A stretch of DNA of 36,595 nt. Origin: a virus. Shown here in pieces: positions 1 to 36,595 of this stretch. The notes below the pieces were generated by a model. That model worked only from the letters and a program-made list of their open reading frames with translations. It was not told the DNA's origin and searched no databases. The stretch covers positions 1 through 36,595 of the IMG/VR virus record IMGVR_UViG_3300021091_000201. The stretch is one strand, 5' to 3'. Numbering within the stretch: the first letter of the stretch is position 1; each line of letters starts with the position of its first letter. A program made the position numbers and the translations under genes.

Positions 1-1
1 A

Positions 2-463
2 GAAGAGCTAGAAGCTCTAGATGCTTTTGAAGTAGATTTGCTAGAAGATAACTGGGAGTTGCTAAGAGCTGAGAATCTAATGCCAGTAGACTCTTTGCGA
101 CACTATCTTACTTATGAAACCGATAACTACCAGTCATTGCTCCCTGAGTCTGATATAGAAGAGATCAAAGATTATAATGGTAGATTGACTTTTCAAACTA
201 CAAATGTAGAACTAATAAATGGTCCTGAGTTCTATTTACAAGAAGAAGAGCTTTTTATTAAAGGCAGTAGAGGCTATGATCAGATAGCTTTCTCGTATCA
301 AGACTTTCCTTTAAAGATCAAATGGCTGCCTATTAAAGCTATACCACTAAATGAAGATAGCTTTGAGAATATAGCTAAAGATCAAGCTGGTAACTTAACG
401 CAAAAAGGTGCAAAGATTTATAATAAGATATTAGAAAAACAAAACACCTATTGGGGTAAATAA
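2..463 (+). CDS. Virion-associated protein of unknown function, 5' end outside the window
   Basis: The reading frame is open from the first bases of the window. A TTG at 38 lies inside an acidic, Leu/Glu-rich stretch with no convincing ribosome binding site, so the true start is probably upstream and only the last 153 residues are seen. The visible part is acidic and mixed alpha/beta, with no signal peptide or membrane segment. I do not recognise a family. The stop codon is followed directly by the ATG of the next gene, which marks it as part of the tail/baseplate operon on this strand. A structural or assembly role is inferred only from that position. Confidence 0.75.
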   Translation, partial: EELEALDAFEVDLLEDNWELLRAENLMPVDSLRHYLTYETDNYQSLLPESDIEEIKDYNGRLTFQTTNVELINGPEFYLQEEELFIKGSRGYDQIAFSYQDFPLKIKWLPIKAIPLNEDSFENIAKDQAGNLTQKGAKIYNKILEKQNTYWGK

Positions 464-1036
464 ATGAGCCAAAGCGTTACTTACACATTCTATGCTGAAG
501 TAGGTGGCGAGCCTGCTAGTAGCTTAGCTCCAACTTTCTCTGTATTTAGAGAAGTTGTTAGTGGTGACAATCTACCAGACTCAAGCTTGCCAACTATCTC
601 TTCTCTTGGAGACGGATTTTATAAGTATAGTTTTACTTGGCCGGATGTATCTATCCCTGGGAATCTCCCTGTTTCATATCTTGTAAAGATAGATTTAGGT
701 GTTTCAGTGCCTAGTGGAGAACGTTATATTATTAATCGTATTGAGAGGCATGATTATCTCCCTGCTGTTGCAACTAGCATTCAAGAAAGTGCAGAGCTTA
801 TCAAAGCTAAAGCTGATAGCTTAATTGATTCTGCAGAACTATTAAAAGCATTAGTAACAAGGCTTTTAGATATAGAGGAAGGTAACTGGGAGATTATTAA
901 CAATACGCTTATTATCAAAGACTCAGGAGGAGTTATGATAACTAAGTTCGACTTATTTGGAAGCAGCGGACAACCTACAAGCTCTAATCCATATAAGAGA
1001 GTACTAGCTTATCAAAAGCCAAGACCACCTCTCTAA
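464..1036 (+). CDS. Small virion structural protein with N-terminal beta-sandwich
   Basis: A 190-residue protein starting right after the previous stop (TAA-ATG), with a G-rich patch (TTGGGG) upstream. Residues 1-95 alternate beta strands and turns (motif GDGFYKYSFTW near residue 49), as in the beta-sandwich modules of phage baseplate and upper-fibre proteins. Residues 100-135 form an Ala/Leu/Glu helix likely to be a coiled coil. The last third is again strand-rich and ends in a basic, proline-rich tail. No enzyme motif is visible. The fold and the structural role are inferences from composition and from its place in the tail operon; no family is recognised. Confidence 0.7.
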   Translation: MSQSVTYTFYAEVGGEPASSLAPTFSVFREVVSGDNLPDSSLPTISSLGDGFYKYSFTWPDVSIPGNLPVSYLVKIDLGVSVPSGERYIINRIERHDYLPAVATSIQESAELIKAKADSLIDSAELLKALVTRLLDIEEGNWEIINNTLIIKDSGGVMITKFDLFGSSGQPTSSNPYKRVLAYQKPRPPL

Positions 1037-1050
1037 TAAAGGCTAGTTAA

Positions 1051-3453
1051 ATGTCTTTAATAGCTAGAAGATTATTTTCTACTTTAGTAACTAAAGGCTT
1101 GGGCGATAGTGAGGTTGGTTCACTTGGGGAGACTTTGACAATTAACGTAAGTAATAATGTTAAATATGAAGAAGAATTTTACCCTTTAACTGGAAGCTTT
1201 GCTGGAGTTAAGGGCTGGATATGGAATAAGACATTGCCTCAAAATTTGAGGTTTATGGAAACTCGTATAAACGAGCATATCGGAGGTTATAAATATAACC
1301 TTGAAGAAGGCACTAAGATTAAACACTGGTATGGTGGTGTTTTATCTGGCTGCCAAATTAAAACTATAGAAGCTTATAAAGATATAACTTCTAGATTTAA
1401 GTGGGTGCCTAAGTTAGAAACCGGTAGCTATTCCATTTATCATTTTAATAAAAAGTTATTCTCAAGTTTGTCTTCTAGTAAGATTATCAAAGAAAGCTTA
1501 GTTTTATTAGAAGATAATATCTTAAAGAATTCCTTAGAGATTTGTTTATTTAAAAGAGATAGTAATTTTAACAATATTCCTGTGTATCGTTGGGTTTACA
1601 ACGACTCTATTATAGAAACTAACAGGGAGTATAGCTTTCTATCAGATGTGGATCCTGATGAGGCAAACGCAGATAGAACTCTTCTGATACAACAAGTAGC
1701 GCCTTTAGTGATTGGTAGCCAAGAACAACCCACTTCTAATACTATTAGATACAACTGGGAGTATCTCGGGAGATCAACTAACAGAAGCATCTGTTATACT
1801 GAGTACTTCCCTATAGACGATGTAAAAGTGGCACTTGTTAAAGACGCGGACAACTTCATTGAGTTAACTCAGATAGAGTCTTTTGATAAAGAAATTAACA
1901 TAGATTACAATTACGTAGTAGACAAGCACTCAGGAAAGATAAGCTTTGCTACTTTTGAAATTCAAGAAGTTTATGTAAAACAAGACTTTGGAAGTTCTAT
2001 CGAGTTATTTGAAAACACAGATAAGCTTCCAGAAACAGGACTTATTAATAACTCAATAATTTATAAATCAAAGACTAAATTTAAATTGATTTTAGAGAAT
2101 CAAAATAGAGCCTCAAGTCTTAATCGTGGAGCTTCTATTTCTATTAGTAAGAAAAGCTTATTAATAGATCCTGGTCTAGATTTATATGTATCCTACAAGG
2201 CTTATCCAAGACTTGATTACGAGATAAAAGAAGAGCTCTTCTGGGACTCTAAGATAAATGTAAAACCATATAAGAAACTTGATAGCGGAGGAATCTTGGA
2301 GATCTCTCCACAAGAGAAGCATGTATCTTATTTGAAACTGGAAGCAGATAAGAATCTTATTGGAAACAATCTTTACGACAAGTTATTTGTCCAATCTGGT
2401 TCTGCCGTAATCAAAGCTACTGCTTATAATAGTAATGATAAGCCAGTGCCTGAAATGTTAGTAACTTTTGAAGCTGAAATGGGCAGATTCGAAGGGGATT
2501 CCAGTTCAATTGCAAAGGTATCTAACTTGTTAGGAGAGGCAAGAACAAGCTATAGCGTTCCTTATGTTGATTACGATAATTTCAATTATGTAGATATTGC
2601 GCACATAGGAGCTCACACAAGAGTCAGGCTAGATAGAGTTTCTCCAGGAAACTCTATTGATGATTTCTACCTGTTCCAAACCTTGAAGACAGATCCCTAC
2701 TATGGTTCTTTAGGAAGAAAATATTACATTGATAGCTGGGAAGCTGATAATTCTTTTGATGGCAACAGTAGGTTGATTAACGTATATTTAAACGAAGTAG
2801 TAGAGGACGAAGAAGAATACGAAACGTATCAGGTATTAGAGCGTAATGATGAAGTAACTAATGTAACTGATATATGTCAGCCTTTAGTTGGAAACTATGG
2901 ATATGCTTATCTTTATCAAAACTCTGTAATTTCAAGAAGACTTTTAATTCATAAAGTAGATAGAAATAAAATTGTCCTGTTAGATAAGTTTAGAAACCAA
3001 GACAATTTTAATCCTGATGAAGTAGTTATATTTAAAAGAAATGAATTAGAGTTTAATGGTTCTGGAGTAGAGCGAGTTGCTTATCAATATGAAACGACCT
3101 CAGATAAATTTGTAAGACTTAAGCCAAGCAGGATAAGCAATGGATATCTTTGGTACGATAACTTATTATTACCTCCAGGTTCTTTAACTGATAGAAATAA
3201 TCTTATTGCTGGTTACAAGATTTACTATGGAAAGCTAGTCAAGCTAGTAGCAAAAACAATAGATCCTGCTAGCGGTAGAATAGTAGTTTCAAATGATATA
3301 AGGATATCAGTAGACTTGCCGACTTTCTTAAAGGGCAAGGAAGATGGATTTAGGTTCATTGATAATGTTAGTGACGATAGTTCAGGTTTGGGTATCGCTA
3401 ACTTTATTACTATAAATCCAACTATAACCAATCAAATTAACTTATTTATATAA
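1051..3453 (+). CDS. Large tail/baseplate protein with a bacterial Ig-like domain
   Basis: An 800-residue, strand-rich protein. The ATG is preceded by AAAGG about 9 bases upstream. Residues about 446-505 have the pattern of an invasin/Big_1-type Ig-like domain: alternating strands, then a V-x-A-T-A-Y-N turn, the phrase PVPEMLVTFEAEMGRFEG, and a later G-E-A-x-x-S-Y strand. Such domains decorate phage tail and fibre proteins, where they bind surfaces or pack against other subunits. The rest is rich in Tyr, Asn and Asp with no catalytic motif. There is no signal peptide or membrane segment. The structural role is a confident inference from size, domain type and neighbours; the exact part of the tail is not known. 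Confidence 0.75.
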   Translation: MSLIARRLFSTLVTKGLGDSEVGSLGETLTINVSNNVKYEEEFYPLTGSFAGVKGWIWNKTLPQNLRFMETRINEHIGGYKYNLEEGTKIKHWYGGVLSGCQIKTIEAYKDITSRFKWVPKLETGSYSIYHFNKKLFSSLSSSKIIKESLVLLEDNILKNSLEICLFKRDSNFNNIPVYRWVYNDSIIETNREYSFLSDVDPDEANADRTLLIQQVAPLVIGSQEQPTSNTIRYNWEYLGRSTNRSICYTEYFPIDDVKVALVKDADNFIELTQIESFDKEINIDYNYVVDKHSGKISFATFEIQEVYVKQDFGSSIELFENTDKLPETGLINNSIIYKSKTKFKLILENQNRASSLNRGASISISKKSLLIDPGLDLYVSYKAYPRLDYEIKEELFWDSKINVKPYKKLDSGGILEISPQEKHVSYLKLEADKNLIGNNLYDKLFVQSGSAVIKATAYNSNDKPVPEMLVTFEAEMGRFEGDSSSIAKVSNLLGEARTSYSVPYVDYDNFNYVDIAHIGAHTRVRLDRVSPGNSIDDFYLFQTLKTDPYYGSLGRKYYIDSWEADNSFDGNSRLINVYLNEVVEDEEEYETYQVLERNDEVTNVTDICQPLVGNYGYAYLYQNSVISRRLLIHKVDRNKIVLLDKFRNQDNFNPDEVVIFKRNELEFNGSGVERVAYQYETTSDKFVRLKPSRISNGYLWYDNLLLPPGSLTDRNNLIAGYKIYYGKLVKLVAKTIDPASGRIVVSNDIRISVDLPTFLKGKEDGFRFIDNVSDDSSGLGIANFITINPTITNQINLFI

Positions 3454-3462
3454 GAGAAGATC

Positions 3463-6144
3463 ATGGCTGATAAATTACATACATTAACTTCTAATTTAAT
3501 AAGATTTGCTGCTGGTGAAAAACCTTCAGCGGATAAATTCAACGCAGCCAATGAATACTTCGCAAGATCTCTAAGGGAGATTTCCAGGGCAATTGGAGAT
3601 ATAAGAGATCAGGGATATCCTCACTCTAGTAATGCTAATAAGTATACTCATCTTACTGGAGCTTGGAATCCTTATGAAGCTGGAAGAGAAGAAGGGCGCC
3701 CGTTAGATATAGTTAATATTGCTAGGTTAATTGGACCTGCAAGTAATTTGAATCCCAAGATGTTAGATTTTGATACTACTAAATTAGAGACAATCCCTGG
3801 ATCTTTAATGGAATACGAATTAAGTTTTCCATTAAAAGAAAATGGAACAATTAGTATTATAATAGCTGGTGTACCTTTAACAAAGGTAACCACTCCCTAT
3901 TTTACTGGAGCCAATCAATTCTTAGTTAGGGGTAACGTTGTATACTTCTCAAGCAGCCATAACGGAAACAGAGCTATAATATATGATACTTCAGCAAGTG
4001 ATATAGATGGTGGAGCTAATTATACTGGAGCTAGCTTTAACGTAATTCCTGATCCTAATCAGCCTACTAAATTATCAGTAGTAGCCTTACAAAATGAAGT
4101 TAATGCTTACTCAGTTAGCTTAGGGGCTTGTACTCATCAGCAATCGGGGATTAGAAATCAAGAAAGCTTAAGATTAAGCTCTTTAAACGCTGGTGAATAT
4201 AATAGTAATATTGCTCTTAAACTACCTACTTGGATGTGGTCTGGAAGCTCTCCTAGATTTGCAAATGGGGATGCTATTCCAGAAGGTTTCTTAGTATTAA
4301 AGAATTTAACTACAAATGAAGTATATCAAAACGCTAGCTACTTCTTTGTAAGTGCAAGTCAAATAATTATCAGGGGAGTGTCTCTTTGCGTAGATCATAA
4401 GTTCTGTATAATTACAGTAGGAACTGATATTACTACAAGCATCGATGATTTACGTAACAAGATGTTTTTGCACAAACACGATGGCTCTTTTGGAGAGCCT
4501 AGAGTAAGTGTAAAAGATCTAATAGACAAGTTTACTGAGTTTTCTAGTGTTTTATATGGAGAGTCTAGTATTCCTAATAACCACTTCCCAATGTATCTAC
4601 ATCGAAGTGCTGGTCTTCAGGATGATAATTTAAATAATGGTAAAAATGCAATGCTCGGCTCATTAGCAATGGGGAGTACTGGATTTAATTCCTTAAATCC
4701 AGTATCAAACCCTCCGTTTAAAAGCGCACCAGCTGACTCTTTAAGTACTGGGTATGCTAGCCAACCAATACTTTTTAGCAGTCCAGATTGCCTAATAAAA
4801 AGAGAAGATGATGCAACACTGCTTATCAAGAATAGCATCCATAAAAATATAGATATAGAAGCTAAGAATATAAATCTGACATCTACTGCTGAAATTATTT
4901 TAAATGCTCCAGGAGGATTGTCCTTAAATTCTTTAGGAGGTTTTGGTTTTATAAATTTATATTCAAGTTCAGTAGATGTAGGTTCAGAGAACCTTTTATA
5001 TTTGCACGGAAGCGATGTAAGAATAAATGCAAAGAATATAATTAATTCTATTGCTTATACAAATAATCCCAATCAGTGGGGAAAGTTTATCGTAGAAGGT
5101 GCAGGAAGCAGTAGCGAGATTATATGTTCGCCTTTAGAGGGGGTTTATCTTGGAGGAAAGCATTTAGAACTATTTGATAGGTACAATAAACCAGACGATG
5201 ATTTAACTAGAAAAACAACATATCTTGAGATGGATAATTTGAATGTTAGTTTTGATAAACTTTCTAACAATCAGGTTGGACAGCTATCACAACCAATAGA
5301 GAAAGAAATAAAAAGGGGAAAAATTACTAAAGATAATAGTAGTATCTTTACTAAAACTTTCTCAAGAAAAAGAATTGAGCTTGAAATAGACCAAGAATCA
5401 GTAGGTTACTTTGATAGCGCATTGTTAATAAATGGTGATTATGCTGATAGCGCTTTTCAAACTTTGCTTAGTAATGCAAACTATTTGAATTATTTTGAAA
5501 CACGAAAAAGTTTAGATCATTCTCATCCAAGCCACATTATAAGAGCAAAAAATTATAGATTAAAAGATACTGATTTTGAAGGAATCACAGAGTTAATAAC
5601 TGTCTTTAAAAATCAGTCAATAAGTAGTTCAAATGATTTTACTCGTTTTGATATTTTAATTAATGAAGAAGATGTAGATTTTAAAATAAAGCAAAGTGAA
5701 ATTTTAGGAGAAACAGATACTGATAAGGAAATATTAGGTATCATAGGAAATATAATAGTTAACTTTAAATATGAAATTATTGGATACGGAAATTTAAATA
5801 AAAGAAGACTTCTGATAAATAAAAAACAAAAAGAAGTCGGAACAATTACAAGTTTTTCATCATCAATATATAATGATTTAATAAATTATTTAATTGAAAT
5901 TCCAGGATCTAAATTTATTAATTTTAAATTAATTAATTATCAATCAGGAAGTACATATGAGAAAGATTTAATGATAACTACAAGTTCAATAGATCTTTTT
6001 GATTTACTATTTTCTGCAAATCAATTTGAGAATCTTGATGCAGAACAAACTCTTTTAAAAATGAATGATTTGGATTTTGAAATTGATATTATTGAAGATT
6101 TTAAAAATTTAAAGATTAATATTGTTGGCAGATATTATGCTTAA
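3463..6144 (+). CDS. Large tail or fibre protein with central beta-repeat region
   Basis: An 893-residue protein with a purine-rich ribosome binding site (AGAGAAG). The N-terminal 65 residues are helical (LREISRAIGDIRDQGYPHSS), like an attachment segment. Residues about 445-540 contain short runs such as NIDIEAKNINLTS, AEIILNAPGG and DVRINAKNI. This pattern of alternating I/N/A residues is typical of the beta-helix or beta-prism stems of phage spikes and fibres. The C-terminal third is low in complexity, rich in Ile, Asn, Lys and Asp, and markedly more AT-rich in its codons than the first half. It sits in a run of structural genes and overlaps the next gene by 8 bp. No enzyme motif is seen. 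Confidence 0.72.
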   Translation: MADKLHTLTSNLIRFAAGEKPSADKFNAANEYFARSLREISRAIGDIRDQGYPHSSNANKYTHLTGAWNPYEAGREEGRPLDIVNIARLIGPASNLNPKMLDFDTTKLETIPGSLMEYELSFPLKENGTISIIIAGVPLTKVTTPYFTGANQFLVRGNVVYFSSSHNGNRAIIYDTSASDIDGGANYTGASFNVIPDPNQPTKLSVVALQNEVNAYSVSLGACTHQQSGIRNQESLRLSSLNAGEYNSNIALKLPTWMWSGSSPRFANGDAIPEGFLVLKNLTTNEVYQNASYFFVSASQIIIRGVSLCVDHKFCIITVGTDITTSIDDLRNKMFLHKHDGSFGEPRVSVKDLIDKFTEFSSVLYGESSIPNNHFPMYLHRSAGLQDDNLNNGKNAMLGSLAMGSTGFNSLNPVSNPPFKSAPADSLSTGYASQPILFSSPDCLIKREDDATLLIKNSIHKNIDIEAKNINLTSTAEIILNAPGGLSLNSLGGFGFINLYSSSVDVGSENLLYLHGSDVRINAKNIINSIAYTNNPNQWGKFIVEGAGSSSEIICSPLEGVYLGGKHLELFDRYNKPDDDLTRKTTYLEMDNLNVSFDKLSNNQVGQLSQPIEKEIKRGKITKDNSSIFTKTFSRKRIELEIDQESVGYFDSALLINGDYADSAFQTLLSNANYLNYFETRKSLDHSHPSHIIRAKNYRLKDTDFEGITELITVFKNQSISSSNDFTRFDILINEEDVDFKIKQSEILGETDTDKEILGIIGNIIVNFKYEIIGYGNLNKRRLLINKKQKEVGTITSFSSSIYNDLINYLIEIPGSKFINFKLINYQSGSTYEKDLMITTSSIDLFDLLFSANQFENLDAEQTLLKMNDLDFEIDIIEDFKNLKINIVGRYYA

Positions 6145-8152
6145 CTTAGAATTAATTAACCAAAGCTCTCAAAAAGAGAGCGAAGTTGCGATTACAAATG
6201 TTGTTAATTCGCCTTTGGAACATCTAGAGTTTTCAAGATATATAAGCGATAGAAGTATTGCTATAAGCTATCTTGAATCTGAAGAAGTAAACTCTAGAGA
6301 TAATTTAGAAATAAATGATCTATCTTGGAGGGTTCCAAGAAACAATCCTAACTTTCTTAAAAGAAACTCTGAAATAGAAGTTCAGGGTAATTCTTTTTAT
6401 TCTCCGTACTCAAAGATAGAAATAACTAATAAGACTTACACAAATATAGAAGGCTTAGAAGAACCACTATTCTATAAGCATTTTAAGAAAGTAAAAGAAG
6501 CAAAGATTCACTATATAGAATCTGGTGATGACTTTGAAGTAACAAGCGGCTTTAAGGTAGTTAACGACTGGATCTACACTAATTATAAAAATTACTATAA
6601 TAATGAAACAGGTAATTATAGAGTTTATTTTGTAACCGGAGTAGACGAGTTAGGCAATCAGATTAATGATTTGCTAAACGTAGTATCAGCAATTAAAGAA
6701 GCTTCATGGGAAGATATTGATCCTGAGTCAGGAGATATTGTTGGAGATGTTTATACTAAGGAAGAGCAGGATCAAGGATACTTCTTTAAGGTTAACTTTG
6801 ATATTGTAGAAGCTTGCGGCAAAGTAAATGATAAGCTTTATATAAGAGGCTCTGAAGAAAACTTGATAAAGCTTTTAAAACCAGAGGCTTTCTCTGTAGA
6901 GAACCCCTGGATATTAAGAATCCAAAATGGTTGGGTTCTAGATAAAAAGAAGTATTGGCTTCCAGAATATGAGCAACAAGCTTTTGACCCTGAGTTTGGA
7001 TTAATAAAGCTTGAGAATAAAACATGTAATTTAGTTAAAAGAAATATAATTAAATTACCTGTTAATAAAATTAAAGTTAACCCAAAGAATGAAGTGCATT
7101 TAAGTGTTTTTATCTATGATGAATCAGATAGGTTAGTTAAATGCTCGACTACTGAGTTAAGAAAAGTTGGTAGCAAGTTCTCAAACACTCAGATCAAGTT
7201 TGATAACGATATAGATTCTTGGGACGAGTTCAATGGGTTTGTAGAGTTAAAGTTTGATGTAGATAGTAGTCAGATAATTAAGGCTAGCTTTCATTATAAT
7301 ACTGACTGCTACCTGTATAGCCAGATTTCTACAAACCCTCTAGAAAACGAAAATATGATCTATCAGAAGTACTTCTTCTACCTTAAGAGCAACGCTCCAA
7401 GAGGAAGTAGATCTGTACATCATCTACTCTTAGATGAAGATGGCCGGATTACTGAGTGCTCAGACCCAGACTTGAAGCTCAAACTAAACAATAGCTTTAA
7501 TCAAGATACTATCATTGGAAGCAATATTAGAGATTTTAAAGGTAGGTTTAGTTATGGTTATCAAAATGATTATCAGTATATGGAACTAGGAGAGGTTTCT
7601 TTAGAAGAAGACTTTTATATTGACGAGATTAATCAAATAGAAGTAAAAGAAGAAACCTATACTAATGAGAACCTTTATGAAGATATGCTAAAGCATCAGT
7701 GGAAGATTCTACAGTCTAAGCATGGTTATGGAGAGCTTGGTCAAGTTGTTCAGAAGAACAATATCATTTACTTAGAAGCTCCAATAGATCTTCTACAAGA
7801 GATGGGTGGAGATTATACAAGAGAAGAAGTAGAGTCTCTTCTAAGAAGAAAACTACCGTATGGAATTGATATAGTTGTAGAGTTTATTTATCCAAAATCC
7901 AAGCTTGTTCTGAATAATCAAACTGCTGGAGAAATTGGAATAGAGTTATCTTGGGAGGGTCCAGGAACTTATACGGTGGAGAGAAAGTTAATTAATGCTT
8001 TGCAGTATGATGGTATTGTAGAAATTGAATCTACAGAAGAAGAAGTTTTAACTTTTGTAGATGATCAAGTAGAATCAGGTAAAGCTTATTATTACAGATG
8101 TAAGTTTGAAAATTATCCTTATGGAAATATCTTTGGAGTAATGGCAAGATGA
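6137..8152 (+). CDS. Tail protein ending in a fibronectin type III-like domain
   Basis: I place the start at the ATG at 6137; the upstream TTG codons at 6122 and 6125 lack a ribosome binding site. The ATG overlaps the previous stop by 8 bp, which suggests translational coupling. The product has 671 residues. The last 85 residues (about 588-671) have the seven-strand layout of a fibronectin type III domain: a Leu-Ser-Trp strand, a central TYTVERKL strand and a final GKAYYYRCKF strand. The rest is acidic and Tyr/Asn-rich with no recognised motif. The domain call is made by eye. Such C-terminal modules are common on baseplate and tail-tip proteins and suggest display on the virion surface. Confidence 0.75.
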   Translation: MLNLELINQSSQKESEVAITNVVNSPLEHLEFSRYISDRSIAISYLESEEVNSRDNLEINDLSWRVPRNNPNFLKRNSEIEVQGNSFYSPYSKIEITNKTYTNIEGLEEPLFYKHFKKVKEAKIHYIESGDDFEVTSGFKVVNDWIYTNYKNYYNNETGNYRVYFVTGVDELGNQINDLLNVVSAIKEASWEDIDPESGDIVGDVYTKEEQDQGYFFKVNFDIVEACGKVNDKLYIRGSEENLIKLLKPEAFSVENPWILRIQNGWVLDKKKYWLPEYEQQAFDPEFGLIKLENKTCNLVKRNIIKLPVNKIKVNPKNEVHLSVFIYDESDRLVKCSTTELRKVGSKFSNTQIKFDNDIDSWDEFNGFVELKFDVDSSQIIKASFHYNTDCYLYSQISTNPLENENMIYQKYFFYLKSNAPRGSRSVHHLLLDEDGRITECSDPDLKLKLNNSFNQDTIIGSNIRDFKGRFSYGYQNDYQYMELGEVSLEEDFYIDEINQIEVKEETYTNENLYEDMLKHQWKILQSKHGYGELGQVVQKNNIIYLEAPIDLLQEMGGDYTREEVESLLRRKLPYGIDIVVEFIYPKSKLVLNNQTAGEIGIELSWEGPGTYTVERKLINALQYDGIVEIESTEEEVLTFVDDQVESGKAYYYRCKFENYPYGNIFGVMAR

Positions 8153-8589
8153 GTTTTATCTTTCAAAAAACTGACGGCTCTTTACTACAAGAGGCAGACC
8201 TTTTAAAGCTTAGAAGTTCACTACTTGCAGGAACAGAAGTGACGCTTCAAGTATTTACTGATCAAAGAACAAACGCTCCAGGAATCTACCTAAAGGCTTC
8301 TTCTAATCTAGGAGAGGTTAAGTATCCACCTCAGAACTCAGCAATGACTGATTATTCAGACTTACTGCACTGGGGATCACTTCCTACACCTAAAGGTTTA
8401 TTTGTAAAAATAGAAGATGCGTGGGTTGCTTTTAACTTGAACAATGGTAGTAGTTATAGAAATAAAATATTACTACCCCAAGCGGTCCTAGATAACAGCG
8501 GCGTTTTTATTGTAAAATTAAAGTTCATTGGAAACGAAGCAGCCGACACTAGGCGACTCTATATAGGAGTTGAAATAGATGATTCGTAA
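8149..8589 (+). CDS. Small virion structural protein
   Basis: A 146-residue protein whose ATG overlaps the preceding TGA (ATGA), so it is translationally coupled. It is predominantly beta, with a probable beta-sandwich (strands around VTLQVFTDQ, IYLKASS, LFVKIEDAWVAFNL and FIVKLKFIG). There is no signal peptide, cysteine cluster or catalytic motif. It lies between much larger tail proteins, and its size fits a connector, a baseplate accessory protein or a fibre attachment subunit. Function is not recognised and is inferred only from position. Confidence 0.65.
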   Translation: MSFIFQKTDGSLLQEADLLKLRSSLLAGTEVTLQVFTDQRTNAPGIYLKASSNLGEVKYPPQNSAMTDYSDLLHWGSLPTPKGLFVKIEDAWVAFNLNNGSSYRNKILLPQAVLDNSGVFIVKLKFIGNEAADTRRLYIGVEIDDS

Positions 8590-10468
8590 TGAACTATTTG
8601 ATTTTGGAGCCGCTGCTAGAGAAGCAGCAAAATATAGACTTGCTTTACGAGCAAGTACGAAACAAGAAGACCTTGATAGAGATATCGAGGCTTTTTTGTT
8701 ATCAAGGCTCTCTAACTTTAACCGATTTCAATTTCAAGATTTAGCTTATGCATCTTTAATTAGAGCTGAGGAGTTTAGCTTTAGTTTTAAAAATCTAAGC
8801 TACATGTTATATTTTTATAACAAGAAGTTATCTAATATTGATCAAGTTCTTGAGTCTTTTTATAATAAGACAGAGAATTGGTTTAAAACTTTTAATAAAG
8901 ATTTAAAGGTTTTTAAAGATCAAATAGAAGAGACAACGATTAAACTTAATAGCAAATATAACAAAGTAAAAGTAGTTTCTTTATTTAAAGAAAAAGACTT
9001 TACTGAAGGTTATGATCTAGTAGACCTAAAGACTGATATGAGATTTAGTAAACTAGATCAGGTTACATTCAAAGATGATTCTATTGAAGCACCTCTACTA
9101 TATGAACAGAGGTTATCAATAACGAGAATTGATCTCCTAAAAGAAGAATCTTTTCTAGGAGACAGCTTGGAGCCTATAGATCTAAGTAAAGATAGCTTTG
9201 ATCTTATAAGGCCGGAGAAGATTTGGAAATGTATTGTTGGTAAAAAAGAACAAGAGCCTAATGGTTTTAAGACTAAACACAGGCCAGTTAAAGTATCTCT
9301 AGTAATTAATCTCAATGGAGAGCAAGAGCTGAATCATCTTTATATCGAAGCAGCAAGCTCTCTACCAGTATCAATTGAGAAGGGTAATTTCTTTTATTGG
9401 AACTACTATACTAAGTCATGGTCGCTTTTAGATGGCTTATGTATCGTAGAAGAATATAATAGAAAGCAGTTATTTTTTAATAAAGTTAGAACTAAGAAAT
9501 TAAAGATAATTTTACTTCAATCAAAATACATAGAGAATGTTAATTATTCAGAGAGCTCAAGAGAAGATGAGCTATTACTGAATAGTTACCTGAACAAATA
9601 CCCAGTGCTTTCTGCTGCAGAGAATTATAAGATATATGATCTCTCTATAAAAGAGATAAAGGTTTCACTTAGGATTAACAAAGCCTTTGGTTTCTACAGA
9701 GAAGCTGAAGTGCTTAATGTTATGAAACCTCTATCAGCTTTTATGGATTATAACTTAGCCTATGAAGATCCGGAATGCTTTATAGAGAAAAGCTTGCATG
9801 TTGTACTTTACGGAGAGTCTGAGATCAAAGCCTTTAAGAAAGGGGATTTCAAAACTCCGAGATACAATAAAGTAATCTCAGTTCCAGCAAATAAGTATAA
9901 AGAAAAAGAAGTGCTAGTTTTTAAAAATAGGGAAGCTAAAGTTTTACTATTTCCTAAAATAACAAACGCTCTTCCTTTAAATCAAAGCATAAAGGTTTAT
10001 AAGACAATAAATGGCCAGACTTCCTTGCTTACAATGTTTAATGATTATTATATCTCAGTAGATAATAAGAATTCTTTTGAAGAATCTAATTTAACTACTA
10101 GCGCTCAATTAACAGCTAAGATTTCAGAAAAAGTAGCTGGTAATTTTTGGATTAAGCTAAAAGAAACGCCAGGTTTTGAAAGCGTATATACGGTGGAGTA
10201 TATACTTTCGGAAGACTTCTTCTTAGATAATATAAAGCAACTAAGACTTGTTAACGGAGAGGTTATATTTCCAAACTCATTAAATGATAGCTTTGGTTTT
10301 ATAAGACCAAGACTTATATTTAGAAGCGAAAGCAAGTTTAATGAGTCTAGCATACTATCTAAATATAGGCTTCTTGTAGAAGAGAAAACCATATCAGAAG
10401 ATACTGCTTATATAGAGTATGAAAGCTTTGAAGAGAGACAATACGGAGCTACTACGAATGTCATTTAA
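8579..10468 (+). CDS. Large virion protein with discoidin-like stretch (first of three in a row)
   Basis: A 629-residue protein with a GGAG site 9 bases before an ATG that lies inside the end of the previous gene (11-bp overlap). Residues 1-130 are helical and basic, probably a coiled-coil stalk. Residues about 215-320 alternate strands and end in KVRTKKLKIILLQ, a pattern like the last strands of galactose-binding (F5/8 type C) sandwiches, in which a solvent-exposed loop is followed by a LRI/LKI strand. The following two genes share the plan of a helical N-terminus followed by a similar sandwich, so the three may be paralogues forming one complex such as baseplate or tail-tip wedges. That relationship is my inference; no family is recognised. 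Confidence 0.65.
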   Translation: MIRNELFDFGAAAREAAKYRLALRASTKQEDLDRDIEAFLLSRLSNFNRFQFQDLAYASLIRAEEFSFSFKNLSYMLYFYNKKLSNIDQVLESFYNKTENWFKTFNKDLKVFKDQIEETTIKLNSKYNKVKVVSLFKEKDFTEGYDLVDLKTDMRFSKLDQVTFKDDSIEAPLLYEQRLSITRIDLLKEESFLGDSLEPIDLSKDSFDLIRPEKIWKCIVGKKEQEPNGFKTKHRPVKVSLVINLNGEQELNHLYIEAASSLPVSIEKGNFFYWNYYTKSWSLLDGLCIVEEYNRKQLFFNKVRTKKLKIILLQSKYIENVNYSESSREDELLLNSYLNKYPVLSAAENYKIYDLSIKEIKVSLRINKAFGFYREAEVLNVMKPLSAFMDYNLAYEDPECFIEKSLHVVLYGESEIKAFKKGDFKTPRYNKVISVPANKYKEKEVLVFKNREAKVLLFPKITNALPLNQSIKVYKTINGQTSLLTMFNDYYISVDNKNSFEESNLTTSAQLTAKISEKVAGNFWIKLKETPGFESVYTVEYILSEDFFLDNIKQLRLVNGEVIFPNSLNDSFGFIRPRLIFRSESKFNESSILSKYRLLVEEKTISEDTAYIEYESFEERQYGATTNVI

Positions 10469-13253
10469 TAACTTAATAAATCGCCCTAATTTAACTCTTC
10501 AACAAGACTTAATATCCAGTATTGGATCTTCACAAAGTTCGACCATAGAGCAAAGAGATGCTTTAGAAAGCATTGCTTTGGATGTAGCAGCTCATAAAGA
10601 AATGCTGCTCTCTAAGCTAGAGAGAAGAGATCGATTTACTCAACTCAATACTGAACAAGAAGCTAATCAAAAAGCTTTCTTTGATTTAAAAATAAGAGAG
10701 ATTGTACTTCTCGAACAAAGACTGCTTGAGATTAGCAAAGATTATTACAACAAGATTGAAGTAAAAAAGCTTACTTTAATAAGTAAAACAAATGAATTAA
10801 GAAAAAAGCTATCTGTTATTTCAGGTTTAAATAACAAAGCTAAATTTGTAATTAAAGAAGACTTCATAAACTTGTATAATATTGATAGCACTAGAAACTC
10901 AACAACGCCTTTGTCAGTTGATACTTCTGGAGAAGTTGCCACCTTACCTATTAGCAATAGAAGTAAAGTTGCAATAAATAAGATACTTATATCCAAAGAG
11001 ACAAATGGGATACCTGGGAATTATAATTCAGGGAAGAATAAACTCATCTACAATCTAATAGATGAAAACCCTGATACTTGTTTTGAAATATTCAAAAGAG
11101 GAAGCGGGCCTCTTAGAGTAAAGTTGATAATGGATTTCTCAAGAGAAGAAATTATTAACGAGATAGTGATTGGGCGTATGAATATAAACGGAGGTAACTC
11201 TTTTAACATAAAGAGTTTAGTTTATACCGATATTGCTGGGAGAAGTAAGAATCTAGAAAGTTTAATAGACAAGGGGAGTCAGTTATTAAAAATAGACTCT
11301 TATACTCCAAATGATAGCCTATCTATTAAACATTTACCTGTAAAAGCTTTTAGAGCGTCAATAGTATTAGAAAGCTTAGAATATGTAGTGAGCGCTACTG
11401 AAAAGATCTTCTCATTAGGTGTAAAGAACCTGGAATTCTATCTTAACTCTTATCAGGAAAAAGGAGAGCTAAGCTCTTCGGTTTTTCAAACACCTGAGTC
11501 TTTATATGCTGTGTCTTGGAGTAGAAAAATATTTCCAAGTATACGTAGCTCTTATAGAGAATCTTTTAAAGTATCGTTAGATAAAGGTGGAGAATACTCT
11601 GATATTACAGAGGGCTTCTTACCTTTAGATGGTAAGAGCAAAGAATTAATTTATAACTACAAACTTGAGAGAGATGCTTCTAGCATAGAGAACGTAGTAA
11701 ATGATGTTTACTTTATTGAAGTAGATAAACAATCAAGAAACATTAATAGAAATATATCTCCGGTCTCTTATGCTCTCCAAGACTTCAATTCAAAGACTCT
11801 CAAAGTAATTCAACCTAAAATACTATCTAGAAAAGAAGAGGGAATCACCCTTGGAGTAGTAAGCAACTCGGGGAAGAATATAATTCCACTTCCCTATAAT
11901 TTAAATAAAAGCAATATAAAGCGTAGTGAAATAAAGCTTTATATGAACAACGAAGCTTGGGTAAACAAGTCAAGCGAAGCAGAAGTCACGGAAGCTGGAG
12001 AGTTTTACGTTAGGGAAAATGGTAAGGAGATCGTAGTACTATTACCTGGAGCCAATAGCTATGTAGCTAAGATGGGTCTTAAAGCAGCAAGAGCAGAAGT
12101 TCAAAAGAGACCAGAGGGCTATTATTGCAGAATAAATGAGAACTTTGATTACGATAAAGACGAAATAAAGATTGTATCTCTATATGGTAGAAGCACAAGA
12201 AGCACTGAGTTCTTACCAAAAGAAGAAAAAAGGTTCTTTTTGAAAGAAGAGAATATTGATCCTGATAGCTTTGAGCTTTATGTTCTCAGTGGACAAAATT
12301 GGATACTTGTTGCAGAAGACCAATATGAACTTAATAGCCAAGATGGTATTCTTTACTACTCTGAGAATTCAGATAAAGAGCGCAAATGTATATACAAATA
12401 CTTTAAAGAAAAAGAATTAAAGAAAAATGAATATGAAATCTGGGCTAAAAATGACCAAGTAAATGGATTATATTTCTATGACGAAAGCATTTACGTAGAT
12501 GAGTTTGAGCAAAAGCTTAAAGCTACTTCAACAAGAAGCTATAACTCTATAAGCAAAACTTATGAAGAGAGAAGAGATCTTGGTGAGAGCGGTAGTTGCT
12601 TCATACTTCAACATGAAAACATAGTCAAAGGCAGCGTAAATATAGACGCTGAGCTCTTTGGAGAAGATGTACTTTTCAAAGAGGTTGATTATATAAATGG
12701 ATATACTGAATTCTTGAACTTAGAGTTCATGGAGAACGATCCGGTGCCTAACATTGAAAAGAATAATCTTGGGCAAGTCTCATTTACGCTTCTTGAAATA
12801 CCTTATGGAGAAGTTAAAGTTTTCAAGAAGGAGGAAGAAGTCGCTAGCACTGTTACCGTAAATGGAAGAGTTTGTACAATTACACTTTTGCAAACAGATG
12901 CTATTAGTAAGGATTACAGTGTTGAGTATTATTATCTAGGCGAAGAAGATTCAGTAAAGAAATACTCAGTAGATTATCTTAATGGAGTTATTTATACACA
13001 AGATGATATCACTGCTCCTGAAATCAAAGATGTAAACTACTCGGTAGCTGATGTTTATCTTGAGTATGATATCTATAAAGACATTACTAATTTCAAAGTA
13101 GATAACGGAGTAGTGGTTTATACTGAAGAGTTTTTGCCTATTAATAACAAGGTTAAGTTCTTGTGGTTCTCAAAAGATTCTGATTTTAATATTGAAGGTT
13201 TAGAGAAATATTATTCGCCTATTATTTATAATTTGAATATAGAAATGAGCTAA
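10458..13253 (+). CDS. Very large virion protein: coiled-coil N-terminus, discoidin-like domain
   Basis: I start the gene at the ATG at 10458, which has GGAG 9 bases upstream and overlaps the previous gene by 11 bp. An ATG at 10419 is also in frame but would overlap by 50 bp and has no good site. The product has 931 residues. Residues about 35-125 are a long Glu/Lys/Leu coiled coil. Residues about 165-330 look like a discoidin-type sandwich, with a loop resembling LIDENPDTCFE followed by LRVKLIMDF and FRASIVLESLEYV strands. The rest is repetitive strand-rich sequence with Lys-Glu-Glu stretches. It lacks catalytic motifs. A role as a tail or baseplate scaffold is inferred from size and context. 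Confidence 0.68.
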   Translation: MSFNNLINRPNLTLQQDLISSIGSSQSSTIEQRDALESIALDVAAHKEMLLSKLERRDRFTQLNTEQEANQKAFFDLKIREIVLLEQRLLEISKDYYNKIEVKKLTLISKTNELRKKLSVISGLNNKAKFVIKEDFINLYNIDSTRNSTTPLSVDTSGEVATLPISNRSKVAINKILISKETNGIPGNYNSGKNKLIYNLIDENPDTCFEIFKRGSGPLRVKLIMDFSREEIINEIVIGRMNINGGNSFNIKSLVYTDIAGRSKNLESLIDKGSQLLKIDSYTPNDSLSIKHLPVKAFRASIVLESLEYVVSATEKIFSLGVKNLEFYLNSYQEKGELSSSVFQTPESLYAVSWSRKIFPSIRSSYRESFKVSLDKGGEYSDITEGFLPLDGKSKELIYNYKLERDASSIENVVNDVYFIEVDKQSRNINRNISPVSYALQDFNSKTLKVIQPKILSRKEEGITLGVVSNSGKNIIPLPYNLNKSNIKRSEIKLYMNNEAWVNKSSEAEVTEAGEFYVRENGKEIVVLLPGANSYVAKMGLKAARAEVQKRPEGYYCRINENFDYDKDEIKIVSLYGRSTRSTEFLPKEEKRFFLKEENIDPDSFELYVLSGQNWILVAEDQYELNSQDGILYYSENSDKERKCIYKYFKEKELKKNEYEIWAKNDQVNGLYFYDESIYVDEFEQKLKATSTRSYNSISKTYEERRDLGESGSCFILQHENIVKGSVNIDAELFGEDVLFKEVDYINGYTEFLNLEFMENDPVPNIEKNNLGQVSFTLLEIPYGEVKVFKKEEEVASTVTVNGRVCTITLLQTDAISKDYSVEYYYLGEEDSVKKYSVDYLNGVIYTQDDITAPEIKDVNYSVADVYLEYDIYKDITNFKVDNGVVVYTEEFLPINNKVKFLWFSKDSDFNIEGLEKYYSPIIYNLNIEMS

Positions 13254-13254
13254 A

Positions 13255-15246
13255 ATGATTAAGAATAAATTAATCAAAGATTTTATTAGATTAAATAATA
13301 GAGCGCCTACAAGAAATGAAATCAGAATTCTAGAGAATGAGTTTGTAGAAGCAAATCCAAAATCAAGAGAAGTTGGGATGCTTGCCGGAAGCCCTGAAGA
13401 TTACTTTATTGTAAGCAAGGAATCTTCAGCAGAGCACTATAACGATATTGTCTTAAAGACAACTGAAGATATTGATTCATTACTTAATAAAATTAATAAA
13501 GAATCAGAAGATTTAGAGACATATTTTAGAATTTATAATGGAAGAATTAATAACTCTATAAATGAAGTTTCTAGATTAGAGAGGCAAATTAACAGAGATG
13601 TTTTACTATATAGTAAAAGCGATATATATAATTATGGAATAGTAGAAGACTTTAGTGATTATGATAAAATAAACTTAAATACAAGTAATGTATATTTATT
13701 TAATGGAAGAATGACCGTTGGTTTTACCAAAGTTGCTTCTAGCGGATTTAATATAGGAGCCACTCAGTATTTAGTAAGGCATAGAAGTAGAAGTCAAACT
13801 AGAGAAGTTCCTTATAATAACTTCTCAAACGCATTTAAAGAAGATGGAACCTTCTTTAAGGTAGTCTCTTACTCATCGATGGCTGATGAGGTAGTAGATT
13901 TTGTAGTAGAGACTGTTTTCCCTGAAAGTAAAGGGCGCCATATTGATGTGCTTAAGTTTGTTACTGATGCGGTAGAAATTAACTCTAAGATGAGCTACGC
14001 AGTGCTTTATAGCAAAGATGGTAGTAACTACTTTCCTGTATTTGAAAGCGAACTTAGAGTTAAGAACAGTGAGAACTATGTAGAAGTAAAACAAGATAAT
14101 GTCAAAAGATTAAGGCTTGTTTTGACTAAAAGAAGCCATGATTTAAAAGTAGGAGATGATTACGGTTACGTCTTCTCCTTAGATTTCTTCGGTCATACTG
14201 AGAATGCTTATAAAATAAACGAAGAATCAGTAGCTTATCTTGGACCTTATGAAATCAAAGATGAAAATGGAGAGCCCGTTAATTTTAATTTAGCAACAAT
14301 AAAAGGCGGAACTTGTTGTATTGTTCCTGATAAAACAACAGCAGATATTTATTTAAGTAAAGATAACTTTAATTGGATCAAGGCTGATTTTAATGGGGAA
14401 TCAAGACAAGTAGTTCAGTTTGGAGAGACTGAGTCTCTTAATATTTTTGATATAGTAGATCCAAGTAGTAAGCTAAACTATATAGCCGAGGCAATTCCTG
14501 AAGGCATAGTACTTAAGAGAAATGAAAAGCTTTTAAATTATTATATTCAAGAAAGTAATAAGAGTAATTTTATAAAAGAAACTCTTTCTATAAAAAGAAA
14601 CATACTTTCAAATAAAGACAATAAGACTTACGGAGCAAGCAGTGGATGGGAGTTTGATGGGAACTGGTATAAGACTACTATAGAAATAAATCAACCTGAA
14701 GGCAGATATATAAACTTGGGGAACTCTTCTTGCAAGATAAATAACAGGACAGTTAATGGTAAGGTATTTTTACCATTTGGTAAACATAGCTTTAAAACTT
14801 CAAAAGAAAACTGGATTGATCTTGATATTGAAGAGTCTTCAGTTCAATCAATTAGACAATTAAGGAATATAGACAGACTTTACCCATTTAATCATAAGTA
14901 CGTAATAGAGGGGTTCAATTACTCTAATGTGTTTAGAGGACCTAAGGAGTATATTGGAGTTGATAAAGTTTATGCGTTTGATTTAAAAGAAGTATCTAAT
15001 CAACGCTTTCTTGTTGAAGAAGATTTTGAATCTTTTACAATAATTGAACTGAATGGAAACTTGTATTTTAAAATTAAAAACAAGATTTCTTCAGGAGAAT
15101 CAAAGCTTGAAGATTTCGAAATAACATGTAAAACAAGAGTAGCGATTGAAGGAGATAATAATCTCTTATATATCAAAGCAATATTAAAAACTTTCGATCA
15201 AAGAGTGACACCTAAGATCGACCAAATCCAAGTCAGGGTTATATAA
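13255..15246 (+). CDS. Large virion protein with discoidin-like domain (third of three)
   Basis: A 663-residue protein starting one base after the previous stop, with no strong ribosome binding site, so coupling is likely. The first 35 residues form a basic helix (motif APTRNEIRILENEF), and residues about 75-120 are coiled coil. Residues about 150-320 resemble a galactose-binding sandwich: strands around YAVLYSKDGSNYFPV, then VEVKQDNVKRLRLVLTK, the latter matching the typical last strands of F5/8 C domains. A second strand-rich half follows, with a single Cys-Cys pair. It ends one base into the next gene. Function is unknown; the context argues for a tail or baseplate component. Confidence 0.67.
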   Translation: MIKNKLIKDFIRLNNRAPTRNEIRILENEFVEANPKSREVGMLAGSPEDYFIVSKESSAEHYNDIVLKTTEDIDSLLNKINKESEDLETYFRIYNGRINNSINEVSRLERQINRDVLLYSKSDIYNYGIVEDFSDYDKINLNTSNVYLFNGRMTVGFTKVASSGFNIGATQYLVRHRSRSQTREVPYNNFSNAFKEDGTFFKVVSYSSMADEVVDFVVETVFPESKGRHIDVLKFVTDAVEINSKMSYAVLYSKDGSNYFPVFESELRVKNSENYVEVKQDNVKRLRLVLTKRSHDLKVGDDYGYVFSLDFFGHTENAYKINEESVAYLGPYEIKDENGEPVNFNLATIKGGTCCIVPDKTTADIYLSKDNFNWIKADFNGESRQVVQFGETESLNIFDIVDPSSKLNYIAEAIPEGIVLKRNEKLLNYYIQESNKSNFIKETLSIKRNILSNKDNKTYGASSGWEFDGNWYKTTIEINQPEGRYINLGNSSCKINNRTVNGKVFLPFGKHSFKTSKENWIDLDIEESSVQSIRQLRNIDRLYPFNHKYVIEGFNYSNVFRGPKEYIGVDKVYAFDLKEVSNQRFLVEEDFESFTIIELNGNLYFKIKNKISSGESKLEDFEITCKTRVAIEGDNNLLYIKAILKTFDQRVTPKIDQIQVRVI

Positions 15247-17459
15247 TGTCAAACTACTTAAATAACTTAAATCAGATTATCAAAATAAATACAGCTTCCA
15301 TTTCTAATACTGAAAGCAAAGACGCTTTCTTATTAACTACAAAAAGAAGCAGAGATGATCTGAATAAGGTTGCTAATTATATCAACAATCTCTTAGTACC
15401 AGCGCTTAAGAGTTTGGCTTCGGGACCAAGATATACTTATGATGCAGCTCAGATAGGTATTAGCGGATTAACTCTAGTAACCTATCCAGAAGCTCAAGGA
15501 AACAATAGTTCAAGCAGCCCGCTTTATTGGAAACCTGGAACAACTTTAGAAACTGGAAGACCTTGCACAGTAAAGGAGTCTTTTGATTTTCTATTAGGTT
15601 CTTTAGTAGATAGAATTGTTGGCGTTGAGAATGTTGCAGTAGATCTATCAGTAATTACTGATGATATAGCTTGCGGAGGTTTTAACCTTCAGAGAGTTAA
15701 AGATGACGTTCTTGGGCAAAGCTATAATCTGAATTGCACATCTACACCAAGCTTAAAATGGCCATTAGCTAAACATCTATATGAGATAATTAGTCAATTA
15801 ACTACTGGCGTAGATCAGAGTTTAATTCAAAACATGAATGATGGCTCTGCTTATCCTGCCTTAACTTTAAACCTGAACAGTACGTTAACTTTAGATGATC
15901 TCTCTGATGTAATTAGTACTGGAGCATCAGTGGGAGAAGGATTGGTTTACAATGGAACTAACTGGGTTCCTGGAATAATTGCAAGCCAAGAAGCAACTGA
16001 AGAGATTAGTGGGACTCTTGAAGTAGCTTCAGTAAGTGACATTGCTCAAGTACTTGGAGCTAGTGATAGTACTAGCGGGACTAGTTATCTAGCTATTACT
16101 ACCGAGGCTCTATATGGAGCTTTAGATGCAGATGCGTTAGATGGAGGAGCTACTAATCTTCTGAGAGATAGGGTTAAAGAAGTGGCTCTTGAGCAGATTA
16201 ATGAATCTTCTGTCTTTGAGTTATCAGATGTAAATAATCCAAACACTTTAGAAGCAAAGCAATCTCTTCTTTTCGATAGCGTAAGCAATAAGTTTATTAA
16301 CAGGCGTATTGTTTGGGACGATATTCAAATGCGCCCTGCAGTAACTGAACCGGTGCTTTATTCTGAAACTCAGAACTCTAGCATTGTAAATACAAAACAA
16401 GACTATGCTGCAGCTGATAAGGTAGCTTTATTAAAAAGCCATAATACTTTATCTTATAAGAAGGAATCAGGAAAGTGGGAGATTGAGAAGTATAAATCTT
16501 ATAAAGGTTTATCTCCTGCAAAATCTTACGGAGTTAATGTTTTTAAAAGCAGTCATCCTCTCCCTGGTTATGTAAGCAAGAAAGTACCTTTCACTGTATG
16601 CTATGCTTATAAAAATGCCAAGCATTCAGTATCTAGTGGAAACGTAATTACTGTACCTGGAGTATCTTTACCTTATGTTCAGTACTCTTCGGAAGCTGAT
16701 GAGGTAGTTTCTCTTTTCAATGAAATCAAAGACCCCTCTTCAAGAGTTATGAGTTCCAATACTGCATTCTGGGAAGAAGGAAGTGGAGCAGTTTATAATT
16801 TAGGTTCAGAAATTGTAGGCATCTATAGAACTGATAAAACATATTTAAGAGATGAAGGTAGTTATTTTTTAAATCCAGACAATACTGAAAAAGTAAACTT
16901 TACTTTATATAAAAATTCAGTTGTTGATATAGATATAATGACTGAAGGAGAATCATTAGTTATGGTACTCGGCCCATATAATTGTTCTGACAAATTATAT
17001 GCTTGCCCAAGCTATATAAACAGAAGATATGGTTTAATTAATAAAGAAGTAACTTTCTGTATTTCAGAAAGTTATGTAAATAGTACAGATTTCAACGACT
17101 ATCTAATTCAAGAAGAATTGGATAATATTTTTAGTGGACAAGTATTATCAGAAAGTAACTTTGTAGGAGTTGTTACAAAGAAGTATAATTACAATTCTAG
17201 TGTAGGTATAAGATTAACTTTGTCACCACCTATTGGAGTTCAAGATTTTGGATTAAATATTTCGGATTCGCATAAGTTGTGCGCTGATTTATTAGATATA
17301 GACGGTAACTTCTCAAGCAGTATTCAATTCTATGAATTTATAGATGATATTTGGACTTCTAAATACAATGCATCAAAAGATTATTCTAATGCAACACAAA
17401 GAAGTGCAATAGCTAAACTAACTGAATTTAGCTTAGCATATTGTAAATTAAAGTTATAA
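15246..17459 (+). CDS. Tail fibre-like protein
   Basis: A 737-residue protein overlapping the previous stop by one base (TAATG). Residues about 208-245 carry the phrase LTLDDLSDVIS followed by GEGLVYNGTNWVPG. This is the classic tail-fibre signature in which a short beta repeat is followed by a 'G-x-x-L-x-Y-N-G-T-x-W-V-P' strand. A nearby stretch, ATEEISGTLEVASVSDIAQ, matches the 'ATE...G.LEVAT..E' repeat of many phage fibres. The N-terminal 60 residues are helical and probably attach to the baseplate. The C-terminal half is strand-rich and might hold the receptor-binding tip. Fibre identity is confident; the receptor is unknown. It is the last large gene of the + strand block. Confidence 0.8.
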   Translation: MSNYLNNLNQIIKINTASISNTESKDAFLLTTKRSRDDLNKVANYINNLLVPALKSLASGPRYTYDAAQIGISGLTLVTYPEAQGNNSSSSPLYWKPGTTLETGRPCTVKESFDFLLGSLVDRIVGVENVAVDLSVITDDIACGGFNLQRVKDDVLGQSYNLNCTSTPSLKWPLAKHLYEIISQLTTGVDQSLIQNMNDGSAYPALTLNLNSTLTLDDLSDVISTGASVGEGLVYNGTNWVPGIIASQEATEEISGTLEVASVSDIAQVLGASDSTSGTSYLAITTEALYGALDADALDGGATNLLRDRVKEVALEQINESSVFELSDVNNPNTLEAKQSLLFDSVSNKFINRRIVWDDIQMRPAVTEPVLYSETQNSSIVNTKQDYAAADKVALLKSHNTLSYKKESGKWEIEKYKSYKGLSPAKSYGVNVFKSSHPLPGYVSKKVPFTVCYAYKNAKHSVSSGNVITVPGVSLPYVQYSSEADEVVSLFNEIKDPSSRVMSSNTAFWEEGSGAVYNLGSEIVGIYRTDKTYLRDEGSYFLNPDNTEKVNFTLYKNSVVDIDIMTEGESLVMVLGPYNCSDKLYACPSYINRRYGLINKEVTFCISESYVNSTDFNDYLIQEELDNIFSGQVLSESNFVGVVTKKYNYNSSVGIRLTLSPPIGVQDFGLNISDSHKLCADLLDIDGNFSSSIQFYEFIDDIWTSKYNASKDYSNATQRSAIAKLTEFSLAYCKLKL

Positions 17460-17503
17460 TTTGATATTAATAAGCTAAACCTCAGAACTAAGGAATAGCT
17501 AGA

Positions 17504-17839
17504 ATGTCAGATCCGAAAACAACACCAGTCCCTCAAGACATGTCTCTTATTTCTTACCGTTTAAAAGAAACGGAGAATAACTTAAAAAGTAGCATGGATA
17601 AAATATCAGATAAAATTGATTCTATTATTGATCAGTTAAATAAGAATATTATTGCCCAAGCAGCTTTACAAGTTAAGGTCGACAGACTCGAAGACGAGTT
17701 TGCTAAACTAAGAAAAGAGGATGAGAAAATCCAGCAAGATATCACTGGATTAAAAATTAGCGTAGCTGAAAAGCTAAGTTGGGGAGCTGGTGGTGGTTTC
17801 GTAAGTGCTTTAATTGTAAAACTACTTGGAGGTGAATAA
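17504..17839 (+). CDS. Small coiled-coil protein with C-terminal membrane segment, XhlA/holin-like
   Basis: A 111-residue protein with AAGGA about 9 bases before the ATG. Residues 13-85 are a near-continuous charged coiled coil. Residues about 91-109 (WGAGGGFVSALIVKLLGG) are a glycine-rich hydrophobic segment that can insert in a membrane. This arrangement, a cytoplasmic coiled coil with one C-terminal helix, is that of XhlA/hemolysin-type phage proteins that assist holin lysis, and they often sit at the end of the tail operon as here. The match is architectural, not by sequence identity. It could instead be a small tail-assembly or superinfection-exclusion protein. Its stop overlaps the next ATG. 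Confidence 0.6.
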   Translation: MSDPKTTPVPQDMSLISYRLKETENNLKSSMDKISDKIDSIIDQLNKNIIAQAALQVKVDRLEDEFAKLRKEDEKIQQDITGLKISVAEKLSWGAGGGFVSALIVKLLGGE

Positions 17840-18066
17840 TGCCATTAGATAGCAGTAATCCTGGCGACGCCCTCTTATTAAGAAGAGTCGCCAATTTAGA
17901 AGAGCGTGTAAAAGATATACTTACCGCTCAAACACAATTTGTATCAGCAACTCAGACTCAAGAACTGCTAGCAGTTATAAGTACTGAGCTTGCTAATATT
18001 ACAGAGACAATTATTTCTCTAGAGAGAAGAGTCTCGATACTAGAAGATATCCCAGATATTAATTAA
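17839..18066 (+). CDS. Small coiled-coil protein
   Basis: A 75-residue protein started by an ATG that overlaps the preceding TAA by one base; GGAGG lies 7 bases upstream inside the previous gene. Apart from a short Pro/Asn-rich N-terminus it is all helix, with heptad repeats in residues 15-70 (LLRRVANLEERVKDIL and later ITETIISLERRVSILED). It probably forms a coiled-coil oligomer and may partner the coiled coil of the preceding membrane protein. It is the last gene of the + strand block and its stop overlaps the stop of the convergent gene by four bases. No function is recognised. Confidence 0.65.
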   Translation: MPLDSSNPGDALLLRRVANLEERVKDILTAQTQFVSATQTQELLAVISTELANITETIISLERRVSILEDIPDIN

Positions 18067-18224
18067 TCGTTAAAGATTAGCTCTTGAGGAGCTTTCTTAT
18101 CTGGGGCCGTGCTTCTAGCTTTGATTTGCTCTAGAAGTTTTTCGAGTTCCTTAGCTCTAGCTTTTAGAGCTTCAAGGTCCTCTTTTACTTCTTTCTTTGA
18201 ACTTTTCTTACAATTACACGGCAT
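18063..18224 (-). CDS. Small coiled-coil protein with N-terminal Cys-Asn-Cys motif
   Basis: I use the ATG at 18224 (53 residues), which has a GAAGAAG purine run directly upstream and overlaps the previous gene by 11 bp. A longer frame would start at 18266 but lacks a ribosome binding site and would overlap by 53 bp. The protein begins MPCNCKK, then a basic patch, then a Glu/Lys/Leu helix at residues 12-35 with heptad pattern (ALKARAKELEKLLEQI). The CxC motif could bind a metal with the help of a second copy. It is the last gene of the minus-strand block. Function unknown. Confidence 0.55.
   Translation of the reverse strand: MPCNCKKSSKKEVKEDLEALKARAKELEKLLEQIKARSTAPDKKAPQELIFND
18079..18098 (+). 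terminator. Weak candidate terminator hairpin at the convergent junction
   Basis: AGCTC (18079-18083) and GAGCT (18089-18093) can form a five-base-pair stem with a five-base loop, followed by a short, interrupted T run (TTCTT). It lies just past the last + strand gene, inside the 3' end of the convergent minus-strand gene. The stem is short and the T run imperfect, so termination may be weak. I find nothing better at this junction. Confidence 0.3.
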
Positions 18225-18501
18225 CTTCTTCGTCTTCTTGCTTATCATGGGCCGGTTGACGACCACGACGCTTTGGTTTCTCTTGCTCGACTACAGGAGC
18301 TTGAGCAGTAAGTAGTTCTGCTACTTGAAGCTTGAGAGCAGCTACATGCTCTTTAAGAAGCTTTAGATCCTCTTCACAAGCGCTGCAATCAACAGTCTTA
18401 GGAACTGAAGCTTGATGTAGCTGAGTCTTTAGAGAGATGATTTCATTCTGAAGAGCTACTACTTTCTTAGCACTAGCTTGACGTTCTTCGAATAAGCCCA
18501 T
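18214..18501 (-). CDS. Small coiled-coil protein with AT-hook-like C-terminus
   Basis: A 95-residue protein; AGGA lies 9 bases before the ATG. Residues 5-33 and 45-68 are two heptad-rich helices separated by a short loop with Cys39 and Cys42 (CSAC), a possible metal or disulfide pair. Residues 76-83 (PKRRGRQP) match the core of an AT-hook, the short minor-groove DNA-binding motif built around R-G-R-P, here with Gln in the last variable place. The tail is highly acidic. This suggests a small DNA-associated protein, perhaps a chromatin-like or transcription accessory factor of the phage. That role is inferred from the motif alone. Confidence 0.6.
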   Translation of the reverse strand: MGLFEERQASAKKVVALQNEIISLKTQLHQASVPKTVDCSACEEDLKLLKEHVAALKLQVAELLTAQAPVVEQEKPKRRGRQPAHDKQEDEEDAV

Positions 18502-18503
18502 GA

Positions 18504-19001
18504 TTAAAATCCTGTAGGTTTATGAGGGGTGAATAATAAGTGTGGCTCCCAGGAATCAGACTTAGGACTGAAAGTTTGAGTCTTATCTAGGATCACGTGA
18601 ATGCCTGTTTTATCTACTTTTACAGCAAGTACATGGTCCATTACAAGTACCTCTGAAACTCGCTCTGCAAGCCACTTCTTAGACTCTAGCTCCCACTGAG
18701 GTAACTTTGTACTTGAGTTAAAATCTACTACTGTAGATATCTGATACTCTTTAGTAGCATAGTTATCTGCGAATGAGATTACTACATCTTTGAAATGCCT
18801 TACTCTCTTGAGCCAAGTCTCAATTGCAGCAGGGAGATTCTCCTTTGAGATATCATCAGTGAGTGTAGCGCCGCCAGGAATTACATGCTTAATTTGCTTG
18901 TTAATTTGTGGGCCGGCTAGCTTCTTCACCAGAGACTGCTGGTTAGTTACGTTTGAGTTATTTCCAAGTTGCTTAATAGCTTCTGACTTGCTAAGTGACA
19001 T
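18504..19001 (-). CDS. Conserved-looking hypothetical protein
   Basis: A 165-residue soluble protein. Its ATG lies 55 bp inside the end of the preceding gene, an unusually long overlap; AAAGGAAA is present but 10 or more bases upstream. No other ATG occurs until residue 121, so the start is the best available. It has a helical first third (residues 3-60) and a second half of alternating strands and helices with no catalytic pattern. I recognise no family. It sits at the promoter-distal end of the replication block. Confidence 0.6.
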   Translation of the reverse strand: MSLSKSEAIKQLGNNSNVTNQQSLVKKLAGPQINKQIKHVIPGGATLTDDISKENLPAAIETWLKRVRHFKDVVISFADNYATKEYQISTVVDFNSSTKLPQWELESKKWLAERVSEVLVMDHVLAVKVDKTGIHVILDKTQTFSPKSDSWEPHLLFTPHKPTGF

Positions 19002-19627
19002 AATTCTTGAGTTTCCTTTTGAGTTAAAGATTTATGAAATAATGCTTTCATAAACACTCTAAGCATTTTGTTGTCTTGTTCAAGTTCTTCTATAAAAGAA
19101 TCACTATCGAAATATATATCTGAATATATTGTATTTTCAAAGTAATATATTTCTTGTTTTCTATTTAAAGAGAAAGATGGTTCTCTTTTCATTAAGAAAT
19201 ATACATGCCTTATTTTTGCAAATACATTCATCTTCATATCTTTAGATATCAAGAATGATAAATTGTTTGGTTTGTTAAACCTTTTTGCAATTCTTAATAG
19301 CTTTGCCATGTGAATGATAAAGGCTTCTGTCCATATATCAAACCAGGTCAAAGACATAGAACGCATCCAGGTTTCAAACATACGAATTAGCGTTTCTAAT
19401 TTCACTGGAGTTTTAGAATCTTTATCAAGTAAACACATGAGAGTATATACAGTTATATCTTCTTTGTAGTTTCTAGAGGTAATGATCTCTTGCCACTTAA
19501 CAAAATTGTGCTTTATATGATCATAGAGATATGTGAGATCTTTCTCAGTTCTTTTTCTCCTATAACGAATATAGGTAGCTTCAAACCGAGCGTAGTCTCC
19601 AGCAAAATCTATAGCTAACTTAGTCAT
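18947..19627 (-). CDS. Helical protein of unknown function; sigma-like C-terminus is possible
   Basis: A 226-residue, largely helical protein, with the ATG four bases after the previous stop and no clear ribosome binding site. The N-terminal half is rich in Arg, Lys and Tyr (IRYRRKRTEKDLTYLYDHI). The last 30 residues include FHKSLTQKETQELCHLAS, which by eye recalls the helix-turn-helix of sigma region 4 ('LSQKEIAELLGIS'). The resemblance is weak and the middle lacks a clear region 2. Many large phages encode divergent sigma factors for late genes, so this is worth a profile search, but I do not assign it. It overlaps the next gene by 55 bp. Confidence 0.55.
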   Translation of the reverse strand: MTKLAIDFAGDYARFEATYIRYRRKRTEKDLTYLYDHIKHNFVKWQEIITSRNYKEDITVYTLMCLLDKDSKTPVKLETLIRMFETWMRSMSLTWFDIWTEAFIIHMAKLLRIAKRFNKPNNLSFLISKDMKMNVFAKIRHVYFLMKREPSFSLNRKQEIYYFENTIYSDIYFDSDSFIEELEQDNKMLRVFMKALFHKSLTQKETQELCHLASQKLLSNLEITQT

Positions 19628-19631
19628 TTTA

Positions 19632-19979
19632 TTAATCTAAAGTCTTGAGATATCCATTGAAAAGCTTAATCCAATCATCAAGCAGCATAGTACAAAGAAT
19701 CTCTTCACGATCATCTTTTGTAATTGCTACAGGAATCTTACCATTAACAGTAGCATCTTCAATAGCTTGCTTAAGAGCTGCTTTGATATTACACCTAGCG
19801 TGACGTTTAGCCTCTACGTGGATAATAGGCATATCAACATCGGAGACTTCTGCTCCTCCTAGTCGTGTTTGCCCAAGGCCACGTTTAGCTTCAAGCGGAG
19901 TATTCTCAGTGAAATACTTTGCTAGTTGCCTTTCAAAGGTAGCGCCTTTAATACGAGCGCCTCTTCCCCTGGTGGTCAT
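19632..19979 (-). CDS. Holliday-junction-resolvase-like PD-(D/E)XK nuclease
   Basis: A 115-residue protein with the layout of Hjc-type resolvases and related small phage nucleases. Glu16 lies in GATFERQLAKYF, an Asp pair at 47 and 49 (EVSDVDMP) comes next, then Glu56-Ala-Lys58 in HVEAKRH, followed by a helix and strand (PVAITKDDREE). These are the D...ExK metal-binding residues of the restriction-enzyme fold, and the order matches Hjc. The family resolves branched DNA or nicks structures during recombination and packaging. Single-domain length is normal for the family. The ATG overlaps the previous stop by four bases (ATGA), with GAGGAG upstream. The nuclease fold is likely; the substrate is inferred. 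Confidence 0.72.
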   Translation of the reverse strand: MTTRGRGARIKGATFERQLAKYFTENTPLEAKRGLGQTRLGGAEVSDVDMPIIHVEAKRHARCNIKAALKQAIEDATVNGKIPVAITKDDREEILCTMLLDDWIKLFNGYLKTLD

Positions 19980-20614
19980 TGAGGATTCTCCTCAATTTTG
20001 AACTTAGCTTTACGTGAAGGCATTACCTTATCAATAAACTTAAACTCGACAGCTTCTTCTGGAGTGAAGTAAAAGCTTGTCTTGTCTTTGAAGTGTTTAT
20101 CCCAAGTTGTCTTTTTCATCTTTGTGCGCTTCTTAATAATATCATCAGCCTTACCTTTGCAATAAGCGTAATGGTTATTTAGAGATTCCATATCAGCACT
20201 AGAGTTGATATGAGAATCACCAAGTATTGGTTGATGATAAAAGAAAGTAGTGTTAGCGGTGGCAGCTCGATAATCACCAGCACTCAAGATAAGTAAACCT
20301 GCGGAAGCACAAAGCCCAGTAGCTACAATAACTACCGGGCAAGATAGATTAGTAATGCAGTCATAGATAGCCAGACCATCAGTAAGAGAGCCACCTTCAG
20401 TATTAAGATAGAGGGTGATCTGCTCTTGAGGATCAAGCTCTTCAAGATGTAGAAGCTGGCTAATGATAAGCGCTGCTGTTTCTGAGTTTACTTCAGTAGT
20501 AAACATAAGCGCTCTGGTGCTAGGACCAAAGAACTTAGTTTCTCCAATAAACCAGGTTTCAAGATCTGGTTGAGATAACACTTCTTGAACAATAAGTTCT
20601 TTTAGATTTTTCAT
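19976..20614 (-). CDS. ClpP-like serine protease
   Basis: I take the ATG at 20614 (GGAG 7 bases upstream) rather than a TTG four codons earlier, giving 212 residues, close to cellular ClpP. The ClpP core is clear. A strand ends NTEGGSLTDGLAIYD (ClpP has NSPGGSVTAGMAIYD), the nucleophile Ser104 lies in GLCASAG, His127 is in FYHQP, and an acidic KDKTSF loop (Asp177) precedes TPEEAVEFKFIDKV. Phage ClpP-like proteases often mature capsid or scaffold proteins, or act with a host chaperone. Here the gene lies among nucleases in the replication block, far from any capsid gene in this window, which argues against a dedicated head-maturation role. No chaperone gene is seen. Confidence 0.88.
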   Translation of the reverse strand: MKNLKELIVQEVLSQPDLETWFIGETKFFGPSTRALMFTTEVNSETAALIISQLLHLEELDPQEQITLYLNTEGGSLTDGLAIYDCITNLSCPVVIVATGLCASAGLLILSAGDYRAATANTTFFYHQPILGDSHINSSADMESLNNHYAYCKGKADDIIKKRTKMKKTTWDKHFKDKTSFYFTPEEAVEFKFIDKVMPSRKAKFKIEENPQ

Positions 20615-20615
20615 T

Positions 20616-21044
20616 TTAATCTCCAATTGAGAATATTTTTTCTTTTAGATATTCAGCATTAATTTTTTTAGCATCTTTATAGGAGATTTCCAAATATAAA
20701 TAACCAGCATCAATAAGCGCAGTTTTCTTGCGATTATCTCTATACTGGATATTATGAAATTCTTTTTTATTTTCAAAATAAGAATTGTTATTTGAAAATT
20801 TAACTAATTCATAATGTTGTTTACCGTGTAATTCTATGACGCAATTAAGTTCGCGCACATACCAGTCAACAGCATCATGGTTGTTAGGATAGATATCCAC
20901 TAGTGAAGATACCAATACTTCTTGAAAGCATTGAAACTTCTTAAAGAATTCATCCGATATAAAGACTTCTCTTACATCATTATGAAACTTAGAAGCGTTC
21001 TCATAATGATAGAATTGATTCTTTAGCTTACTCGAGTTTACCAA
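20616..21044 (-). CDS. Vsr/DUF559-like endonuclease
   Basis: A 142-residue protein that contains no internal methionine. The only plausible start is TTG at 21044, which has a full AGGAGG Shine-Dalgarno six bases upstream. The core has Glu42 (FQEVLV), Asp60-Trp61-Tyr62 in AVDWYVRELNCVIELHGKQHY, and Glu71-x-His73 with a trailing QHY, followed by RDNRKKTALIDAGYLYLEISY. This order (D, then E-x-H and QH, then an R-D-x-x-K helix) is that of Vsr and DUF559-type single-strand-nicking nucleases, which include mismatch and self-splicing-associated endonucleases. It overlaps the end of the preceding gene by 17 bp. The fold is likely; the substrate is unknown. Confidence 0.7.
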   Translation of the reverse strand: MVNSSKLKNQFYHYENASKFHNDVREVFISDEFFKKFQCFQEVLVSSLVDIYPNNHDAVDWYVRELNCVIELHGKQHYELVKFSNNNSYFENKKEFHNIQYRDNRKKTALIDAGYLYLEISYKDAKKINAEYLKEKIFSIGD

Positions 21045-21324
21045 CTACAACCTCCTGATCTTTAGTAAAGGCAACAATACCTTTACTAAAGAGGAAGTTA
21101 ATTAAGTCACTCCACAGAGCGTCATCTTCTATATGATAGATCTGACCAGTAGCGCTGATCTCTTCAATATAGATTTTCTGAGTAGGCTCATGAAGCAAAC
21201 AAACATACTCTCTAAGCGATCTTTTAACAGTAGCCATATGAGTCCATGGACCACCACCAAAGATATGCGCAGGGAGTGTTAAACGAGTTCTAGAAGCAAG
21301 TATAAAGTCTCCATGATTAGACAT
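21028..21324 (-). CDS. Hypothetical protein, 98 residues
   Basis: The ATG overlaps the end of the preceding gene by 8 bp. The 98-residue product is a small alpha/beta protein with a Gly-Gly-Gly-Pro-Trp loop near residue 23 and an aromatic C-terminal half (ALWSDLINFLFSKGIVAF). No signal peptide, membrane segment, metal site or catalytic pattern is visible. Its last codons contain the Shine-Dalgarno of the next gene. No family recognised. Confidence 0.6.
   Translation of the reverse strand: MSNHGDFILASRTRLTLPAHIFGGGPWTHMATVKRSLREYVCLLHEPTQKIYIEEISATGQIYHIEDDALWSDLINFLFSKGIVAFTKDQEVVVGKLE
21051..21056 (-). promoter_or_regulatory. AGGAGG ribosome binding site that fixes a TTG start
   Basis: A consensus AGGAGG sits six bases upstream of the TTG at 21044, inside the last codons (Gln-Glu) of the preceding gene. 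No ATG or GTG is available to this gene, so this site decides the start. Confidence 0.8.
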
Positions 21325-22057
21325 CTTTCATACACTCCTTTCTCTTAGGACATTTCTTGTCGTAGCAGATCATTCTTTTAGGATAGGTATCTATATTGAG
21401 AGGAATCTCATAATATTTACCTAGAGTTATATAGTTATTTCTAAAGATTTCTTTTTGAGATAATAAAGGCAAAGTAAGATTATTTGCATTATAATCTTTA
21501 AAAGAAAAGATATGATATTTGATTTTAAAGTTATTAAAGGTTCTCTTCAGGAGTTTACTAGACAAGCCAAATTTATAAGAAAAGACTTCGCTAGATTGAG
21601 CAAGCTCAACATCTTTAATAAAATCTATGATATGGAAATGTAGGCGACTATCATTTCTTTTCCTCAAGATCATATCATAGAAGAACAAGAAGCTAGTGCT
21701 CTTATAGTTATCAGCAATCATTGCATCGCTAACTACAACTATCCATTCTGATGGCGGGTAAACCTTAAAGAACTGATAGACCTGGTTAGCGCAATAAGCA
21801 TGTAAAGTTCTCAGCTCATGTTCAAAATGAGTTATAGAGAATCTTTTATCTGATAAAAGAGTTTTAGTAATAGCCTTACCGATAGCTATATCTAACTTAT
21901 CAAAGTTAGTCACATCATTAGTATTTTCAAATGCTGCTTTTATACCGGCAACAATTGCTCTTTGATAAAACGAAAGCTCAAGATAGTTGCCGCCTAATTT
22001 ATATAACTCTGTACAATAAGAGGCAGTAATTAAATCTTGATCTTTTATATGAGTCAT
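21317..22057 (-). CDS. Protein with C-terminal Fe-S-like cysteine motif; nuclease relative possible
   Basis: A 246-residue protein whose ATG overlaps the previous TGA (ATGA). The C-terminus carries Cys-x4-Cys-x5-Cys in MICYDKKCPKRKECM, preceded by TYPKR. This resembles the cysteine-rich tail of Cas4/RecB-like PD-(D/E)XK nucleases, in which three C-terminal cysteines and one N-terminal cysteine hold a [4Fe-4S] cluster; Cys15 could be the fourth ligand. The centre has HFHIIDFIKDVELAQ where the D...ExK active site would be expected, but the Lys is missing. It may be an inactive or heavily diverged nuclease relative, or an unrelated cysteine-cluster protein. It is encoded in the same operon as a second, intact nuclease of that class at 26867-27892. 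Confidence 0.55.
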   Translation of the reverse strand: MTHIKDQDLITASYCTELYKLGGNYLELSFYQRAIVAGIKAAFENTNDVTNFDKLDIAIGKAITKTLLSDKRFSITHFEHELRTLHAYCANQVYQFFKVYPPSEWIVVVSDAMIADNYKSTSFLFFYDMILRKRNDSRLHFHIIDFIKDVELAQSSEVFSYKFGLSSKLLKRTFNNFKIKYHIFSFKDYNANNLTLPLLSQKEIFRNNYITLGKYYEIPLNIDTYPKRMICYDKKCPKRKECMKDV

Positions 22058-22533
22058 TTAATCACGAAATAAGTAATAGTAGCACCAGAGAGTAGAGTGA
22101 TTACGCTGAGAGTATAAAGGAAAGTACGTTCCTTAGAATGACTCCTCTCTTGAAGTTCAAGTTTTGTTTCAAGAGAAGCAATCAAAGTATTCTTCTGGGT
22201 AGACTCTTGAGTGTACTCGTCTTTTAGCTTGTCATAAGCATCTTGAAGATTAAAGCTCTCAAAGATCAAAGCATCTGTTTCAGCAATGCAAGATTCGACA
22301 AGAAGCTTCTTCTCTTTTTCAAAGCCTTTGTCTAGTGAATCAAAATGAAGCTTTAACTCAGCAAGCTTTGCAGTATCAAAGAGAATAGCATCGTAAGGAA
22401 CACGAGTAGTTTTCTTAACAAATGTAAGATCAGCAGAATAACTTCCAAGCTTGAGCTTGAAGTCTTTACTTACTGGCTGAGCATAAGCAGTAGAAGTTAA
22501 GAAAAAGAAAAATAGAATCATTTGTCTAAACAT
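22054..22533 (-). CDS. Exported coiled-coil protein with C-terminal membrane segment (spanin-like)
   Basis: I start at the ATG at 22533 (GGAG six bases upstream), which gives 159 residues; an in-frame extension of seven codons has no ribosome binding site. The N-terminus is a classic signal peptide (MFRQMILFFFFLTSTAYA, cleavage after Ala18, no lipobox). A coiled-coil region (about 65-130, with two Cys-free heptad stretches) follows, and the last 22 residues (FLYTLSVITLLSGATITYFV) are a membrane segment. The mature protein would be anchored in the inner membrane by its C-terminus and reach into the periplasm. This suits a spanin-type lysis factor or a membrane-assembly protein. It overlaps the gene before it by 16 bp. 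Confidence 0.6.
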   Translation of the reverse strand: MFRQMILFFFFLTSTAYAQPVSKDFKLKLGSYSADLTFVKKTTRVPYDAILFDTAKLAELKLHFDSLDKGFEKEKKLLVESCIAETDALIFESFNLQDAYDKLKDEYTQESTQKNTLIASLETKLELQERSHSKERTFLYTLSVITLLSGATITYFVIK

Positions 22534-22814
22534 AGAATCTCCATTAAGTGGCAATTAATTTCATTACATACAGACTCTAAGTCTTTAATCTTCTCTGCAC
22601 AGAACTCATCCATTTCTTTTTTACAAGTATTGATGAGAGCTTCTTTGTCTTGAAGACAACGTTTTGAAGATTCAAGCACCTTGGTACTGCAAGTATTAAG
22701 AGATTCCTGTATTGGTTTACAGATAATCTCCGGGTTTGGTTTGGAAGGCCAAAATAAGATAGGCACTAATAAACCTAAGCAAAAAGATAAAACAGTAATA
22801 TATTTAATATTCAT
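22518..22814 (-). CDS. Membrane-anchored cysteine-rich coiled-coil protein
   Basis: A 98-residue protein with an uncleaved N-terminal signal anchor (residues 5-22, ITVLSFCLGLLVPILFW). An exported segment follows with eight regularly spaced cysteines, including a Glu-Phe-Cys, a Val-Cys and an Asn-Cys near the end. The cysteines suggest disulfides in the periplasm and a rod-like shape, as seen in i-spanins with structural disulfides. It overlaps the following gene by 16 bp, as nested Rz/Rz1-type pairs often do. No lipoprotein signal is seen in either protein, so a standard Rz/Rz1 assignment is not supported. The ATG overlaps the previous TGA (ATGA). Confidence 0.6.
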   Translation of the reverse strand: MNIKYITVLSFCLGLLVPILFWPSKPNPEIICKPIQESLNTCSTKVLESSKRCLQDKEALINTCKKEMDEFCAEKIKDLESVCNEINCHLMEILCLDK

Positions 22815-23098
22815 TTAAAGCCTCTTTGTTTAGGAGTATCAGCAGGAACAAGCTGCTGTATATGCTTGGAGATATATACAGCTTGCATTTTTAGATCTCT
22901 TGTTTTTGCTTCTTTTAAAGTAATCATTTCGTAAGATTGCTTGTGAGGAGTTTCAACAAGTCCTACAATCTTACCTCTTTGAATTAAAGCCTTCCTGACT
23001 CTATCTAGAGTATTGCCAATGAAGTTATCACCAGCCTCTAGATAGTAAAAGGTTTTGTCAGAGTATAAGTAGATTCCTACGTCAGTATCTTTAGCCAT
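22811..23098 (-). CDS. Hypothetical protein, 95 residues
   Basis: The ATG overlaps the stop of the primase-helicase gene by 8 bp and has AAGGAG 7 bases upstream. The product is a small soluble alpha/beta protein (GIYLYSDKTFYYLEAGDNF at the start, a helix LDRVRKALIQRG, then a basic C-terminus ending in KQRGFK). No motif is recognised. Tight coupling to the primase-helicase makes a replication accessory role possible, but nothing in its sequence shows it. Confidence 0.6.
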   Translation of the reverse strand: MAKDTDVGIYLYSDKTFYYLEAGDNFIGNTLDRVRKALIQRGKIVGLVETPHKQSYEMITLKEAKTRDLKMQAVYISKHIQQLVPADTPKQRGFK

Positions 23099-25592
23099 TT
23101 AGCTCTCCTTCGTCATATTCGTCGGCTTCTACATACTTAATAGATTTACCATCAGTATGCACATAGCCTGATTCTTTTAGTTCTTTAAATGTCTCCGCAT
23201 CTCGCAAAGCTTGCTTTGGATCGATGGGAAGTAGACTTACGGTAGAAGGATCGAGATCAAGGATAAGTTTATCCTTAAATCCGGAGATCTTGTTCTTTGT
23301 AAAGTGCAAGAGCAACCTTGGGCGCATATTACCTTCAGAATCACGCCAGAAGATCTCGGCGTGTTCCTTGCGATCGTGGATGTCATTATATACGTGCCAG
23401 ATAACGTTAGGACGATACATCAGAGCACGTGCATCTGCCAGGTCATCATCTACTGGAAGTTTAATCTTGCTATGATCCATAGGCATATTTTTACGATACT
23501 CTGCGGTAGCGATCATACAAGCATGATATTTCACAGTGAGATTCTTTTGCTGATTTGAGATTGCAGTCATACGAGCAGATTGTTCCAAATTCATAAACTC
23601 AATATAGTTGTGCGTATTGTCACACACCATCATAATTTTACGATTAGGATATCTATTACGATAGTAGCGTAGGTTTTGTTCAAGTGTTGATAGCGTAGGG
23701 CCATCTTCACTATCAATAATCACCAAACGCTCCTTCTCAATAAGCTCTTTGAAAGTTTCGTTAGCTCGCTTAAAAGCTTCCCAGTATTCTTCGCCTCTTC
23801 CTCTAAGATTAAGCTTTGGTTGAACAACCATACCGATAGTAAGAGTTGGCCCTTCTGGACAAGTCATACGATAGATATTAGTTTTAATACGAGGCTCGAT
23901 TTGTTCATAAGAGTCGTCAGTAGAGTGAATGATAACAAGAGCATTCTCATCACTCAAAGCAACGTCAGTAGCAATCATCAAACAAGTAGCAGTCTTACCT
24001 GAGTTAGCACGACCACCAACATACATAAGGGTGCCGGTTGTCCATGGCATACCACCATTCATATTAGTAGCGAACTGCTTAAAGTAGTTCATTTTAAAAG
24101 AAGTAGCAGAGTCATCATCTTGACTCTCTTCTCTTAACTGTTGAATAGCTTCGAAGCGGCTAATCTGATAATTGATACCGATAGAGTCTTGCTTGAACTC
24201 TTTCTCGATAAGCTCAACTTGCTGCTCATGGCTAGCAATATGAGAACGAATAGCATCTGGATCTTCAGTAACTGCTCGTAAGTAAGATTCTGCAGCGGCT
24301 TTTGTTTTCTCAAGCCTCTCAGAAAACTTATTATTACGAATAGAGTTTACGTCAGCAGCAATAGAACCGGCAGAGACTGTCGTGAATTGCGACAACTCTT
24401 TAATATAAAGCTCACGCTTAACGTTAGCTTCTTCTGCTGCAATGATTGGAATCATCTTCTGACAAATAATATCTGGCGTATCTTGATCAGAAAAAGAATT
24501 CAGCTGCCATTCAAAGGCAGTCATTTTATGAAGATTCCAATAAGCCTCAGCGCTATCTTTACTTTTTAGGAAATCGTCTACGTCTTTAAAATCACCTTCT
24601 GGAGGCATTACTACGTGAATAGTAAAGCCAGAAGTAACCTTGAGAATAGATTCAAGAACTCGTTGAGTAGCAGCATAACCCGCTTGGTCCCAGTCAAAGT
24701 TCAAGAAGATCTTTCTAATCCCTAGTTGCTTGAGAAGTAGTAGATGAGCTTCAGTAAAAGCAGTGCCACATACAGCAACAGCGTTCTTAACACCAAGGCG
24801 ATAAAGCTGCATAAGATCGCCTGGACCTTCGACAACATAGAGTCCATACTTCTTAGCTTCCTGATAGGCAACGTCCAAGCCCATAAGAGCTTGGTTCTTC
24901 TTGTAGATTAATGATTCCGGAGTATTGATATACTTTGGAAGTTGTTTTTCTTCATGACCAATATTACGGCAAATAAAACCAAGAGTACGCTTTACATGAT
25001 CTTTGATTGGGAAAGTTACCTTATCCTCACCAAAGTAATTTATATAGCGAGTCTTAATAAGATTCGTAGAGTTAATATACTCAGCGCTCCAGCCTCGCTC
25101 AATCAGCTTATTAATCAATACAGTTTGATCAATAGAGCCGATAGGAACACTACGCTGAAGCCAATTACGTTCTACAATGTATTCGTTATCTTGAAGAGAT
25201 AGCGAAGCCAAAATATCTGAAATATCTTGAGCAATCTTGTAGAGATTAATACGCTCTCTATCTTCAGCTGTAAGCGTACCTGGAGAGTATTCGATACCCA
25301 GGGTAGCAGCAAGCTGAGGAAGCGTAACAAATAGCCATTCAGGACCATTTGTTGGCAGGTTATCAAAGTGGTTTGCTACGGTGAAGATATCGCCGTGGAA
25401 TCCACAACCAAAGCATTTAACAGCTTCGTTACCTGCCTTTGGGTTGATGTGCATACTTGGACTAGAGTCGTCATGCACAAAGCATTTGAACTTCTTGGTG
25501 TAGTCAAAATCCTTACCAAGTTTAATCTTAAGATAGTCTACTAGTTTACCTCTTAGCAGGGTTACAACTTCATCGACTTGGGTAATGTACAA
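23091..25592 (-). CDS. DNA primase-helicase (DnaG-type primase fused to a DnaB-type helicase)
   Basis: An 833-residue bifunctional replication protein of the T7 gp4/Twinkle kind. Residues 34-66 hold a CHC2-type zinc site (Cys37, His40, Cys60, Cys63 in KCFGCGFHGD). The TOPRIM domain has Glu255 in VVEGPGDLM and the acidic pair Asp300/Asp302 in NFDWDQAGYAA. A linker of about 130 residues follows, then a RecA-like helicase with Walker A GGRANSGKT (526-534), an HSTDD strand (556-560) where DnaB has its catalytic acidic residue, and a Walker B-like IMMVCD (653-658). Primer synthesis and unwinding are thus in one polypeptide. The start is TTG with AAGGAG six bases upstream; no earlier ATG is available. 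There is no intein in it. The TTG start is unusual for so large a gene. Confidence 0.92.
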   Translation of the reverse strand: MYITQVDEVVTLLRGKLVDYLKIKLGKDFDYTKKFKCFVHDDSSPSMHINPKAGNEAVKCFGCGFHGDIFTVANHFDNLPTNGPEWLFVTLPQLAATLGIEYSPGTLTAEDRERINLYKIAQDISDILASLSLQDNEYIVERNWLQRSVPIGSIDQTVLINKLIERGWSAEYINSTNLIKTRYINYFGEDKVTFPIKDHVKRTLGFICRNIGHEEKQLPKYINTPESLIYKKNQALMGLDVAYQEAKKYGLYVVEGPGDLMQLYRLGVKNAVAVCGTAFTEAHLLLLKQLGIRKIFLNFDWDQAGYAATQRVLESILKVTSGFTIHVVMPPEGDFKDVDDFLKSKDSAEAYWNLHKMTAFEWQLNSFSDQDTPDIICQKMIPIIAAEEANVKRELYIKELSQFTTVSAGSIAADVNSIRNNKFSERLEKTKAAAESYLRAVTEDPDAIRSHIASHEQQVELIEKEFKQDSIGINYQISRFEAIQQLREESQDDDSATSFKMNYFKQFATNMNGGMPWTTGTLMYVGGRANSGKTATCLMIATDVALSDENALVIIHSTDDSYEQIEPRIKTNIYRMTCPEGPTLTIGMVVQPKLNLRGRGEEYWEAFKRANETFKELIEKERLVIIDSEDGPTLSTLEQNLRYYRNRYPNRKIMMVCDNTHNYIEFMNLEQSARMTAISNQQKNLTVKYHACMIATAEYRKNMPMDHSKIKLPVDDDLADARALMYRPNVIWHVYNDIHDRKEHAEIFWRDSEGNMRPRLLLHFTKNKISGFKDKLILDLDPSTVSLLPIDPKQALRDAETFKELKESGYVHTDGKSIKYVEADEYDEGELNG

Positions 25593-25598
25593 TTAAAT

Positions 25599-25604
25599 CT
25601 CCTT
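25599..25604 (-). promoter_or_regulatory. AAGGAG ribosome binding site that fixes a TTG start
   Basis: AAGGAG lies six bases upstream of the TTG at 25592, in the 15-base gap after the preceding stop. The first internal ATG is about 47 codons into the zinc-binding domain, so the TTG must be the start. Confidence 0.8.
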
Positions 25605-25607
25605 CTT

Positions 25608-26654
25608 TTATTTTAGTAAAATATGGGGGTGGCTTTCTTGTAAGCCAGAAGTAGTTATTCGAACAAATTTAACATTGTCAGGATTTAATTCCTGGATACA
25701 GTTGATACCTAAATACGAAATCGCAGAAGCAATTGCTGATTTAGTTTGATTATTAAAGTCGGCGAAAGAGCCAGACTTATAAATCTTTTTATTAGATTGC
25801 ACCCCTTCGGGCGTACCATTTACTTTACCTCTGCGTTGAACCTGAAACTCTTTAGAAGCCTGACCTCTATAGTATTTATAAGGCTTTCCAAAGAAAGATT
25901 CTTGCCAACCATGAGACTCATCTATAGATGATAACATTCTACCTAGCATTACAGCATTAGCTCCAGCAGCAAGATATTTGATAATATCTCCTGAAGATCT
26001 AATGCCTCCATCTGCTATGAGGATATTATCTTTATATCTGAAGCTAGATGAAATCTCATAGAGTGCAGAGAGGTTAGGATAGCCGCAACCAGTAACTATT
26101 CTTGTGGAACAAGCGCTACCCGGGCCAATACCAACTCTAATATGACTGCAATATTCAGAAACGAACAAAGCAGCTTCTGGAGTTGCTACCGTACCAGACA
26201 TTAGCTTACGGCACCAACGAGCTTCTTTATAAAGCTTATAGAACTTGAGAGCTTGCTCAGTAGCTCCATGGGCAATATCGACACAGATATTTACTTTACA
26301 AGCAGAACCCTTATCAAAGAAGTAGAGGTTTAAGAAATCGTAATCTTCTTTATTCAACCCAACAGAATACCAGAAGTTTTCGTTGAGATGGAAAGTATCA
26401 AGAGCTCTCTTCTTCTCTGCATGAGGTAGAAACCTACAAAGCACGGGGCTTTGTTTTTCAGGAAGCATAGCGGCACAAAGATTAAAACCAGTAACTACAT
26501 CCATTGGGCTAGAATAGATAAAGCTAGTATTTATCTTGGCTTGAGTTCGTGACTCTAAGCGTCCAATAGTAGGAACTAGGAGCACATCATCTACTGTTAG
26601 TCTTGGAGCAGATAAATCATTAATAGAGAATATCTTATCATTAAGCGCGCGCAT
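25608..26654 (-). CDS. IMP dehydrogenase/GMP reductase-family enzyme without CBS domains
   Basis: A 348-residue TIM-barrel enzyme of the IMPDH/GMPR superfamily. The loop GIGPGSACSTRIVTG (catalytic Cys182) is the family signature. Other family blocks are SPMDVVTG (49-56), VDIAHG, SGTVATPEAA, ADGGIRSSGD (214-223), MLGRML, and YRGQAS followed by a PEGVQ phrase. The length and the short flap fit GMP reductase better than CBS-containing IMPDH, and TGCGYPNLSA is close to the GMPR phrase TGVGYPQLSA, but TRIV is the IMPDH form. I do not decide between IMP to XMP oxidation and GMP to IMP reduction. Either alters the guanine/adenine nucleotide balance for phage DNA synthesis. The ATG overlaps the previous gene by 14 bp. 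Confidence 0.82.
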   Translation of the reverse strand: MRALNDKIFSINDLSAPRLTVDDVLLVPTIGRLESRTQAKINTSFIYSSPMDVVTGFNLCAAMLPEKQSPVLCRFLPHAEKKRALDTFHLNENFWYSVGLNKEDYDFLNLYFFDKGSACKVNICVDIAHGATEQALKFYKLYKEARWCRKLMSGTVATPEAALFVSEYCSHIRVGIGPGSACSTRIVTGCGYPNLSALYEISSSFRYKDNILIADGGIRSSGDIIKYLAAGANAVMLGRMLSSIDESHGWQESFFGKPYKYYRGQASKEFQVQRRGKVNGTPEGVQSNKKIYKSGSFADFNNQTKSAIASAISYLGINCIQELNPDNVKFVRITTSGLQESHPHILLK

Positions 26655-26886
26655 TGTTTATCCTCGATAGGTTTCTTTTTAAATAAATAATCTTTTCTTG
26701 ATTATTATCGACTAAATAGAGAAGCGATGATAAATAAAAAGGTGAATTATATGACTCTTTTAAACAAGAGAGCAAATCGTTTACTAGAAAATCAAAGGCC
26801 GCCTCTTTAGAGAACGGCCCATAAGTTTCTAAATACTTATTGTTGATGTTAGCTTCAATATAAAAGTTATTCTGAAGCTTCTCCAT
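26641..26886 (-). CDS. Hypothetical protein, 81 residues
   Basis: Several starts are possible. I use the ATG at 26886, which overlaps the nuclease gene by 20 bp. A GTG start at 26931 would overlap by 65 bp, and neither has a clear Shine-Dalgarno. The product is a small alpha/beta protein with Tyr/Asn-rich strands (YIEANINNKYLETYGPF) and Leu-rich helices. No family recognised. It overlaps the IMPDH/GMPR-family gene by 14 bp. Confidence 0.45.
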   Translation of the reverse strand: MEKLQNNFYIEANINNKYLETYGPFSKEAAFDFLVNDLLSCLKESYNSPFYLSSLLYLVDNNQEKIIYLKRNLSRINNARA

Positions 26887-27892
26887 CGTCTGTTTCGGGA
26901 GCATCTGGATAACATACTTTCTTGTAGTCACATAAGCGACATTGCCAATCGCCTTTAATTACCTCTTTAGTTAACTTAGCTTTACCTTCTTCAATTTGCT
27001 TTTTACGGCGTTCGTGTTGAGCCGTATCAGTTTTATTAAGAAGTCCGGCTTGATACATTTCCTCGATCTTATCTTGAGAATAGATAAGCTCAAAGTCTTT
27101 AGGCGGTAAAGTATTATTCTCTGCAGAATCAAGAATTGACTTATAATTCTGCATAATACTTTGAATAGTAATCCCGCTATTAACTTTATCAGTTTTAACA
27201 GGATACTGCCCCTGATAGAAGATGCAATCTAACCCATCTACTTGCTCTACAGTAACAAGATATTCGGCAGCCCTGCCTGTATCTCTAGAACCATAGAGCA
27301 AGATACCCGGGCCCCATTCTTTAGGATTACCATACCACCATTGATAGATACCTAGCTGCATCAAGTGAGCATCTCTTGGTTCACCAAGTTTGTTCATTCG
27401 ATGATTAGCATCAGTACCAATCACTGAGTTAGCATTGAATCCATAAACAGACTTAACCTCTACAATATGATAAGTAGAGTTCTCTGGATTAAGCACAACA
27501 AGGTCGATCTTACCCGATACGTTAAAGGCAGGAATATAAGTAGATATCTGAGTACCTACATAAATACCTGACTCTTTAGCGAGATCAACGCAATGCTGCT
27601 CGTAAAGCTCACCTTGCTTCCAAATCCATTGAGTATATAAACTAGGAGCTAACTTATTGGCTTTAACGTTAGTTACTAGTTCTTCTAGATGAGAATACTT
27701 TGGGCTAAACTCATAAAGATCTGAAGCATATCTATAGTATGCTTGGCGCCTACACTTGCCTAGAACCTTGTTATCTACAATAGCAGTAGCTGAACTAGGC
27801 CAAAGCGTAGGAGCTTTTTGCTCATCTAAAGGAATCTTACAAAGCTCGTGAGTAATCCAATTAACAAATGACCAGTTACTTTGATAAGACAT
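26867..27892 (-). CDS. Cas4/RecB-like PD-(D/E)XK nuclease with Fe-S cluster motif
   Basis: A 341-residue nuclease. The restriction-fold active site is seen as Asp130 in VSGKIDLVV followed by Glu145-Val-Lys147 in HIVEVKSVYG. Four cysteines fit the [4Fe-4S] pattern of Cas4, AddB and Dna2: Cys47 in the N-terminal helix (LGKCRRQAYYR) and Cys318, Cys321 and Cys327 at the end (QCRLCDYKKVC). This family degrades or trims DNA ends with single-strand preference. No CRISPR array or other Cas gene is in the window, so a role in phage recombination or host DNA breakdown is more likely than spacer capture. The Fe-S call is firm in pattern; activity is inferred. Confidence 0.87.
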   Translation of the reverse strand: MSYQSNWSFVNWITHELCKIPLDEQKAPTLWPSSATAIVDNKVLGKCRRQAYYRYASDLYEFSPKYSHLEELVTNVKANKLAPSLYTQWIWKQGELYEQHCVDLAKESGIYVGTQISTYIPAFNVSGKIDLVVLNPENSTYHIVEVKSVYGFNANSVIGTDANHRMNKLGEPRDAHLMQLGIYQWWYGNPKEWGPGILLYGSRDTGRAAEYLVTVEQVDGLDCIFYQGQYPVKTDKVNSGITIQSIMQNYKSILDSAENNTLPPKDFELIYSQDKIEEMYQAGLLNKTDTAQHERRKKQIEEGKAKLTKEVIKGDWQCRLCDYKKVCYPDAPETDDGEASE

Positions 27893-27896
27893 TAAT

Positions 27897-28211
27897 TCAC
27901 TTGTCCTGTAAATTAATAGTAGCTTCTTCTACTGCTTGAGCTGCAACATCCTTCATTGAAGAACTTACTTCTTCAAATTGCTTTTTGATTTCAGAAAGAC
28001 GCTCTTCCTGAAACTTGTGAAACTCTTCATCTAGCTGAATACCAAGCCCTTTGTCTTCTAGCTTGTCGTAAAGGTATTCAACAAGCATTGAGAGCTGGAT
28101 AATCGAATTGAAGTTATAATCAATTCGAGCTTCTAGGGCTTGAGCAAGATTCATTGTGAATCCGAAGGGGGTAGGCTGCTCAGCAACTTCTTTTGGCATA
28201 TCGGTAGTCAT
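27897..28211 (-). CDS. Small coiled-coil protein
   Basis: A 104-residue acidic protein whose ATG overlaps the previous TGA (ATGA), with AAAGG seven bases upstream. After a proline-rich start (residues 1-18) it is helical, with a likely coiled coil in residues 55-98 (LDEEFHKFQEERLSEIKKQF). No membrane segment or catalytic motif. It lies between a phosphoesterase and an Fe-S nuclease and may be a partner of either. Function unknown. Confidence 0.6.
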   Translation of the reverse strand: MTTDMPKEVAEQPTPFGFTMNLAQALEARIDYNFNSIIQLSMLVEYLYDKLEDKGLGIQLDEEFHKFQEERLSEIKKQFEEVSSSMKDVAAQAVEEATINLQDK

Positions 28212-29275
28212 AATAGACCTTTCTTAGTAGGCAGATGTGAGCCTATATAAATGGGAGTGGAATCATTAAAGTTGGTATTGCCGGAAGCATCTTGATAGAT
28301 GACAGCATAACCATTCATAGCGTTTTTAAATTTTAAGTCTGCTTGGAATTGATAAGGAAGTCTATGAGCCATAGCTCCTTGTTCAATTAGAAGCTTTCCT
28401 GAAACAACACCTTTATATATTTTGTGAGTATGGCCGACAACTATAGAATCGAAGTCGTCATCATTCATTCTTTCGGAGAAATGATCAAGTAGTTTTACTA
28501 CAGTGGCACCAGGATATTTGCTAGCAAAACCTGATGGATGACAAAAGATAGTTTGACCAATACGTACATACCAGGAATCTGAACGTTGATAAATTACATT
28601 ATCAAATTGGATCTTTTCTTCAAGGACAGCTTCATCATTTAGTTTCTCTCCATTAGCGATTCTAAATAAGAGATCACCTCCATAAACAGAGGAAGCATCT
28701 TTACTAAAGCCAGCCATCTTAAGAGCTCTTGATGTACGGTAATCATGATTACCAGAAACTAAAACTACTTTCTCAAAGTTATCTGACAAGTAATGTACTA
28801 AATCAAAAGCCATCTTATATTCTTTAATAGCAGCAATATTTTTGCTTTTAGAATAGGTGCTAAAGATATAAGCATCTAAGATATCTCCGTTAAGCACAAT
28901 TACATCTGCATCTGCATGTTGCTTCAGTGCCTTCTCCATATCTTCCCAGAGAAAGAATGGCAGATGTAAATCACTAAAAGAAACGATCTTCTTGTGCTTG
29001 CTATCGGTTAAACCTAAATCAAGCTTTACAGATCTTGAGCGATGTTCCTTAGCAGTTTGAATAATGAAATCCCAGTCATCAGAGTATTCTTTAATCTCTG
29101 TCGGAGCTACTTTGTCTCTTAGGATCTTTCTGCGAACGGCGGACTCGGTTCTTTCTGAAGTGAACCCAGAAAGTCCTTCAGAATATTTTGAGTTTATTAA
29201 AGATGTTATTTCAGTATAGTTGAGCTTGCCCAAAGAGCGAGCTAATAGTTTTTCCTCTTCAGGTGTCCACTTCAT
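28208..29275 (-). CDS. Metallophosphoesterase with Myb/SANT-like N-terminal domain
   Basis: A 355-residue enzyme with the full calcineurin-like phosphoesterase set: Asp102-x-His104 (SFSDLHLP), Gly-Asp 130-131 (VLNGDILD), Gly-Asn-His-Asp 175-178 (VSGNHDYR), His246 (CHPSG) and Gly-His-Thr-His 281-284. These ligate two metals. The relatives include Mre11/SbcD nucleases, Lambda-type phosphatases and cyclic-nucleotide phosphodiesterases. Residues 1-55 (start MKWTPEEEKLL, later RTESAVRRKILR) look like a Myb/SANT helix-turn-helix, a DNA-binding unit. This makes a DNA-directed phosphoesterase more likely than a free phosphatase. Its ATG overlaps the DnaE-C gene by 17 bp with no Shine-Dalgarno, so it is probably translated by coupling. 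Confidence 0.87.
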   Translation of the reverse strand: MKWTPEEEKLLARSLGKLNYTEITSLINSKYSEGLSGFTSERTESAVRRKILRDKVAPTEIKEYSDDWDFIIQTAKEHRSRSVKLDLGLTDSKHKKIVSFSDLHLPFFLWEDMEKALKQHADADVIVLNGDILDAYIFSTYSKSKNIAAIKEYKMAFDLVHYLSDNFEKVVLVSGNHDYRTSRALKMAGFSKDASSVYGGDLLFRIANGEKLNDEAVLEEKIQFDNVIYQRSDSWYVRIGQTIFCHPSGFASKYPGATVVKLLDHFSERMNDDDFDSIVVGHTHKIYKGVVSGKLLIEQGAMAHRLPYQFQADLKFKNAMNGYAVIYQDASGNTNFNDSTPIYIGSHLPTKKGLL

Positions 29276-30521
29276 TTTGTATTTTGAATCTTTCTATTGA
29301 TTGAAGGATTAGTTTTATATCTGGATCAGTAGACTCGACTTTGACGCGGCACTTTAAAATATCAGTTTCAACAATTTCCATCTTAGAAACCTTGTCCCAC
29401 AACTGAGGAAACACAACAATCTCAGCACTATTTGTTGAGTCGTCTATCTCAAGAAAACCCATTATTTTACCTGATCTAGTTTTTACTGTTTTTGTAGACA
29501 AAACAACACCAGCTACATTTGCATAAATACCCTCTTCTAAGGTATCCAAATCTTCTTTATCAATAGAAATAAGATCTAGCGGATGTCCTCCAATATAGCA
29601 ACCAATAAATTGCGCTTGCTCCATTACCTCTTTAAGATTGAGTGGAACAAGCTTATTGCGCTCTAGTTGGGGAAACTCCGGAAAAGGAAATCTTTGTAAC
29701 GCTGGCAGGCGTTTCAAAGCTTGTTCTTCTAGAGGTAGCAACTCATCCTGGTAGTTGCTTAGAGTAAGCGCATCCTCTGGCTTGTCTTTGCCTTTAGATA
29801 TTTTGTTTTCTAGTTTCTTGATTTCATTTCTAAGAAAATCTCTACGTTCAATTAGGGGCGCGACCCTAAGATTGTGATTGTCTCTTTCAACGAAATCTAT
29901 TTCTCTTTGTTTATAATCTTCAATATCTTTAATATATTTGTAAATCTCCGAAGTATTATTAAGCAAATGAGATCTTGTATATCCCATTTTATCAAAAGCT
30001 CCAGCTTTAACTAGAGCCTCAAATACTTTAGTATTTACCTTTTGAAGATTGACTCTATTAAGAAAGTCTTTGATATCTTTAAAAGCAGTATCTCCTCTAG
30101 CAGAGATAATTGCTCTTGCAGCTGTCTGACCTACATCTCGGATAGCATTAAGCCCAAAGTAAACTTCATTACCGATAACAGTAAATTCAAAACTACTTTG
30201 ATTAACAGATGGAGGGTTAATATCTACTCCAAAATGCTTTGCTTCCTTAATATACTCAGGAGCTTTAATAGCCCAATGTTTAGGCTGCAAAGTCTTAGAT
30301 CTCGTAGACATTAGAGAAGTAAAGAACTCTACAGGATAGTGAGCTTTTAGATAAGCGGTAACGTAAGTTAGCACAGAATAACTTACGCTATGCGCTTTGT
30401 TAAAACAGTTAGACGCTACGAGACCATTAGACAATAAGAAGTTGTTAGCTCCACAAAAGGAGCGCACTCCAATATCGTAAACTAATTGCTCTCCAGCGTC
30501 TTGCTTAGAGACAATTTTCAT
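29259..30521 (-). CDS. dnaE-C: DNA polymerase III alpha, C-terminal half, with N-terminal split-intein fragment
   Basis: The 420-residue precursor starts with a 38-residue intein C-fragment; splicing would leave the extein from Cys39. The extein starts CFNKAHSVSYS and continues TYVTAYLKAHYPVEFF, matching the end of the bacterial DnaE fingers. A helix-hairpin-helix region follows (119-180; FGLNAIRDVG, later KVFEALVKAGAFD), then a charged coiled-coil insert (190-270) that is longer than I expect for DnaE, GGHPLD (311-316), and an OB-fold (334-410). PHP, palm and most of the fingers are missing and must come from a separate DnaE-N carrying the intein N-fragment. AAGGA lies five bases before the ATG, eight bases after the preceding stop. 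No such partner is encoded in the window. Confidence 0.92.
   Translation of the reverse strand: MKIVSKQDAGEQLVYDIGVRSFCGANNFLLSNGLVASNCFNKAHSVSYSVLTYVTAYLKAHYPVEFFTSLMSTRSKTLQPKHWAIKAPEYIKEAKHFGVDINPPSVNQSSFEFTVIGNEVYFGLNAIRDVGQTAARAIISARGDTAFKDIKDFLNRVNLQKVNTKVFEALVKAGAFDKMGYTRSHLLNNTSEIYKYIKDIEDYKQREIDFVERDNHNLRVAPLIERRDFLRNEIKKLENKISKGKDKPEDALTLSNYQDELLPLEEQALKRLPALQRFPFPEFPQLERNKLVPLNLKEVMEQAQFIGCYIGGHPLDLISIDKEDLDTLEEGIYANVAGVVLSTKTVKTRSGKIMGFLEIDDSTNSAEIVVFPQLWDKVSKMEIVETDILKCRVKVESTDPDIKLILQSIERFKIQNEVDT
30408..30521 (-). other. Split-intein C-fragment (IntC) at the cyanobacterial DnaE site
   Basis: Residues 1-38 end in SNGLVASN, followed by Cys39-Phe-Asn. VYDIGV (14-19) is identical to the IntC of Nostoc punctiforme DnaE, which also ends in ASN before CFN and, like this one, starts with Met. 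Two differences are clear: the segment between VYDIGV and NF is three residues longer, and the usual Asp-His before Asn-Phe is Ala-Asn. Asn38 can cyclise and Cys39 can accept the ester. No N-fragment or endonuclease domain is present. Confidence 0.9.
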
Positions 30522-30529
30522 TTAAATCC

Positions 30530-30877
30530 TTAATGGAAAATAGATAAACCAACCCAACGATCAGTAGAAGCGTCAAGTAATATTAAGCAAATGCTACTAT
30601 GATTATTCAAAGTGTAGTCTGCTGATTCTTCCACTGTTCCATTTGCAGTGTATGGCTCTATAGTTATTGAGGAAGCAGTTAATCTTTTTATTGATAGAAT
30701 ACTTCCACTTGGAGTCACGGTAGGATCTGGCAAGGTAATTGTAGCTTGGTTAGCCCCTTCATAATAAATTAAATCATGAGGAGATTGTTGAGTATGCGTA
30801 TATGTGGTCGACGTAACTTCGACTACATTAATAAAAGAAAAACTAGTGAAATCTATTTGCTTGGCTTTTATTTTCAT
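30530..30877 (-). CDS. Small fibre-associated beta-sandwich protein
   Basis: A 115-residue protein with AAGGA about 8 bases before the ATG. The central part, PHDLIYYEGANQATITLPDP, and a later phrase SGSILSIKRLTASSITI match the small beta module found on many phage tail fibres and in neck whiskers ('I.v.g..attITLP......G....Ikr...gnvTi'). It ends in a SSICLILLDASTDRWVGL strand, again typical of the module. Its stop is only eight bases before the start of DnaE-C, and a terminator lies just upstream at 30894-30916. It therefore depends on read-through or on a promoter I cannot see. Confidence 0.75.
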   Translation of the reverse strand: MKIKAKQIDFTSFSFINVVEVTSTTYTHTQQSPHDLIYYEGANQATITLPDPTVTPSGSILSIKRLTASSITIEPYTANGTVEESADYTLNNHSSICLILLDASTDRWVGLSIFH

Positions 30878-30893
30878 TTTAAAATCCTTAAAT

Positions 30894-30916
30894 AAAAAAA
30901 GGAGGTTTCCCTCCTT
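30894..30916 (-). terminator. Rho-independent terminator after the tail fibre gene
   Basis: On the minus strand AAGGAGG, a GAAA tetraloop and CCTCCTT form a perfect seven-base-pair stem (30899-30905 pairs with 30910-30916), followed by a run of seven T (30894-30900, shared with the stem end) and ATTT. It lies 32 bases after the stop of the gene ending at 30949. It separates the fibre gene from the downstream small fibre gene and DnaE-C, unless it is leaky. Confidence 0.85.
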
Positions 30917-30948
30917 AAAGTTAAAATAGAATACAGTTTAAATTATTA

Positions 30949-32388
30949 TTATGCAAAAGCAGTATAAGAAATCTCTAGCACATCGCCGATTTCAAGATTA
31001 TAATCGGCAGAAGCCCACCAGAGTACATCTGTAGCTTCAATTGCAGCTAAAGTTGTGCGAGCTACGCCTGCAGAAGACTTGAAAAAAGCATCAATTCCAG
31101 AATTAGTAGAGACTCCAAGAGTAACCTTTACGCCATTTACAAAAAGTATTGGAGCTTGGTCAGCAGCAGGAGTTTTTGTAATTGAGATTCCAGTAGAAGC
31201 AGTAGCAGTTACTGCAGCCGCAAGAGTAGAAGTTTGAAGCCTTGGAACTGGAGCTTCAATTGCCTTCTTGTTACTAGCATCGTCAGAGAGTTTTAAACTT
31301 TCACCTTTAAGCCTGATTGTAAGACAATCGTCAGCACTCTGATCGGTTCCAAAAGGGGTGATCTGGTCATTTAAAGAAAAGGTTAGACCAGGACCGCCCT
31401 CCGCACTTGCAGCCCACTTAAGTGGGCTATGGGGAAATGCACTGCCAAGATAAGACCACGAACTTAGATTTGATCTAAAGAAATTATCTACTCTTATTTT
31501 CTTCTCGATACCATTGTCTGAATAAAGAAGATAATCTTGCTCAGGATTTAAACGGTTTGCTTCTTGTTCTTGAAAATAGAGAGTCTCAGATAGCGAATCA
31601 ATATTAAGACTGATTGTGTTACCCTCTTTTAAAAGACCTGCTCCAGCTTCTACTACACCAGCTGCTGAAAACTGAGTGAAAGTAAGCGCTGTCGAATCCA
31701 AGGTAATAGGACCGTTAGTAGAAAGTACATAGCCGGTATCAGCGTTGACTGAACCTTGTTCAATAAAACAGAATGCGCCCGGAGTAATGTCAGAAGTTGA
31801 ATTGAAATCAGAAGCTCTTATTAAGACCCAAGGAGTAGTTGAACCATTACCCGCCTGAGTTACTTCATAAATACCATTTTCATAACCATTGAGATTTCTA
31901 TCTTTAACAAGTACACGATTACCAATGGCAAGCGAAACTCCGTCAACTTGAAGATTGGAAATTGCAGGAGAAGACTCAGTAAGTTCTGAATCTGCATATT
32001 CAAAACTATGAAGATCCATAGAACCAGTAGTAGCAACTCTGACAGATTGTTTTACATCTAATCCTTGAGCTACGGAATCTACATATGTTTTTACAGCCGC
32101 TGCTTCTGCAATCTTTCCAGTAAGTGTGCCTGTCGTTAGATCAGTAGAGAAGGCATCTGCAGCAATTTTTTCTAAAGTAACAGCGGAATTAGCTAGCTTA
32201 GAAGTGCTAATAGCGTCATCAGCTATAGACAAAACGCCTGCTGCAGTAATAGTAGCGTGACCGCTAAGAGCAACTGCAGAGATTTCTCCTGTTGCGTTAC
32301 CAAGAAGTAGCTTAGCTGCGTCTACAGTAGGAAGCTTAGCAAAAGAAATGCTATTGTCAGCAATTTGTTTACCTTTAATAAGAGCCAT
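30949..32388 (-). CDS. Tail fibre protein
   Basis: A 479-residue protein preceded by AAAGGA. Residues 1-75 hold the well-known tail-fibre repeats (KGKQIADNSISFAKL, ATITAAGVLSIADDAISTSK, LANSAVTLEKIA). Residues about 108-245 form a module common on phage fibres: GLDVKQSVRVATT, then DGVSLAIGNRVLVKDRN, ENGIYEV, and NADTGYVLS with TALTFTQFS. The C-terminal part is alanine- and threonine-rich (TSTLAAAVTATAS) and ends in strands that may form the trimer tip. It lies just upstream of the intrinsic terminator. Fibre identity is certain by motif; the host receptor is unknown. Confidence 0.9.
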   Translation of the reverse strand: MALIKGKQIADNSISFAKLPTVDAAKLLLGNATGEISAVALSGHATITAAGVLSIADDAISTSKLANSAVTLEKIAADAFSTDLTTGTLTGKIAEAAAVKTYVDSVAQGLDVKQSVRVATTGSMDLHSFEYADSELTESSPAISNLQVDGVSLAIGNRVLVKDRNLNGYENGIYEVTQAGNGSTTPWVLIRASDFNSTSDITPGAFCFIEQGSVNADTGYVLSTNGPITLDSTALTFTQFSAAGVVEAGAGLLKEGNTISLNIDSLSETLYFQEQEANRLNPEQDYLLYSDNGIEKKIRVDNFFRSNLSSWSYLGSAFPHSPLKWAASAEGGPGLTFSLNDQITPFGTDQSADDCLTIRLKGESLKLSDDASNKKAIEAPVPRLQTSTLAAAVTATASTGISITKTPAADQAPILFVNGVKVTLGVSTNSGIDAFFKSSAGVARTTLAAIEATDVLWWASADYNLEIGDVLEISYTAFA

Positions 32389-32401
32389 TTTTTATCCTTT
32401 T

Positions 32402-32764
32402 TTAGTTTGTAGTTTCTGGGAGCCAAAATTCAACGAGATCAGTATCGTCTATCTGGTAAGAATCAGGGTTAGAGCTGTTGTAAACTAAAGTATTAGTAGC
32501 ATTAGGATGGATTGAAAGTAAAGACTTATCAATTATCATTCCATTTACTGTCATTTTTAATTTAAGAGAACCATCCGAATAAACGGATATTGTTATAGGT
32601 AATTGAAAAGTAGTTACATTTGTTTTTATTGGATCAGGAAAATTCCATTTATAATATTTCCAATAGTCTCCAGTAACCACTTTGCCTTGTCTAGTTACAT
32701 AACCTTGAGCAAATATATTATCAAGATCTAATCCACCTACTTTAACTTTTGTAACTCTTGGCAT
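32402..32764 (-). CDS. Small virion protein, probably tail-tip or fibre-associated
   Basis: A 120-residue protein whose ATG comes one base after the preceding stop, with AGGA nearby. It is strand-rich (VTTFQLPITISVYSDGS, LKLKMTVNGMIID) and contains no catalytic residues. Its ending, DDTDLVEFWLP, and its short length suit a small subunit between fibre proteins. No family recognised; the role is inferred from the neighbouring fibre genes. Confidence 0.65.
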   Translation of the reverse strand: MPRVTKVKVGGLDLDNIFAQGYVTRQGKVVTGDYWKYYKWNFPDPIKTNVTTFQLPITISVYSDGSLKLKMTVNGMIIDKSLLSIHPNATNTLVYNSSNPDSYQIDDTDLVEFWLPETTN

Positions 32765-32765
32765 T

Positions 32766-33059
32766 TTAAAGATCCTGATAGAAAGCTAAGAGTTTAGCTC
32801 CTGGTTGAGGAGCATTAAAATTTAAAGTGAGTACTGCTCCTGAAAGAGTATAATCTTCGCTTGGAGACAAAACTAAACCATCTAAAGTCAAAATAAAAAC
32901 GTTAGTAGGATCTGGTTCGGGAATTAAAGAAAAAGTAGTTACTGAGCCATCAAGTTGACTAGACAAGTCATGAGTAACAATTATATTTCCTACTCCTGTA
33001 TCGCCAGTGATATTAATAGTGGAGTTAATTATTGTTATTGGATAAGAAACGTTAGACAT
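32766..33059 (-). CDS. Small fibre-attachment protein
   Basis: The start is the ATG at 33059, with AAAGG seven bases upstream; a TTG seven codons earlier is in frame but less likely. The 97-residue product has the phrase LTLDGLVLSPSEDYTLSG, then AVLTLNFNAPQPGAKLLAFYQ. This is the small C-terminal module of phage fibre and spike proteins ('vflNGv.q.pg.DYtlsG..itft..p..Gd.i...y'). It probably attaches to or trimerises fibre proteins. Confidence in the module is good; the precise subunit is unknown. Confidence 0.8.
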   Translation of the reverse strand: MSNVSYPITIINSTINITGDTGVGNIIVTHDLSSQLDGSVTTFSLIPEPDPTNVFILTLDGLVLSPSEDYTLSGAVLTLNFNAPQPGAKLLAFYQDL

Positions 33060-33069
33060 GATTAACCTT

Positions 33070-35088
33070 TCAGATATCAAATCTAGCGTTAATATAAACT
33101 ACGCCAGGTGCGTTTAAGATGAGGCCTAAGTCAAGGTAACCGCCCGTGAGCGTGGTAACTGTTTTAGTTGTTGTAGTATCGGAGAATGTACAATTAGAAG
33201 AGTTAATATCTACGATTACACTAGTAGCTATTCTTACACCAGTAGAGTCTCTTGCTTCTACTTGAAGCGTAGAATTTACAGGAGAACCTGAATACGTAAT
33301 TGTTTGATCAGTTACTAAGTTTATAGTATTTGAAGTAGCAGAAGAAATAGATGTTTCATAGATTTTAACATCTATGAATTTTCTCTCTGGTGTCTCAGTA
33401 GTAGTAAGCAATTGAAACTCATCGCTACCCATATCGACTACATAAACGGAATCATTAGTTTTCTTAGAAAAGAAATAAGGATAAACGTTTGGAGTATTAG
33501 ATAGTTTTTGCCAATAAGTTGTAGGATTAAACTGCCACCTTGATAATGAAGTACTCTCTGCTACAAAAAGATTATTGCGTTCAGGATCAGGAAAGAATGA
33601 CATGATCGCATTAAGAGCAGCTGTTTGTACGTGAGTTAAGGTTTCCCAATTGTTGGAAATAGCATAAGTAACAATATTCTTTGTTGCAGCTGTAGGGGAA
33701 AAACCTAAGTATCTATTTGATAAAAATTCATTAAATATTGAAAGATAATAATTATTAGAAGAATCTTTTATAATTTCTAATCTTACTGGGCAAATATGTT
33801 TTAAACAAAGATTAACGCTTGTATTTGAATACCCCGTTGCAACTGGAAGGGCGTCATCAAAGCCATCTTCATATGCTGTTTTTATACTAGCTTGATTACT
33901 CAAAGGTAATAATTTTATTTGAAATACATTATTTTGTTTATTCCAAAATAAACCAAGAATTTTTAAATTATTTGAAGTATCAAAACCTGGAAAATAAGAT
34001 ACATATAAATTTGAAGCAGGAGCTGTTCTAATGAATGAAGTTGGAGAAAAACTTCCAGTTATTCTATTTACTGAACTATTGACGTTGCCTCCAAGCCCCC
34101 AGGAAGTAGTGCTATTTAAATCGTAAAGTATATTTAAAGTGTTTGTAGACAAAACATGCTCTACAATTATATAACGATGATAATGAGGTTCAGTAGTAGA
34201 ATACCATGATTCGGCGCCAGTGTTAGTATCTTTTTCGCAAGCTCTTATATAAACTGGATTTCCATTGTTTGATTTGCCGCAGTAATAAAGCGGAGCACTA
34301 TTTAGGTGATAAGTAAGATAAAAAGTAGGAGTTAGAATATTTATATATTCATAAGCACCTAAAGTTAAAGAACCATCAACAGCTCTAGTTGTATAGGAAA
34401 CTCTGTACAAGGAAGAAGTGTGATAAGGATAGTAGCTTACAGTTGGTCCTGCATTTCCAGAATCCATTTGTAAGTATATGTATTTATTAGAAGTATCAAC
34501 CCAATAAATCGAAGGAAGTCCAGTAGATATTAAAGAGCTTATAGAGTGAGTTGTGTTGGGATAAGTCCTTATAACGGAAGCTTTTATATCGTCTAAAGAA
34601 GAAGCTTCTAAAAGAGCTATTTTTATATCGAAAGTATGAGTAGTAGTTACTGAGCTTTCTAAATAAATTATATGAACCATATGATCTACATTTGAAGCAT
34701 CTTTGAAAGATGTAATAGTTCCGCTATTTGTATTTCTAGATTCCTCATCTAGATTCATTATGTAAGCTTTATTTAAACCACAAACATGATTATTCTGCTT
34801 ACTCATTCTTAAAGCTCTGGCACTATTTTCTGCATCCCAATTAGATCTAATAGTGTAGTTACAGGGAAGAGTAGAGGGAAACATACTTCCATAAGGAAGA
34901 TTATTTGTAGGGTTGTTTTGTTTAAAGATCTCTAAACCAGATAGAGTAGAAAGTTTAGTATTTTTATTTAATTTAATGTTTTTATAATAAATATTCTCGG
35001 AGTCAAATGCGGCTAAGAACTTAGAATCAGTAAGCTCATAGTTCAAAGCACCTAAACGTGGGGGCTTAAAATTAATTAGTTGTCTCAT
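33070..35088 (-). CDS. Large virion protein with Ig-like C-terminal domain
   Basis: I start at the ATG at 35088, which has AGGAGG exactly six bases upstream; a TTG two codons earlier is less likely. The product has 672 residues, rich in Ser, Thr, Asn and Tyr, with repeated beta-strand units in the middle that suggest a propeller-like body. The last ~95 residues (580-672) form an Ig-like sandwich with TLQVEARDSTGVRIATSVIV and later GVVYINARF. This domain has a recognisable homologue at the end of the partial gene at 36007-36594. A surface or receptor-binding virion protein is likely. Confidence 0.75.
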   Translation of the reverse strand: MRQLINFKPPRLGALNYELTDSKFLAAFDSENIYYKNIKLNKNTKLSTLSGLEIFKQNNPTNNLPYGSMFPSTLPCNYTIRSNWDAENSARALRMSKQNNHVCGLNKAYIMNLDEESRNTNSGTITSFKDASNVDHMVHIIYLESSVTTTHTFDIKIALLEASSLDDIKASVIRTYPNTTHSISSLISTGLPSIYWVDTSNKYIYLQMDSGNAGPTVSYYPYHTSSLYRVSYTTRAVDGSLTLGAYEYINILTPTFYLTYHLNSAPLYYCGKSNNGNPVYIRACEKDTNTGAESWYSTTEPHYHRYIIVEHVLSTNTLNILYDLNSTTSWGLGGNVNSSVNRITGSFSPTSFIRTAPASNLYVSYFPGFDTSNNLKILGLFWNKQNNVFQIKLLPLSNQASIKTAYEDGFDDALPVATGYSNTSVNLCLKHICPVRLEIIKDSSNNYYLSIFNEFLSNRYLGFSPTAATKNIVTYAISNNWETLTHVQTAALNAIMSFFPDPERNNLFVAESTSLSRWQFNPTTYWQKLSNTPNVYPYFFSKKTNDSVYVVDMGSDEFQLLTTTETPERKFIDVKIYETSISSATSNTINLVTDQTITYSGSPVNSTLQVEARDSTGVRIATSVIVDINSSNCTFSDTTTTKTVTTLTGGYLDLGLILNAPGVVYINARFDI

Positions 35089-35284
35089 TTGCAACCTCCT
35101 CCACTATAACTTGTTCTGGTTCTACTTCTGGAGGGACCCAAGGAATAGTAGTCTGATACCAAGCTTCAGCTTCTTCTAAAGAAGTAAAAGCTTCATTTAG
35201 CTTTGTAGGATTTCCTCTAGTAGTCATTGTAAGCACACCATCTTCATAAATATGAAGAGAGCCATCAATAAGCTTAAGTTCCAT
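35072..35284 (-). CDS. Small acidic protein, 70 residues
   Basis: The ATG lies two bases after the previous stop (TAATAATG) and has no strong ribosome binding site, so coupling is likely. The protein starts with strands (MELKLIDGSLHIYEDGVL), has a short helix with SLEEAEAWYQTT, and ends in a Pro/Glu-rich tail. It overlaps the next gene by 17 bp and contains the Shine-Dalgarno of that gene. Small acidic proteins placed between fibre genes are often fibre chaperones or cement proteins, but I recognise no family here. Confidence 0.6.
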   Translation of the reverse strand: MELKLIDGSLHIYEDGVLTMTTRGNPTKLNEAFTSLEEAEAWYQTTIPWVPPEVEPEQVIVEEVANETTN

Positions 35285-35286
35285 TA

Positions 35287-35991
35287 TTAGCCCCAGAATT
35301 CTTTTAAGGTTATAATAGTTAGGTCTTCAGGATTAGGAGGCACATACTCTTCTACATCTTGAGGTTCTATGTACTGGAAGATTTGATTGAACTCTAGATC
35401 TAAAGCTAAAAGCATATCGTCATTTACTTTAGGAACATAAAGGAAAGTAGGAGTAACAATTACTCCTGAATAAGAATACCCGAGAGGGTAAGTAGAATAA
35501 GGTTCTTGGACGTATGTAGTTTTTGTAGAGCTCTGAGATCCTACAAGAGTAGTAGATGCTGAAGAGTTTACAGTATATGAGTCGAGAGTTTCTTGAACGT
35601 TAAATAGTAGAAAATTACCTTCATAACTAACAAAAGAAGCGGGAGCTGTAGTTTCCGGAAAGAAACTAATAGCAACGCTTGATGAGCTTTCTTGTAATGA
35701 ATCAAAGTTTTCTAGAACTTGTAAAGAAGCAGAGCTATTGAAATAACTAATAGCATGACTAGTGTCTAGATCTACAGCCTCTATATGATTTTGAGTTAAT
35801 AAGCTTTGATCATTATTAATTAAAAGAGGAAATTTTAAACTATTTAATGAAAAAGAATCTAATTGATTCTCAATCAAAATAGAACCCACGCTCGTAAATA
35901 GCTGACGATTAAGCTTTTTAAACTTACTCGTAGGCTTAGTCTGTAAGGATATTGTGTTTATTATCCTGTCTAGAAATTGATATTGAGGCAT
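35287..35991 (-). CDS. Virion structural protein, Ser/Thr-rich
   Basis: A 234-residue protein with AGGAGATAGGA upstream of the ATG. It is rich in Ser, Thr, Val and Phe, with strand patterns (FLLFNVQETLDSYTVNS, TFLYVPKVNDDMLLALDL) and no catalytic motif. There is no signal peptide. It lies between two large fibre-like genes with homologous C-terminal domains and is likely to be part of the same tail-tip assembly. No family recognised. Confidence 0.65.
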   Translation of the reverse strand: MPQYQFLDRIINTISLQTKPTSKFKKLNRQLFTSVGSILIENQLDSFSLNSLKFPLLINNDQSLLTQNHIEAVDLDTSHAISYFNSSASLQVLENFDSLQESSSSVAISFFPETTAPASFVSYEGNFLLFNVQETLDSYTVNSSASTTLVGSQSSTKTTYVQEPYSTYPLGYSYSGVIVTPTFLYVPKVNDDMLLALDLEFNQIFQYIEPQDVEEYVPPNPEDLTIITLKEFWG

Positions 35992-36006
35992 GGGTCCTAT
36001 CTCCTG

Positions 36007-36594
36007 TTAGATTACGAAGCTAGCTGTTACGTTAACATAACCAGGACCAGTAATCACTACAGCAACACTTGTATCTAGAGTTGGACTGGTTGTCACCGTT
36101 ATTTGAGTTCCGCCATCCTCGAAAACCATATTAGCGCCCTCAATTGAAAGTAATACTGAAGTCTGTATTCTTTGACCTGCACTATTATAAGCATTTACAA
36201 GCAAGGTATTGTTTATATTAACACCATTATATTCCTGATCTATATTCTGAAATGAAACAGACGTAGTAAACGCAGTAGTACGAGGAATAATATGCAGTTC
36301 TAGTTTAGGATCGTAGAACGGACGTGTCCAGACTGAATAAGGTTGATCCCATTGTAGGTATGATCTACCTGCTATCTTAGAACCCCAAAGTCTTCCGAAA
36401 CTATCAAGAGCGATTGAAGTGAAAACCCCAACCTCTCTTGAAGTATTTACCCATCCATTGGGAGTTAAAGAATAAAAGCTAATACCGTCATTATCTAGTA
36501 CATTTAAGGTTGTATCCGAATCAGTTAAGAAATAATCTAAAGCTTCAATTGGAAAACTTTGTACATATTCTAGAGCTGGCGCAGTTTGTAGATT
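36007..36594 (-). CDS. Large virion protein, 5' end outside the window
   Basis: The minus-strand frame is open from the window edge to the stop at 36007; a TTG at 36204 that could be taken as a start is internal. The visible 195 residues begin inside a probable beta-propeller (SIALDSFGRLWGSKIAG has the 'I..D..G.LWG' form). They end in an Ig-like domain that closely resembles the end of the protein at 33070-35088: shared features are DQ, N-x-T-L-x-V, S-x-G-x-R-I-x-T-S-V, N-x-x-F-x-D, P-G-x-V and A-x-F-x-I. It is most likely a paralogous fibre or tail-tip protein. Confidence 0.75.
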   Translation of the reverse strand, partial: NLQTAPALEYVQSFPIEALDYFLTDSDTTLNVLDNDGISFYSLTPNGWVNTSREVGVFTSIALDSFGRLWGSKIAGRSYLQWDQPYSVWTRPFYDPKLELHIIPRTTAFTTSVSFQNIDQEYNGVNINNTLLVNAYNSAGQRIQTSVLLSIEGANMVFEDGGTQITVTTSPTLDTSVAVVITGPGYVNVTASFVI

Positions 36595-36595
36595 T

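What the first reader, a model, noticed from the sequence alone, without database searches (positions are those of the whole stretch)
29259..30521. Phage-encoded naturally split DnaE intein: polymerase III alpha made in two pieces
The DnaE C-terminal half starts directly with an intein C-fragment of 38 residues (VYDIGV, then NGLVASN) joined to Cys-Phe-Asn. This is the same site and +1 to +3 residues as the split DnaE inteins of cyanobacteria. No N-fragment or DnaE-N is in the window; the gene upstream is a fibre gene. The active phage replicase must be made by protein trans-splicing. I know of split inteins in phage metagenomes (helicase, IMPDH and ribonucleotide reductase loci), but a phage carrying a DnaE-C of this cyanobacterial type beside tail genes looks new to me.
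Basis: partly seen in the sequence, partly recalled or inferred. Interest (0 to 1): 0.93.

Follow-up and report, generated by a model that had tools for sequence, protein, structure and literature searches.

The report
Phage DNA polymerase rejoined by split intein
This phage encodes its DNA-copying enzyme in separate pieces (three in its relatives), two of which carry matching halves of a self-splicing protein element previously known from cyanobacteria, so two pieces are very probably stitched together after translation; it matters because it puts the best-known split intein into viruses and makes its origin testable.

Summary
Window 29259-30521 (-) encodes a 38-aa intein C-fragment (..VYDIGV..NGLVASN) fused to DnaE at Cys-Phe-Asn, with its own ribosome-binding-like site and an in-frame stop directly before the ATG. 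The window is a 36.6-kb fragment without a DnaE N-half. In a colinear 158-kb relative the N-half lies about 6 kb past the window edge and ends in a matching 98-aa intein N-fragment (Cys1, TxxH). All long clade contigs searched carry both halves, 2-13 kb apart; in those read, tail or fibre-like genes lie between.

The polymerase is in three pieces, not two: the relatives also break inside the palm domain with no intein signature, so the PHP piece probably binds non-covalently. The intein sits at the cyanobacterial DnaE site and is homologous (36-49% identity), but forms its own clade in a DnaE no closer to cyanobacteria than to Mycobacterium or Thermus.

Two other phage lineages carry the same intein, nearer to cyanobacterial ones. 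One is fused to a LAGLIDADG endonuclease; the other phage has three inteins in DnaE. Splicing was not tested. I found no earlier description, but the key "fractured genes" paper was not readable here.

The parts
29259..30521 (-). dnaE-C gene: intein C-fragment fused to the C-terminal part of DNA polymerase III alpha (HhH and OB domains)
30408..30521 (-). Intein C-fragment, 38 aa, block F VYDIGV and block G NGLVASN (penultimate Ser, terminal Asn)
   Evidence: same head in further contigs of the clade
30405..30407 (-). +1 Cys codon of the C-extein (CFNKAH), predicted nucleophile of trans-splicing
   Evidence: invariant in alignment A2
29262..30407 (-). C-extein of DnaE: HHH_6 at residues 98-186, OB fold at residues 335-410
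30522..30531 (-). AAGGA ribosome-binding-like sequence and in-frame TAA directly before the dnaE-C start, so the intein half is a true N-terminus
   Evidence: sequence
30530..36595 (-). Structural/fibre-type genes between the DnaE halves; the window ends inside them. The matching stretch of the relative runs on to the IntN gene about 6 kb further
28208..29275 (-). Metallophosphoesterase gene overlapping the dnaE-C stop; a metallophosphoesterase-like gene with a similar N-terminus follows dnaE-C in the distant phage L048/G014 too (by eye)

Best explanation
The window ORF is the C-half of a phage replicative-type DNA polymerase III alpha split by an intein at the same site as the cyanobacterial DnaE intein. 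The phage makes (a) a PHP/palm-N protein, (b) a palm-C/fingers protein ending in IntN, and (c) this IntC-HhH-OB protein. IntN and IntC bind each other and fold into one intein; Cys1 and Cys+1 exchange the thioester, Asn38 cyclises, and ...GFADY-CFNKAHSVSY... is ligated. Protein (a) is inferred to join non-covalently. Shown here: the sequence of the C-half in the window and of all three genes in relatives, conservation of the catalytic residues, coding-type evolution of the parts tested, and the tree placements. Inferred: that the window's own phage carries (a) and (b) past its contig end, that splicing happens, and that the product is the replicase.
For: Window C-half. Colinear relative G001 with PHP gene 37083-38405, IntN gene 38657-40252 and IntC gene 51776-53038, all on one strand. 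IntN matches solved DnaE inteins (4lx3 5e-13, 2keq 5.3e-12). Both halves in the long clade contigs and the PHP piece in all eleven clade contigs searched for it. Invariant Cys1, T and H of block B, block F Asp, terminal Asn and CFNK. Separate IntC ORFs in other contigs. Pfam DNA_pol3_alpha positions 3-102 lie in (a) and 100-260 in (b), so the set is complete. Codon test.
Against: The window's own N-half is not seen. No splicing assay. The IntN fragments are divergent between contigs (nonsynonymous changes dominate), so some could be weak or inactive. Several contigs come as near-identical pairs. Nothing shows that this polymerase replaces the host's. The AlphaFold model of the IntN protein was too poor to use (mean pLDDT 49.6).
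Confidence: 0.9

Rival explanations
1. Assembly artefact: the contig joins a truncated dnaE to fibre genes, and the real gene is contiguous.
For: The window is a linear fragment that ends inside the fibre genes, so its own N-half is unseen.
Against: The separate IntC ORF recurs in many IMG/VR contigs, with the IntN gene 2-13 kb upstream in those long enough; the reading frame has its own start and a preceding in-frame stop.
Confidence: 0.02
2. The split intein is a dead relic: the halves no longer splice, and the DnaE pieces work as a non-covalent complex, as the PHP piece seems to do.
For: The palm break suggests that this enzyme tolerates non-covalent division. IntN diverges strongly.
Against: Catalytic residues stay invariant across a clade whose inteins are otherwise only about 33-63% identical; IntC shows excess third-position change. 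A relic would be expected to lose Cys1, TxxH or Asn in some members.
Confidence: 0.06
3. The piece is an acquired cyanobacterial dnaE-C gene, that is, a recent host-gene capture rather than a phage-type polymerase.
For: Same insertion site and same ASN-CFN junction as cyanobacteria.
Against: The phage exteins form one fully supported clade (100/100) on a long branch outside cyanobacteria. The pol part scores 203 bits at best with cyanobacteria against 198-200 for Thermus and Mycobacterium (the two searches used slightly different query stretches). The intein is also a separate clade (92/90; 94/98).
Confidence: 0.02

Closest known systems
Cyanobacterial split DnaE inteins (Synechocystis Ssp, Nostoc Npu; Wu 1998 and Caspi 2003, cited in PMC6390638)
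   Same: Same enzyme, same site before Cys-Phe-Asn, similar fragment lengths (about 100 and 36-38 aa), penultimate Ser in most, separate genes; IntN and IntC homologous by sequence
   Different: Phage-encoded; separate intein clade; non-cyanobacterial DnaE; a 2-3-residue insert in IntC in the window's own branch; fibre-type genes between the halves; a second, intein-less break in the relatives
'Fractured genes' of phage metagenomes (Dassa 2009, NAR 37:2560; paper not held, known from citations and own knowledge)
   Same: Phage DNA-metabolism genes broken by split inteins
   Different: From memory, those have a free-standing endonuclease gene between the halves; here the spacers read hold structural genes. 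I could not check whether that paper lists DnaE
Split minimal Pol III alpha of group 2.2 jumbo phages (PMC7824862)
   Same: Pol III alpha divided between the NTP-binding and the Mg-binding parts of the catalytic domain, in separate genes
   Different: That version lacks the other Pol III domains; here PHP, fingers, HhH and OB are present and a split intein joins two of the pieces
Cysteine-less split PolB inteins of T4-like phages (Aes123, CP21; PMC12707363)
   Same: Split inteins dividing a phage replicative DNA polymerase
   Different: B-family polymerase and no Cys nucleophiles; here C-family, Cys1/Cys+1 and the cyanobacterial DnaE allele

Membership tests
Split DnaE intein of the cyanobacterial allele | Insertion in DnaE directly before Cys-Phe-Asn, after F-A-x-Y | tested here: met
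   C side in the window; FADY|C on the N side in relatives
Split DnaE intein of the cyanobacterial allele | IntC with block F (Y/F-D-I-G) and terminal (A/V)-S-N | tested here: met
Split DnaE intein of the cyanobacterial allele | IntN with Cys1 and T-x-x-H, on a separate gene | tested here: met
   In relatives only; not seen for the window's own phage
Split DnaE intein of the cyanobacterial allele | Sequence homology of both fragments to known members | tested here: met
Split DnaE intein of the cyanobacterial allele | Falls within the cyanobacterial intein clade | tested here: not met
   Window-type phages form their own group (92/90; 94/98). Hence filed as a variant, not as a cyanobacterial member
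Split DnaE intein of the cyanobacterial allele | Trans-splicing activity | not testable with these tools
   needs expression of both fragments
Fractured genes (Dassa 2009) | Free-standing endonuclease gene between the two intein halves | tested here: not met
   ORFs between the halves in G001, L042, L043 and L044 read as structural or unknown, no endonuclease recognised by eye; not every spacer was profile-searched
Split minimal Pol III alpha of jumbo phages | Division of the catalytic domain into two proteins | tested here: met
   (relatives)
Split minimal Pol III alpha of jumbo phages | Lacks the other Pol III domains | tested here: not met
   PHP, fingers, HhH and OB are all found

The most novel reading that the evidence does not exclude
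Phages are a reservoir in which the DnaE split intein arose and from which it moves. An endonuclease-bearing phage allele (L048/L049) stands for the mobile ancestor, gene insertion between the halves in phages fixed the split, and the cyanobacterial split DnaE intein was acquired from, or exchanged with, phages more than once. The window clade then shows a replicase of three polypeptides assembled by one trans-splicing and one non-covalent joint.
Probability: 0.25. Interest if true: 0.87.

Novelty: new variant of a known kind. Interest (0 to 1): 0.76.

Why it matters
Split DnaE inteins are the workhorse of protein trans-splicing technology, and among cellular genomes every locus kept from the scan here was cyanobacterial (one MAG is labelled Chloroflexaceae). 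How a single essential gene came to be split is an old question. Here a phage clade carries the same allele in an unrelated DnaE, with distant phages holding forms with an endonuclease or with genes inserted between the halves. This gives sequences with which the order of events can be tested, about a dozen new natural IntN/IntC pairs for splicing assays, and a case of a viral polymerase whose assembly would depend on trans-splicing.

Tried and rejected
RNA intron between the PHP piece and the palm-C piece: no Rfam match near the gap, and the 22-residue tail and N-terminal extension evolve as protein. Intein at that break: no Cys/Ser start, no Asn end and no Hint-like sequence seen. Structure prediction of the IntN protein: mean pLDDT 49.6, not used. 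Close cultured relative by DNA: none in INPHARED; protein matches to phage DnaE are under 60% identity. Host: not determined. Literature: several full-text searches found no phage DnaE split intein; Dassa 2009 and Caspi 2003 are not held. First extein tree had long-branch warnings; repeated with some of those rows removed, main result unchanged. One alignment call failed on orientation.

Full report
1. Observation. The ORF at 29259-30521 (-) is real: 420 codons, ATG start with AAGGA upstream and an in-frame TAA just before it. Its first 38 residues, MKIVSKQDAGEQLVYDIGVRSFCGANNFLLSNGLVASN, are an intein C-fragment; CFNKAHSVSYS... continues into the HhH (residues 98-186) and OB (335-410) parts of DnaE. 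The record is a 36.6-kb linear virus contig, so the rest of the genome is not held. No DnaE N-domain is in it.

2. The missing half. Two IMG/VR contigs are close: L002 (98% identical protein, 8 kb) and L003/G001 (87%, 158 kb). The window is colinear with G001 82.2-46.4 kb, reversed. In G001 the same strand carries, in order, a PHP/palm gene (37083-38405), a palm/fingers gene (38657-40252) ending GFADY|CLAGNTQVKIKQ...CTPDHKFLTIDNK...EIYTIE* (98-aa IntN), fibre-type and other genes, and the IntC-DnaE-C gene at 51776-53038. The matching place in the window's phage is 6-9 kb beyond its right edge. IntN matches solved DnaE inteins at 5e-13 to 2e-9.

3. A clade, not a single oddity. Searches with both halves brought in further contigs. 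Inspected IntC genes begin a few residues after a stop codon, so they are free-standing. Where the contig is long enough, the IntN gene is present on the same strand upstream; approximate spacings are 2.2 kb (G012), 2.8 kb (G011), 4.0 kb (G010), 5.2 kb (G009), 11.5 kb (G001) and 13.5 kb (G013). Invariant residues include Cys1, the T and H of TxxH, the block F Asp, the terminal Asn and CFNK. IntC, the tail of the PHP piece and the N-extension of the palm piece change mostly at third codon positions; IntN is more divergent but still has position 3 above position 2. A scan for intein domains found only this intein in the eight contigs tested.

4. A second break. In all eleven clade contigs searched, the PHP piece is its own ORF; in the seven aligned it ends 22 residues after RFLNEGR with a conserved tail, (G/A)ATPLIFxxxMxxxAxxxxxPF. 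The next gene starts with a conserved extension of some 80-90 residues before the catalytic PPDIDID. Pfam DNA_pol3_alpha positions 3-102 are in the first and 100-260 in the second: the cut lies inside the palm, between the GPGRGS and DID motifs. No intron family match and no intein signature is found there. A similar division is described for a minimal Pol III of jumbo phages (PMC7824862). So the mature enzyme would be two chains: the PHP piece plus a trans-spliced chain. This part is inference.

5. Relation to cyanobacteria. The genome scan for IntC kept 80 loci of 268, all from cyanobacterial records except one MAG labelled Chloroflexaceae; all sit near the start of an open frame. Cyanobacterial N-halves were fetched for comparison. 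Phage and cyanobacterial inteins are 36-49% identical for the members compared. In the intein tree the window-type phages are one group (92/90, 94/98); support inside is low because only 139 columns exist. In the extein tree the phage DnaE is a 100/100 group apart from cyanobacteria, and its pol part scores about the same with cyanobacteria (at most 203 bits), Mycobacterium (200) and Thermus (198). So the intein, not the gene, is what is shared. Bacteria other than cyanobacteria were not in the tree.

6. Two other phage lineages. L048/L049 (identical over the stretch compared, 204- and 143-kb contigs): IntN of cyanobacterial type (50-61% identity) continues in frame into a LAGLIDADG endonuclease (Pfam 8.4e-8), and the IntC gene starts in another frame overlapping its end. 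A frameshift cannot be excluded. The same dnaE also has a group-I-intron-like match with an HNH gene (below Rfam's gathering score). L237/G031 (198 kb): the N-half carries a contiguous 411-aa intein with LAGLIDADG-like motifs (by eye), then the split intein with 3.4 kb of other genes between the halves, then a third 257-aa intein four residues into the C-extein; a LAGLIDADG-like ORF lies between its PHP and palm pieces. In the intein tree both fall with cyanobacteria (94/98), while their DnaE do not. This is best read as transfer of the intein between phages and cyanobacteria; the direction is open.

7. Novelty and limits. Full-text searches found no report of a phage DnaE split intein, but the library lacks Dassa 2009, which described split inteins in eight kinds of phage DNA-metabolism genes (own knowledge). 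It is a known kind of element in a new setting with new architecture: new variant of a known kind. Splicing, the host and the identity of the replicase were not tested.

Noticed in passing
L237 (IMGVR_UViG_3300035137_000026), about 3-8103: A phage DnaE with three inteins: a contiguous 411-aa one, the split one, and a third 257-aa one only four residues into the C-extein of the split intein.
   Followed up: partly
L048:1389-3029 and 3001-4239: A DnaE intein of cyanobacterial type still fused to a LAGLIDADG endonuclease, with IntC in an overlapping frame; could be the mobile form or a frameshift.
   Followed up: partly
L109:2385-2707 (G006): Group I intron (RF00028, 66.8 bits) inside the palm/fingers gene at the NRPGP motif of one clade member.
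   Followed up: partly
L023:1199-1467: About 270 nt interrupt the palm/fingers gene at RRAMG|KKK; no Rfam match, possibly a divergent intron or an assembly fault.
   Followed up: no
L245:2600-2902 (G014): A GroES-like reading frame (by eye) lies between the PHP piece and the polymerase piece of this phage's dnaE.
   Followed up: no
L006:8337-8402: The PHP piece ends in a conserved PF; some members (QFTLPF, QYTMPF) resemble a sliding-clamp-binding hexapeptide. Speculative.
   Followed up: no
window 20616-21044 (-): Small protein with a weak DUF559/Vsr-like nuclease match (E 0.063), next to a ClpP-like gene; possibly a stand-alone endonuclease.
   Followed up: no
window 25608-26654 (-): IMP dehydrogenase / GMP reductase-like gene; G001 also shows purA-, purB- and thyX-like genes by eye, suggesting purine metabolism genes in these phages.
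   Followed up: no
L014-L015 (G001 140000-158462): G+C rises to 0.51-0.59 against about 0.35 elsewhere; the end of this contig may be a chimeric join. It is far from the dnaE region used here.
   Followed up: no
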